From contig OX459101.1 in NCBI GenBank assembly GCA_949775045.1, positions 10,009,101 to 10,073,100 on the forward strand: 64,000 nt of DNA. Reading direction: 5' to 3'. The notes under the pieces are model-generated. The model ran no database searches and had not been told where the DNA came from. It saw only the letters and a list, made by a program, of their open reading frames with translations. Source of the stretch: Metridium senile. Lineage: Eukaryota > Cnidaria > Anthozoa > Actiniaria > Metridiidae. This document shows positions 1-64,000 of this stretch, piece after piece. A program made the position numbers and the translations under genes. The stretch's first letter is position 1, and each line of letters opens with the position of its first letter.

Positions 1-278
1 TGACGATCTTTGGTGCAAAATGCTAAAAAAAGACCAAAATTACGATTTTTGTGGCATATGCCCAAAAATGGTCTAAAGGTACGATATTAATTTGGCGGGT
101 TATAGTCCATGCAACACGCTCAAAAATGGCCCCAAATGACAATTTTTGGTGTATTATAGCCTATGCAAAATGCTGAAACGCGTGACCCAAAATAATGCTT
201 TTGCAAAATGCTCAAAAATGGCCCAAAAATGACGCTTTTAATTTGGTGAAGATTGTCTATGAATTTTTATTTTCTTAC

Positions 279-623
279 CTTGGAAGTGTCATCTTTCGTT
301 GTCATATTACAAAACGTGTAGTTTTCCTTGTTCATCATTTTTACTGAAGTGTTGAAAGGAAATCCATTGAGTTCGCAAACTGAGTTCCTTCCGGAACTAG
401 TTTGAAATTGAAACGACTCACATCGACAATCATGTGCACATTTACTGAAACATGCTGCTGGATTTGGGTTGGGAAAGTCCTTAAATATCTTGACTACGTT
501 ACCACTTAATGCTCTACCCTTAATACAATCTTTATCAAAGAAGAGTTTAAAGCAACTATGTATCTGTACATGGCCGAATAAGAACAGAAGGAGTAGAGCA
601 TTATGTGCAAAGTTGCCCAACAT
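279..623 (-). CDS. Secreted PAN/apple-domain protein, first coding exon (partial gene)
   Basis: This is the first coding exon of a gene that continues beyond the left edge. Translation starts at the ATG at 623-621; the frame is open a few codons further upstream but has no ATG there. The exon gives exactly 115 codons and ends in AAG followed by a consensus donor (GTAAGAA from 278). Residues 1-23 form a signal peptide with a Leu/Phe core. The rest has the cysteine spacing of a PAN/apple fold, including CFSKC and CRC followed by an aromatic SFQF strand, plus N-glycosylation sites (NTS, NYT, NMT). PAN domains bind protein or carbohydrate outside the cell and in cnidarians often sit at the N-terminus of longer secreted proteins. 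The later exons are not visible, so the full product cannot be named. Confidence 0.6.
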
Positions 624-879
624 TGTGCAAAATGGCAAAGATTACCGTAGGTTCGTTTTAAGAAGTGTTTATATTGATCCTTGAATGTGTTCTATTTGAG
701 TAAACAATTGCAAACTACGCTCTTTCCAAGAAAGAAAACTGGTTTCATTGGCGCCGTGTTTGTAAGAAGTGTCAAAGTTATTGACATTTTTCGTCGATAC
801 TATGTAACACTAAATAAAGCAAATTAAACATGTAGATTATAGGTCATTAGAGTTTTTGATGCCAGTATAATTTCTTTGA

Positions 880-1005
880 GTATTTTTTTGTGAGCAAGTA
901 CAAAAGAAAGTTTTTGAATCACAAAGGATTTCAATTCCCTTGAGAAAAAAAGCTTCATTAATTGTTTTGACCACAAACATGGCTGCCATGAAATCCCTCT
1001 TTTGG
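880..1005 (-). repeat. Diverged inverted copy of part of the 2.27-kb repeat unit
   Basis: Read on the minus strand, this stretch follows the order of blocks found at 5705-5815 in the tandem array: a CATGTTTGTGGTCAAAACAA block, then a TTTCTTTTGTACTTG block, with similar spacing. It has many substitutions and is an old dispersed relative. The surrounding 660-2440 shows no coding feature; it holds T-rich tracts near 1255-1310 and an (AATA)n tract near 1635-1655. Confidence 0.45.
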
Positions 1006-2451
1006 ATGTACATATAGACCGCCAATATGGGCGCCATTATCATATTGGTTTTAATTCAAATCAAATATCAAAATTATAAATTTGAATGGCATCAAAAAAT
1101 GTATGAGACAAAAATATTAAATTCCTGCGGAGAAGTTATAAGAATTTCAAAAGTGTAAAAAAGAAACACCATAACGAGGCTAGCAAGGAAACCGACAGTA
1201 CATACAAATGAAATCTCTCCAAAAATACATATTTCACCTTGCTGTTTCTTAAGATGATGCTAATTTTATGATTTTTTTGTTTGTTTTTGTTTTGTTTTTG
1301 TTTTTTTCAAAAAGACGATTATGGCCATATTGGATATTGGGCCGACTATATCCTTAATTTCCGACCTTAATTTCGAGTGTAATGTCAATGCATGATTCAA
1401 CTCGTGTCAATAGAAAACAGATACTTTTTAATGAGTTTCGTTGTTTTGGAAGCATTATTTGAGCAGCTGCATTTACAGTTCCTATAATTTAATTTAGCAC
1501 ACTTTTTCCTGGCACACTTAATCTTGAGCCTCGCTCTGCTGTGTAATCCCTCACCACTTCATGTAAAAAAATTTAGTAATACTCATTTTAGTATTTTGTT
1601 TTTTGTATTATATTGTATTTTTAAGGAGGAAGTGAATAAATAAATAAATAAATAATTAGAGCTAAAACACTAAAACCATGAGATAAAGACAAAATACCTA
1701 CTTACCGTAATAGTTTCTATTAATCATTATTTAGTCACTATCACTCTAAACAAGAAACATTAATTGTAAAATTCATTCATAATTCATTAGCTTTCCAGCC
1801 AATCCGATATGAGAAATCAGGTCACATGAACAAAGTATCCTGGTAAAGCATATACAAACTTAAAAACACGGGGAGGGTTAATTTGAATAATCGTCAGGGA
1901 AAACAGGGGTTAAAACAATGAACATGTAAATTAGATTCAACCACTAGTGACTTGTATCTGAAATGTGAATTAGATACAATCACTACTGCTTGTATCTAGC
2001 CAACATTAAGAGTGATAAACTATACCAAGTAAACTCAAAATTAATTTAATTCACAATTATGGTTCATGTTACATAACTATTTAATTACTCATCCAAAGTT
2101 GAAACGTAATGCGCACTTAATTCAGGAAAATCTATAGTGGCTAGCAGTTCATCTGCTATTTCTTCTCAAACTCATTAATAATTCATTATCTCAGGGACCA
2201 ATTATAACTTTGTATTTCAGTCACGTGCATAGGTCTTGATACACCGACCTGAAACACTGATCAAGACACTGATCAAGACACTGTATAAATTACCTTAAAA
2301 GTAATTTCTCATTCATATTTCCATTATAATTCACTCTCCTTTTTCCCTTTATTCTCCACCGCTTTCTCCTTTTTTACTTGTTTTTCCTTTTTATTTACGT
2401 ACCTACCTACCTATTTGCCTAACATTTTATTTTTTATTTTTATTTTATTTT

Positions 2452-2528
2452 GGACGTCATGTGACTCGAACCGAGAACTTTTGGCTTGCAATTCTAGTGT
2501 ATTACCAACTAAGCTAATAACGAACTCG
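2452..2528 (-). repeat. tRNA-derived SINE head (probable)
   Basis: On the minus strand the sequence has a tRNA-like A box (TAGCTTAGTTGG) and, at tRNA spacing, a B box (GGTTCGAGTCA). The acceptor stem does not pair well, so it is not a convincing functional tRNA and is better read as the Pol III promoter head of a SINE. Its tail is not clearly delimited. Confidence 0.45.
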
Positions 2529-2791
2529 TTGATAGTTTTGGGTTGATGTTATATTTTATTGATGTTTTGCTCATAGCTTGATACTAATTATTTGTGAAAA
2601 AGTACAAAATGTTTTATTTAGTGATTTGTTTGAGAAGCCAGATCAAAAACTCGTGCTTCGTGTTTGATCAGGGGCTCCAAACACATCGAAATGGATATGA
2701 AAGCACTCTGCCTACGGTGCTTTTTTCATCCGTTTCTCGGTGTTTGATTGTATCGGCTATACAATCACGTGCCTTCGGCTTGTGATTGTAT

Positions 2792-3092
2792 ACACCTATT
2801 TCAAAAATCGTTGTCGCAAACAAAGCCACAGTTCACACTCTGAAGCCTGCAAAGGATGTCGGTATTTCTTCTCTTGTTATCGATATATTCATATAGTATA
2901 TTTTGGTTGTACGTGTTTGTGTTATATGACCACAACGAGATGTTGAAGTGGTAGATATAAATACAAATATTTCTTTTAAAAACGCGTACGTGCAATAAAT
3001 CACAAATTATGTCCATGTAAACCGACATCCTTTGCATGCTGTAGAGTGTGGACTGTAGCTTCGGCTGCGACAACGATTTTTGAAATAGGTGT
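2792..3092. mobile_element. MITE, ACACCTATTTC-ended family, 301 bp
   Basis: Terminal inverted repeats of about 75 bp begin ACACCTATTTCAAAAATCGT at 2792 and end with the complement at 3092; TA flanks both ends. It has no coding capacity. It interrupts an older palindromic sequence (2740-2790 and 3093-3130) whose uninterrupted relative is at 42070-42175, which shows that it inserted. The same terminal motif recurs at 7116, 21821, 30017, 34097 and elsewhere in the window. Confidence 0.7.
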
Positions 3093-3225
3093 ATGCCGAT
3101 TCAACACGGTCGCTCATGTTATAAACATTACATACAAAAGCCGAGAAAACAATATTACAACTTTAGTAGAGTGATTTTCATTTGACCGTGAAAGAAAAAC
3201 GACTATTTAGCTCGTAAAATGAAAA

Positions 3226-3414
3226 ATGAAATTCAGAACCAATATTGGTAAACAATCAATTGCTGCAATGGCAGCAGATTTATGGAAAGAACTGCCACTA
3301 CCTTTAAAACAAATTAATGCTCATCAGTCTTTTGCAAAGAAACTCAAAATATTTTTGTTAGAACTCCAAAATTCCTCGAAACAGAAATTTAAATCCTTTG
3401 GTAAAATAACTTAA
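3226..3414 (+). pseudogene. Non-LTR retrotransposon, C-terminal tail of reverse transcriptase ORF (fossil)
   Basis: The 62-codon frame contains a GKQSI block, then DLWKELPLPLK, then FAKKLKIFLLE. This is the pattern at the C-terminal end of CR1/Jockey-type LINE ORF2 proteins (G..SI....LWN.LP..L....s...FK..LK..L). The rest of the polymerase is absent, so this is a 5'-truncated relic. The 120 bases after it are A/T-rich, as expected for a LINE 3' end. Confidence 0.55.
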
Positions 3415-3560
3415 ATAAATATTTCTCTCCTAATCTTATTTAAAATTCAAGGTCTATACTTCCTTCGTTCTTTATAAATCTATGTAAATTAATATATTTA
3501 TTGTATTATTATTATTACTATTTATTGTATTGTAATATATATATTTGTTGTGTGTATACT

Positions 3561-4885
3561 AGGCTCAGATTTCAGCCGTTGGGGTTTCGTGCGCCCGCGA
3601 TACTCTCCCCCGTAACGGCTGGGCGCATCGGCTTCGAAACGTGTCGCGCATGTCCGTGACGTAATTATGCTAATAGCATAAAAAAACGGAAACGGAAATA
3701 AAATTTGTTGAAATGTAAGCTAATGTAAATAAACTTTCCAACGGCCTGATTGTCAAAAAGTATTTTATCGAATTCAAACCTGCATATCATTTAGCAATTC
3801 CATCGGGTATGTTATTTGTCATAAGAACGATCGAGACAAATCAGCGCAAAAGCTATTTCAATGGTAAACGTTTTGTTTATTCCAAGTATATAGTCCATTT
3901 TTATAGGATTTTGAGAATAATCAAACAATAAAGAAGAAAATTTTAGCTAGAGTCGTTTCGATACACATTGTTGACTCGTTAAGAGAGCCGCTTGAGTATA
4001 TGTTACAACCGCGCATAATAAACCAGTTTTAATTTTGAAAGTAAACATTTTGGATTTAAATGTAGTTATTCAAAGAATATAGCTGTGTATTTAAGGTTTA
4101 TCGAGAAAAAAATCAAGCAATAAAGACGATGATTACAGCTAGAGTCGTTTCGATACACATTAGTCACATTGTTGACTCGTTTATAGAGCCGCTTGAGTAT
4201 ATGTTACAACCGCGAATAATAAACCAGTTTTAATTTTGAAAGTAAACATTTTGGATTTAAGTGTAGTTATTCTAAGAATATAGCTGTGTATTTTAGGTTT
4301 ATTGAGAAAAAAAATCAAGTAATAAAGACGATAATTACGAGTTTCGATACAAATGACAACTTACAATCACCGCCGTAATTTAAAATGAAAACTTCGTAGT
4401 TGTTTAGCGTATTACTGATTCGCCATCCTCTTCTTGGCCTATCAAGGCAGTCTTAATGTCTTTGGATGTTAAGAAGTTCTCTTCGTCTCTCATGAGAGAG
4501 AAAATAGGTAAAATAACCAAAACAATGGATCCGCTCGACCCTTCCATGGTCGAAAACAAGCGGCGCTGTTTGGAAAATCAATGATTTTCCTGAGCCAGTC
4601 AGTAGATAAACAAAAACATCTTTGCCTTTTACTTATTCCTTCGTTGAATATCCTTAGATTTCTCGAAACCAAACGATTTCAAAGCATTTGAACAAGCACT
4701 TTCGAAGTCACTCTTATCCGCCATAATGTTCACGATGAATTTTAATTTATTAATATTATGCCCCTCGATTTTCGAGGGGCAAATCGCTGATTGGCTGAGA
4801 AAAACAATGCCAAGCCGATGCGCCCAGCCGTTAGTGGGGAGAGTATCGCGGGCGCACGAAACCCCAACGGCTGAAATCTGAGCCT
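3561..4885. mobile_element. 1.3-kb inverted-repeat transposon, non-autonomous, MULE-like termini
   Basis: Terminal inverted repeats of about 74 bp (3561-3634 and 4812-4885) start with AGGCTCAGATTTCAGCCGTT and are nearly identical. The flanks carry a ten-base duplication TGTGTATACT (3551-3560 and 4887-4896, one extra base on the right). A long TIR with a 9-11 bp duplication is typical of Mutator-like elements, but no transposase is present. Inside, about 190 bp is tandemly duplicated (around 3940-4330, marked by CTAGAGTCGTTTCGATACAC). Confidence 0.65.
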
Positions 4886-5020
4886 ATGTGTATACTAGCT
4901 CATCTAAATATAACTTATAATGTTCTAGGTAATGTATTTGCGACCAGGCCTGCATACGAATTCACCAAAGTTGTTAGCCTTGAGCCCGTGCATTTTTGTA
5001 ATGTGGCATTGTATATAAAC

Positions 5021-7255
5021 ATAAATAAAACGAAGGGAAAACCCCCAGCTCGCCGTTCATTCAACCAACATTCGCATGTATTTCGATATTGTTTTATTTT
5101 CATAAAACAGTATGTGTCGAAGGTCTTTGAATATATTGAAAGAAGAAAATATACAACGGATTATATAAGAGTGCAATGTTCATGTGAAACTTCTCTGCAC
5201 CTTGATATAATATAATATATACATGCTTTTTCGTCGACCTCCTTTCGCCATGGTTCGCAGAGTTGTGTTTATAACTGCGAATTTTGTTTCGACTCGTTTC
5301 GACTTTTCAGGGCTGCACAGCTGGCACCACTTGTTCTTCTAGAAGAAACGAGAACTAACGAAAAAGATTTAGAATGGCTTCTCTTGAGATATTTTGGACT
5401 TGAACGACGATTCAATGAACTTCGAGAAGTTGACATGCAAAACCCGCACTGACCAATTATCCTTTCGAGGGAGGGGGGCCACGACGTATTAAAAAAAGTT
5501 TATTTGATGCTTTACATTTTCAAGAATGATTTTATTTTATTGACGATAATAGTTATATCATGTTGTAAATATTGTTGCATATTGATTTTTAAACGTTTTC
5601 TGAGTTTTAGTTTTGATATTACTTATTACAAAAAGCAAGAATCTCGAATCTTTATTAAATCTTTAGCAATAACATCATATCAGTACAGTATTGTTAACTG
5701 CATTTACCCATGTTTGTGGTCAAAACAATGGAGCTTTTCTCACAAATAAACTGAAATCATTTATCATTCAAAATCTTTCTTTTGTACTTGCCCATAAACA
5801 TAGCTGCCATGAAATCCCATTATTATTGAACTTGAAATATTTTTTCATTTTACGATTTCTTTGTTTTAAAATTAATTGATACTTAACAGGATCAAAAGCC
5901 TTTATTCACCAGCCTTTATAATAGAAAAATTGTCGATTAAAAAAGTCTAAAAATTTGGAATTGTATGTTTCATTTAGTGCGTGTCAGTTTTGTTATGATA
6001 TGAGCGTTATAATTTCGCGTGGTATTTTGAGTAAACTAGGAACAACGTATAATAAACAAATTTCAACCCTACCTTCCCCTCCCAATTCCTGTCATATCTC
6101 GTCTTGCTCGGTTGCTGAGCAGAAATGTTTGCGTCACAAAAGATTAGTTAGAATCCCTGGTGTTTCTAGAGCGAAAGTGAAAATTAATCTCTAAATTAAC
6201 ATATCATGACTTCAGTGGGCTTCTAAAGCTTGAACGGAATGAACTGAATAAAGATGAATTTTATAGACGATGGTGGATAGACTTTGGTAAGTAAGACAAT
6301 ACGTTCTATAGTGAAAAGTTTACAAAATTATTTAATTGCAACAAGTGGTAATTCCGATGATGATATCATATCAATTGTTCAGTTTAATGATCAACATTGA
6401 TTGAGGTTGTTTAAATGCAACAGTTCTTGTTGATACGATTGAATTTTTCAACTATTTCTGTTTCATCGACTGTATTTTCTTTATAAACTTTTTTACATCA
6501 AGTTTGTTTTCAAGATAACCGCTGATAATCGGCGTTTTGTTTACAATATAAAACACAATTAGCGAATCTGAAATTTGTTTTTATCGTAAACGTTGGCTGG
6601 TGAGCTTACACACATATCAATTTTTTATATTGAGTTTATTACTTCGATATACTATAAAAATACACATTTGGATATGTCAAAACTCTATCAAACAGGCCTC
6701 AGTTCGTGAGCTAAATGCAGATCGATAGACGAAAACTCGTACTTCAGTTTTGCCTCCAGTTTGTTCATCAGTCAGGTTTATAAATAATATCACTGCATTG
6801 ATATAGTTCTTGAATCAATGTCAATATTTTAGTATCTAAACAGAACATTTGAACAACGTTCCTTTATTATTTATATTTTCAAAGAAAGGAATTTGGAATT
6901 AGTTACAGTCCACTTATGTCAAATATGCCGTCTTTGTGGGCAGTAAAGTTTCAAATCTGAGTCTGTATTTTATTTGAAAATCAAATATTCTAATTGTTGG
7001 TATTTTGGTCATTTAAACCTCTTGTTTTTACTCAGAGACTCTGTAGTAAACATTTATCAAGGTCCTAATTATTCAACCAATTCACGACATTGATCAACCA
7101 TATCACAGATATCATACACCTAATTCAAAAAAGGTTGACGGGGCGAACGGCGATTGGCGATTGAAATTCGTATTAATTGTCCACAGTCGTGGACAATAGG
7201 AATTTCAATCGCCAATCGCCGTTCGCCCCGTCAACCTTTTTTGAATTAGGTGTAT
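5021..7255. repeat. Tandem array unit A (2.27-kb repeat)
   Basis: First of four copies of a unit with a 2268-bp period. Its left boundary is the ATAAATAAAACGAAGG block at 5021; the 50 bp found before this block in the other units are missing. It shares with unit B a ~33-bp C-rich stretch near 6070-6100 that units C and D lack, so A and B form one subtype. It ends in a MITE (7116-7253). Short frames inside (5504-5749, 5955-6194) recur in unit B but have no recognisable product. Confidence 0.85.
7116..7253. mobile_element. 138-bp near-perfect palindromic MITE at array unit junction (copy 1)
   Basis: Arms of more than 60 bp start ACACCTAATTCAAAAAAGGT and run to a small central loop near GTCCACAGTCGTGGAC; the flank is AT on both sides. 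It lies exactly between array units A and B. Its ends belong to the same ACACCTA family as the element at 2792. As RNA or single-stranded DNA it would form one long hairpin. Confidence 0.75.
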
Positions 7256-7578
7256 GCGCGCTTACTGGCGGGAGGAAATTTGAACAAATAAATAAAACGA
7301 AGGGAAAACCCCCAGCTCGCCGTTCATTCAACCAACATTCGCATGTATTTCGATATTGATTTATTTTCATAAAACAGTACGTGTCGAAGGTCTTTGAATA
7401 TATTGAAAGAAGAAAATATACAACGGATTATATAAGAGTGCAATGTTCATGTGAAACTTCTCTGCACCTTGATATAATATAATATATACATGCTTTTTCG
7501 TCGACCTCCTTTCGCCATGGTTCGCAGAGTCGTGTTTATAACTGCGAATTTTGTTTCGACTCGTTTCGACTTTTCAGA

Positions 7579-7684
7579 GCTGCACAGCTGACATCACTTG
7601 TTCTTCTAGAAGAAACGAGAACTAACGAAAAAGATTTAGAATGGCTTCTCTTGAGATATTTTGGACTTGAACGACGATTCGAAT
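7579..7684 (+). pseudogene. Exon-like segment (i) in array units, unrecognised protein
   Basis: In units B, C and D a pyrimidine tract and CAGAG acceptor precede a frame reading AAQLTSLVLLEETRTNEKDL then EWLLLRYFGLERRFE and a stop. Codon use and amphipathic character look like real coding sequence. Unit A (5317-5451) has lost the second AG of the acceptor and one base near 5414, so its frame runs on 12 codons. In phase it would join segment (ii) of the preceding unit. Copies are near 7579, 9847 and 15729. I do not recognise the family. It could be the captured 3' end of a host gene or a degenerate transposon exon. Confidence 0.35.
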
Positions 7685-8476
7685 GAACTTCGAGAAGTTG
7701 ACATGCAAAACCCGCACTGACCAATTATCCTTTCGAGGGAGGGGGGCCACGACGTATTAAAAAAAGTTTATTTGATGCTTTACATTTTCAAGAATGATTT
7801 TATTTTATTGACGATAATAGTTATATCATGTTGTAAATATTGTTGCATATTGATTTTTAAACGTTTTCTGAGTTTTAGTTTTGATATTACTTATTACAAA
7901 AAGCAAGAATCTCGAATCTTTATTAAATCTTTAGCAATAACATCATATCAGTACAGTATTGTTAACTGCATTTACCCATGTTTGTGGTCAAAACAATGGA
8001 GCTTTTCTCACAAATAAACTGAAATCATTTATCATTCAAAATCTTTCTTTTGTACTTGCCCATAAACATAGCTGCCATGAAATCCCATTATTATTGAACT
8101 TGAAATATTTTTTCATTTTACGATTTCTTTGTTTTAAAATTAATTGATACTTAACAGGATCAAAAGCCTTTATTCACCAGCCTTTATAATAGAAAAATTG
8201 TCGATTAAAAAAGTCTAAAAATTTGGAATTGTATGTTTCATTTAGTGCGTGTCAGTTTTGTTATGATATGAGCGTTATAATTTCGCGTGGTATTTTGAGT
8301 AAACTAGGAACAACGTATAATAAACAAATTTCAACCCTACCTTCCCCTCCCAATTCCTGTCATATCTCGTCTTGCTCGGTTGCTGAGCAGAAATGTTTGC
8401 GTCACAAAAGATTAGTTAGAATCCCTGGTGTTTCTAGAGCGAAAGTGAAAATTAATCTCTAAATTAACATATCATG

Positions 8477-8553
8477 ACTTCAGTGGGCTTCTAAAGCTTG
8501 AACGGAATGAACTGAATAAAGATGAATTTTATAGACGATGGTGGATAGACTTT
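8477..8553 (+). pseudogene. Exon-like segment (ii) in array units, unrecognised protein
   Basis: A TTCAG acceptor is followed by a frame reading GLLKLERNELNKDEF then YRRWWIDF and a very strong donor (GTAAGTAAG). Every unit has it (near 6209, 8477, 10711 and 16568). The donor leaves one base, which matches the phase needed by segment (i) of the next unit (AG|CT acceptor). This suggests both were exons of one gene spliced across unit junctions. No homologue is recognised. Confidence 0.35.
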
Positions 8554-9383
8554 GGTAAGTAAGACAATACGTTCTATAGTGAAAAGTTTACAAAATTATT
8601 TAATTGCAACAAGTGGTAATTCCGATGATGATATCATATCAATTGTTCAGTTTAATGATCAACATTGATTGAGGTTGTTTAAATGCAACAGTTCTTGTTG
8701 ATACGATTGAATTTTTCAACTATTTCTGTTTCATCGACTGTATTTTCTTTATAAACTTTTTTACATCAAGTTTGTTTTCAAGATAACCGCTGATAATCGG
8801 CGTTTTGTTTACAATATAAAACACAATTAGCGAATCTGAAATTTGTTTTTATCGTAAACGTTGGCTGGTGAGCTTACACACATATCAATTTTTTATATTG
8901 AGTTTATTACTTCGATATACTATAAAAATACACATTTGGATATGTCAAAACTCTATCAAACAGGCCTCAGTTCGTGAGCTAAATGCAGATCGATAGACGA
9001 AAACTCGTACTTCAGTTTTGCCTCCAGTTTGTTCATCAGTCAGGTTTATAAATAATATCACTGCATTGATATAGTTCTTGAATCAATGTCAATATTTTAG
9101 TATCTAAACAGAACATTTGAACAACGTTCCTTTATTATTTATATTTTCAAAGAAAGGAATTTGGAATTAGTTACAGTCCACTTATGTCAAATATGCCGTC
9201 TTTGTGGGCAGTAAAGTTTCAAATCTGAGTCTGTATTTTATTTGAAAATCAAATATTCTAATTGTTGGTATTTTGGTCATTTAAACCTCTTGTTTTTACT
9301 CAGAGACTCTGTAGTAAACATTTATCAAGGTCCTAATTATTCAACCAATTCACGACATTGATCAACCATATCACAGATATCAT

Positions 9384-9521
9384 ACACCTAATTCAAAAAA
9401 GGTTGACGGGGCGAACGGCGATTGGCGATTGAAATTCGTATTAATTGTCCACAGTCGTGGACAATAGGAATTTCAATCGCCAATCGCCGTTCGCCCCGTC
9501 AACCTTTTTTGAATTAGGTGT
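9384..9521. mobile_element. 138-bp palindromic MITE at array unit junction (copy 2)
   Basis: Same sequence as the element at 7116-7253, displaced by exactly one unit length, at the B/C junction. It was evidently amplified together with the array and did not insert independently. Confidence 0.75.
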
Positions 9522-9523
9522 AT

Positions 9524-11757
9524 GCGCGCTTACTGGCGGGAGGAAATTTGAACAAATAAATAAAACGAAGGGAAAACCCCCAGCTCGCCGTTCATTCAAC
9601 CAACATTCGCATGTATTTCGATATTGATTTATTTTCATAAAACAGTACGTGTCGAAGGTCTTTGAATATATTGAAAGAAGAAAATATACAACGGATTATA
9701 TAAGAGTGCAATGTTCATGTGAAACTTCTCTGCACCTTGATATAATATAATATATACATGCTTTTTCGTCGACCTCCTTTCGCCATGGTTCGCAGAGTCG
9801 TGTTTATAACTGCGAATTTTGTTTCGACTCGTTTCGACTTTTCAGAGCTGCACAGCTGACATCACTTGTTCTTCTAGAAGAAACGAGAACTAACGAAAAA
9901 GATTTAGAATGGCTTCTCTTGAGATATTTTGGACTTGAACGACGATTCGAATGAACTTCGAGAAGTTGACATGCAAAACCCGCACTGACCAATTATCCTT
10001 TCGAGGGAGGGAGGCCACGACGTATTAAAAAAAGTTTATTTGATGCTTTACATTTTCAAGAATGATTTTATTTTATTGACGATAATGGTTATATCATGTT
10101 GTAAATATTGTTGCATATTGATTTTTAAACGTTTTCTGAGTTTTAGTTTTGATATTACTTATTACAAAAAGCAAGAATCTCGAATCTTTATTAAATCTTT
10201 AGCAATAACATCATATCAGTACAGTATTGTTAACTGAATTTACCCATGTTTGTGGTCAAAACAATGGAGCTTTTTTTCACAAATAAACTGAAATCATTTA
10301 TCATTCAAAATCTTTCTTTTGTACTTGCCCATAAACATAGCTGCCATGAAATCCCATTATTATTGAACTTGAAATATTTTTTCATTTTACGATTTCTTTG
10401 TTTTAAAATTAATTGATACTTAAAAGGATCAAAAGCCTTTATTCACCAGCCTTTATAATAGAAAAATTGTCGATTAAAAAAGTCTAAAAATTTGGAATTG
10501 TATGTTTCATTTAGTGCGTGTCAGTTTTGTTATGATATGAGCGTTATAATTTCGCGTGGTATTTTGAGTAAACTAGGAACAACGTATAATAAACAAATTT
10601 CAACCCTTGCTCGGTTGCTGAGCAGAAATGTTTGCGTCACAAAAGATTAGTTAGAATCCCTGGTGTTTCTAGAGCGAAAGTGAAAATTAATCTCTAAATT
10701 AACATATCATGACTTCAGTGGGCTTCTAAAGCTTGAACGGAATGAACTGAATAAAGATGAATTTTATAGACGATGGTGGATAGACTTTGGTAAGTAAGAC
10801 AATACGTTCTATAGTGAAAAGTTTACAAAGCTTATTTAATTGCAACAAGTGGTAATTCCGATGATGATATCATATCAATTGTTCAGTTTAATGATCAACA
10901 TTGATTGAGGTTGTTTAAATGCAACAGTTCTTGTTGATACGATTGAATTTTTCAACTATTTCTGTTTCATCGACTGTATTTTCTTTATAAACATTTTTAT
11001 ATCAAGTTTGTTTTCAAGATAACCGCTGATAATCGGCGTTTTGTTTACAATATAAAACACAATTAGCGAATCTGAAATTTGTTTTTATCGTAAACGTTGG
11101 CTGGTGAGCTTACACACATATCAATTTTTTTATATTGAGTTTATTACTTCGATATACTATAAAAATACACATTTGGATATGTCAAAACTCTATCAAACAG
11201 GCCTCAGTTCGTGAGCTAAATGCAGATCGATAGACGAAAACTCGTACTTCAGTTTTGCCTCCAGTTTGTTCATCAGTCAGGTTTATAAATAATATCACTG
11301 CATTGATATAGTTCTTGAATCAATGTCAATATTTTAGTATCTAAACAGAACATTTGAACAACGTTCCTTTATTATTTATATTTTCAAAGAAAGGAATTTG
11401 GAATTAGTTACAGTCCACTTATGTCAAATATGCCGTCTTTGTGGGCAGTAAAGTTTCAAATCTGAGTCTGTATTTTATTTGAAAATCAAATATTCTAATT
11501 GTTGGTATTTTGGTCATTTAAACCTCTTGTTTTTACTCAGAGACTCTGTAGTAAACATTTATCAAGGTCCTAATTATTCAACCAATTCACGACATTGATC
11601 AACCATATCACAGATATCATACACCTAATTCAAAAAAGGTTGACGGGGCGAACGGCGATTGGCGATTGAAATTCGTATTAATTGTCCACAGTCCACAATA
11701 GGAATTTCAATCGCCAATCGCCGTTCGCCCCGTCAACCTTTTTTGAATTAGGTGTAT
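9524..11757. repeat. Tandem array unit C (2.27-kb repeat)
   Basis: Third unit. It differs from A and B by a ~33-bp deletion at 10606 and several substitutions (for example GGGAGGGAGGCC in place of GGGAGGGGGGCC). All of these are shared with unit D, so C and D form a second subtype. It ends with the MITE at 11621-11755, after which the array is broken by a nested insertion. Confidence 0.85.
11621..11755. mobile_element. 135-bp palindromic MITE at end of unit C (copy 3)
   Basis: Third copy, with a slightly shorter central loop (GTCCACAGTCCACAATAGG). The sequence after its right end is the nested insertion and not the next unit. Confidence 0.75.
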
Positions 11758-14700
11758 GTAAGAGATAAATACCGAGAACGGAGGCAATAAGCCGTATAAA
11801 AGCCTTTATAGGCTTATTGCCGACGTTCGAGGTATTTATCTGACTTATTACATGATTTACAGAGGTTTTCCAAAAAGGCCTTGTATTTTTAAATTTTGTA
11901 TGCAACATTTGGGTTTTTACGCCATATACTTTTATCGATGCAAGTCGTTTTCAAGACGACAAATATATTCTTCAGAAGATTCTTGAATTATTTCTTTTTA
12001 TTTTTAGTGCATGACTTATTACATGATTGAATAGGTTTTCACACAACTTCATGTCCCAAAGGGCATCATCAAGCTGAATATTTTTTTGGTTTCCCATGAG
12101 AATACAATCCAAACAATGGGCTTTTAGTTTTATTGTACACTACAATACTAATGAACTGTAACCAGTCCGGGATGATACCAGAACTGGAAGAAAGGATGAC
12201 GTCATCATTCTATTGTCTCAGCGGGTAAAGCGCGAAACTTCGCTAACCCGAACATTTTCGTCCAATAACAAGCCTTGTACTATCCTGTTTTACTTATCAT
12301 CCGGGACTTTGGTCTTAGAGAAGTTTATTCTTAGCTGAGTGAAAGAATTACGAGTTTTATGCGTGATTTTAGCAAGTTTTATCGACTTTTTTTTCAAGGA
12401 ACTTCGCCATCTTGGATAGTTTATCGTGCAAGTACTTGAAAAAAAACATAAAATTTACTCATTTTAGCGGATTTTTAGAAGAAAACGAATAATTTTCCTT
12501 GATAGTTGTGAAGTCAAAGAATGCACGAGTGTGGTTTTTACGAGGTGAACAACCTCTCAAAAAAGTGAACGCATCGTCAAAGTTAGATATGTATTCTTTG
12601 CTCTTCGCCGCTGTATATGCTAGTGGAAGGCGTCACGCCAAAGGCTGTTTTTATTTTCAATCTTGATGTTTTGTATTGATTTCTGAATTTGAAGTTACTT
12701 TGTATTGAATTAACTTTAGTATATCGCATATGTTAAGCTGCCATTGACACAGAATGATCTACAGATTTGTCTCTAAGGTAAGTCTTGTATTCATTTACTT
12801 GTATTTGTGTAATACGTAAATGCAGACAATAATCAATGATAAATATAGACATTAGATGGCTCATTTGCTCATTTAAACAGGAATATAGCTGACGTTTAAT
12901 ATAATAACAACAACAATAATGATAACAATACAACAACAAAAAATGCTTGTTCAATTATACAATTTGCTTTGTCTCTGACTGTTTATAGTTTTTTTTACAT
13001 TTCAATTGTAACTATATACAGAATATTCCATCCAGTATATTCACAACAGAAAAGATAAAACCTTTTTGATATTATTTATACATAATTAATATAATAAATA
13101 CTATACAAAACTGAAATAATAATAATAATTACAATGGTGAATTGATAATAATGGCAAAAGTAAATACTGCAAATTTGTATTTTAAATTAGCCAATTTATG
13201 TCATATCGCAGAAATTTATTTTGTGTTTAGGAATGGTTGTTGTTGTGTTTTCTCCAAACTTAATTTATAAAGATTTAAACATTTGGGTTAAAAGTCTCAG
13301 TCTTAGAATCTTTTTGATAATTAATATCATGCATTTGACAAGGTAATATATACCCAACCATTTCTTTAGTGTAAAAATATGTGCACTATGTGTATAGTTT
13401 TGCTTTAGCCGGTTCAGCCTGATACTAGTGCAGGTCAAATTTTGCTTATGTACCAAGATTTGTAATTTATGTGCTAGTTCGCCTGTATACTGTGATTGAA
13501 ATCATGTTTTTCTTTCTAATTCTTTAATAGTTTATTTTGTTGTATGAAAAATTAGTTCAGATTTATTATAATTTCAGGAACCACAAGACTGTCCTCCATG
13601 CATGCCTTGTAGAAGTTGTATCTCAGCAAAGAAGAGAAGTAGAATTGAAACTAGAACTAGTACACTAGAATATGTGGTAATTGTGGAACTGGAATACCCC
13701 AACAGAAGATAATAAACAGCAACCCAACTTTTAAAGCCAACTTAAAAAGTGTGGAAAGCAATTTGTCTTGTGAAGATGTGTTAGGCCCTTGTCGCATAAT
13801 CCCAAATTGTGGATTTAGCAGATGAAATTGTTTTCAAAATTTTAATTCGACACAGGAAATACAATTATTTGAAGGGATTGCACTCGTAAACTTCCCAAAG
13901 TAGTCAAACTACTGATTTGTGACACCAATAATAAACAGAAGGATGAAGGGGAGAAATGTAAATTGTACTATAACACTGTAAAAATTAAATATCTGATATA
14001 TCCTTGGTATGTTTTGTCACACTGCATTTAGTATTTGAAACTTATTGGTTTCTTACACAGGTAACACTGAAGAACAGTAACTGTTAAAATGACATATACA
14101 ATTCACTATTTTTCAATACATGTAACATATTTGATGCTTCATTTAATAATTAAAACAAACTGTTAATAAAATATTTATTCCTGTCTTATTGATTATTATT
14201 AACTTATTAATATGGACATAATAACCATAACAAGCATTTATCAATTGGTGAATTACAATATAATGTCTAATCAACACAGTAAAAATGTGCTAAAAAGTGC
14301 TAAAAAAAACTGAGTGAGAAAACTAGAATAATGTTTTCAAACGAATACTGAATAAAATCATAAGATTTTGAGGATATTGCCAAAAGCTACACAAATTGTT
14401 GTAAGGCGTCATATTGTGTGGAACTGTAAAATAGCAAAGTTTAAACAAGCCAAAAAAAAAGCATAATAGTATTATAACTCCCTAACTTTTGGGTGGCTTT
14501 GTCAGAAACAGTGTATATCGATGACATTGCCAAAACATTGCATGTGGTGTAAATAATTCATGTACTACAAATTAGATAAAAACGTTCAATCAAGAAACTA
14601 TACAAGTACAAATAATAGTTTACCCAGAAGTTTTATTCTTGAGTATCCTTAGTGCAGCACTCGTGGTAAAAGAAAGGTCGTCAGAAATCCGAATCGAATG

Positions 14701-15405
14701 TTTGGCCGAGATACTGACAATATTATCATGCGATAGTTGTAAAATAAACCATTAATAGGGATTAGTTTATGCAATCAAACTTCCTTTCGTACTTTCGACT
14801 CTAATAAAAGCATGTTTAACAAGTTTAAGGCCAGATTTGAACGCAGGACTGTTCACAAAACCTTTCCCCCATCTGTCCGCCATGTTGAATTGCCCAATGT
14901 CCGTGAGCGAAGTTTTATCGGGACCTGGGTCCAATGTTTTGATCGGTGACGTAGAATGACGTAAACCTATTGTTTTCGTTTCTTCCAGTTCTGGTATCAT
15001 CCCGGACTGGTAACGAACAAATGAATACGTTTTCTTCTCACTAACTGACATCGATCGGACAGTTAGCATAAAGTGTTAGGGTCAGGATTTGTAAGCAAAG
15101 GGTTCGGGGTTCGATCCTCGAAAGGGTCACTCTATCAGACGATTTTTTTATCCGTTAAATGTTCGCAACTAGAACATTTCTAAGTTTAACGTTACATATA
15201 AAGTAGGGATTAGGTCATTGGTATTCAAGGGCAATATACATTAGTATTCAAGGGCAATATACATTAGTATTCAAGGGCAATATATAGATATTGCCCTCAA
15301 ATGGGGGCAATATCTGTATAAAGCCCTTGAATTGATAATGAACAGGGTAATACGCGATATAAAGCCCTAAAAGTAACAATGAAAACCGATGTAATCATGT
15401 AATAA
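11758..15405. mobile_element. 3.65-kb nested insertion at the C/D array junction
   Basis: Non-array DNA lies exactly between the end of unit C and the start of unit D. Its edges share a terminal motif, CTTATTACATGATT with GGTTTTC a few bases inside: at 11845 and 12005 on the left in forward orientation, and at 15405 on the right as the inverse. A hairpin of about 80 bp (11762-11841, arms AGATAAATACC/GGTATTTATCT) sits at the left end. Another transposon is nested inside (12162-15009). It contains no long ORF. Confidence 0.55.
12162..15009. mobile_element. 2.85-kb element with 32-bp TIRs, nested, non-autonomous (Harbinger-like TSD)
   Basis: Perfect inverted repeats of about 32 bp start with CCAGTCCGGGATGATACCAG and lie at 12162-12193 and 14979-15009. 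TAA flanks both ends, a 3-bp duplication of the kind made by PIF/Harbinger elements. The interior is A/T-rich with no long open frame, so it carries no transposase. It lies wholly inside the larger insertion in the tandem array. Confidence 0.6.
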
Positions 15406-17375
15406 GCGCGCTTACTGGCGGGAGGAAATTTGAACAAATAAATAAAACGAAGGGAAAACCCCCAGCTCGCCGTTCATTCAACCAACATTCGCATGTATTT
15501 CGATATTGATTTATTTTCATAAAACAGTACGTGTCGAAGGTCTTTGAATATATTGAAAGAAGAAAATATACAACGGATTATATAAGAGTGCAATGTTCAT
15601 GTGAAACTTCTCTGCACCTTGATATAATATAATATATACATGCTTTTTCGTCGACCTCCTTTCGCCATGGTTCGCAGAGTCGTGTTTATAACTGCGAATT
15701 TTGTTTCGACTCGTTTCGACTTTTCAGAGCTGCACAGCTGACATCACTTGTTCTTCTAGAAGAAACGAGAACTAACGAAAAAGATTTAGAATGGCTTCTC
15801 TTGAGATATTTTGGACTTGAACGACGATTCGAATGAACTTCGAGAAGTTGACATGCAAAACCCGCACTGACCAATTATCCTTTCGAGGGAGGGAGGCCAC
15901 GACGTATTAAAAAAAGTTTATTTGATGCTTTACATTTTCAAGAATGATTTTATTTTATTGACGATAATGGTTATATCATGTTGTAAATATTGTTGCATAT
16001 TGATTTTTAAACGTTTTCTGAGTTTTAGTTTTGATATTACTTATTACAAAAAGCAAGAATCTCGAATCTTTATTAAATCTTTAGCAATAACATCATATCA
16101 GTACAGTATTGTTAACTGAATTTACCCATGTTTGTGGTCAAACAATGGAGCTTTTCTCACAAATAAACTGAAAACATTTATCATTCAAAATCTTCATGAA
16201 AATCCCATTATTATTAAACTTGAAATATTTTTTTCATTTTACGTTTTCTTTGTTTTAAAATTAATTGATACTTAAAAGGATCAAAAGCCTTTATTCACCA
16301 GCCTTTATAATAGAAAAATTGTCGATTAAAAAAGTCTAAAAATTTGGAATTGTATGTTTCATTTAGTGCGTGTCAGTTTTGTTATGATATGAGCGTTATA
16401 ATTTCGCGTGGTATTTTGAGTAAACTAGGAACAACGTATAATAAACAAATTTCAACCCTTGCTCGGTTGCTGAGCAGAAATGTTTGCGTCACAAAAGATT
16501 AGTTAGAATCCCTGGTGTTTCTAGAGCGAAAGTGAAAATTAATCTCTAAATTAACATATCATGACTTCAGTGGGCTTCTAAAGCTTGAACGGAATGAACT
16601 GAATAAAGATGAATTTTATAGACGATGGTGGATAGACTTTGGTAAGTAAGACAATACGTTCTATAGTGAAAAGTTTACAAAACTTATTTAATTGCAACAA
16701 GTGGTAATTCCGATGATGATATCATATCAATTGTTCAGTTTAATGATCAACATTGATTGAGGTTGTTTAAATGCAACAGTTCTTGTTGATACGATTGAAC
16801 TTTTCAACTATTTCTGTTTGATCGACTGTATTTTCTTTATAAACTTTTTTACATCAAGTTTGTTTTCAAGATAACCGATATAATCGGCGTTTTGTTTACA
16901 ATATAAAACACAATTAGCGAATCTGAAATTTGTTTTTATCGTAAACGTTGGCTGGTGAGCTTAAACACATATCAATTTTTTATATTGAGTTTATTACTTC
17001 GATATACTATAAAAATACACATTTGGATATGTCAAAACTCTATCAAACAGGCCTCAGTTCGTGAGCTAAATGCAGATCGATAGACGAAAACTCGTACTTC
17101 AGTTTTGCCTCCAGTTTGTTCATCAGTCAGGTTTATAAATAATATCACTGCATTGATATAGTTCTTGAATCAATGTCAATATTTTAGTATCTAAACAGAA
17201 CATTTGAACAACGTTCCTTTATTATTTATATTTTCAAAGAAAGGAATTTGGAATTAGTTACAGTCCACTTATGTCAAATATGCCGTCTTTGTTTGAAGTA
17301 AAGTTTCAAATCTGAGTCTGTATTTTATTTGAAAATCAAATATTCTAATTGTTGGTATTTTGGTCATTTAAACCT
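15406..17375. repeat. Tandem array unit D (2.27-kb repeat, 3'-truncated)
   Basis: Fourth unit, resuming at GCGCGCTTACTGGCGGG exactly where the next unit would be expected after unit C. It has the C-type deletion near 16455 and small private deletions near 16190. It stops at 17375, before the position of the junction MITE, where the sequence changes to the flank of the TPR-CHAT gene. Confidence 0.8.
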
Positions 17376-17754
17376 GTCAATTAAATGATATTTTATTCTT
17401 TCCCACCTACATTTTCGATCACTTTCTGATTGGCCATGTCCGTTACTTTAATTTTCCCGCTTCATATTCATACTCGGTATCTCGCATTTCACCTTGTCCC
17501 TCATAAAATATCTACACGTATTACGTGGAATGTAACAAATATAATTTATCTATGTTTTTCTTCTAGATCAAATATTGTAAACTAAAAAGACTGATGGGCT
17601 GATGGATGACGATCACCACAAAACAACTGGGTAGCCATCAATTTGATGTGAATACCACCCAATAAAACGTTTGCTATAATGACATCACTTGAACAACTGC
17701 TCCTCCATAACATGGAATAATAACAAAGCTTTGATATAATAGACAATTGCAAGT
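17376..17754 (+). promoter_or_regulatory. 5' flank of the TPR-CHAT gene
   Basis: Unique sequence between array unit D and the start codon. A pyrimidine-rich run with TTCTTCTAG at 17558-17566 could be the 3' splice site of a 5'-UTR intron, in which case the promoter would lie inside or beyond the array. TATA-like AT-rich stretches are present, but none can be singled out. Confidence 0.25.
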
Positions 17755-20700
17755 ATGGAGGCAATGGCTTTGTTTGGCTTTAAGCTTGGTATGAGGTGTA
17801 TGACATCAGGCACGTATTGGGAAGCCATTAACTGTTTCAAGAACAGTCTTATGTATATCAATTGGCAAGAAAAAGTTGACCAGGAAATGATTTTACAATG
17901 TTATTACCTCTTGGGTATATGTTATGAAAGGCTGGATAAGTACTCTGAAGCAGTTATGAATTTTGAACAAAGTCTTAATATATTCAAAAAGAAAGGTGAC
18001 CAGCAAATGGTTGCACGATGTCATTTCTCTTTGGGTATGTGTTATCAAAAGCTGGATAAGTACTCTGAAGCAGTTATGAATTACAAAAAAAGTCTTAGTA
18101 TGTTTCAAGAGAGTGGTGATCAGGAAATTGCTGCACAATGTTTTAATTATTACGACTTGGGTGAATGTTATCGAATGCTGGATAGGTACTCTGAAGCAGC
18201 TTTAAATTATGAACAAAGTCTAAGTATGTTCAAAGAGAAAGATAACCAGGAAATGATTGCACAATGTTATAGCTGCTTGGGTATATGTTATCGAAAGCTG
18301 GATAAGTACTCTAAAGCAGTAATGAATTATGAGCAAAGTCTTACTATGTTTCAAGCGAAAGGCAACCAGGAAACGGCTGCACAATCTTGTATTTATTACA
18401 ACTTGGGTGAATGTTATCGAATGATGGATAAGTACTCTGAAGCAGTTATGAATTATGAACAAAGTTTCTCTACCATTATCAGCCTTAAACTAATGGAGAA
18501 AGAAATGGAGAGAAAAGTTTGCTATGGGCTTGGTGACAGTCTTATGCACCTCCACAGATTTCAGGAGGCCAAAGAATATCTTGATAAAGCTTTGACCATT
18601 GCTAAACAGATTGGAGAGTGGGAGGAGTGGAGCTGCAATGATATTCTGTCAAAACTCCATTATCAACAAAGACAATTCCAAAAGGCTTTGGATTATGCTG
18701 AGCGTGCTCTAGAAATTGCTGACCAAATGAACGCTACAGAAGAAAAGCAAATGACATACCGAGTATTGGGTGATGCACTAGCACCGTTAGGTAGAGTAAA
18801 AGAGGCTATAGATTATCATGAACGATATCTTACATACACTAAACAAGTTGGATATAGAAAGGAAGAGGGTCAGACATTTTGTAGCTTATCTGTCTGCTAT
18901 ATGGAGATTCATGATTTTGACAAGGCAACTATGTATGCTGAGAACGGTGCCAAAATTGCTAAAGAAACTGGTGATTTTAATACCGAAGGCAAAGCATATG
19001 GATGTATTGCAAATGCTCTTAGAAAAAGAGGAAAAGTTGACCCAGCCTTTGAATATTGCTTCAAAGAGTTAGAAATTTCAACACAAGAGGGTGACAAACT
19101 ATCAGAGGCGAGTTCAAATAATAACTTAGGATTTTTATTCATGACATTAGGCAAACATTATGATGCAATCAGATGTTTTCAAACCAGCATGAAGCTAAAC
19201 TCTGAGCAGGGCTTTGAAAACAACAATGGTGCCGCGTACAACAATCTCGGTGTTCTCTTTGTGAGGGTTGGCAAACATCAGGAAGCCGCCGAGTTTTTAA
19301 AAAAGTGTCTTAATATAGTTAAAGATAATGGCGAAATATCCAATGAAATAAGTGCTTACCAAAACCTTTCATCGGTATACTACGAATCCAAAAACTACGA
19401 CTTAGCGAGAGAATGCCGTTGGGAAAGCATTATTCTTGCCATTCGAACCGGAAACAAGCGTGGAGAAATAGATTACTTTCGATATTTAGGTAGTTGTTTC
19501 TGTAAAATCGGCAAAATAACTCAGGCCATTTCAAGTCACCAGAAAGCTTTATTTTTCGCATTTAGGATTAATAGTTTTAACTATATTGGTAATTGTTATT
19601 CAGACCTTGGGGGAACTTGCAATCACTTTGGTATGGTGGATGAAGCCATTCGCTTTTATGAAAAAAGCCTAAAGATTTTTACTGATACAGGAGACAAAGA
19701 AAATGAGGCAGTTTGCCGGTATGATATTGGACGGATCTATATCCGTTTGTCTCAAAAACAGAAACTATGTAACGACCACGTACAGTCTGCCCGAAACCTC
19801 AAAACATCAGAACAATACTTCAGAGAGAGTCTTCAGTACTATGAAGAAGTGTTTGATGATCTCAGAGAGAAACAAGAGTTTAAAATGTCAATTGTAGACA
19901 CGTATGTTAGAATATATAATGATCTTGCATTACTTCTTATCGAGACAGATCGTACAACAGAAGCACTTGTAGTTTGTGAGCGCGGTCGAGCATGTGCTCT
20001 TGTGGACACTCTAGTTTGCAAGTATGGCATGCATCAACAGCAAGTATTCGTCGAAAACATGTCAATAAGAAAACCACTGAATGAAAGTGATTTGACTGTG
20101 CTCTTGCCCAAAGAGAGCAGTCTATTGTTCTATTCTTTCATATATGAAAGTGAACATTTGTGGGTCTTATCGCAGCAACGACCACTGATATATGCACACA
20201 ACGATATGCAGCAAAACATTACCACAAAGAAGAACACGAAAGAATATATCTATCAACTGGCTGACTCAGCATATCAATCCATGCATGTCAGACAAATGGC
20301 AGCCAACTGTGAAGACAGATCTCTTGGAAAACAGGAGCCAAGCTACAGTAAAGGAGTTGACGATCAATCACAGCTAAGTAATAGTATTGTAAAAATGACA
20401 TTAAAGCAGAACAGTGAGTATTCAAGCAGCTCAAGAAACCCGCCTGAATCAACATCGATTGGATCTGATCAACATAATGACATTAATTGCAAAGAACCGT
20501 TAAAGGAACTCTTTAAACAATTGATAACACCCGTCCAAGAACACCTTACTCAAGAAGAAGTTATCATTATACCTGATGGACCTCTGAACCTGGTTCCCTT
20601 TGCAGCTCTACGGGATCCACAAACGGGACGTTTTCTCTGTGAAACCAAGCGCATCCGACTAGCACCATCTTTGACAACTTTAAAGGTTCTGAAAGAATGC

Positions 20701-21360
20701 CCAGACGACTACCACAGCAAGAAAGGCGCTTTGGTAATCGGGAATCCTCTTGTTGGTGAAGTCATGTTTCGTGGAGAAAAGGAAACGTTTTCAAGCATAC
20801 CAAATGCAGAGATGGAAGCTAGGGTGGTCAGTTCAATTCTTGGTGTCTCACCATTTATAGGGATTGATGCCACTAAAGACGCAGTCAAAGAAAAACTCCA
20901 ACAAGATGCAGCTGTCATCCACATTGCAGCTCATGGTGACGATATCACTGGAGAAATAGCTTTAGCGCCAGGAATTTCTACACAACCCAAAGCCATCCCA
21001 GAGGAGAAAGACTACATCTTGACTATGCAGGAAGTCCAAGAAATTGGGGTGTGCGCCAAGCTTGTGGTTTTGAGTTGCTGTCACAGTGGCCGTGGAGAAA
21101 TCCGGGCTGAAGGAGTAGTAGGTATGGCTCGTGCTTTTCTAGCAGCAGGAGTCCGTGCTGTGGTAGCATCATTATGGGCCATCGATGACGAAGCCACAAT
21201 GGATTTTATGGCAGGTTTCTATATGCATCTAAGAAAAGGTATGAGTGCAAGTGTGAGCCTGAATGAATCCATGAAAGAGCTGATACGAGAAAAGAAATAC
21301 AGCCACCCAAAGTACTGGGCTCCATTCGTTCTTATTGGAGATGACGTCACTATTTTTTAA
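17755..21360 (+). CDS. TPR-CHAT protein (TTC28-like), caspase-fold peptidase
   Basis: A single open exon of 1201 codons. Residues ~5-700 are TPR repeats; the first five or six (about 17880-18460) are nearly identical, built on [15 protein letters not shown], which points to recent internal duplication or homogenisation. A Ser-rich linker at ~880-905 leads to a C-terminal CHAT domain (~930-1201) with [17 protein letters not shown], the His motif HIAAHGD (H1060) and the Cys motif [12 protein letters not shown], where C1109 aligns with the Cys of the usual LSAC motif. CHAT is a caspase/separase-fold cysteine peptidase domain. TPRs normally bind partner proteins, so this is probably a cytosolic protein-sensing or scaffold-coupled protease. 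The overall architecture matches animal TTC28-like proteins. The two catalytic residues are intact, so it may be active; substrates are unknown. The start ATG is the first in frame, with A at -3. It sits directly beside the 2.27-kb array. Confidence 0.9.
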
Positions 21361-21720
21361 TTTTTTAAGTCAGTACATTACTGCAAAGGGATATGATTTT
21401 GATATTGTCAATATGATGGTTATATGTACGTACTAGACAGTTATAGACCATGTGACATACACTTTATCGAACTAAACATTGGGTATTAATGTAAGGCTAT
21501 AAACTATATTTAGCATTCAAAAACTCATTAATAATTCATGAGAAATTTTCAAAAGAAATCGTAACCGTGACGAGTGTTTTAACTGAAGTTATAGATTCAC
21601 CCTAATTTACATAAACTTTAACCTTAATTTTCTCTAATAAACTTTCACAAATCCTTGATTTTTTTTACAAAAACACAAAATATAGGTTGGAGTTTTTGAA
21701 GTCGTTCAATAAACTCGCAG
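21361..21720 (+). terminator. 3' flank of the TPR-CHAT gene
   Basis: The region after the stop codon is A/T-rich. The first clear poly(A) signal-like hexamer is in CTCTAATAAACTTTC at about 21635. Nothing else is evident. Confidence 0.3.
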
Positions 21721-21726
21721 ATCATG

Positions 21727-21784
21727 TTTTATCAGGTTTAAAACCACTTGGCTTCGCCGCGTGGTTTTAAATCATGATAAAACA
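21727..21784. repeat. Short palindrome (hairpin)
   Basis: Imperfect inverted repeat: ATGTTTTATCAGGTTTAAAA on the left and its near-complement on the right, around a CTTGGCTTCGCCGCG centre. The same CTTCGGCTT-type centre occurs in the palindromes at 2770 and 42110, suggesting a shared family. Confidence 0.45.
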
Positions 21785-21820
21785 CTCCTGCTTGTTTATT
21801 AAACATTACATAATAAGTAT

Positions 21821-21987
21821 ACACCTAGTTGCAAGAAGGTTGTCACATGATAAAAGAACATTAGTAATTTAGTAAGACAGGAATAACAAAAGAAAGAGTG
21901 CAGCTTGAGTGATCTTTTTTTGTCTTTTAATTAATTCCTTTCCCACTAAATGACAAAAGTATGGACAACCTTCTTGCAATTGGGTGT
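21821..21987. mobile_element. MITE, ACACCTA-ended family, 167 bp
   Basis: Inverted ends ACACCTAGTTGCAAGAAGGT (21821) and ACCTTCTTGCAATTGGGTGT (ends 21987), flanked by TA-containing sequence. No ORF. It is one of several family members in the window with related termini and unrelated interiors. Confidence 0.65.
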
Positions 21988-22349
21988 AAATATAATTTAC
22001 ACAAAAATATCATATATTCCATTCAAAAACATTAATAATATTAAAACAATATAAATAAACTTAGATTGACGTGTCCATATAGTCATATTTATATCAAATA
22101 TATATTTCTTCAATTAACAGTAAACATTTCCAATATCAACTTTAACGATCCAGTATGGACAGCAGTTTTTCCTGCGTCATTTACCACAGCAAGAATTTAT
22201 ATTAATCTCCAACTTCATTTTTATATTGGTTTAAATTCATATATTTTAATGGACTAGCACATCACAAATATAGAATGGCATCAACATATGTTGCTGAGTC
22301 CTAGCCTCAATTAAATAGTAGGTGAATAAATTAAACAAGAAACAACAAC

Positions 22350-23810
22350 TATTTTTATTTTATTTGACATTCCTTGCCTTACCATGGGCTTGTTGATTGT
22401 AGGTAAATTAGTCAAAGAGTAAAGGCAAAATCTGTGGTATTATTACTGGTTTTTATAAATACATTCCTTGCCTTAGTTACCATGGGCTGTACTAATTGTT
22501 GTAGGTAAATTAATTAGTCAAAGAGTAGAGACAAAACCTGTGGTATTTCTATTGTTGGTTGATACATGCATTCCTTCCCTTACCATGGGTTGTGTTGATT
22601 GTAGGTAAATTAGTCAAAGAGTAGGGACAAAACCTGTGGTATTTTTATTGTTGGTTGATACATGCATTCCTTGCCTTACCATGGGTTGTGTTGATTGTAG
22701 TTATAATAGTCAAAGAGTAGAGACAAAACCTGTGGTATTTTTATTGTTTGTTGATACATGCATTCCTTGCCTTACCATGGGCTGTGTTGATTGTAGGTAA
22801 ATTAGTCAAAGAGTAGAGACAAAACCTGTCGTAATTTTGTTTGTTGATACATGCATTCCTTGCCTTACCATGGGCTGTGTTGATTGTAGGTAAATTAGTC
22901 AAAGAGTAGAGACAAAACCTGTGGTATTTTTATTGTTTGTTGATACATGCATTCCTTGCCTTACCATGGGCTGTGTTGATTGTAGGTAAATTAGTCAAAG
23001 AGTAGAGACAAAACCTGTCGTAATTTTGTTTGTTGATACATGCATTCCTTGCCTTACCATGGGCTGTGTTGATTGTAGGTAAATTAGTCAAAGAGTAGAG
23101 ACAAAACCTGTCGTAATTTTATTGTTTGTTGATACATGCATTCCTTGCCTTACCATGGGCTGTGTTGATTGTAGGTAAATTAGTCAAAGAGTAGAGACAA
23201 AACCTGTCGTAATTTTATTGTTTGTTGATACATGCATTCCTTGCCTTACCATGGGCTGTGTTGATTGTAGGTAAATTAGTCAAACTTAGTAGAGACAAAA
23301 CCTGTCGTAATTTTATTGTTTGTTGATACATGCATTCCTTGCCTTACCATGGGCTGTGTTGATTGTAGGTAAATTAGTCAAACTTAGTAGAGACAAAACC
23401 TGTCGTAATTTTATTGTTTGTTGATACATGCATTCCTTGCCTTACCATGGGCTGTGTTGATTGTAGGTAAATTAGTCAAACTTAGTAGAGACAAAACCTG
23501 TCGTAATTTTATTGTTTGTTGATACATGCATTCCTTGCCTTACCATGGGCTGTGTTGATTGTAGGTAATCGTCAAAGAGTAGAGACAAAACCTGTCGTAA
23601 TTTTATTGTTTGTTGATACATGCATTCCTTGCCTTACCATGGGCTGTGTTGATTGTAGGTAAATTAGTCAAAGAGTAGAGACAAAACCTGTCGTAATTTT
23701 ATTGTTTGTTGATACATGCATTCCTTGCCTTACCATGGGCTGTGTTGATTGTAGGTAATCGTCAAAGAGTAGAGACAAAACCTGTGGTATTTTTGTTGGT
23801 TGATATGCGT
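22350..23810. repeat. Minisatellite, about 15 copies of a 93-98 bp unit
   Basis: Each unit carries CATTCCTTGCCTTACCATGG, then GATTGTAGGTAAATTAGTCA, then AGAGACAAAACCTGT. Unit length alternates slightly (93, 96, 98 bp) through small indels in the T-rich spacer. Homogeneity is highest in the middle (22750-23700) and falls at the left edge, the usual pattern of unequal exchange. There is no coding potential across units; the frame at 23706-23894 is just the last unit reading into flank. Confidence 0.9.
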
Positions 23811-24341
23811 AATCACAATTTATTTCGCATTACTTTTAATTTGCTTGTTTACTGCAGGTTTAAATATCTTTGTGTAACAATCTCTGCATCGTAAGCCGCT
23901 ATTTCAAACTCTTCGGTGGGATTATCAGTCTTTTCCTTTACGTCAATCAACTTTGGAGGCGGAGCTTATACGTAAACTTGTAATTTAATTGGTTAATTTG
24001 ATGTAAGCTCCAACTCATGATTGACGGATAAGAAAAAAACAGAATTAAATTTAAATTGACAATTTGCAAATCGCGATGCAACGATTTTCACAGTATACAG
24101 CGAAGGTAGCAAAGTGACCATTGTGTGACTGCCTACATGAAGTACTAGCCTCCTCCGCAAGCAACTCCTTTTTCTTAATTTGGGCTTCCTTTGTAACGGT
24201 CTGACCGTTAGGACACTGAGAACACTATTGTACTGGTAAGCCTCGTCTGCAGGCAGCTCTTTTATCTCTAAACTTGGGCTTCCTTTGTAACGGTCTTTTG
24301 ACCGTGAGAGACTGCACCCCTCACCCCTAGTGTTCATAACA
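23811..24341. other. Intergenic stretch with partly repeated segments
   Basis: No gene is seen. A GATGCAACGATTTTCAC segment (24075-24150) recurs in diverged form at 24995-25090, and a TTTGTAACGGTCT motif occurs twice (24190 and 24290). The open frame on the minus strand (24337-23993) is built from these repeats and resembles no protein known to me. Confidence 0.4.
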
Positions 24342-24675
24342 CACCGGTCAAACGACTACGCATGCGTTGCAAAATTTTCACAGCGGTAAATTTACCATTG
24401 TAAACATTTGAAATTGCGGACTACACTGTTTGAGGTCGATTTATAAGAAATTCCCTGAATATATAAGCTTGAAGTTTCGTGTACATAACTTTTGTTATAT
24501 TTTAAAGCTACCATGAGTCTATACTTTTGTATTTTTGTTTAAATTATGAGAAAAAAGCGATGAAAGTCGTCAATACACTCCATCGTTTTTTATAAAAGTC
24601 CGTACGAATGTCAGATTTGTGTGCTGGATCATTTTACTTGTTTTTTCGCGCATGCGTAGTCGTTTGACCGCTGTG
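24342..24675. mobile_element. MITE of about 335 bp
   Basis: Inverted termini: CACCGGTCAAACGACTACGC at the left and GCGTAGTCGTTTGACCGCTG at the right, about 25 bp each with one indel. The interior is A/T-rich and non-coding. Confidence 0.6.
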
Positions 24676-24771
24676 TTCGTATTCATTTGTTTGTTTCTTA
24701 GTTCCCAGACTCCTACCGAGAGATGCCTGTGAAGGAGATTAGTTACCTCACTCTGACACTGCCATTTTTGA

Positions 24772-25322
24772 TCTGATATATAGTTTGTAAAACCTTCCTG
24801 ATATATGGGACCTTCTGTTGACCATGAAAGAATGAGACACGCGTCATACCCTAAAGTAGTACTTAGGTTTACGACAAGACAATAGGTAGTTTATCTTTAT
24901 ATGGAAAGGAAATTAAAAGAAGGAATAAAATTGAAGTAAAGAAAAATGAGAGAAGAATAGCAACTTAAAAAATAAAACAGGGAAAAGTGAAATGCGATGC
25001 AACGATCTTCACTATATACAGCAAAGGTGTAAACTGAACTGCTAGCATAGCCATTTAAAGATCATTATATGACCGCCTACATGAAGTAGCTATCTCACTC
25101 AGCCATTGTTGAGTGTAGGTGATTTTATATTGGCCTGATATATAGTTTGTAAAACCTTCCTGATATATGGGTCCTTCTGTTGACCATGAAAGAATGAGAC
25201 ACGTCATACCCTAAAGTACTACTTAGGTTTACGACAAGACTAATAGGTATATTTACATGGAAAGGAAATTAAAAGAAAAAATGAAATTGAAGGTAAAGAA
25301 AAATGAGAGAAGAATAGAAACT
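24772..25322. repeat. Direct duplication, two copies of about 190 bp
   Basis: 24772-24963 and 25134-25322 are close copies (shared GACCATGAAAGAATGAGACA and ACTTAGGTTTACGACAAGAC). The intervening 170 bp carries a diverged copy of the segment at 24075-24150, so the whole block is probably a duplication of a larger region. Confidence 0.7.
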
Positions 25323-25482
25323 TAAACTGAAGAAAGGAAAATAAGGAAAAGTGAAATGAATGGAAGAAAAAAGGAAGGAAAAGAAATGAAAGCGAAAAGA
25401 TCAAGAAGGAATAAAAGAAAAAGAAAGAATGCCAACAGAAAGGAAGAAAATTGGAAGAAAGATGAACAATAAGTTAGAAAAT

Positions 25483-25608
25483 GGAAAGGAAAGGAAAGGA
25501 AAGGAAAGGAAAGGAAAGGAAAGGAAAGGAAAGGAAAGGAAAGGAAAGGAAAGGAAAGGAAAGGAAAGGAAAGGAAAGGAGAGGAAAGGAAAGGAAAGGA
25601 AAGGAAAA
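25483..25608. repeat. Pentanucleotide microsatellite (GGAAA)n, about 25 copies
   Basis: A pure run of GGAAA with a single interruption (GAGGAAAGG at about 25580), inside a longer purine-only neighbourhood (25260-25610). Homopurine strand asymmetry of this kind can form triplex DNA. Open frames on both strands here are artefacts of the repeat. Confidence 0.95.
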
Positions 25609-26123
25609 TTAATAAACATTCAACTTTGCCGGTGATTTAAAGGAATAGATAAAACAATACCATGCAGTTAGACAAGGAGTCAGCGAAGCCCCACAGTTTT
25701 TATGAATCCTTTTCTTACTCATCATATCTTTTATCTAGAAGAAATGCTCCGGAAAATCTCCCTGCGAAAGTTCAATTAAATTCCCTAAAGTGTGCTCATA
25801 AAACTCGTAATTGAATTGGCACAGCGCTTTTATTCATATGTTAATTTTATCTTCGCGGTTCTCAATTTCTCATTAATTTGTTTACCTTTCCATATCGTTT
25901 AGTTAATTTAGATTGCGTAATTCCAATCGGTATCGGCACTAGCTCTGTGTTATAAAGGAAGATATTAAACATTACGAATAAACATTCTACATGTTTATTC
26001 GCCAAACAATCGAAAATAGAAAACTCATATAAAAGCTAGTATATTCAGCTGTTTAATTATTCAATGGAGAAAAATATGGAAACAATTAAAGAATATTACG
26101 GAGAAAGAAAACTATGATGATAT

Positions 26124-26309
26124 AGGTGATATAATGAAATTTGTAACACCGTAAAAAATGTTGACTTAACTTTACTGACGTTTCGAGCTAAAGCTAAAGC
26201 CCTTTTATATCGGAGTACTACCCCGACGAAGGGCTAAAGCTCGAAACGTAAGTAAAGTAAAGTTAAGTCAATATTTTTACGGTGTTACAAATTTCATTAT
26301 ATTACCTAT
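26124..26309. mobile_element. MITE of about 186 bp
   Basis: Inverted arms of about 70 bp: ATAATGAAATTTGTAACACC at the left (from 26131) and GGTGTTACAAATTTCATTAT at the right, around a loop with TATATCGGAGTACTACCCCG. No coding content. Confidence 0.65.
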
Positions 26310-26379
26310 TGTTTGTATCAAACACCGACACAGCCTATACTAGTTTACTCGCTAGTTTCCATTTATGATAATTAAATAT

Positions 26380-27015
26380 ATTACAAAAAGCGAGAACCTC
26401 AAATCTTTATTAAGTCTTTAGCAATAACATCATATCAGTATACAGTATCAGTATTAATTGAATTTACCCATGTTTGTGGTCAAAACAATGGAGATTTTCT
26501 CTCAAATAAACTGAAATCATTTATCATTCAAAAACTTTCTTTTGTACTTGCCCACAAAATGGCTGCCATGAAATCCCATTATTATTGAACTTGAAATATT
26601 TTTTCATTTTACGATTTCTTTGTTTTAAAATTAATTGATGCTTAAACAGATCAAAAGCAATAATTCACCAGCCTATATATTATAGAAAAATACGTCATTC
26701 GATAATATGATACGAAATTTTGATATGTTTGTTCCATTACAGTGCGAATCGAAAAACCGTGGGCACCCAGGAATATTTTAGAAATCGTTTATTGTTCGTA
26801 CAGCAACTCACAAACAACTCTAACTACAAAAAGTTTATCATACTACACATCAGTCAAACGTCTTGGCGTGATATAGTAATTTCTGAGTTGTTCAAAGAAC
26901 ATGAAACGATTTTTAAAATATTTCTAGGTGCCCACGGTTTTGTGATTCGCACTATAAGTGCGTGTCAGTTTAGTTTCAATATGAGCGTCATAATTTCGCG
27001 TGCTTTATTGAGTAA
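26380..27015 (+). repeat. Diverged dispersed copy of the 2.27-kb array unit
   Basis: The block order and wording of the array unit (for example ACATCATATCAGTA, CCCATGTTTGTGGTCAAAAC, GGCTGCCATGAAATCCCATT, GAGCGT.ATAATTTCGCGTG) reappear here with many substitutions. It is interrupted by a 213-bp MITE (26741-26953). The unit therefore existed as a dispersed repeat before the local tandem amplification. Confidence 0.7.
26741..26953. mobile_element. MITE of 213 bp inside the diverged unit copy
   Basis: Inverted ends AGTGCGAATCGAAAAACCGT (left) and ACGGTTTTGTGATTCGCACT (right), about 35 bp with good pairing. The flanking sequence matches the uninterrupted array units across the insertion point. 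The open frame spanning it (26720-27061) is chimeric and not a gene. Confidence 0.65.
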
Positions 27016-27181
27016 ACTACGGAAATATGTCCTCCCAAACGGCGCAATGTTGATACAATGAGTGAAGAACTGGAGTGTGGTTGTTCAATCGATCAGTCAT
27101 TTTTTTATGTAATCTATCTGTCTGTTAATTGAACCAGGGGAAGATATCAATTGTTTAAGTATTCGTTGCACAATGTTTGAA

Positions 27182-27655
27182 CAATTAGTATTATCATTGC
27201 AACCATTAACCTGATTATAATCATTACTATTGTCGTCACAACAACCATAATTATCATCACTATCATCTTTCATCATCATAATCAGCACCAATGCCATCAA
27301 CAATATCGCAACCACCACCACCTGATTATAATAACTATCAATATTACCAAACAACCATTATTATCATCACCATCATCATAATCACCACCATGGCCATCAT
27401 CAACATCACGGTAACCACCATCACCACCACCATCATCATAATCAACATCATCACTACCATTATCATCATCACTATCATATCACCAGCATCATTACCAGCA
27501 TCACTACCACTACAATCATACCCATCATCACCCAACAACACTGTCACCAACGCCATCACCAGTGCCATCATCTGCGAAATTCGCCATCGTCTCCTTGGAT
27601 ATCCATATCATCATAATCATATCATCATCTTCACTATATATTATTATAACCTGAT
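27182..27655. repeat. Imperfect trinucleotide repeat (ATC/ACC)n
   Basis: Long impure run of ATC, ACC and ATT triplets with C/T-rich strand bias. Open frames on both strands (Ile/Thr-rich or Met/Val-rich) arise from the repeat and are not credible genes. Confidence 0.85.
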
Positions 27656-27661
27656 CATTCT

Positions 27662-29057
27662 ATTTTAAGCCATACTCTTCAGCCAGCACATTTAATATAT
27701 TCAATCTCATTATTTTCTTAGGTTCTATTCATTCTTTCTCTTTTCAATTCAAAGCTTATTAAATGTTAGTTGTTTTACGCGCCTTCCATCAAAGAAGGGA
27801 AGTCCACATTGATGCGATTAGTGCGTCTGGATTTGATGACGAAACTGATACTATTCTTAATACCTGTCAGTATACTGTCTTTAAAATCTTTGATGACGAA
27901 ACTGATACTTCACTGTTTCTATATGTCATAATATTGTCAACGATATTGACCTCCTTTGCGCCGGCCTTAAATACCCGTTTCTTCGATTACATACCAGAAT
28001 TTGAAAAGGAACAACGTACGGTTTGAAGCACACTGGATATTTCCACCAAGGCAAAGAGCAGTTTTGTGTTCAGCATCTCTCAATACTAGACTACGTTTAT
28101 GTGGTAAATATTCAAACGGTAATGGAGCACTTGTTTGAGTTCAAATTCTACATTAATTGTCTGACTGATGAAAAACTTTGAGGAATTGCATGATCACTCA
28201 TTTCTGTCCCCAATATTCTCCAACGATCTTCAACTGATGTGATCTGCGCACTTCAGAGGATGAAATTCTACAACATTTGATTCAGAGCCTCGGGAAATCG
28301 TCACAGCAAAGGAAGAGTTTTAATTTATTTTCGATCTGATTTCTTCTAGGCAACGATCGAGAATTTGGATACAGCTTTAAATATTACTGGAGAATTTGCG
28401 TACTAATCCTAGGAAGCGGTTTTGTTTTGCCATAGCTCTTATGCTCAGAGAGTATTTGTCTTAAGGAATAGATAAAGCTGTTTCTCCTTTTAACGACGTG
28501 GAAATAGTACAAGTTCAACTATTGAGCCCATCCTCGTCGCCTGTGTTGTGTTTACATCTCAACGTGATTACTCAACTCACACTTAACACTGATGAGCGGG
28601 TTATTCCCAAACTGAGAATTTGTTTTCATCTGTAAAGTCATTCTTCTAATCTCTGAGAGAAGATAATTATCTCGTTTATTGCTAAAAAAAAACAAGAACA
28701 AAATTATTTTCAGTAATTTTCAGTGATTCAGGCGTTTAGTTTCTTTAATAATTGACTAGCCACTGGGTCGGAAATCGCCAAACCAAAGGGCTGTTTCGTT
28801 TCTCAAAAAACATTTTCTTCCTTGCAAAAAGAGGCTTAATTTCTCAATGGCTTGAAGGTACTTGAAAGCGCGAAGAAAACAATTCGAGAAGTTGAAATTT
28901 CTGCAAATGTAATAAGACTATTAAATATAGTCTTTATATTGAAAAGATTATTATTAATTATTTAAAGTTCTACAACATTTCGAGTAAAAATTTGCCACGG
29001 TGAATTATCCGCTGAGAAGTTAAAGGTTTCTTCAATACGGAAGGTAACACAGTTAAC
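27662..29057. other. Intergenic stretch upstream of GPCR 1
   Basis: No supported gene. A small frame at 27763-28026 contains FDDETDT twice, through a short direct DNA repeat at about 27833 and 27890; nothing identifies a protein family. The GPCR 1 promoter and 5' UTR must lie in the right-hand part, but no distinctive element is visible. Confidence 0.35.
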
Positions 29058-31681
29058 ATGGATGGGAATGTGTCTGGATTGGAGTTCCAGAAATACTCTA
29101 TCAGACGTGTTGATATTGTATTTTCTGGCCTGTATCTTGTTGTCCAAGTAATTGGGTTAACAGGTAAGAACTTGTCACGAAAGATTTACTCAATGTATAT
29201 AAACAACTTATAAATTCTAAATTTCCGATAAATTTGATATGTTTTATATGGTATAAATGTAAGGAATGTGGAAAAGAAAAAGTTATTTTTAATTTCGAAT
29301 TCCTTATTGTTTTTGTCATTTGTTCCTCAATCATAACACATACATAGAACCGTCTTTATAATGTTTTAAGGATAACATTTTAAATTGTTGAGATTTCAAA
29401 CACGTCCATTGAATTTTATATCGAGGGGATGCAGTAAAAAGGAAATCTCATTTTTAATTATTTCGAATTCCTTTTTGTTTTTGTAATTGTTCCTCAGTAA
29501 AGTGAGAGAAAGTGAATAAAAGTTGTTTTGTCGCTTTCTCCTATGATCATATCCCTCAATAACACACCGGGCCTCTTTGTCATTGTTAATTTATCACTGT
29601 CAAATTTGCTGAGAGTCTAAACTAAGACATCCAAGCACTTTTATAGTTTATATCGAGAAATTGGAATTCAAATAGAAGAAAGACGAATAAAAGTTGTTTT
29701 TGTCGCTTTCTCAGTCCTATGATCATCTACCTCAATAACACACGGGCCTCAATTGTCAATGTTAATTTGCTGAGAATGTAAAGACATCCATGCAGTTTTA
29801 TAGTTTATATAGAGCAATTGAAATTTAAATAGAAGAAAGACGAATAAAAGTTGTTTTTGTCGTTTTCTCGCATTTGTCTTTTAGTATGTCAACATTTGCG
29901 CTTTAGTCACTTGGTGGCAGACGTCAGATATCAGACCAACAACCTTTTTGGAATCAGATTAAGAGAATCTTATTATCGATCACAATCTTCGTTCCTCGTT
30001 TCTAATGTACTTTTGAAATATACCACCTATTTCAGAAAACGTTGTTGCAGCTTTATGCAACAACAGCAACAACAACAACATTTTTATTTCTACCTTTCAT
30101 GAAATAATTACAATATTTTATAAGAATTTAAATTAGAATAGGTTATTGTTAGGTAGTGGTAACAAGCATCAAGCCAAGACCGAAATGAATGTTTTTTTTT
30201 TTTGCTGGTAATATAGTTGAAATTAATATACTTGTTGTCTACAGAATTGATTGTAAGACAGTAACAAGCACTTGAACTGATGCTCACATTTTGTTATTAG
30301 TGCGAATTCTTCAGTTAGGAAACAAGTCTGATTTCAATATATTTGCAGCACAAAAACCAGCATTCATTTCGGTCTTGGTTTGATGCTTACAGCGCGACGC
30401 GCAAAAGTATGACCACTTTTAATACATTCGCATACTTCTATGCACGGACTTTATGCTGCGAAACGAGTTTTTACACGCCTTATTCGGTAAAATCAGACAA
30501 CTTCACATCAAATGTGTCTGTTTAAAGTACAAACTCCCGTGAATAGAAGTATGCGAATACATTAAATGTGGTCATAATTTTGCGCGTCGCGCTGTAACGC
30601 TGCGACGTTTTTTAAAACAAGTGTATACTATTGTTTCTCCCTAGGTAATGCGCTGGTCATAACCGTCGTTCGAAAAACACGTTCTATGTACACAACAACG
30701 AATCTACTACTTGTTAACTTGGCCACAGCTGACATTCTTACTTTGGTCACCTGTCCTAGAAATGGCTATGTACTTGCCATAACCCTAGACCACCCTACTG
30801 GGGTGTGGGGTGATATACTGTGCAAGTTTCTCACTGGTAATGCCATAGTTGGGATTTCTATGACCGTATCAAGTGCAACTCTTACCGTTCTTGCTTTAGA
30901 ACGATACAGGGCACTGCTTCGTCCTCTTTATCGTCGTTTCGTTGTCACCTTGGAGAATGTTCGATATGTTATAGCTGTAATATGGGCGATGTCACTAGTT
31001 GTTAATATACCTGACTTTATCAAGAATAAGTACAGTGAGCAGTTTCTTAAGTGTGTCTGCCCGTTTGGCCTCGAGTTGGTAAAACAGTCAACAGTTCATG
31101 TAGCTTGTACAGTCATCTTTATAGGGATGGTTCCGTTTGTCATACTAGCCTATTGCTATGTTCAAATTCTACGAGGCATGTTCTTCACTAAGGAAATATG
31201 CTCACAAACGACGAACCAACACGACTTGGAGAGTAAAAAAAGGCTAGCCAGACTGTTACTGTCCGTGACAGCGGCCTTCTACGTCTGTTATATCCCTTAT
31301 GGAACATTCTTCGTATATCTACTCATTCAAGAACGAAATGTCATAATAATGAACTACGAAACACATAATTTATTACTGAAAGTTTGTGAGTTTTTGCTCG
31401 TCTGTAGCTGTACTTTAAACCCGATTCTGTACGCGTTTCAGAGTTCGAACTATAGAAATGGTTTTAGGAACGCTTGCTGTTGCGGTTCTAATGAAGTGAG
31501 GCAGACTTCTCTAGCTCTTACAACGAGGAGAATTGGTTGTGAAAGTCGTGAAGATGTAGTTTCTCTACGAACACGGCCGACAATGAAGTCAGTGAATATT
31601 CATACGAAAGTGGGGGAAACTGGAGAAAATAATGAGGGTTTTAGTAGCATAAACATTAACGATGCGAATGAGAAAAAATAG
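29058..31681 (+). CDS. Class A (rhodopsin-like) GPCR 1, neuropeptide-receptor type; exons 29058-29163 and 30645-31681
   Basis: Two exons join in phase across a 1481-bp intron (donor CAG|GTAAGAA, acceptor CTCCCTAG|GT) to give 380 residues. Exon 1 encodes a short extracellular N-terminus with an NVS glycosylation site and most of TM1. Exon 2 completes TM1 (GNALVITVV) and encodes TM2-TM7: NLATADIL in TM2, TM3 Cys in DILCKF, ERY at the end of TM3 (ALERYRALLRP), TM4 Trp (VIWAM), paired Cys in ECL2 (KCVCPF), CYIPYG in TM6 and NPILYAF in TM7, then a Cys-containing tail (NACCCGS) suited to palmitoylation. Position 6.48 is Tyr, not the common Trp. It is closely related to the gene at 37026. The ligand cannot be predicted; peptide (galanin/allatostatin/tachykinin-like) is most likely. 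Confidence 0.88.
30017..30627. mobile_element. Intronic MITE-like element in GPCR 1, with nested palindrome
   Basis: The left end (TACCACCTATTTCAGAAAAC) and right end (GTTTTTTAAAACAAGTGTAT) are degenerate versions of the ACACCTATTTC termini. Inside, a segment containing AAGACCGAAATGAATG occurs in inverted pairs (30165 and 30355), as it does in the element at 34097-34641, so the two are copies of one family. A younger palindromic insertion lies at 30388-30597. Confidence 0.5.
30388..30597. mobile_element. Palindromic MITE of about 210 bp in the GPCR 1 intron
   Basis: Arms of about 55 bp begin TTACAGCGCGACGCGCAAAA and end with the complement, TTTTGCGCGTCGCGCTGTAA, with TA at both borders. It ends about 48 bp before the exon 2 splice acceptor. 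No coding content. Confidence 0.65.
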
Positions 31682-34096
31682 TTTAAAATAGTTTAAATGA
31701 GCATGCAGCAATTGAAAGAAATAATAAAAAAAAATTGTGAAAGTGTTAGAGGCAACTTAACAAATTATGAAGAATTAAATTATAGATAGCTAGGTAAACA
31801 ACTGAACAAATAGTAGGTGCATTTCTTAATATACCAATATACCTTTTGTTTTTGAATGGCTAGCCTCGCATACATTTGAAAAACTCCATTGTATTCCGAC
31901 GTGAAAACGAGGCTAGACAGTCAAGTTATCGGGATATAAGAAATATAAAAAAAAATGAAAAAAAATAAATAAATAAATAAAAACACTAGATAAAATTTAA
32001 CGAATTGATAATATATAACGGCAATTATGACTTATCCACATAACGACATATCGACAGTCGAGTTATCAGATTATAAGAAAATATAATTACACATAGAAAT
32101 AAAATAAAAAACAAATTGATAATATATAACGGCAATTATTATGCGACTTATTCAATTTACCGACTAATTAAAACATTGAATATCAATTATCGTATTTTCA
32201 TAATGTTATGATCAAAACCAAATGTAAAATAATAAAATCTGTAAACTGCTGCATTGGACATATTTGTATTTTTCAAAATCAGTTTTAAATATCTTTTAAA
32301 CGGAATATAACAATCTCTTGACGGATGCGATTGAATAATTAAATATTTGAATACATATAAGGACAGAACTACAAACAAAGAGACAGGTCGTTTAAACAGG
32401 TTGTCTAACAACAAGTACTATCTGCTTGCACTTTTGTACGATACACAACAAGTCAGATTAGTATAGGAAGTCGCACGATCTTGAGCACAATTCGTATACA
32501 GTCATTTCAGGAAAAAACATTGTCGCTGACCGGCTCCGCGACTAGCCCAAGAGGGAGTATGGGTAAACATCACTGAAGCAATACATTTTTAGCACGCGCT
32601 AAAGAATATGCTGAAATATAGCGAGTACATGAATGAATGTGTGTGAATGTGTGCAATATCGACAAGTAAATAGCCACTTCTTCAGTTTTCATGCAGAGGA
32701 TTTGGGGAGGGGAGGGGAGGGGAGGGGAGGGCAGGGGAGAGCAGGGGAGGGCAGGGCAAGGGAACAACATTTCCTTTATTCTTCTAATTTTACATTTTTC
32801 TTCAATTTTTCTTATAGTTCGAGTTATCTTATTACAAAAACGTCAGTAACACTTGCAATTGCTTGTTTATAATACAAAAACAACTAATTTTTATACAGCA
32901 TTTTGTGTATTATTTTTCAGTACAAAAGCGACAAATTTGTATACCACAACAAATTACAATTTTGATTTAATTTTACTGTGTTAAAACATCAGTAAGCCAA
33001 TATATATTTTAATATATAAACGACGGAAACGAGAGCAATACTTCCTTTTTGCGGTGTAGAAGAAAATACATCAACTGCGCATAGTGACAAAAACGAAACA
33101 ATAAAATACTAAACATACACGAATGATAAATTTCAACTGTATTCTGTTTTTTTCCCGGTCTGCATGTTTTCATAGCTAGTGTAGCCCGACAATTAATAAT
33201 ACCTTTGTCATGATTAATGATATTTGTTTTTTAATTTCCCTAGAATTCGTTTTCTAGACATTTTAGGCCTTAAAATTCTGGTTGATTTAGAGTTGATTGA
33301 GTTCGATATACAAACAGTTATTGAGTGACCATGACGATGATATTGATTATCTATAAATCTGGGACGTACAATTTGTCTATGCTTTTAGTGTTTGACGACA
33401 AGTTTATATGACATTCTGAGATAAACCGGAAACTAAATTAAAACAGAGATTGGGAAAAAGCTCTTTATTATCTAATGTTCAATCAGTGACAAGTTTTCTA
33501 TATATTGTAATTTAAAAATATTCAAGCTGAAAAAGTCTATTTCTTTGGATTATAAATAATTTCATCTGAAAATATAATGTTGTTGCAGTTTAATTATTCA
33601 ATATCATAATCACAAAGTTCGGGAAAAAAGCTGATAAATAAGCCTGATGAAATGCATTATTCATTATCATCTTCACTAAATTTGCCGGATCAGTTTAGAA
33701 AACATTTCATCTTCATTAGCTAAAAATTAAATTGATTAAAAAACATATGTATTATTTGCTTGTAAACGATTGAAATGCCAAAGAGGTTTTCATTTATTTA
33801 AAGTGTATAGCTTCAAGTGTATAAAAGGAGCATTCGTTTTTTACTGTACTGAAAATGATTTAGACTTGTCAGTATTAAAATACTCTAGAGCTTCCAGATT
33901 GGTGAAAGATACTTTATGCAAGTAGAACAAGTGATCGATGTATTTTATTGGTTAAAAAGCTGATAAAATCGTTTTTACACTGAACAACCAAATTGACGTT
34001 TTTGGCTCTAAGCCTTTTTGCTCAGTACTGAAACTCAAGACGTATAACAATCTGACAAAATTTGACCAATTTTTGGTTTAACGATATCTATTTTAT
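31682..34096. other. Intergenic stretch between the two GPCR genes (left part)
   Basis: No gene is supported. It holds a short inverted repeat with GCTAGCCTCG / CGAGGCTAG ends (31858-31917), a direct repeat containing ATAACGGCAATTAT (32015 and 32125), and a G-rich tract at 32704-32760 (listed separately). The rest is A/T-rich, unrecognised sequence. Confidence 0.4.
32704..32760 (+). repeat. G-rich (GGGGA)n tract, G-quadruplex-prone
   Basis: Ten or so runs of three or four G separated by A or CA (GGGGAGGGGAGGGGAGGG and onward). Four successive GGGG runs with single-base loops fit the classic quadruplex pattern on the plus strand. Confidence 0.85.
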
Positions 34097-34641
34097 ACAC
34101 TTATTTCAAAAAACATTATCGTAGCTTAAGCAACCAGCACCAAGCTGCCAAGACCGAAATGAATGCTGGTTTTGTGTTGATAATGTATTGAAATCTTGTT
34201 TTCAACAGAAATGATTGTAATACAATAACACTGAAACACTTGGAAAAAGTACCTACATTTTGTTGTTAGTTCTTCAGAAAATAAATCTAATTTCTATACA
34301 TTATAAATATAAAACCAGCATTCATTTCGGTCTTGGCTTGATGCTTGTTGCTAAAGCAAGGACAACGTTTTTTTGTATATACATTTCTGCTGAAAGCTCA
34401 TTTTGTTCCAACAATGCTATCCGGCAACTACACTTCAGTGTGCAAATAGTTGAGAAGCCAGTTGACAATAGTCTCTTTCGCAGCCGTTTTGAGTGTCGTT
34501 GTGGGGAGAGAACGTTGCGTGACGACACTAAAAACGGCAGCGAAGTAGACTAAGTTGACCACGGTGCGCACAGAAAACTTTACCACTTTGAAATAGGACA
34601 ATAATAAATAAAGCTAGGACAACGTTTTTTGAAATGACTGT
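34097..34641. mobile_element. MITE-like element of about 545 bp, ACACC/TATTTC family
   Basis: Left end ACACTTATTTCAAAAAACAT, right end AACGTTTTTTGAAATGACTG; these are degenerate members of the ACACCTATTTC terminus. Inverted internal copies of AAGACCGAAATGAATG (34150 and 34320) match the intronic element at 30017-30627. Part of it (34360-34440) is duplicated at 34640-34745. Confidence 0.5.
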
Positions 34642-37025
34642 ATATATACATTTCTGCTGAAAGCTCATTTTATTCCAATATTGCGCTCCGGCAAATATAG
34701 TTGAGAGGCTAGTTGAACACGGTGCGCGCAGAAAACTTTACCATGTTGAAAAAGGTGCGCTGGCTTGATTCGCGTGCTGTCTTTGTTTGTAGTAAAATTT
34801 AGTGTATTGAAAACGCTACCAAAGAACCACATTTATTATAATAAAACTTTGTTACCTTAACATATTTCTTATCTTTATTTTATAGATTATTAGCAAAGCA
34901 AGCGAACGTAATGCTACCAGCTGATTGGTGGAGCTGCTAGTTTCCATGGCATCGCCTACGCACGTGGAAACAATTTGACCGCTGTACAAATAACGATTTT
35001 CATTTATTTTGTGGGTGATAATTAATCCGGAAAAAACAGTATTTTTAATTTGATTTTTAAATGGTCTGTCTTAAATTATTGTAGAGGATTAAGCAGTTAG
35101 CTTATAAGAGAAAGAAAGTGAATAATTGTAATCAAAGAAAATTGGAGAAATTTGGTATCGAAAGTTTTATTTGTCTGGAAATGTCATTTTTTTCAAGTAT
35201 TTTTTCGACAGAACTTGCCATTTATTATTTCCTTTCGTAAGTAAGTGTTTACATTTCATAATTTAGTTTTCGCTATATTATATGTAATCATAACAATCGA
35301 AAAAGTACAATGATAAAATAGATGTCGACTCTTAAAATACAATTCCTCATCAAAGAACCCAACCTTTACGATATTTAAAAAACCGTATATTTATTTTCGA
35401 TGTAATAATTGCTTAAGTCGTCTCTGGTGAACAATATTCGGATTACTTTAATTTGCAAACGGATAGAAAGGTTTAACTTTTCACGTGTTTTGTAAAATGC
35501 AAATGTTGATAATAGGAGGTGGGCAGTGGACTATCAGCTTCACAAACATTCTGCAACTTGTACTATACAGCTTGGCGGTTGGTGACATTAGCCCAAACGA
35601 AAACTTTGTGTTGTAAAAACAGCTACTGACTTAATTGGTAAATATACCTTTCATTGCAAGGGAAAGAGAACAGAAACCACTTAATTGAAAATATAATATC
35701 TCTTTCTTAGGCAAAATTTTCATCACTAAGTCGTTGTCGGTGATCAATCAGTTCCAAATATATTTAAATATATATAAATATAAATATATATAACGCGTAA
35801 TTTAGAAAATGTGAATCTTTCTCAAGTCACTACTTCACCGTCTTCTGTTTGGTTAAAGCTGCATTGTCGATAATTGGCCGTCAAACTAATTCGGCTTATA
35901 TAGTGAAAAGCAATTCCAAAAAACGCGTAGTTTGATATTTACAGCAAGAAAATGTGAATCTTTCTCAAGTAACCACTTTGCTGTCTTCTGTTCCGGGTTA
36001 AAGCTGCGTTATCGATAATTGGCCGTCAACTAGTGCGGCTTAATTGCGATGGTGTTTCTTGGTTAGCAACTGGAGTAAAAAGGCAACCCAAGTAAAACAG
36101 TACCGGTGTTTCTACTGACATTACGTACAAATAGATGGCGTTTTTATATTGACGTTTTGGACGCTATTCTCAAGATAAACATCGGTAATTAAATTACTAA
36201 CGACGTTTCGTGGTCAGAATTAGAATCGTATAGATATCGGTAACACTGGCAGTTAGTCCATCGCGGTACACGGAAATATATTATGGTAAATAATAACGTT
36301 TCAAACGTTCGATGAATGCATGTGAACAACTTAATGTGAACAACGCTAGTGACCTGTGTCGACGTTATAGTCTTTTGTCGGACGCTTATGCTGGGAAAAA
36401 ACTTACTGACGCTTCACTTGTTCTCTTCTTGGCCGATCAACTGATTTAAAAAAGACGTAAAAATAGTGGGTTTTATTTATGTTTCGGACATTGGTCTCCG
36501 TCTGAGTAGAACGTAAACACAGTAAAAACATTGGTACTTACTGAGGTTTAGGACGTCAGATTTTTATTGCTGATGATACTTAATATAGGAGTTCATCGAC
36601 ACTGAATGGGAACAGTAAAGTTAATAACTTCGTGTACAAATAGGAGAAGATTGAGAAAGCAACTGTAAGTTATTGAAACCACCTCCGACAAGAGTTTACA
36701 CATTCAGTATCAAAATCAAGAAATATCAAAATCGATGATAGGAGCTCATCATATCAAAAGTCAGTGGGTGAGTTGATGCGAACACCGACATTACTATCAA
36801 GAACTATTAAAAATTGTAAAATACCAAAAGCATTATTGCTGACTCAGTTTAAAGATTAGCACCAATGGTACCTTGGAAGCTAGAAGATGAAATACATCAC
36901 TTGATCTAGTCTTTGTATTTATCGGCATTGGTACGTCTGTGTTCGTTAACTTCATTTCTCTTTGCTCCACAGACCGTCAGCTTTACAAACGCTAAAGCAA
37001 GTAACTTCGTACACACTGTACACCA
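34642..37025. other. Intergenic stretch and 5' region of GPCR 2
   Basis: No gene is seen. A 90-bp segment is duplicated about 142 bp apart (35810-35900 and 35952-36042; shared GTGAATCTTTCTCAAGT and GATAATTGGCCGTCAA). The first ~100 bp repeat part of the preceding element. Pyrimidine tracts followed by CAG near 36965 could mark a 5'-UTR intron of GPCR 2, but this is not demonstrable. Confidence 0.4.
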
Positions 37026-38300
37026 ATGGATAACTCAACGATATATTCAGCTACCAACACCAACCAAACAGAGCCTGATTTCAAGCGCTTTCAGATTCAA
37101 AACTTTGACATTATATTTGGTGTTCTGTACGGGATAATAGTCTCCCTTGGACTAGTTGGGAACGTACTAGTAGTTGCTGTGGTAAAGAAAACTAGTTCGA
37201 TGCAAACGACAACGAATTTTCTTCTCGTCAATTTGGCGTTATCAGATATTATAGCCCTTCTATGGAATCCAAGAACGTACAGTTTTGCTTTCTATCCTAT
37301 CCACCCAAAGGGAACCTTGGGTGATTATATATGTAAAATATTCACAGGGAATGCTATCATAAGCGTTGCCATAGCTGCGTCTGTATTTACTCTATCGACA
37401 GTAGCAGTAGAGAGATATCATGCTCTGGTGAAACCAATGAAAGCTACAAAATTGAGAATCCAACCTGAATATGTCAAGTATGTTATTGCAGTGATATGGG
37501 TTCTAGCATTGTTGATAAACTTGCCAGATTTTATTGTGGTGCGTTATGATGTTCACTATCGTCGCTGTATATGTCCATACAGCCTGGAGGCTGTCACAGG
37601 ACTCAAAGTGCATGTTTTATGCACTGTCATGTTCGTAGGGGTCCTGCCTTTCATCATCATCGGGTTTTCGTATCTTCAAATTATTAGAGGTATATTTTTT
37701 CAGGGTACGATTATTGGGCAAAGCCAGGGCGAGGAAGATGAAAAGTCAAAGAAAAAACTTGCGAAGTTATTAATATCAGTGACTATGGCGTTTTACTTGT
37801 GTTACCTTCCTTACGGTATAGTCATCTCGTTTCTCGCTCTTTCCCATAGAAAAACTTTAATAAAGAATCAAAATTCGTATATCATTATTCTTAAAGTTGT
37901 CGAGTTCTTGGTGACCTGCTCTTCTTTCCTAAACCCTATTCTCTACGCTTTCCAGAGCTCAAACTACCGGGAAGGGTTCATCAAAATCTGTCGGCTTAAT
38001 AAAGAACCTAAAGTTGTACTCAACAAGAGAGGTTTCGCAGAGGATCACGAACGGTTGTCAGTGTTGAACGGAACGCAATTTTTTGGACGGAATTCGTTTG
38101 GTTTGAACCGAGTAAGCGTAGTTAGTGACGTCACTTTATTGGAGCAAAATTATCAAACGATCGCCGCAAGTAATGTGAGCTTTCAGATTGAAGAAAACGA
38201 GAAACGATTATCAGCACCAAATGGAATACATTGCCATAAAGATGTCAGAAGTAAAGATCACAGAAGAAGCAACGCATGGTTAGAAAAGGAAATTGAATAG
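37026..38300 (+). CDS. Class A (rhodopsin-like) GPCR 2, neuropeptide-receptor type
   Basis: One uninterrupted frame of 424 residues; the ATG has A at -3 and G at +4. The N-terminus has NST and NQT glycosylation sites and no signal peptide, normal for class A. TM1 is IIVSLGLVGNVLVVAVV, TM2 has NLALSDI, TM3 starts at the conserved Cys (YICKIFTGN) and ends in ERY, TM4 has the Trp, ECL2 has RCICPY, TM6 has CYLPYG and TM7 has NPILYAF. The C-terminal tail of about 100 residues is Ser/Asn-rich and could take kinase phosphorylation. It is clearly paralogous to GPCR 1 throughout, including the Tyr in place of Trp in TM6, but lacks the TM1 intron. It signals at the plasma membrane through G proteins; the ligand is unknown. 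Confidence 0.92.
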   Translation: MDNSTIYSATNTNQTEPDFKRFQIQNFDIIFGVLYGIIVSLGLVGNVLVVAVVKKTSSMQTTTNFLLVNLALSDIIALLWNPRTYSFAFYPIHPKGTLGDYICKIFTGNAIISVAIAASVFTLSTVAVERYHALVKPMKATKLRIQPEYVKYVIAVIWVLALLINLPDFIVVRYDVHYRRCICPYSLEAVTGLKVHVLCTVMFVGVLPFIIIGFSYLQIIRGIFFQGTIIGQSQGEEDEKSKKKLAKLLISVTMAFYLCYLPYGIVISFLALSHRKTLIKNQNSYIIILKVVEFLVTCSSFLNPILYAFQSSNYREGFIKICRLNKEPKVVLNKRGFAEDHERLSVLNGTQFFGRNSFGLNRVSVVSDVTLLEQNYQTIAASNVSFQIEENEKRLSAPNGIHCHKDVRSKDHRRSNAWLEKEIE

Positions 38301-38718
38301 TTTAAAAAGGTTGAAAGTCAGAATCTAGATCATTTAAAATTTGAACTTCGTAATTAAATGAAAAAGCGCTTCTAAACTGTAATCCATAACTTATATTCTA
38401 TTAGTATAAACACACAAGTGATTATAGAAAATCGTGCGCGGTGATTGGTCGAGAAATTCGCGTTTCGCGCGCTTTTAGAAATAAGAAATACACCTTTAAA
38501 AAAGGCTGGTTATTTTAATTACTTTTTGAATTGTACTAAAGCAATTATCCACTTCAGGCTCAGTGAATATCGGTGAATAATAGTCTTGGTTATTATATTG
38601 ACCGGTGCTTACTTCGGCTTCGGTGAGTAATTGTTAAAAAATTATTCAAATTATTATTCAGTATATCAAAAGTTACTTATTATGTCTCAGATTCAGATAA
38701 AAAGAGATAATTATTTAC
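38301..38718. other. 3' flank of GPCR 2
   Basis: No coding feature. A/T-rich DNA with a CG-rich palindromic patch (AATTCGCGTTTCGCGCGC, about 38455-38475) and short inverted repeats around GTGAATAATAGTC/GAGTAATTG (38570-38640). No clear poly(A) site can be chosen. Confidence 0.3.
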
Positions 38719-38972
38719 CTATTTCAATTAACATTGTCCATCTGGAATGGTTGATCTGAGACCGATAGGAATTGTAGGAGCTCATTAAATTCCAAATGTG
38801 TTGTTTTAATCACACTTGAATGGTGCTGAATAATGGATAATAGTATTTCAGAAGTAAACATTAATATTCGAGCGTGATTATAATAGTGTATGTGCAGTTT
38901 AACGAGCTCCCACAATTCCTATCGGTCCGGCTCAGATCAACCATTCCAGATGGACAACGTTAATTGAAATAG
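38719..38972. mobile_element. MITE of 254 bp
   Basis: Inverted arms of about 65 bp: CTATTTCAATTAACATTGTC at the left, the complement ending TTAATTGAAATAG at the right, with a shared GACCGATAGGAATTGT block. The ends resemble the TATTTCAA..A.CGTTG portion of the ACACCTA family. Non-coding. Confidence 0.65.
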
Positions 38973-39380
38973 TAAACCATTTTCACTCCTAAGTGACCGC
39001 TCAAAGCTGGGAGTGGTTAAGTTATGGGAGAAATAGGACTGGCCCGAAGCTAATGAGCGAGCAGCGAAGCAGCGAGGAGATGAGCGTGTTACAAGATAGT
39101 TCGTCGCCGAAGGGGAGGAGGGTGGGTCGAAAACTCTAGGTGACCCGTGTGTGTCAATGATAGAAAATGCTCCTAAACTCAAAGCTTTAAATACGCAAAT
39201 AGCGCATGTGCAAATGCCAAACAGGGTACACAACATGTTCCCGGGAGATGAAGATGCTGGACTTAACGCATGCCAATATTTCGCGGAATTTGAGTAGTGA
39301 AAATAGGTGTATACTAACCATGCACAACTGTAAAGATGTGAGCAGAGTTTTGCGCCAAAATATTTTAACGTAGAAATAGT

Positions 39381-39577
39381 GCCCGGGCAAACGGCTTCAA
39401 CATTTGTTTTATTATCCGTTCAATTTTGTTGAATGGCAATGTTGAAACGGTTTTAAACTCTTTCAACATCAACTCAACACCGATTCAATTTGTTTTAACA
39501 ATGTTGAAAGCGTTTAAACATTGCCATTCAAAAAAATCGAACGGATGTTGAAGCAAATGTTGAAGGTTTGCCCGGGC
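39381..39577. mobile_element. MITE of 197 bp with GCCCGGGCAA ends
   Basis: Inverted arms of about 75 bp start GCCCGGGCAAACGGCTTCAA and end TTGCCCGGGC. Internal TTCAACAT/ATGTTGAA motifs repeat several times. Non-coding. The neighbouring stretches 38973-39380 and 39578-39880 show nothing recognisable apart from a TAGGTGTATAC motif at 39306 that may be a solitary end of the ACACCTA family. Confidence 0.65.
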
Positions 39578-39884
39578 CGTTATTGAGTCTGAGTGTAAGT
39601 CTCCATTTGTGTCTGGCTATAGAAGGTTGAGACGTTAAATAAATGATTCTTTTTTAATAATCAATATTGACTTAATTTGACTCATTCGAAGATTCAATAT
39701 TTATAATTAAGTACAGTTATTTATTTTCAACATATATGATAGTTTATGTAGTCTCTACACTATTTATTTCAATAAAGTAACGTAAAAAAATATACAATAC
39801 ACAAGAAAAGATAAAATGATAAATGATTGATGATGTGATTTGTCTGATGTTAAAACCCCGACCTGCTAACTAGTCCTTTTACAC

Positions 39885-40315
39885 ATCTACGATCACCCCT
39901 ACTACTTGGACAACGGGAGTTCTCCCCCAGGGCATATTTCACTTATGTGTTGACTAAAATTTAATTGTTTATCAAGACTGACCCCTAGTATTTTGTTTGA
40001 TTGAGCCATTGTTCTGTGTTTTCACCTTCTAAATTAATGTCCACTGTCCTTACTTTATTCTTATGTCCTAACACCATGCATTGGAATCATTCAAAGTTTA
40101 CTTGTAGCATTATTGTCCATATACCATTTTGCCATCCTTTCTCCGTTTTCGATAAGCTTCTCTTCGAAACTTTTACATGATTCATTAGCCTTTATTTTTG
40201 GTGTCCATCGGCATACATAGATATATTTGCCTCCACAATTTGCCTTGGTAAATCATTTTAAAGATGTTCCACATAAGTGTTCCAAATGTTGAGCCTTGGG
40301 ACATTTAATACTAGA
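39885..40315 (-). pseudogene. Non-LTR retrotransposon reverse transcriptase fragment (fossil)
   Basis: On the minus strand, shifting frames show remnants of the RT palm in the correct order: a degraded VPQGS-like block, NDLPRQIV, YADGHQ (in place of YADD), then LGHKNKVRTVD and a well preserved ILGVSLDKQLNFSQHISEIC. That last block is the LGV.ld..L.f..HI signature of CR1/Jockey-type LINE RTs. Stops and frameshifts separate the blocks, so it is dead. It lies in the same orientation directly downstream of the NLR-caspase stop codon. Confidence 0.7.
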
Positions 40316-40415
40316 TGTGATATGATAAGATGTGATGTGTTGCATTCTCGATCGTATTCTTTGTCTATCTCGTGACCTCTCTTATTCTAGTCGTAATATT
40401 TTATCACAACCATTT

Positions 40416-41134
40416 TCATTTTTGTTCGGGTTTAAAGTAAATCAGTTTTGAGAGAGATGATTTATATTCGCAAACCTGGCGCTTTCCGGTTTTCATAACA
40501 TCGTTGTGTACCTTAGTCAACATTCTCGCAATATCCGTATTAATGTAATTCTCTTGAAACACTGTACACAAATTTTGGATAAAATGTGAGCCATCCATTT
40601 TGTGTCGCGTTGCTTTTTGTCCTTTCGAACATGCATAGGCTATCAGTGTTTCTCGCAAACTAGCGTCATCCGGGGGAGTTGAATCTGGAATCCCTTGTCC
40701 CTCAGTACTGCTTCCTGCAGCTTCCATGCTTGGGGGAGGTACGACGCGACATGCTTCGAAAAAAAATAGTTTTGGTTTTCCACTAAATTTAGCGCTCTTT
40801 TGAACTATGCTTGTTATTTGCTGTTCCTTGATCTTCTTACATTCAGTGTCGGCAACACTGTCTAACTCTCCATGACTCATAACGCATACAGCGCAACAGT
40901 CATATTCAGTAGCCTCTCCTACTATTGTCTCCAAATCAGCTAGTACTTCTTCTCTTGTCTTATCACGGATTTGTTTAAGTTGAAAATTGAAAGTTTTGCA
41001 GAATGTGTTTACAAGTGCGTCGACATCTTTCTCGGAGCCTTTTCGTTGTTTATCATCATCAGCTATGGTGTATCTTATTATTTCAATAGTAATAAACACA
41101 CCATTCTTTAGGACAAAAGCATCAGTGTCGAGAC
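40416..41134 (-). CDS. Exon 10 of the NLR-caspase gene: caspase p20-p10 and stop
   Basis: The p20 part has GVFITIEIIRYT, RKGSEKDVDALVNTF (Arg of the Asp pocket), the catalytic His in VMSHGELD (H1400) and the catalytic Cys in FFFEACRV (C1441). A 30-residue linker holds several Asp (GIPDSTPPDDAS) where inter-subunit cleavage could occur. The p10 part has LIAYACSKG, then R1489 aligning with the P1-pocket Arg of the SWR motif, then DGSHFIQNLC. The canonical QACRG is EACRV, so Gln to Glu and Gly to Val changes flank the active Cys. Both catalytic residues are present. Confidence 0.85.
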
Positions 41135-44100
41135 CTAAAAAATCAAATTCAAATTTTACAACACTTGTATGAATTCTCGCGCGCTGATTGGTTGATTTAC
41201 CGTTGTAAATAAGAGGACAGACACACTGTGCTTACGTCATCATGTCACACAACACTCGTGCGGAATTGAGGGAAAGCAGTGTCATCGACACAAAACCTTT
41301 TCACCAAAAAGATTTTAAAAACAAGTTTATGGATAAACCATAATGGAAATTACTTTTCTGTAAGTAGCAAATTGTAATAAATGTAACTATGCTGTCATGG
41401 AGTTGTTGTCGTTTTATAATGTTATGCGTTTTTTCAGTCTTTTCGACAAATCTTCACTTACAATCAATTCTGTAGTCTTTTCAACAAAAACGTGCTCCAA
41501 ATTACATTTTTGACGAACAATACCATTCGTTCAGGACTGATTTGAAAAGCTTAGAATGCTGTACAAAGGTTAGACATATTAGGTATTGATATGCGGTGAT
41601 GTCGCATATCAATCGTTATTATATCCACACTCACTAGATATGAGCAATCTCGCGCTCTGATTGGCTCCCTACTACTAGGCTCATACGACTCGTTGGCTAT
41701 CAGCTCATGTCGATTTCGTGGAATAACTGTTAAATATGCTCGTTCGATTCTGATACATCGATATATCACCAACGCGTGCGAAAATGCCGTACGCGTGCCC
41801 TACCCATGAAGTAATCTATATATATGATCAGTTTTAATGTATATTTTTTTTAAAGGATGAAACCTGAACCCAGCTAATCGGCCGTGTTTGATGTTCTTGT
41901 ACTTTTACTTTTTTAACTTCACTTAAAAAATTCATGAATAATTAATGAGACATTTGTTGTATATCCTGATTTGCATAAGTTTTAACTGGTAATTTTACGG
42001 CAAAATTTATTTTAATCTTGAAAATTTTGGTAAAATATGAAAGAGCTAACCTAGACATTTTTTAAGTCGTTTACAACATTCGCGTCCGTGTTGTATCGGC
42101 GATGCAATCGCGCGCCTTCGGCTTGCGATTGTATCTGCCGATACAACACAACCGCTCATGTTGTAAACATTACTTAGCAGTCTCTCAAGACAAACAGTTT
42201 ACTGAATTTCTGTATAAAAATAAGCTTATTTGTTTTGTTTTTCCGGTTGAAAATAGATCATTTTCGTAAATTGTGTGATTTCCCGTATCTTGAAGAGACA
42301 ATTTTCAGTTCGATGCCTGACAAATTCGTCATTTTTCGTCCGTTAACTGACATTTTACTTTTTGTACATTTATTTGGGTTTGTGTTGTAAAAACAAAAAA
42401 ACAAATCGAATGTGGTTTAGCGTTGTATGTACTCTTATCGACAACGATATTCGTCATGACAGTGGTCAAAATGACGCGTCGTGAGTCCACAACATTTTGA
42501 CCACTGTCATGACGAATATCGTTGTCGATAAGAGTACAGACAACGCTAAACCACATTCGATTTGCTAATGTTACGTGTGTCTTCCTTTTAGACACTATCT
42601 TACCTTGAGTTTCTTTTTCATTATCCTCACAGTACACAGTCAGTTTCCCAATATGGTTCCCAGTTTTGTCCTTCGTGGGATAAAACTCTATGACGAGATC
42701 GTCTTCAGTACAACCATCTTTTTTCACTTCCAACTCTTTAAAGCAAGGTATATTTTCATTGAACCTTGAAAACAAGATCATGTTGGTGATACTATTCGTT
42801 CAATACCGGCATTGAATTAAAATATGGAGACCAATTGCAATTTAAGTAGCTAGCATAAAAAGCATGAAAAGTCGCATTTACAGAGCTTTACGAAACGCGT
42901 TTTTATGCGTAAAGATCTAAAAAAATATACGCACCATTACGCATGTCTGTAAAGATAGCGTTAAGATCGTAAAGACGCGTTAAGTGACGTTTTTATGCGT
43001 AAAGATCTCAAACAATATACGCACCATTACGCGAGTCTGTAAAGATAGCTTTAAGATCGTAAAGACGCGTTAAGTGACGTTTTTAAACGTAAAGTTTTAA
43101 AAAGTATACGCACCTTAACGCGTGTACCGTTTCTAAACGTAAAGTTTAAAAAAAAAGATTAATCCACAGTAAATGATGTGCAAAGCACACTTTATTGGAT
43201 TAAAGTTATTCACTATCTATAAAATATACTTTGAATATAAATCACAAAAGATAATGCAAGTAAAATCAAATTGTATATGTTGCAACCGTATCAAAGCTCG
43301 TGTATTAACGTTAACGATAAGTTAAAACTCAGTCATTCTGAAAACGTAGACATTATCACTTTGGCGCATTTGTCTTAACAAACGGCGATATTAATATATT
43401 ATATGTATCTTGAAACACGAATTGGTGTATTCGTACTTATATATTTCAACGAACATTATATATCGTTCTGCTATTTGTGGGCTAGATCAATCTACCAATA
43501 GGATATCAGTATTTTGTGGTCGAAAGTCCATTGAATAATCACGCGCGAGTATTCAGGTTGTGCCAAATTTGAATAATCCGCTTGGGCAAGCGTTTAGACA
43601 ACAACAGATTTTAGGCGCTTGGTAAAGGTTATTTTTCTATTCTAAATAAGCACATTTAGTTATTCTAATTATCGTTAGTCGTATACAGAAGCTGTTTAGC
43701 ATAAGAACAGTCAAAAGGGAAGAGCTAAATCTATGATTTAAGCGCTGTACTGGAAGGATATGAACACTCAAGGCCGATAACAAGGAGAACAAGACCGGGA
43801 ACAAGACAACGGAGCGAAAGATTACCAAGGCAAAGTTAAAATTGGCCGTAACTAGGATAAATGACTAGGTCACATACTAAATAAGAAGACTGATTAATAG
43901 AAGGTTTACATTACTTCTTTCTAGTGTTTGAATGGTTATTTAGACTTGGTTATAACTTGTTCGATAATACATTGCCGTTAAATGCTATGAAAATACCGCA
44001 AAAAAGTAGCTTTGTTTTAACACGGTTTTATGTCCAGTAAATTGTATGTTTCACCAGGAATTGCTTCGTGTTTATAAAATATAACTTGTATAAGACACGG

Positions 44101-47100
44101 GTGAGTTGCTGAGATGATATTTGAATGTTTTAATACCAATTTAGAAACGATTTAGACAAAAGAAAACTGCAAATAATGCTGCATCAAAAAAAACACTAGT
44201 TTTTACAGAATATAATTTATTATTTACATAGCTATATTTATAATATTCTAATTTTACTACAGTATATAATTATATAGGTATAGAGCAAATGCAGTTAAAC
44301 CATGAAATGCAATCTAAGAAAGTACTAACAAATAGAGTATTACAACCAAAAGAGTAATACACAAGACACCTCATTATTCTTTGTTTTATTATTTATTCTG
44401 GGTGAACTGTAGCAACAATTAGTCACTAAATAGTGACCATTTGTGATAATTTACTTATAAAAATATTATTTCATGGTTTAACTGCATTTGCTCTAGTATT
44501 AAATTTGCAACTTGTTACTTTGTATATTACTGTATATATTATAAGACATTTTTAATAAATATTTGAAATTTAAAATAATTGGTATTGGGCATGTTATATG
44601 GTTATTGTAGTGCGCATTTACATGCTGCGTTGTTTTTGTGGATTAATTAGGCAATATTGTCGACATCTATTGCGTTTTCATCGAATTTATTCAATCGTTC
44701 TCATTGACTTTTACGCAATCATTTATATATCGTTTTCTTGCGTTTTTATGGCCAGTACACAATCTTTACGATATCGTTTCCCGCGTTTTTATTGCAAGTA
44801 CGCTGACTTCGATTTGTTTTTTTTTTTAACCATCAATAAGCGAAAAACAACTAAAAAAAAGTTTGAAAAAACCGTTTAATCCGCTCGCGCACAGTTGTCG
44901 TGAGCACAGGCAGGTCTGGACTGTAATCGACAATGGCTCTCAGCCAATCAGCGTGCGAGAAATTTACAAGTTATGTTAAAAAATCATTTCGACAGCGTTT
45001 TCTCGCGTATGTTTTGCATTTACAACATTTATCCGACAACGTTTTAACGCGTAAATAATGGATATACGTTCTATACGAAGACGTTTTTGGGCTTATATAT
45101 CATATTTACGGCATATATACGCCAGGCGTAAAGACCGTATATTCTAGATGTACAATATTTACGACTAGGCGTAAAGACAGCGTAAAGACGAAATATACGT
45201 CACTGTAAAGATGGTCGTAAATGCGCGTATATGTCTTCTTTACGGCATCTTTACATCATCATTACGGCTGCGTAAATTTGACTTTTCATGCTGTCTCGCA
45301 TACACTAATTAGTTGAATGATATATCGCTTGTTTAATAGATAACCTGGATTCGGATTGTGATATGGGATTGAGCAACAAACTATGGGTGTGGGCGGGTCA
45401 GGAAATACACATGATTTCATAATCAAAACTTACGTAAGCATTTTGTCTTCTTTGCATATGAACCCCCCTTGTGCTTTTGTATAGGCTGAAGTATTTGGAT
45501 ACATGACGATATCTCCTGTATCTCGCGCTACTTCTTCGTGCTGTGGTTCAACTAAAGGAAATGTTGTAAAAAAAAGAAATTTGAATAAAGATGGCGTCGG
45601 TAGAAAAGATTGAACTTACAGCAAGTCTCAATAATCTGGGTGGGTGGGTGGGTGAGTTGTCGGTCCGTTGTTAGCAATCTTTAATACTATTACCTTTCAC
45701 GTTTCTCACATCGTGGGCCATCACCAAGAGAATTTTAAAGAAATCTTTATGGGATTTGAGGTTCTTGAACTCAGTGTACGCTAAAAAATTCACTTGTTTG
45801 GGTCCAGATGTCAACAGATTGTAGAAAGGATGGACATAAGACATTACTACTGCTGCTACCTCACTCCATATTATCCAAAACCTTAAAAACACAAAATAAT
45901 ATCACTAATAAGTATTAGAACGATTTCGCATAAGCTGCTTTATTAATGCAAATGAGTGTGTGAGGTAAAATAGTATGCTAATGAGGTGGAAACTCGTGGA
46001 TGCAAGATAAATAAATGATCGCAAATAAAGTGAACACTGAAGTTACACGTTTATCAGATTTATTTGATGGATTTAATACGAATAACAAGAATTTTATAGT
46101 ACTTTTAGTTCTGAGTTCATACAGCTTCTTTGACGAACCGTGACATGTTTAGAGAGTAGAGAATTAAATACATGTATTTCTCTAGCATTTGTCCGTTAGC
46201 TTACAAAATAACAAAACAGAAACGAGATATGTACTATATTTATGACTAACTTAAACAAATACAAATAGCCAAGGAAAAAAACCCTGATAGAACATGAGCT
46301 AATACATGAATTAGCTTATTTGCTATTGTTAATTTGTGATTGTACGCTTGTAAGTAAAAGATTAACGCGTTCCATCGTTTCCATAGCCTTGGTACACATT
46401 TCTTTGTGCGATTCCTGTGCTTCTCTGGCTACCTCTCGGTCAGTTTTCCTCTTCTTATTCTTTGGCTCAGACGTTTCTAAGTCATCTGAATCACTATCTG
46501 AGCTGGGCAAGGTGAATTCATCAGCTAGCTTACTTCTAGTCTGTCTTTCAGCTGGAGTTCCCTTAGCGGCATATTGCATTAGCGGCATTTGGTTGCCTTG
46601 TTGTATGAGTTTGGAGGTGGATGTAGACGGCGCAGAAGAACTGGCTAGTTGTTTCTTTAAAACGTTCTTTATTCTGTTTATTGTGCGTTGTCCCGGGGCC
46701 TCTAAGTATATTTGCACGACTCTTTGAGGCAGTCCTTTGTCAATAACACGCTGTCGTACAATGGCTAAGACCTCCTTCCATCCCTTTTCCATCGCAAAAT
46801 TTTGGCACTCTAGCACGAACTGTCTTTCATTTTCTCCGATGTTGAATCTCCGTCCCATGTCTGTCGAGAACACGTGTAAAGATTCATAGTTTTATAAATA
46901 GGCTTATTTTTAAGCATTTATCGTACTAAATTAATTCAATTAAAAAACTGACTAACTCAAATATTGAATTCTTACCTTCAGCGCTGATAGTTTGGTTACT
47001 AGCCATTAAACGGAAAGAATATAGAACTAAAAGGAGCACGAGATGGCAGTTATTGCAATAGACTGTGAGAAGAAATGCACGCAAAAATGTGAAAGCCCGT

Positions 47101-50100
47101 GCTAATTTCTTATGAGTACAATCAAAACTTTTGCATAAATTATTCAAGTTTCGCACGTGTAATAAAGCATGGATTTGTTACAACTACGTGCCGTTTTGAT
47201 AGAAATGTTATCTTTTTTGCTACTTTTAGTGGCTATGCAACCACCACCTCAAGTCATGCACTGTAGTACTTTACAGCAGCGTTTACTACCGGGTTTTCAC
47301 GGCCATCAGTTTCAAGGACGAGACGTATTTGCGCAAGTTTCTGCACAATCTTGGTTATTCTGAAAAAACACCGGCGAGACTAGAGAATCATTTTTGCAAC
47401 TAGTGGCAGATACATCCCAAGCATTGTTTGCTCTTAATATTTATGGACATCAACGGCAACGAATTCGACGACAAATGTTGAGTTTACACAATCAGATCTT
47501 ACTTGTTCTTATGTGGCTGAGAAAATACCCACACGTGGATACCCTTGCACTTATGTTTGACATCGACCCGACAAGTATCACGAGAATCGTTTACAAAATC
47601 ATACCTCGGCTGTGGCGATACTTCCACAATCAGATCAGGTGGCCAAATAATGCTGAATGGGCTTATTTAATGGGCAATTGGTCCGAGTTCCCAAATGTTG
47701 TGGGCGCCATCGACAGCACCCCACACGAAATATACAGACCTTTAACTGAGCCTCAACGACCCTTCTACAATGGACATCGTCACTACCACTGCTTCAATAC
47801 GCAATTAATTATAGATAACAACGGACATTTGCGCTTTGTACAGGCTGTTTTTTTTTTTGAAAGCACCCACGATGCGACATCATATCGCCTAATGACACCG
47901 ATAGGACCTGGACATCCTTTAAGCCTTCCGAACAGGGCAAAAATACTTGCTGATAAAGCTTATCCTGGCGCCCATCTCCTTCTTACGGCAGTCAGAGCTC
48001 AACAAATGCGAGGATTAAATAGGAGAGACAGAAGGCGAGCTCGTCGATTTAACCGTTACACCGTTACTTATCACGTAGGAGAATAAAAGTTGAACACGTT
48101 TTCAAGGAAATGAAAACATACCGGGCTATCTCAAGCATTTGGAGACATCCGCGGTGGCTTATGCCCGTCTGTATTGAACTAGCAGCGTTCCTGGCCGAAA
48201 GACGTGTTAGACTTTTTGAAAACATTTAAGTTAGTCATAAATATAGTACATATCTCGTTTTTGTTTTGTTATTAAGTAAGCTAACGAACAAATGTTAGAG
48301 AAATACATGTATTTAACTCTCTACCCTCTGAATGTGTTGTTCGTCAATGAAGCTATAAACTCAGGACTAAAAATACCATACTTGTTATTTGTATCTTTAA
48401 ATTCGTCAAATAAAGCTGATTAACGTGCGATCATTTGTTTATCTTGCATCCACGAGTTTCCACTTCATTAGCATGCTATTTTACCTCACATACTCATTTG
48501 CATTAAACAAGCAGCTTACGCGAAATCGTTCTATTGTGACACAAATGATGACATCAATATCTTGGCTAGCAAACATCACATTAGGGTTTTTTATTTTGGC
48601 CTGTTGGCTGGCTGGTTGGTTGGCAAGCTACTTGGTTAGTGGGTTAATGTTAGCGAGTTGTTTGGTTGATGTTATAACACAAAATAACATCACTTAAAAG
48701 TATTGTGCAAAGAATGATGATATTAATGTGCACTGGATGGAAGTGATGACAAACCACTAGAATCACAAAGGCAGCACCTTCTTAGTATTGGTCCGGCCGG
48801 GACGCGAACCCCTACCCTCCAGGTACTGTAGTCCGTCACTTAATCAACTAAGCCATCTGGTCGACGGATAATCCTTGAAAATATGTAGCTAGCTCAATTA
48901 ATGCTGTCGCTAAGAAAAAAAAAGCTTTTTAAAAGGCTAATCATGAGACCGAAAAAGATCTTGGGATATATCCCATTAAAGCAACATGGCAAGTGAAACA
49001 TTCAAGTGAACGTGCGTTTGCAAGTGTTGAAAACAGACATTAGGCATGCATCTTGAACACTCATGAAAGACTTAAAATCCCCTGACCTCTTTCGGTTAAG
49101 ATAAGGTTTTTCAGCGATAGTTTTAATTGAATAAGCCATACGTTACAATGCAGAAGACACAATCTTTAACATATTAAACAGAGTCAACTCATTAAAATAT
49201 ACATACTTGGAAAAGTGCCTCACTCGAAGCTCTATCGTTGATGTGCCTTCAACGTATTCTACTGTTTCACTAATGTCCTTCCACTCTTCACCTTCGTGGC
49301 GCAGCACATGAATTTGTCCCGCAACCCTTTCATGTCCCGCGGGACAAATAGCCGGATTAGGTAAAGTTAATTGAACTACTTCAGGGAAAGCTGTTTGTTC
49401 AAAGCCATCGACTACGACTATTGGAGAAAACTGCACGTTCGGTATGTCCATTGGCATTACATCAGGCATTGGAAGGACCTAAAAATTGAAAATAAAAGTT
49501 ATATATAATCAATTAAATTGTATGCTACAGAACAGCATACAGTGAAGTAAGTTAAAAGTAACACAAGTACGCAAGTACGTAAATAAGCAAGTAAGTAAGT
49601 ATGTATATTTATGAAAACAATTTTGTTTTGTACGAACCCTCAACGATCCTTTTGTCGATTTGTCTACAGCTCCTGCAGGAAATCGGAGTGTGACGTCATG
49701 ACACACCGACGATCCGACTACACACCCACTGACCGGGACCTCAAATGTATCCGTGATGAGCCTGGTAACTACTGTTAACGCAGTCAGTTTGGTCAGCTGC
49801 ACTTGTACGCTTAATGTAGAGTTGTTTGAAGGGGAAGTTTCTTTTATTTCTAGAAAGAAATTAAAACAAAAAGATGACTGAAAATATAGTGGTTTATTTG
49901 ACAAATTTAACTTGAAAGAAGACGAAGAGTTTTATAAAATAATATGAAATAATTATATTGAAATGAAATACGGCATAAAGGTAATTGTAGTTTTTGCACT
50001 TTAAGCTCTGTTTCTTTATTTTCAATGGTTTCTATATTTCTCCCTTTCATTTTTCTTTTCTTTTCAATATTTTTAACTCTGTTTTCATGAGCTCATAAAA

Positions 50101-50669
50101 TAATTGATCAGTATTTTGCCGAGAACAATAAAGACAAATAGTTTTAAAAATCAAGTGAATAAACAAACAAACAAACAAAAACAAAATACTAACTTGGCAA
50201 AAAAATGGAAGGAAAAGAAACAAACATAAAAGTAAATAGAAAACTAATCAAGCAAATAAATGAAAATGAAAACAAATACACACCTTCCACTTTTTCCCAT
50301 GTGTTTGTACTCTCGTTGAAAACCATAGCAACGTTTACATAGTGAGCTGTTCGTGTAGGGCCATTATCCTGATGCAACAGTGTGGCAACAACTGGCTTTT
50401 CAAAAACCAAATTAGCCGGCTCGAATTGAATTATAGAGCTAACAACACCATCCAGTTCCCTAGCAGGGGAGGGTAAGGTATCTTTGGACAACTGTTTAAC
50501 TGTTAAGTTAGTTTTCTCGTTTATTGCATCAGGAAGAACTAGAAGGTGTAGACCAGCACTTGAGAAATCATAGGACCCGCCAATTTCATTTCTGCATTCA
50601 GAAAAAGAATTCCATTTTTCAACTATACATTTTTAGGGAAAAAAAGCTGTTGGACAACCAAACAAACTG

Positions 50670-50724
<55 letters not shown>

Positions 50725-53700
50725 ACAGAAACAAAAAAACATGGTAAAGGAGACGACATGTCAGATCAAACAAATAGCTGTATACATCATTGGCATTGGT
50801 GGATTTTTTAGCAAAAAGGGTTATGTGACCTAGCTAACATGCATCGTAAACGTATATTATATTATATTATATCTTGAGTTGATTCATACTCACTGAATTC
50901 AAAACCTTTGAATCTGTACAACTTCTGGACAATTTCTTTAAGCTAAAAACTTTCCAATTATCCACTCAAAGGTTGATTTAAACTGATTGATGGATCAGAA
51001 AAACTGACTCAAATTCAAAATGAAACTCACCCTGTTCTGGTCGCGATGCAAATATTTCGGTTATGAAGGCCTTAGTTGAATTTTATCAATCATGTCAGGC
51101 CAGTCAGTATGTTAGAACAATATATATTGTGTTGACCATATGAAAGCTATCAAAAACTAAACCACTTACAAGGATAGTGTTTGCTCTTGTTGATGTTGTT
51201 CCTGTTGTGGTAATTGTAGTTCAAGAAACTGTTTTTTGGGTTGATATTGCCAGTCATGCAACTTTTCGACTTCTAGTTGCTGTTGATCGTGCTTTTGATA
51301 TCTCTAAAGAAATAACATACATTATTATATAATTATCAATGAAATTTCTTTATTTCAAACATTTGATATTTTCACATGGCAGGGATGGCTTTTGAGGGGT
51401 TGAAATCAGCAATTTGCTACTGTTAAGGACGGGGCCTACTATTGCACTGCGCAGGCTAATGCACATCTACATAATTTTCCATTTTAACGCGCTATCTTAC
51501 CTCTAAAGATGACAAAATACAAATAAAAAAACATCTAACGATGGTAGACGCGACGGTAGCGGTTTTTTTATAAAAACAGTCCCACAATGCACTTATGATG
51601 ACGAATTTCTTTACTTAGTAGGGAGGGGACCGGAAAGAAATTGTCTTATGATGATCTTCGGCGGCAAAGTTTACCACGCGATAACTTTTTAAAACGCCCG
51701 GAAACCCCAATTTTCTTACAACTGCAATTATTAAGAAAATGTTAAAAAATGGTTTTGATGTAAAATTTCGAAAAAGCAACTGATTTTTGAATGAAAAATG
51801 GACAAAAATTCGAATTTTCTGAACCTCGTAAAATACAAGTCGCGATGCTAAAAAAATCATATTGCACTACTAACTTTTGAAAAAAAGTTAAAAAATATAT
51901 ATTCCTATTAGAAAATTACTTGTTGATTCTCAGTTACCTCTATCAAAGAGATGTTCCAATGAAAATCCTTTTTGCCATCAGGCAAGTGTGTATGCATAGA
52001 AAATACATTTTGTGACAAGTGGAATATTCATAGTATGTCACGAGGAAACATAGCATGATATAAAATAGAGAACTTTCAAAGTCTCATGTGAAGAGGCAGT
52101 TGAGTACCGCCGAATATACAACGGATTTCAAGCATTCTGATTGGCTGTATTTTATATGATGTGGGATAAATGAGAATTCCACATGATAAATTTTAAAAAT
52201 CATTTCTAACCTCCTGCAGTTCTTTTATCTTTTCCAGTGCTTCCAGTCTGTCACAAATTTCCCCTACCATAAGACTTTGGTTTTCTTTTGGTAATAACTT
52301 ATCCATTTGGAACGCATCTTCATAGTTCAGTATTGCATCATGGACGTCTGCTTTCGATTGATTTATCATTCCAATGAGATAAAGAATTCTTACAGTTTCA
52401 GGATGAACACCAAGAAGTGTATTTCTAAGTTCGTAACATTTTTTAGCACAAACCAGTGCTTCGTCATACCTTGCAAGCACGATAAGACTATTTGCCAAGT
52501 TTCTGTTAAAAGTTGCAGTGCTGAGTGTATCATCTAAACCGAGGTCTTCATTCAATTTTATGGCTTCCTTCAAATGTGAAACTGCTTTTTCATAATAATC
52601 TTTTTGCTTTTCCTTTTTCTTGTCCCCAAGTTTTTGATAAGCTTGAGAGAGCTGGTTATAAAATGTAGGAAATTCGATGTGTTTTTTACTCTCATAGGTC
52701 AGTGTCAACTTCATTTCCAGTGCCTGCGTGTAGAACCCTTTTGCTTCTTCAGGATGTCCAAGTTCCATGTTGCAATTACCAATGCCGTTTAGTGTCTTGA
52801 CCGTCATGATATGGTCCCCATAGATCTTCTGATGGATTTCCAATGCATTTTTATAACATTGGTGGGCCTTCTTCAGCATGCGCAACTGAGACTTTGCATC
52901 TTGACCTCTATTTGAATAAACACTTTGCATGTAGTTTAGCTCCCCTTTACAGTAAGGAAGTAAACCTTTGACAGCAGTAAACAACTTCCCTTCAGGTTTG
53001 TGGGAATCACTGTGATCCTGAAAGCGTTGTTCAGCACGATTTACTATTATCTTTGATGGCCCTATCTCTTCCATGTCGGATATCTGAATAGTTTCCCAGC
53101 ATCGTATATAAGTACTAGTTAGGAGGTCTCCTTGAGAACAAATTAGAGTAACATCAAATTATGAAAAATATACATAAAAAATAATCAAATACTGGAGAGA
53201 GATAAAATGAAGATGATGATGCATGAGATTGATGATGACATGATGATGTATTTAACGATGATGATGATGGTGACGATTATAGTGATAAGGACACATGATT
53301 ATGTAAATAATAGTGGTGATCAAGATGATGATTATTCATAATGATGATAATGATAATACATGATGGTGGTGGTGACGATGTACTTTAATATACACTGCAA
53401 CAAACTACATTAAATATAAATGTAAATGAACATAATGATAGCTAGTGGTACCTTTTTTCTCTAAAGCATCTGCCCAGGTCTTGAATAATGCCTTCCTTTC
53501 CTTGATGGTCTTTAAAAATTCTAGTAGTATTGTAACACGGAGAATTCTTTCTTGAGACCGAATGAGTTTTTCAAAAATTTCTTCTTCGCGTAAAGTTAAT
53601 TGAAGTGCAACTTCAAAATTGAATTTCTCTTTCTGAATTTCTTGAGACTTCCCTGCAAAATCTTTGTCTAACTTATCAGCCAGTAAAAGCAGTTTTTCAA

Positions 53701-55075
53701 CAAAATGGTGGCCAAACATCAATTCTGCTCTAGTATACGCTTCCTCGTATTCTGTGAACTTCACTTTCAGGTAAGATGCTGCAAATTCTTTAAACAAACT
53801 GTGAACGTCGTATTCTGTTTTCCCCTCATTAGTCACAACTTTTGTAATCACCCGATGATTGGTTAGGTACTCCAGATCTAACTCACCATCATAATCTGAT
53901 TTCAACTCAGCAATTTTTTTTGTTTCCGATGCAGAAAAATACTTTGGGAAAACGCAAACTTTTACAGCAAGTTTCTTAAGGTTGTCTGTTGGAATTGACT
54001 GGAATATAGCTCCACTTATGAGATACTTATCCGTTACTCCCATCTCTTTCTGTGTCTCAATCGTCTGTAAAAGTTGAACTGGAGTTAAAAAGCCATTTCT
54101 CAACATTTGCTCTGCACCCTCAAGAAAGAAGGGGATGTTCTGGCAGTGTTCAGCAATTCTGGACAGTGCTGCGTCTTCATCAACCTCAGTGAAAGCTTCA
54201 CCGTACAAATCAAGCTTTGACCTTCTATAAATGAACTCCTTAGAGGCTGGAATCGGTAGTGGTTGAACGCAATGATTTTTGATTGAGCTAACAGGAATTT
54301 CAAACAATGAGGTGAGGATAATTTTGAGCATTCCATTTTTGCACGCCTCTGATTCAGTAAGGGCATTAAGGAATCTGTAAAATTCATCTTTGTAGCCTTT
54401 AATGATCTTGGCCTCGACATTATCAAAGAGTAAGAACATTTTTGACTTCGTGCACCTTTTGCTCAAGCATTCTAATATTTGATTTCTTTCCACTTTACGA
54501 AGGCAATTCTCGTCTTCAGTTTCATTGACCTCGTTTCTATTGTCAACAGGCCGGCCTAACTGATAAAGTATGTACAAATACGCAGTGTCAATATCTTTCA
54601 CTTCCCTCAAGTCAAAAGTTAACTCTTTACAGGAATCTTTTGCAAACTCTTTGACAATTTCCTTAGCAATTGTGGTTTTTCCAACTCCTGAAATCCCGTG
54701 CAGATTTATTCCATGGATATTTTGGTCAGATAATAACTTGAGGAGCTCTTGTTTATCATTGCTGCGACCAACAAAAGCTTCATTCCTCGAAGGCAGTGAT
54801 CGTTGGAAGTTATCGAGGGAAGATAATATTTTCTTTTGGTTTTGAGATTGCTTAGCAGTAATTTTAAGTAGACCGAGATCATCTTCAGTGATTTTGCCAC
54901 TTCGAAACAGTTCAAGTAATGTCCCCAATAAATCAACCTCTTTGAGAGAATTGGGATCGTGATGCCGTTCTTTTAAACCAGCGAGAATTATTGCTGCTTC
55001 ATCTTCGTTCAAGCTCTCAGTGAAATTTCTAAACTCCTTATCTAACGCAGGAGATATCTGCACAACTGGTGGCAT
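40416..55075 (-). CDS. NLR-like receptor fused to a caspase: DED-like, NB-ARC, TPR, ZU5, ZU5, UPA, caspase (10 exons)
   Basis: The exons, in transcript order, are 55075-53452, 53130-52211, 51303-51170, 50591-50284, 49849-49638, 49478-49207, 45881-45694, 45551-45434, 42764-42604 and 41134-40416. Every intron has GT and AG borders and every junction keeps the frame (phases 1,0,2,1,0,2,1,2,1), giving 1551 residues and one stop. The start is the first in-frame ATG (CACGATGC, A at -3). The order is DED-like 1-85, NB-ARC plus winged helix ~90-440, TPRs ~550-848, Gln-rich linker ~849-892, ZU5 ~895-1000, ZU5 ~1040-1156, UPA ~1157-1305, caspase 1312-1551. ZU5-UPA occurs in PIDD, UNC5, ankyrin and the FIIND of NLRP1/CARD8. 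NB-ARC ATPases such as Apaf-1 oligomerise to activate separate caspases; here receptor and protease are one chain. The inferred role is a ligand- or damage-triggered death or immune protease. The splice model is from sequence only, without transcripts. An alternative is two adjacent genes, but no internal stop or promoter supports that. Confidence 0.85.
41154..42564. mobile_element. Palindrome-bearing DNA element, copy A, filling intron 9
   Basis: The left end reads TTTTACAACACTTGTATGAA; the right end is a near-perfect 165-bp palindrome (42400-42564) with arms starting CAAATCGAATGTGGTTTAGC. Relatives are at 57031-57975 (opposite strand) and 61816-62770 (same strand), sharing the 5' block with CGCGCGCTGATTGGTT, an internal block with AATCGGCC.TGTTTGA, and a terminal hairpin. 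Copy A also contains two younger insertions: a palindrome near 41595-41810 and one at about 41930-42175. There is no ORF, so it is non-autonomous. Only 19 bp at one end and 39 bp at the other of the 1469-bp intron lie outside it. Confidence 0.65.
42070..42175. repeat. Palindromic repeat with CTTCGGCTT centre
   Basis: Arms TGTTGTATCGGCGATGCAAT and ATTGTATCTGCCGATACAAC flank a CGCGCGCCTTCGGCTTGCG loop, with outer TTTACAACAT/ATGTTGTAAA. An interrupted relative lies at 2740-2790 plus 3093-3130. It is a small insertion in copy A of the larger element. Confidence 0.5.
42604..45881 (-). CDS. Exons 7-9 of the NLR-caspase gene: UPA domain
   Basis: Exon 7 (45881-45694) continues the HFS motif with KFWIIWSEVAAVV and PKQVNFLAYTEFKNL, the typical opening of UPA (FS..W, then VNFLAY). 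Exons 8 (45551-45434) and 9 (42764-42604) carry GGFICKEDKMLTFNENIPCF and DDLVIEFYPTKDKTGNHIGK plus LTVYCE, consistent with the second half of UPA. The three small exons are separated by introns almost filled by transposons. The UPA passes straight into the caspase with no DD or CARD between. Confidence 0.8.
42861..45292. mobile_element. 2.43-kb inverted-repeat element filling intron 8, CGTAAAGA-rich ends
   Basis: Terminal inverted repeats AGCATGAAAAGTCGCATTTA (42861) and its near-complement ending TTTTCATGCT (45292). The subterminal 250-300 bp on both sides are full of CGTAAAGA/TTTACG motifs. On the left a 104-bp unit containing ATATACGCACCATTACGC is repeated in tandem (about 42890-43150). 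The centre is A/T-rich without a credible ORF; the frame at 44598-44879 is low complexity. It makes up about 91% of the 2669-bp intron. Confidence 0.6.
46316..47006 (-). CDS. Harbinger accessory (putative DNA-binding) protein, exons 47006-46976 and 46860-46316
   Basis: The short first exon (MASNQTISAE) joins the second across a 115-bp intron (GAAG|GTAAGA ... GACAG|AC) in phase, giving 191 residues. Residues 11-85 are helical and basic (DMGRRFNIGENERQFVLECQ, then KGLPQRVVQIYLEAPGQRT and RIKNVLKKQL), followed by an acidic Ser/Asp stretch (PSSDSDSDDLETSEP), a nuclear-localisation-like KNKKRKTD and a helical C-terminus. Harbinger elements carry a second gene whose Myb/SANT-like product brings the transposase to the TIRs and nucleus. 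This one fits by position, though its fold is not an obvious SANT match. The frame is intact, unlike the transposase. Confidence 0.65.
47230..48229 (+). pseudogene. PIF/Harbinger DDE transposase, frame-broken
   Basis: The main frame (47394-48086) holds the DDE_Tnp_4 core: helix-turn-helix region TLALMFDIDPTSITRIVYK, first Asp in VVGAIDSTPHEI, STHDATSYRLM and second Asp in KILADKAYPGA. The third acidic residue lies in KVEHVFKEMK, in the -1 frame after a stop at 48084-48086; that frame runs to a stop at 48227-48229. Upstream, DETYLRKFLHNLGYSEK lies in yet another frame, with a shift near the A-run at 47363-47370. Two single-base breaks beside homopolymers make it a recent pseudogene or an assembly artefact. 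Confidence 0.82.
48779..48862 (-). repeat. tRNA-like sequence, probable SINE head, in intron 6
   Basis: On the minus strand, A box TGGCTTAGTTGATTAAG and B box GGTTCGCGTCCC are at tRNA spacing and the T arm pairs (GGGGTTCGCGTCCC). The 5' half-acceptor does not pair properly with the 3' end, so a functional tRNA is unlikely. It lies between the Harbinger element and exon 6 of the NLR-caspase gene. Confidence 0.5.
49207..51303 (-). CDS. Exons 3-6 of the NLR-caspase gene: Gln-rich linker and two ZU5 domains
   Basis: Exon 3 (51303-51170) is a 44-residue Gln/Glu-rich linker (QQQLEVEKLHDW, PQQEQHQQEQ). Exon 4 (50591-50284) and the start of exon 5 form ZU5 number one: IGGSYDFSSAGLHLLVLPDA, FEPANLVFEKPVVATL and NTWEKVE. 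Exons 5 and 6 form ZU5 number two: CHDVTLRFPAGAV, FPEVVQLTLP and EEWKDISETV, closing with LRVRHFS. ZU5-1 lacks the closing His-Phe-Ser and reads VQLTKL at the matching place. The two-ZU5 order is that of PIDD. Confidence 0.82.
50671..50723. repeat. (CAA)n microsatellite, about 17 copies
   Basis: Pure ACA/CAA triplets in intron 3 of the NLR-caspase gene (read as TTG on the gene strand). It lies about 80 bp upstream of the exon 4 acceptor. Confidence 0.95.
52211..53130 (-). CDS. Exon 2 of the NLR-caspase gene: TPR region
   Basis: The exon starts after TTCTCAAG and opens with GDLLTSTYIRCWETIQ, upstream of the first ATG seen in the frame, so it is internal and not the start of a separate gene. 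It holds four or more TPRs of the kinesin-light-chain/NPHP3 type, for example AHQCYKNALEIHQKIYGDH, GNCNMELGHPEEAKGFYTQA, YDEALVCAKKCYELRNTLLG and HDAILNYEDAFQMDK. In this position they would replace the WD40 or LRR sensor of other NB-ARC/NLR proteins. It ends QEV with the donor at GAG|GTTAGA. Confidence 0.85.
53195..53385. repeat. Imperfect (GATGAT)n tract in intron 1
   Basis: GAT/GATGAT-rich sequence filling most of the 321-bp intron 1 of the NLR-caspase gene (53451-53131). No coding content. Confidence 0.8.
53452..55075 (-). CDS. Exon 1 of the NLR-caspase gene: DED-like and NB-ARC
   Basis: Residues 1-85 resemble a death-effector domain: helix with SLNEDEAAII, then DLLGTLLELFRSGKITEDDL and GLLK, matching the usual DLL..LE..G.l.e.nL.lLk pattern. 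The NTPase follows, with P-loop GISGVGKTT (K133), Walker B MFLLFDNVE (D218), a sensor-like KIILTS, a degenerate GLPL (NIPFFLE) and a winged-helix MHD counterpart reading DVHSLFKEFA (H425). These are NB-ARC-type (AP-ATPase) and not NACHT-type features. The exon ends in GAGAAAAAAG before GTACCA, a weak donor. DED versus another death-fold domain is the least certain part. Confidence 0.82.
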
Positions 55076-56880
55076 CGTGGACTCCGTGACCAAAACGAAA
55101 CTAGAGAGTAAGCATGATAGCGACGATATTTTGTTCGAGGTCTTTACAACAACGAGGCCATTAGTTGCTTACGCTTTGGCACAAGTAAACTTGATTCTTT
55201 CTAAGCAACAGATGTCTTATCAGCCGGCTTTGAGACATACATCTTATTTAACACCCATTGGAACTCTTGGTTCATGGATAATTCAGTTCAGAGTAGCTCA
55301 AGGCTTCTAGATAAAGCTAATATTAGTTGTAGCTACTGCATCGGAGCAGACGCTTGCAAGGAATGTTCTAGACGTAACTAATTAATATAGAGCGGTAAAG
55401 TGTGACGTCAGTTGCCATGGATTCCGGTTCCAAACTACCAAACAGTAACTTTTCAGCACACATTTCTATAGAGGAACAAAAGAAATACGGTTGATCGACT
55501 TTAGTTTGGAACAAGTTTCCTTGACAACTGACAATAGGTGACGTATTCACTTCAGTACTCTATTTGGCATCAATCAACACTCGATAATTAATCATAGAAT
55601 TTAACCCCTGGGTTCTCGTCACGCCAAGGAACACTCCCTACCCACAGGCATGTTGTAAAACCAGGACTCGGACTCGGACTCGGACTCGGACTCGGACTCG
55701 GACTCGGACTCGGACTCGGATTCGGACTTATAAATATATATGTATAAAATAATAATATATTTAATAATAATAAAATAATTACAATGATAAATAAATACAT
55801 TACAAAAATGCAAAAATTCGATGTAAATTTTAATTCAAAACATGTATTTGTATCTCGTTTACATTACATTTTTTACGATCGTTTATTTATTTATTCGTCT
55901 ATTTATCACCCTATAAAATGAATGAATGAATTAATCAATTCAAATTAATTAATAAATAAATATACAAACAAACAAACAAAAACTTTATGGGCGAATGAAT
56001 GAATAAATGAATGAATGAATACAATAAATCTAGATAAATAAAGAACATTTATGATAATTTTCAAAGTATACAGGCGATATTCTTTCAAACAGTCAGATAC
56101 TGAGCTCATAGCAATTATAAATCACTGAACTATGATAAGCCTATGTAGCGGTATATTGCTCTCGGTTGCCAAACTTTAATCATTGCATTTCAATTTCAAA
56201 GAGTTATTCAAAAAAGAAATAATAAATAGCCGTTTTGTGCACTCGACAATTTATAGCGGAGCACCATACTTAAAAAATAGTAATGCATCGAGTCGATTTT
56301 AAATGGTTTTCACACAGAAATCCCAAGCGTATGTCCGACGTCCGACGTATGTCCGACGTCCGAACTTAGACGAAAGTGACGCGCGCGCCAAATTAAATAG
56401 CACTAGATCAACAAAGCAAAGTTGTTCTTTTATCGACAAAAAAGTCAAACAAATTAAACAACAACAAACTACTAGCTACTTGCTAATAGCAGAGCTTTCA
56501 TTAATACAAAATATCAACGGAGAACGATGAACTTCGAAGAACATAAAGAGAGTTTTGACCGAAGAAGAACATAAACTTGAAGAACACAAAGACAAAGAAA
56601 TTATACTAAAGAAAAGCAAAAGACTGATTCCAAAAGATTAAGAAATTCGTGGAAGAATATTAAAAGACTACAGCAATTTAAAAAAATTGATAAAGAAGCG
56701 ACTTTGTTTGTTATGAAAACTGTCTTAAAATCGCTTCCCTCGGCACAGTTTATTGAAGGATTTTCAAGATTGGCAGTTGAACCATGAACAATGTTTAATC
56801 CATCAAAATTCAAGTACATACATTTATTCGTCAAAATATGATCAAGGTCATTGAAGAGAAGAAAACCTCAGGAAAATAAC
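55076..56880. other. 5' flank of the NLR-caspase gene and intergenic DNA
   Basis: No gene is supported. The promoter must lie in the first part, but no distinctive box can be chosen. The sequence contains the hexanucleotide repeat at 55663-55727, then A/T-rich DNA with many AATGAATG/AATAAATA tracts (55760-56040), and a short direct repeat CCGACGTATGTCCGACGTCCGA at 56336-56362. Confidence 0.4.
55663..55727. repeat. Hexanucleotide microsatellite (GGACTC)n, about 11 copies
   Basis: A perfect run apart from one GGATTC near the right end. The open frames on the minus strand (Ser-Pro and Ser-Glu repeats) are artefacts of this repeat. Confidence 0.95.
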
Positions 56881-57030
56881 ACAGGGACCCCTAATCCATC
56901 AATAATTCCTTGTAAATTTCACAATAAAATATTCATTATTCATTATATTCATTATATAATAAAATATTCATTATACTCGCCGCTCGGTTAATATTCATTG
57001 ATAACCACTTCTCCTTCGGCGAATAATTAG

Positions 57031-57975
57031 CAAATCGAATGTGGTTTAGCGTTGTCTGTACTCTTATCGACAACGATATTCGTCATGACAGTGGTCAAAA
57101 TGTTGTGGACTCACGACGCGCAGCGGAGTGAGTCAGCAACAAATTTTGACCACTGTCATGACGAATATCGTTGTCGATAAGAGTACAGACAACGCTAAAC
57201 CACATTCGATTTGTTTTTTACAACACAAACCAAACTAAATGTACAAAAAGTAAAATGTCAGTTAACGGACGAAAAATGACGAATTTGTCACGCATCGAAA
57301 TCAATGGTTTCTCTTCAAGCTACGGAAAATCACGAAAATGATCTTTTTTCAGCCGAAAAAAAACAAATAAGCTTATTTTCATACAGAAATACAGTGCACA
57401 GTTTGTCTTGAGAGACTGTTAAGTGAAGTTAGAAAAGTAAAAGCACAAGAACGTCAAACACGGCCGATTAGCTTGGTTCAAATTTCACACTTTCAAACAA
57501 ATTGCATTTTAAATTAATAAAAACAGATCATATAGAAGATTACACAATACCGGATATGTCTAACCTTTGTACAACATTCTAAGCTTTTCAAATCAGTCCT
57601 GAACGAATGGTATTGTTCGTCAAAATGTAATTTTGAGCACATTTTTTGTTGAAAAGACTACCGATTTGATTGTAAGTGAAGATTTGTCGAAAATACTGAA
57701 AAAACGCATAAAATTAAAACGACAACAGCTCCATGACAGCATAGTTACATTTATTACAATTTGCTACTTACAGAAAAGTAATTTCCATTGATAGTTTATC
57801 CATAAACTTCTTTTTAAAATCCTTTTTTGACGAAAAAACTTTGTGGATGACAAACTTTCCCTCAAATCCGCACGAGTGTTGTGTGACATGATGACGTGAT
57901 CATCGTTGTCTGGACTCTTATTTACCACTGTAAATCAACCAATCAGCGCGCGAGAATTCACACAAGTGTTGTAAA
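57031..57975. mobile_element. Palindrome-bearing DNA element, copy B (reverse orientation)
   Basis: It begins with the terminal hairpin (arms CAAATCGAATGTGGTTTAGC, 57031-57213) and ends ACACAAGTGTTGTAAAA at 57975. It matches copy A (41154-42564) in reverse, without the two younger insertions, so it shows the intact form at about 945 bp. Non-coding. Confidence 0.7.
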
Positions 57976-60900
57976 ATTGCTAATTGTACGGTCTTCGATT
58001 GCGCGCGCGCGTTGTTGATGAAAAAAATTGGCCTTCGTCGTCTAGCTGACAAGTATTGGGCTTCCTGTGGTCTGCGCGCGCTTCCAGCTAGCTAGCTAGC
58101 TACCTCTCGCCTCTACTTTAAGGTGATGTTACCATAGGCAGCCCAACTACTCCTTTCGAGGATTTTTTATTTTTCAATAAAGATTCAATGGAAAAAAATG
58201 CGCGCGACTATTTTGGTTTCTTCGTTTGGCGCGCGCTTGTAGTCTTTGGGTTTCCTGTGGCGCGCTTGTAGATTATGGGGTTCCTGTGGTCAATCCCGCG
58301 GAATGGATGGTCAGCAGGGTCAGGTACCTTGTATATTGTGACAAGGCATGAAACACGGGTCACGTGATGGATCGATGTGTGCCCCAGGTAGCTGGGACAC
58401 TTTTTCGTGAAGCGCTCGGGATTTTTCATTCGTTTGACATTCGTAGAGTAGGTCGAACAGTCTCCGAAATTAAATAGAATGACGTCTTTAGACTTTACAA
58501 CAAAACACAAAACAAAACAAAACAAATAGACGGAGGAACAGCGAAAAAGTTGTGTTTGCTACCTGTTCACTTTTTAAAAATGGCGTTCAAAATGTCGAGT
58601 AAATATTTTCTTTTTGTTAAAAAGCTGGTATAAACAAAGCAAAAACAACAAAAACACTCAATGCATCACATAAACAGAACAGGTCAGTTCTAAAAGTCAC
58701 TTTTATTGTTGAATAAGAGCGAAAAAAGATCAAAAAAGTATATATTTGACAGTTTTGTTTTTGAATTAAAAAGAGTACAAAAAAGCAGCCTAATTAGGTT
58801 ATTGATGTCAAAGGATAAAGTAAGATATCTGTTCAGTGAAGAAAGTGAAGTTCAATTTCACATTTCTAAACAATGCAAACCCAGCGAATGACAAGGCATC
58901 CAACGGACAAGTTTAGGACACAAATTATTCACTTGAATAAATAAGCTTGCAAAAACAGATGCTTTACGATATAACTATAGTCAATATCTTAAGTATTCAT
59001 CAATGCATTTTTGTTCAAAGCAGGATTACCTGACTATCATGGCGATTTCTGTTCGTCCGAATTTAGCCGTGAATTTTACTTGATTGAAAAATGTCCAAGC
59101 AATCCTCAACTCAAACCAGCCACATAATGTCGATGTCAGTAGTGAGTAAATATCATCTTCTTGAGGTTAAAGGATGTCTAGATTTGTTTGTTAGTCAATA
59201 AATCCTTCATTATTACGACCAAAAGCATCGGGGATTTCCCAACAAGAACCGGCCAACAAACATGTTATTGACGACAAACTCGATCGTTTCCGCATTAGCT
59301 TGCAAACTACATTGTTTTCCCCGTACCAGCTTTACCTCCTTTGCTCGGTGTTTAAAGTAATTTCGGCCATTATGTGTAAGAAAATCCCTAAAAAAAAGCT
59401 TTTACGACGGACGAAGTATTTAGTTTTAGGTAAAAATATTCCGAAAATTCGCCAAGATTTCGGAAAAATTCGTGCATTCACGACAGTTCACGACTTCCTC
59501 GAAACCTCTACGAATGTCCTACGAATGTCAAACGAATGAAAAATCCCGAGCGCTTCACGAAAAAGTGTCCCAGCTACCTGGGGCAAGCAGGTGGGAATTT
59601 GGTCTGCGCATGCGTGAATTTGGTGCCCAAAATAACGAAAAAGGCGCGAATGGCTTACATTCGAAAGATTTGACAAGGTGTTCAAAATTTGTCCATGAAA
59701 ACGTAAAAAATACCGTTCAATCCGAGTTTTATTTTGTTCATTTGGATCTTAAATATTTGTTATTTCACAGCAAGTATTATGAATACTATTTTCTTGTAAG
59801 AAGTGATATTTTAATCAAAAGAATCGTTTTTTTAATCATCGAGTCGTTGACAACACTTGGCCTTCGGCGAAACTGTTTACAAGTTTACGTGTGGCACTTC
59901 AAAATATCTGATATTTGAACCATTAAGAAAGATTTCTTCAATTACAAGTTGATTCTGTACATGTTACCTTTCAAGACTCTAAATTGGAAATGGTTAAAGT
60001 GTCTTTGATGCTGCTTTTATCCTTGCTGGAAGTATAGTGTCCTGACTATCTGCCTGTCTACACTTGAGCTGAATGGATCACTTTGAAGGAAAAAAAAGGC
60101 CAGTAAACGTATTGTATTTGTCATTTTATTATGCTTTTCAACTAAATAAAACTATTAAACATATTCAGTGTTAAGGTTTTGACTTTAGCTAATATTATGC
60201 AAGTTCAAAATCTCCGTTCTACTTCAGTCTGTCTTTCGCCGAAAAGTGATCAAAAGCAAAACATTTCAACGTATGTTTTACGACCAAAAAATCAATGAGA
60301 AAGCGAATGTTTTATCATTTTTTTCAAGCAGTGTTTGATTATATTAGGCATTAAAATTATATTCATGTGCATTTGGCGATGGAGAGTTCGGCTAGATTTT
60401 TTGCAAACGGCTCATAAATGTAAACACATTTTATGCAAAATTGAACAAAAAAACTTCCAAACATTTCAAGAAAAAACAAACCTCACATATAAAGGTTAAA
60501 TGAACTAATTTTTGTTGACTATAAGTGGTGGAAGCTTAAAGAATATGTACACGAATTGATAAAACATATCTCCTCCAGCAACTGTAATTTTCTGCCGTAA
60601 CTCAAACACACTCTTTTTTTGAAAATTTGTGTGTGTGTGTCAATCGAAATTGATTATTCATATGAAAGCGAATTTCCACAATATTTTAATTATTATCAAT
60701 TTATAGGCCAATGAATAAGCACTAATTTAAAGGCAAATAGAAAATGGAGAGTTCGTCTAGATTTTGAACTATAAGCGTAAATACGTTGTTGCACAATATT
60801 TACCTCACACAAAAAAGGTTTACAATGACATGTCGTTCTCTTCACAAATACATCGACAATTTCAAGTTTTCTCATTTAGTGAAAAGCATATATTAACCCT

Positions 60901-61815
60901 AAATACAATGCATTAACTCACCTTTCTCCTCCCTTTATAATGCCACATATTCAGCTCCAGTGCAGATCGGCGGTGCAATTTCATCATCAAGAAAGATAAG
61001 CCAAAAACCAATGACAATGTAGAAAGCCTGTGAAAGTTTAGTGCTTGAAACTGGTACACAATCAACAAGTAATTGAAAAAATCTTTCTTAATGGTTCTGA
61101 TACTGGATATTTTTGAAGTACTAGTAGGTTAATCTAGTGACAGTTCCTTCGAAGACCAGCGTTGTCAACGGTTCAATGTCGAAAGACGGCAATTTCATTG
61201 ATTAAAAAACAACTTATTCAAAGAAAATAGCCATCGTTTTACTTGCAAAGAAATAACAAATATCTAAGATCCTCAAAAAGATTAAAAAAAACTCGGATTG
61301 AACAGTTTTTTTTGCATTTCTATGGCCAGCCTTAGAACACCTCGTCAAATCTTTCGAATGTAAGCAATTCGCGCCTTTTTCTTTATTTTGAGGACCAAAT
61401 TCACGCATGCGCAGACCAAATTCCTACCTGCTCCTGGGGCACACATCGATCCATCGCGAGTTTGAGCGTCCAAGAGGAAATTCTCGTCATATAATAAAAA
61501 TTGAAGACTCAAACTGGTAAGTTATCTGGAGATAGATGATTTGTTTACATATTAGTAGAAAAATCATTAATTCGTCTTTTAGGTGATGAGATAGTAGCGA
61601 AATTGTGATCCATCACGTGACCGTGTTTCATACCTTGTCACAATATATACTTGTCTCCCGCGGGATTGACCACAGGAACCCCATAATCTACAAGCGCGCC
61701 ACAGGAAACCCAAAGACTACAAGCGCGCGCCAAACGAAGAAACCAAAATAGTCGCGCGCATTTTTTTCCATTGAATCTTTAATTTATTGAAAAATAAAAA
61801 ATCCTCGAAAGGAGT

Positions 61816-62770
61816 TTTTACAACACTTGTGTGAATTCTCGCGCGCTGATTGGTTAATTTACCGTGATCAATAAGAGGACAGACACACTGTGCTCACGTC
61901 ATCATGTCACACAACACTCGAGCAGAATTGAGGGAAAGTTTGTCAGCGACAAAGTTTTTTCATCAAAAAACGATTTTAAAAACAAGTTTATGGATAAATT
62001 ATCAATGGAAATTACTTTTCTGTAAGTAGAAAATTTTAATAAATGTAACTATGCTGTCATAGAGTTGTTGTAGTTTTAATTCTATGGCTTTTTCAGTCTT
62101 TTTGACAAATTTTCACTTACAATCAAATCGGTAGTCTTTTCAACAAAAACGTGGCTGCTCAAAATTACATTTTGGATGAACAATACCATTCTTTCAGGAC
62201 TGATTTGAAAAGCTTAGAATGTTATACAAAGGTTAGACATATCGAGTATTGTGTAATCTTCTATATGATCAGTTTTTATGCTTTTTTATGCAATTTGTTT
62301 GAAAGGGTGAAACCTGAACCCAGCTAATCGGCCATGTTTGACGTTCTTGTACATGTTTAACTTCACTTAGCTCTCCAAAGACAAACAGTACACTATATTT
62401 ATGTATGAAAATAGGCTTATTTCTTTTTTTCCGGCTGAAAAAAAGATCATTTTCGTAAATTGTGAGATTTTCCGTAGCTTCAAGAGAAACCATTGAGTTC
62501 GATGCGTGACAAATTCGTCATTTTTCGGCCGTTAACTTACATTTTATTTTTTGTACATTTATTTTGGTTTGTGTTGTAAAAAACAAATTGCACATGGATT
62601 TTTCGTTGTCTGTCCTCTTATTGACACACTCTTAACGTCATAAAATGTTCAAAACTTTGCAGTGCAACCCCTCGCTACGCTCGTGGTTCCACTTGAGTTT
62701 TGAACATTTTATGACGTCAAGAGTGTGTCAATAAGAGGACAGACAACTCAAAACCATGTGCAATTTGTTA
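61816..62770. mobile_element. Palindrome-bearing DNA element, copy C
   Basis: Same orientation and block order as copy A, starting TTTTACAACACTTGTGTGAA. Its terminal hairpin (62585-62770) has a different arm sequence (TTGTCTGTCCTCTTATTGAC) but the same architecture. It interrupts the right arm of the fold-back element: the left arm reads AGGAGTAGTTGGGC (complement, 58147-58160) without a break, while here the same words flank the insertion. Confidence 0.65.
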
Positions 62771-62790
62771 AAGTTGGGCTGCCTATGATG

Positions 62791-63411
62791 TTACACGGGA
62801 CAACTCGCAACAACAACTTTCCGCGCAACATATGTTGCGCGGAAAGTTGTCTCGTGTAACATGGCGCGTGGTCACAACTGTTAGCGATTTTTTGTTGCTG
62901 CAACATGTTGCGAGTTTTTGAACGACCATCAAAAACCTGCAACAAAATATGACGAATTTGTTGCAAGTTGATCCGTGTAGCACGCGCGCCGTCAATTTTC
63001 TGCGCAACATAAGCTTGTTAACAACGGTACGAGTTGGTGAAAAGCCCCTCTTTTCTCGCGCCTTTTAAGCCATTCCCTTGTCCACACAGCTCTGGATTTC
63101 TTCTTTGGTTGTTCTTCGTTGTCATCTACAAAACTATTGGCCAATAACAGCATCAAAACAAAGTTTGCATTACGACGAAGAGCTAGCCCACTGCTCGACC
63201 GCCATCTTTGTTTTCAAATGTGGCCGCGCGAAGACTAGTTACTAAACCGATGTTGCCATTACGACGTTGCGCTAAAAGTTGATCCGTGTAACACCCTGTT
63301 GTCAGCAAATGTTGCGTTAAAAGTTGTCTCGTTTGACATGCTTTACGCGAGAACAATTTTCCGCGCAACATTGTTGCGCGGAAAGTTGTTGTTGCGAGTT
63401 GTCCCGTGTAA
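62791..63411. mobile_element. 0.6-kb element with ends TTACACGGGACAACTCGC
   Basis: Inverted ends TTACACGGGACAACTCGCAA (62791) and the complement ending CCCGTGTAA (63411), about 42 bp. Both ends also hold a small perfect hairpin, TTTCCGCGCAACA.TGTTGCGCGGAAA. Internal fragments of the same words (GTGTAACA, GTTGATCCGTGTA) repeat several times. No gene. Confidence 0.6.
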
Positions 63412-64000
63412 CATCACCTTACAACTATTCAAGATACACAATAATATTGGCTAGCCATCAGGTAGCCATTGCAAGCGTGCAGCACACGCTGATTTCTTGC
63501 TTGCGCTAGCCTTTTTCACGCACGCCATCTCGTAAAACCGACGGCGCGCGAGAAAACGCAAACTATTTGAACAAACGCCACAGGAAGCCCAAGCAATCCC
63601 ATTTTTTTTCATCGACAACGCGCGCGCGCAATCGAAGACTGTACAATAGAAGAAGTATAATTAATTTTTTTTTGCTGATTTTACAAGGAATTATTGATGG
63701 ATTAGGGGTCCCTGTGAAAATAATCACAACTTAGCCTAAAAACTGAATGAAAACGAAATTTTCCGCTTTGGAGTGTGGCCATGCACAGCCATATACTGAC
63801 GATACTGATGTCTGTAATGCGTTAATCTAAATTAAATCATACACCTGTTTAAGAACGGTTGTCCGAGTGAATAGCAAATAGCGGTTGCACGACCGAATTG
63901 ACTTGTGAGTCTTTGATTGATTATTCATGTCTCTGGTTTCGAAGGAAACGAATTTACTGCATGATGCATTCCAACACAAGTTATTGAATAAGAGCTTGAA

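Follow-up and report, generated by a model that had tools for sequence, protein, structure and literature searches.

A Metridium senile gene predicted to join an NB-ARC-TPR receptor half, a ZU5-ZU5-UPA module and a caspase in one chain

Gene model and domains of the predicted protein

The window (the whole stretch of Metridium senile DNA analysed, 64,000 nucleotides) holds ten minus-strand exons between positions 55075 and 40416. Nine GT-AG junctions, all in frame, link them into a reading frame of 1551 amino acids (Table 1), as originally predicted, and one paralogue repeats all ten. When the splice sites are allowed to shift up to 14 nt, there are 24 models that stay in frame, 1537-1553 aa long, so the fine exon boundaries are not unique. 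The junction between exons 2 and 3 is the least certain part of the model; two paralogues, c4 and c5, have their candidate donor 27 nt beyond the position used in the window copy. A codon log-odds score, with three ORFs of the window as training set, did not separate the exon frames, and neither Rfam (gathering thresholds) nor ARAGORN returned matches within the window.

Table 1. Exons and other features of the locus (positions in the window)
Feature	Position	Strand	Content	Support
Exon 1	53452..55075	-	aa 1-541: DED-like helices (about 9-93), NB-ARC	
Exon 2	52211..53130	-	aa 542-848: helical linker, TPR repeats	TPR_12 E 4e-21
Exon 3	51170..51303	-	Q-rich linker, aa 849-893	
Exon 4	50284..50591	-	first ZU5	Pfam ZU5 E 7e-8
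Exon 5	49638..49849	-	end of first ZU5, start of second ZU5	
Exon 6	49207..49478	-	second ZU5, HFS at its end	hhalign to ankyrin ZU5B
Predicted self-cleavage site (HFS, cut between F and S)	49209..49217	-	H1154 F1155 S1156	likeness to PIDD/Nup98/CARD8
Exon 7	45694..45881	-	UPA, part 1	
Exon 8	45434..45551	-	UPA, part 2 (EVARDTGDIVMYPN)	
Exon 9	42604..42764	-	end of UPA	by position only
Exon 10	40416..41134	-	caspase, aa 1313-1551	Pfam C14 113.5 bits
Harbinger-like transposon	45916..48533		in intron 6	inverted repeats and DDE_Tnp_4 ORF
2.4-kb element with inverted ends	42861..45292		in intron 8	arms 42861-42886 and 45267-45292

The predicted domain order (DED-like, NB-ARC, TPR, ZU5, ZU5, UPA, caspase) is supported by Pfam, profile comparisons and the paralogue. 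This architecture, like the gene structure, the motifs and the output modules of the sibling genes below, is read directly from the DNA. Four domains exceed their Pfam cut-offs: C14 (aa 1333-1545, E 1.6e-32, cut-off 21.4 bits), TPR_12, NB-ARC (aa 107-220, E 1e-5, 25.3 bits against 23.5) and the first ZU5 (aa 893-966). The other domains expected from the original prediction had no Pfam match: the second ZU5 and the UPA in the whole-protein scan (best 25 of 26 families) or in pieces searched at E up to 10, and the DED in pieces searched at the same threshold. No LRR appeared among the best 25 of 26 families, NB-ARC and TPR being found instead, and at the C-terminus the same scan gave the caspase in place of a death domain.

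In the N-terminal half, the residues named beforehand as P-loop (GISGVGKTT, K133), Walker B (LLFDNVE, D218) and winged-helix (DVH, H425) are in place, and these motifs are present in all six copies of exon 1. The sensor-1 Arg, which has a role in NB-ARC STAND receptors, was not found: four of the six copies read IILTSL and the pattern was not found in the other two, while a protein of the coral Montipora capricornis, described below, reads LLTSR. The N-terminal end was modelled by AF2 with a pLDDT of 71, and its five top PDB matches in Foldseek are caspase-8/cFLIP DED structures (probability 0.63-0.95), though at E 0.57-1.1 none of these matches is significant; we make the DED-like assignment tentatively, from a predicted fold of moderate confidence. 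The model of the whole of exon 1 was poor (pLDDT 54).

The PDB matches of the C14 region are caspases, the nearest solved one being 6wi4, which we take to be of coral origin. Caspases depend on a catalytic His and Cys and on Arg residues that form S1. H1400 and C1441 (in FFFEACR) occupy the catalytic positions and R1343 and R1489 are the predicted S1 arginines; all four are kept in the five copies aligned with a caspase-3 chain. The caspase could be an initiator rather than an executioner.

The second ZU5 and the UPA are recognised by profile comparison. The second ZU5 aligned with ankyrin ZU5B in hhalign at 91% (score 43.8, against at most 16.1 in 30 shuffles), and a seven-copy profile of the second ZU5 and UPA matched ankyrin, its closest sequence match, at 97% (E 3e-10). 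The seven-copy UPA profile alone scored 27.7 against ankyrin (best of 200 column shuffles 21.7), the match reaching no further than roughly UPA column 75; the UPA of the window copy by itself scored no higher than shuffles, and UPA alone was unmatched in Pfam and, by phmmer, in PDB. Since the ankyrin match stops there, exon 9, which lies outside it and is open and alignable in other copies, is assigned to the UPA by position. The tandem of two ZU5 followed by a UPA, as in PIDD, is supported by Pfam for the first ZU5 and by profiles for the second ZU5 and the first part of the UPA.

Copies and siblings in the genome

The window gene (c1) belongs to a five-copy array on contig C7, with all copies on the same strand and their exons in order. 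Copy c5 repeats exons 1-10 in order with an open caspase frame, c4 has exons 1-9, c2 exons 3-10 and c3 a broken exon 1 plus exons 3-9; the caspase exon was not detected in c3 or c4. Most splice sites in the array copies are no more than 9 nt from the corresponding position. A phase mismatch between exons 9 and 10 in c2 and c5, considered as counter-evidence, was removed once a mini-exon upstream of the caspase was found, which restores phase in both copies and leaves the joined frames open. Exon 1 is 79-87% identical in c5 and c4 (58% at C7:14.64 Mb) and exon 2 60-66% in c5 and c4, and exon 4 is 84-88% identical in c2-c6 and cF.

The ZU5-ZU5-UPA-caspase block is also found on two other contigs, C11 and C3. 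On C11 it stands behind Roc/COR-like ORFs (copy c6). At c2, cF and two C3 loci (1.75 and 16.00 Mb), tblastn of the window exons against the fetched sequence detected no NB-ARC/TPR upstream, and the block is therefore not always tied to an NB-ARC-TPR sensor. NB-ARC, TPR and ZU5 are colinear at the sibling loci C7:14.64 and 8.73 Mb, as in c1, c4 and c5. Less closely related siblings retain NB-ARC, TPR and ZU5 but have a death-domain-like C-terminal module: Pfam Death is the top match for all four such ORFs, at 19.9-21.9 bits, below the cut-off of 22.6. In each of two sibling loci one more ORF, between the UPA-like and death-domain-like ORFs, had no Pfam match. That siblings have a death-domain-like module in this place strengthens the idea that the caspase stands where related receptors have a death domain.

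Proposed mechanism and its alternatives

We propose, at a probability of roughly 0.6, that the locus is one gene for a PIDD/FIIND-like STAND receptor whose caspase is its own C-terminal output, an estimate that takes in the steps below and the domain swap; both these steps and the direction of the swap are what we infer. The DED-like/NB-ARC/TPR part would sense a trigger and oligomerise. The second ZU5 would cleave itself after F1155, before S1156, and ZU5-UPA contacts would hold the two parts together until the trigger, or removal of the N-terminal part, freed a UPA-caspase fragment (S1156-K1551, 396 aa). UPA-UPA pairing would then bring the caspase domains together to dimerise, and the paired domains would cut their inter-subunit linker and thereafter substrates after Asp. 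Most likely, a caspase came to stand in place of the death domain in a receptor of the order DED-NBARC-TPR-ZU5-ZU5-UPA-DD.

The chain could instead stay whole, with ZU5-ZU5-UPA a structural scaffold as in ankyrin and UNC5b and an NB-ARC ring assembly activating the caspase by proximity, an apoptosome in cis. We consider this unlikely. It gains from the closeness to ankyrin noted above and from H1127, a residue considered as equivalent to the catalytic His of NLRP1 but dropped in that role since just four of seven copies conserve it. Against it, HFS stands at the ZU5/UPA border in six of seven copies (the exception, c3, reads HFF and has no detected caspase exon), whereas ankyrin reads VSARFW at the aligned position. 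The HFS motif, cut between F and S, is described for self-cleavage of PIDD, Nup98 and CARD8, and in UNC5b Leu-677 replaces its Phe, according to the relevant sections of PMC3210808.

That the proposed receptor is encoded by one gene is supported at the sequence level by the ten-exon paralogue, the sibling loci and a coral protein. Two genes or transcripts, one for an NB-ARC-TPR receptor and one for a ZU5-ZU5-UPA-caspase protein, would account for the block standing behind Roc/COR-like ORFs in c6 and for c2 and cF, where no NB-ARC/TPR was detected with it; this is nonetheless improbable given the colinearity in c1, c4, c5 and the two C7 sibling loci, and given M. capricornis P0002 (1292 aa), which is 26% identical over aa 4-827 and in which DED-like, NB-ARC and TPR regions run into a ZU5. 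The coral ZU5 was matched from the last 108 residues and is absent among the best 25 of 44 families in the whole-protein scan. The single-gene reading and the domain order that had been put forward are the stronger for the paralogue, the coral protein and the sibling genes. P0002 was the one strong result among six matches (E up to 10) to the full-length protein; the remaining five, the best at E 3.5e-3, are TPR proteins whose Pfam annotation lists neither C14 (PF00656) nor ZU5 (PF00791). Searching with aa 850-1551 gave a single match, over 27% of the query, to a bird protein that has DED and C14 domains, and searching with aa 1395-1545 at E 0.01 retained none of 64 candidates, a cut-off too strict for 5.8 billion sequences. 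No described protein of the full domain order was found in these searches, which require shared exact 5-residue words and score a limited number of candidates, so that little weight attaches to the fusion not turning up elsewhere.

That this is a copy in decay, or a decoy, with no protease function is very improbable. EA rather than the usual QA precedes the catalytic Cys, introns 6 and 8 contain transposons, broken copies occur elsewhere in the genome, and the caspase dN/dS between c1 and c6 is near 1, a value that fits rapid change and also relaxed constraint. Yet the ten exons are intact, the catalytic residues and S1 arginines are kept, and the caspase frame is open despite 12-31% nucleotide divergence between copies: after simulated neutral mutation exon 10 stayed stop-free in 0 of 2000 runs at the c1-c2 divergence and in 44 of 2000 at that of c1-c6. 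A short separate caspase of about 300 aa from an ATG just before exon 9 (MILFSRFNEN...) is scarcely credible, for although c1 and c6 have this ATG in frame, a TGA between its position and exon 9 closes the unspliced start to c2, c3, c4 and c5, in which exons 7-9 are open. Exon 10 has no ATG upstream of the catalytic MSHG and is therefore unable to start the caspase alone.

In a wider reading, to which we give an even chance, the ZU5-ZU5-UPA-caspase unit recombines in this genome as an output block behind varied sensors (NB-ARC-TPR or Roc-COR), amounting to a PIDDosome in one molecule, and came about when the death domain of a sibling receptor was swapped for a caspase. Its UPA and caspase parts appear to evolve more quickly than the two ZU5, perhaps to stop cross-activation between paralogues or under attack by inhibitors.

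Relation to known release systems

PIDD1, the core of the caspase-2 PIDDosome, has the layout LRR-ZU5-ZU5-UPA-DD (see PMC3210808 and PMC3482391). The window protein resembles it in the tandem of two ZU5 followed by a UPA, in the HFS motif and in a caspase output, and differs in having DED-like/NB-ARC/TPR regions and a caspase where PIDD1 has LRR and a death domain. In the FIIND of NLRP1 and CARD8, a ZU5-UPA cut between F and S releases a C-terminal UPA fragment, as set out in parts of PMC8081665, PMC9700037 and PMC3210808. The likeness lies in ZU5-UPA with this motif, the cut itself being only predicted here; those proteins have one ZU5, a NACHT-LRR or disordered N-terminus and, as output, a CARD through which caspase-1 is recruited as a separate protein. 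No sequence relation of their UPA to the seven-copy UPA was detected (hhalign 15.4; column shuffles reach 18.2-19.1).

Apaf-1-like NB-ARC proteins with DED or TPR from Nematostella, amphioxus, sea urchin and corals are of the same general type as the N-terminal half, and the relevant passages of PMC2246300 and PMC4083563 describe no ZU5-UPA or caspase domain in them; P0002 as deposited ends inside its ZU5, with no UPA or caspase. The Acropora Caspase-X is a coral caspase of unusual layout, with tandem inactive and active caspase domains; NB-ARC and ZU5 are both absent as terms from the main text of PMC4715348. PIDD1, NLRP1 and CARD8 recruit a separate caspase via a death-fold adaptor domain, whereas here the release module would be fused to the caspase. 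If true, this would be a natural fusion linking ZU5-UPA self-cleavage to caspase activation, probably in an early-branching animal lineage, and a compact system for asking whether UPA alone switches on a caspase.

Two introns of the window copy differ in length from those of c6: the Harbinger-like transposon makes up most of the 3325-bp intron 6, which is 1644 bp in c6, and intron 8, which holds the 2.4-kb element, is 642 bp in c6.

Gene model and domain content

The ten minus-strand exons of the original prediction could be rebuilt, with all nine junctions GT-AG and in frame and a product of 1551 aa; allowing splice sites to shift by up to 14 nt gave 24 in-frame variants (1537-1553 aa). As a gene model the architecture holds up, and it recurs within this genome; it is best described as a PIDD/FIIND-type variant that carries its own output enzyme. 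Pfam upheld only part of the proposed domain order: C14 (the caspase), TPR, ZU5 and NB-ARC exceeded their cut-offs in the 1551-aa protein, while DED, a second ZU5 and UPA found no match, either in the whole protein (among 25/26 families listed) or in separate pieces. These three were therefore examined by other means.

Residues ~1020-1250 matched ankyrin ZU5B-UPA chains in phmmer (best E 7e-5), and hhalign recovered the second ZU5 (ZU5b) at 91% probability and a score of 43.8, against 16.1 for the best of 30 shuffles. As a single sequence, the UPA alone scored 13.5, below shuffles reaching 20.3. When ZU5b was joined to it, the alignment extended into the UPA and scored 51.8, a value reached by none of 120 versions with the UPA shuffled (closest 50.9). 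With a profile of seven copies from the genome, ZU5b-UPA matched ankyrin at 97% and E 3e-10 (hhalign), and the UPA alone scored 27.7 versus a best of 21.7 among 200 column shuffles. This UPA match spans about the first 75 columns, corresponding to exons 7-8; exon 9 is assigned to the UPA by position only. Comparison with the UPA of NLRP1/CARD8 gave a noise-level score of 15.4 (shuffles up to 19.1 and 18.2).

A probable single gene and its copies

A database search seeded with words taken from residues 1-500 matched a Montipora capricornis protein at E 2e-45 (aa 4-827, 26% identity). Its last 108 residues score as ZU5 (24.4 bits; cut-off 21), and the deposited sequence ends within this domain. 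The Montipora chain therefore unites the NB-ARC/TPR half with a ZU5, which supports the single-gene reading from the N-terminal half to the ZU5. The first 101 residues, together with this relative, yielded a five-helix model (pLDDT 71) whose five top PDB matches were all DED structures of caspase-8/cFLIP (probability 0.63-0.95, with E 0.57-1.1); E 0.001 was reached by none of the 146 PDB matches. The model is suggestive, not proof, of a DED-like end. Also in exon 1, aa 252-257 read IILTSL, with Leu at a sensor-1-like place in four of six exon-1 copies; the Montipora relative has LLTSR, with Arg at that place.

The window lies at C7:10009101-10073100 of the 389-Mb assembly, in which copies were sought exon by exon with tblastn. 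Five lie on one strand of C7 at 10.049-10.130 Mb: the window gene (c1) and c5 have all ten exons (in c5 the caspase is one open frame and the linker is longer), c2 has exons 3-10, c4 has exons 1-9 (exon 9 read from reading frames), and c3 has exons 3-9 preceded by a broken exon 1. The caspase exon is thus present in three of five copies and the complete set in two. Across the array, most splice sites are offset from their counterparts by no more than 9 nt; the donors of exons 2 and 9 deviate further. Exon 9 ends in phase 0 in c2-c5, versus phase 1 in c1, and c5 and c2 carry a mini-exon with homology to the final part of exon 9 in c1, with open joined frames.

An output block with possibly exchangeable partners

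Exons 4-10, encoding ZU5-ZU5-UPA-caspase, recur on C11 (c6, 71-85% identity) and, mini-exon included, on C3 (cF). ORFs upstream of the c6 block match Roc (28.1 and 31.7 bits; cut-off 27) and, below threshold, COR-A (26.1; cut-off 35.3), a different sensor before the same output block; from order and strand we infer that these ORFs form one gene with the block. In the 10 kb upstream of cF, tblastn with the window exons found neither NB-ARC nor TPR. Searched against the genome, the caspase exon had at least 17 placements, 11 of which represent at least nine loci at 47-100% identity, the other six being at most 32% identical; these counts are lower bounds. Two of the nine loci have stops inside the caspase frame. 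In the stretches fetched for the seven intact loci, ZU5 and UPA exons lie upstream in five, UPA exons 8-9 at C3:1.75 Mb, and only a mini-exon-like piece at C3:16.00 Mb. Separately, 20 C14 matches share one strand within 0.74 Mb of C1; the open frames that hold them measure 333-1081 aa (at least 593 aa in 18 of the 20; three with internal stops).

Two sibling loci (C7:14.64-14.66 Mb and C7:8.71-8.76 Mb) have the order NB-ARC, TPR, ZU5, ZU5, followed by UPA-like ORFs (by eye), a further ORF without Pfam match (two of two tested) and a death-domain-like ORF. Pfam Death was the top match in all four death-domain-like ORFs (E 2e-4 to 8e-4, each slightly below the curated cut-off); one compared with the PDB gave nothing significant. 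The post-UPA slot in one genome can so be filled by a caspase or a death-domain-like module.

The predicted cleavage motif at the ZU5/UPA border, H1154-F1155-S1156, is HFS in six of seven copies; the exception, c3 (HFF), has no detected caspase exon. HFS occurs in PIDD and Nup98 and SFS in CARD8, and UNC5b has Leu-677 at the Phe position (D'Osualdo 2011, PMC3210808). The siblings have RFCG or QFCG in four of four ORFs, with Cys at the position of the presumptive Ser nucleophile. NLRP1 relies on H1186, E1195 and S1213 (PMC9700037); H1127 is not claimed as counterpart of the catalytic His because only four of seven copies have it. All five aligned copies conserve the catalytic His and Cys of the caspase as well as its two S1 Arg (FFFEACR in c1, FFFETCR in c6, FFQACR in c2, c5 and cF).

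Between c1 and c6, dN far exceeds dS in UPA exons 7-9 (0.11 and 0.02; 2 synonymous changes/89 sites, 37 non-synonymous/367; Fisher p 0.018, uncorrected for the four tests made). The ZU5 exons, by contrast, show signs of constraint (dN/dS 0.58). The caspase gives 1.05 (p 0.89), and UPA and caspase pooled p 0.16. When c1 is compared with c2, c4 or c5, dS is 0.11-0.28 across exons 1-6 and rises to 0.42-0.52 for UPA and caspase, which suggests that the C-terminal block is older or has been homogenised less. Neutral mutation of exon 10 to the observed divergence left it stop-free in 44/2000 (c6) and 0/2000 (c2) simulations.

Proposed mechanism, precedents and neighbouring features

ZU5 is reported to hinder the oligomerisation of UPA as long as the N-terminal part is present (PMC8081665). 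By analogy with PIDD and NLRP1, the chain would probably first cleave itself; a UPA-caspase fragment of 396 residues would then be released and pair through its UPA, and the caspase would become active. Parts of the architecture have precedents: NB-ARC proteins with DED in Nematostella, and some with TPR replacing WD40 in sea urchin, amphioxus and Nematostella (PMC2246300); coral NACHT/NB-ARC proteins, some with DED, some with TPR (PMC4083563); ZU5 with NACHT in cnidarians (PMC8260672); NACHT-ZU5 in sponges, CASc also being named in an NLR figure legend (PMC12909245); TRADD-N fusions of FIIND and UPA-ZU5 (PMC8195603); and Caspase-X (PMC4715348). Placozoan NACHT/NB-ARC proteins carry WD40 or TPR repeats and CARD, death-like or death domains, ZU5 being absent from that study's main text (PMC6321704). 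Among the papers listed by full-text searches of the open-access literature, we found none describing a single protein with NB-ARC, ZU5-UPA and a caspase.

Coordinates of the gene and other features (window positions unless a C number is given)
Feature	Position	Strand	Remarks
Ten-exon gene	55075-40416	-	start codon at 55075, stop ending at 40416
Harbinger-like transposon	45916-48533		intron 6, between HFS exon and UPA exons; 94% complementary ends
DDE_Tnp_4 ORF of transposon	47364-48086	+	
Small ORF of transposon	46316-46891	-	
2.4-kb element, inverted ends	42861-45292		intron 8
72-nt inverted repeat, 99%	42402-42564		intron 9
TPR repeats + CHAT (E 5e-60)	17743-21360	+	intronless 1205-aa frame
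Rhodopsin-type GPCR frame	30578-31681	+	
Rhodopsin-type GPCR frame	37005-38300	+	
PAN-like ORF	267-641	-	slightly below Pfam cut-off
Roc/COR-like ORFs and block	C11:4115637-4129128	+	
Caspase-domain array	C1:3976911-4712082	-	

The CHAT domain of the TPR protein is another caspase-like protease domain within the same window.
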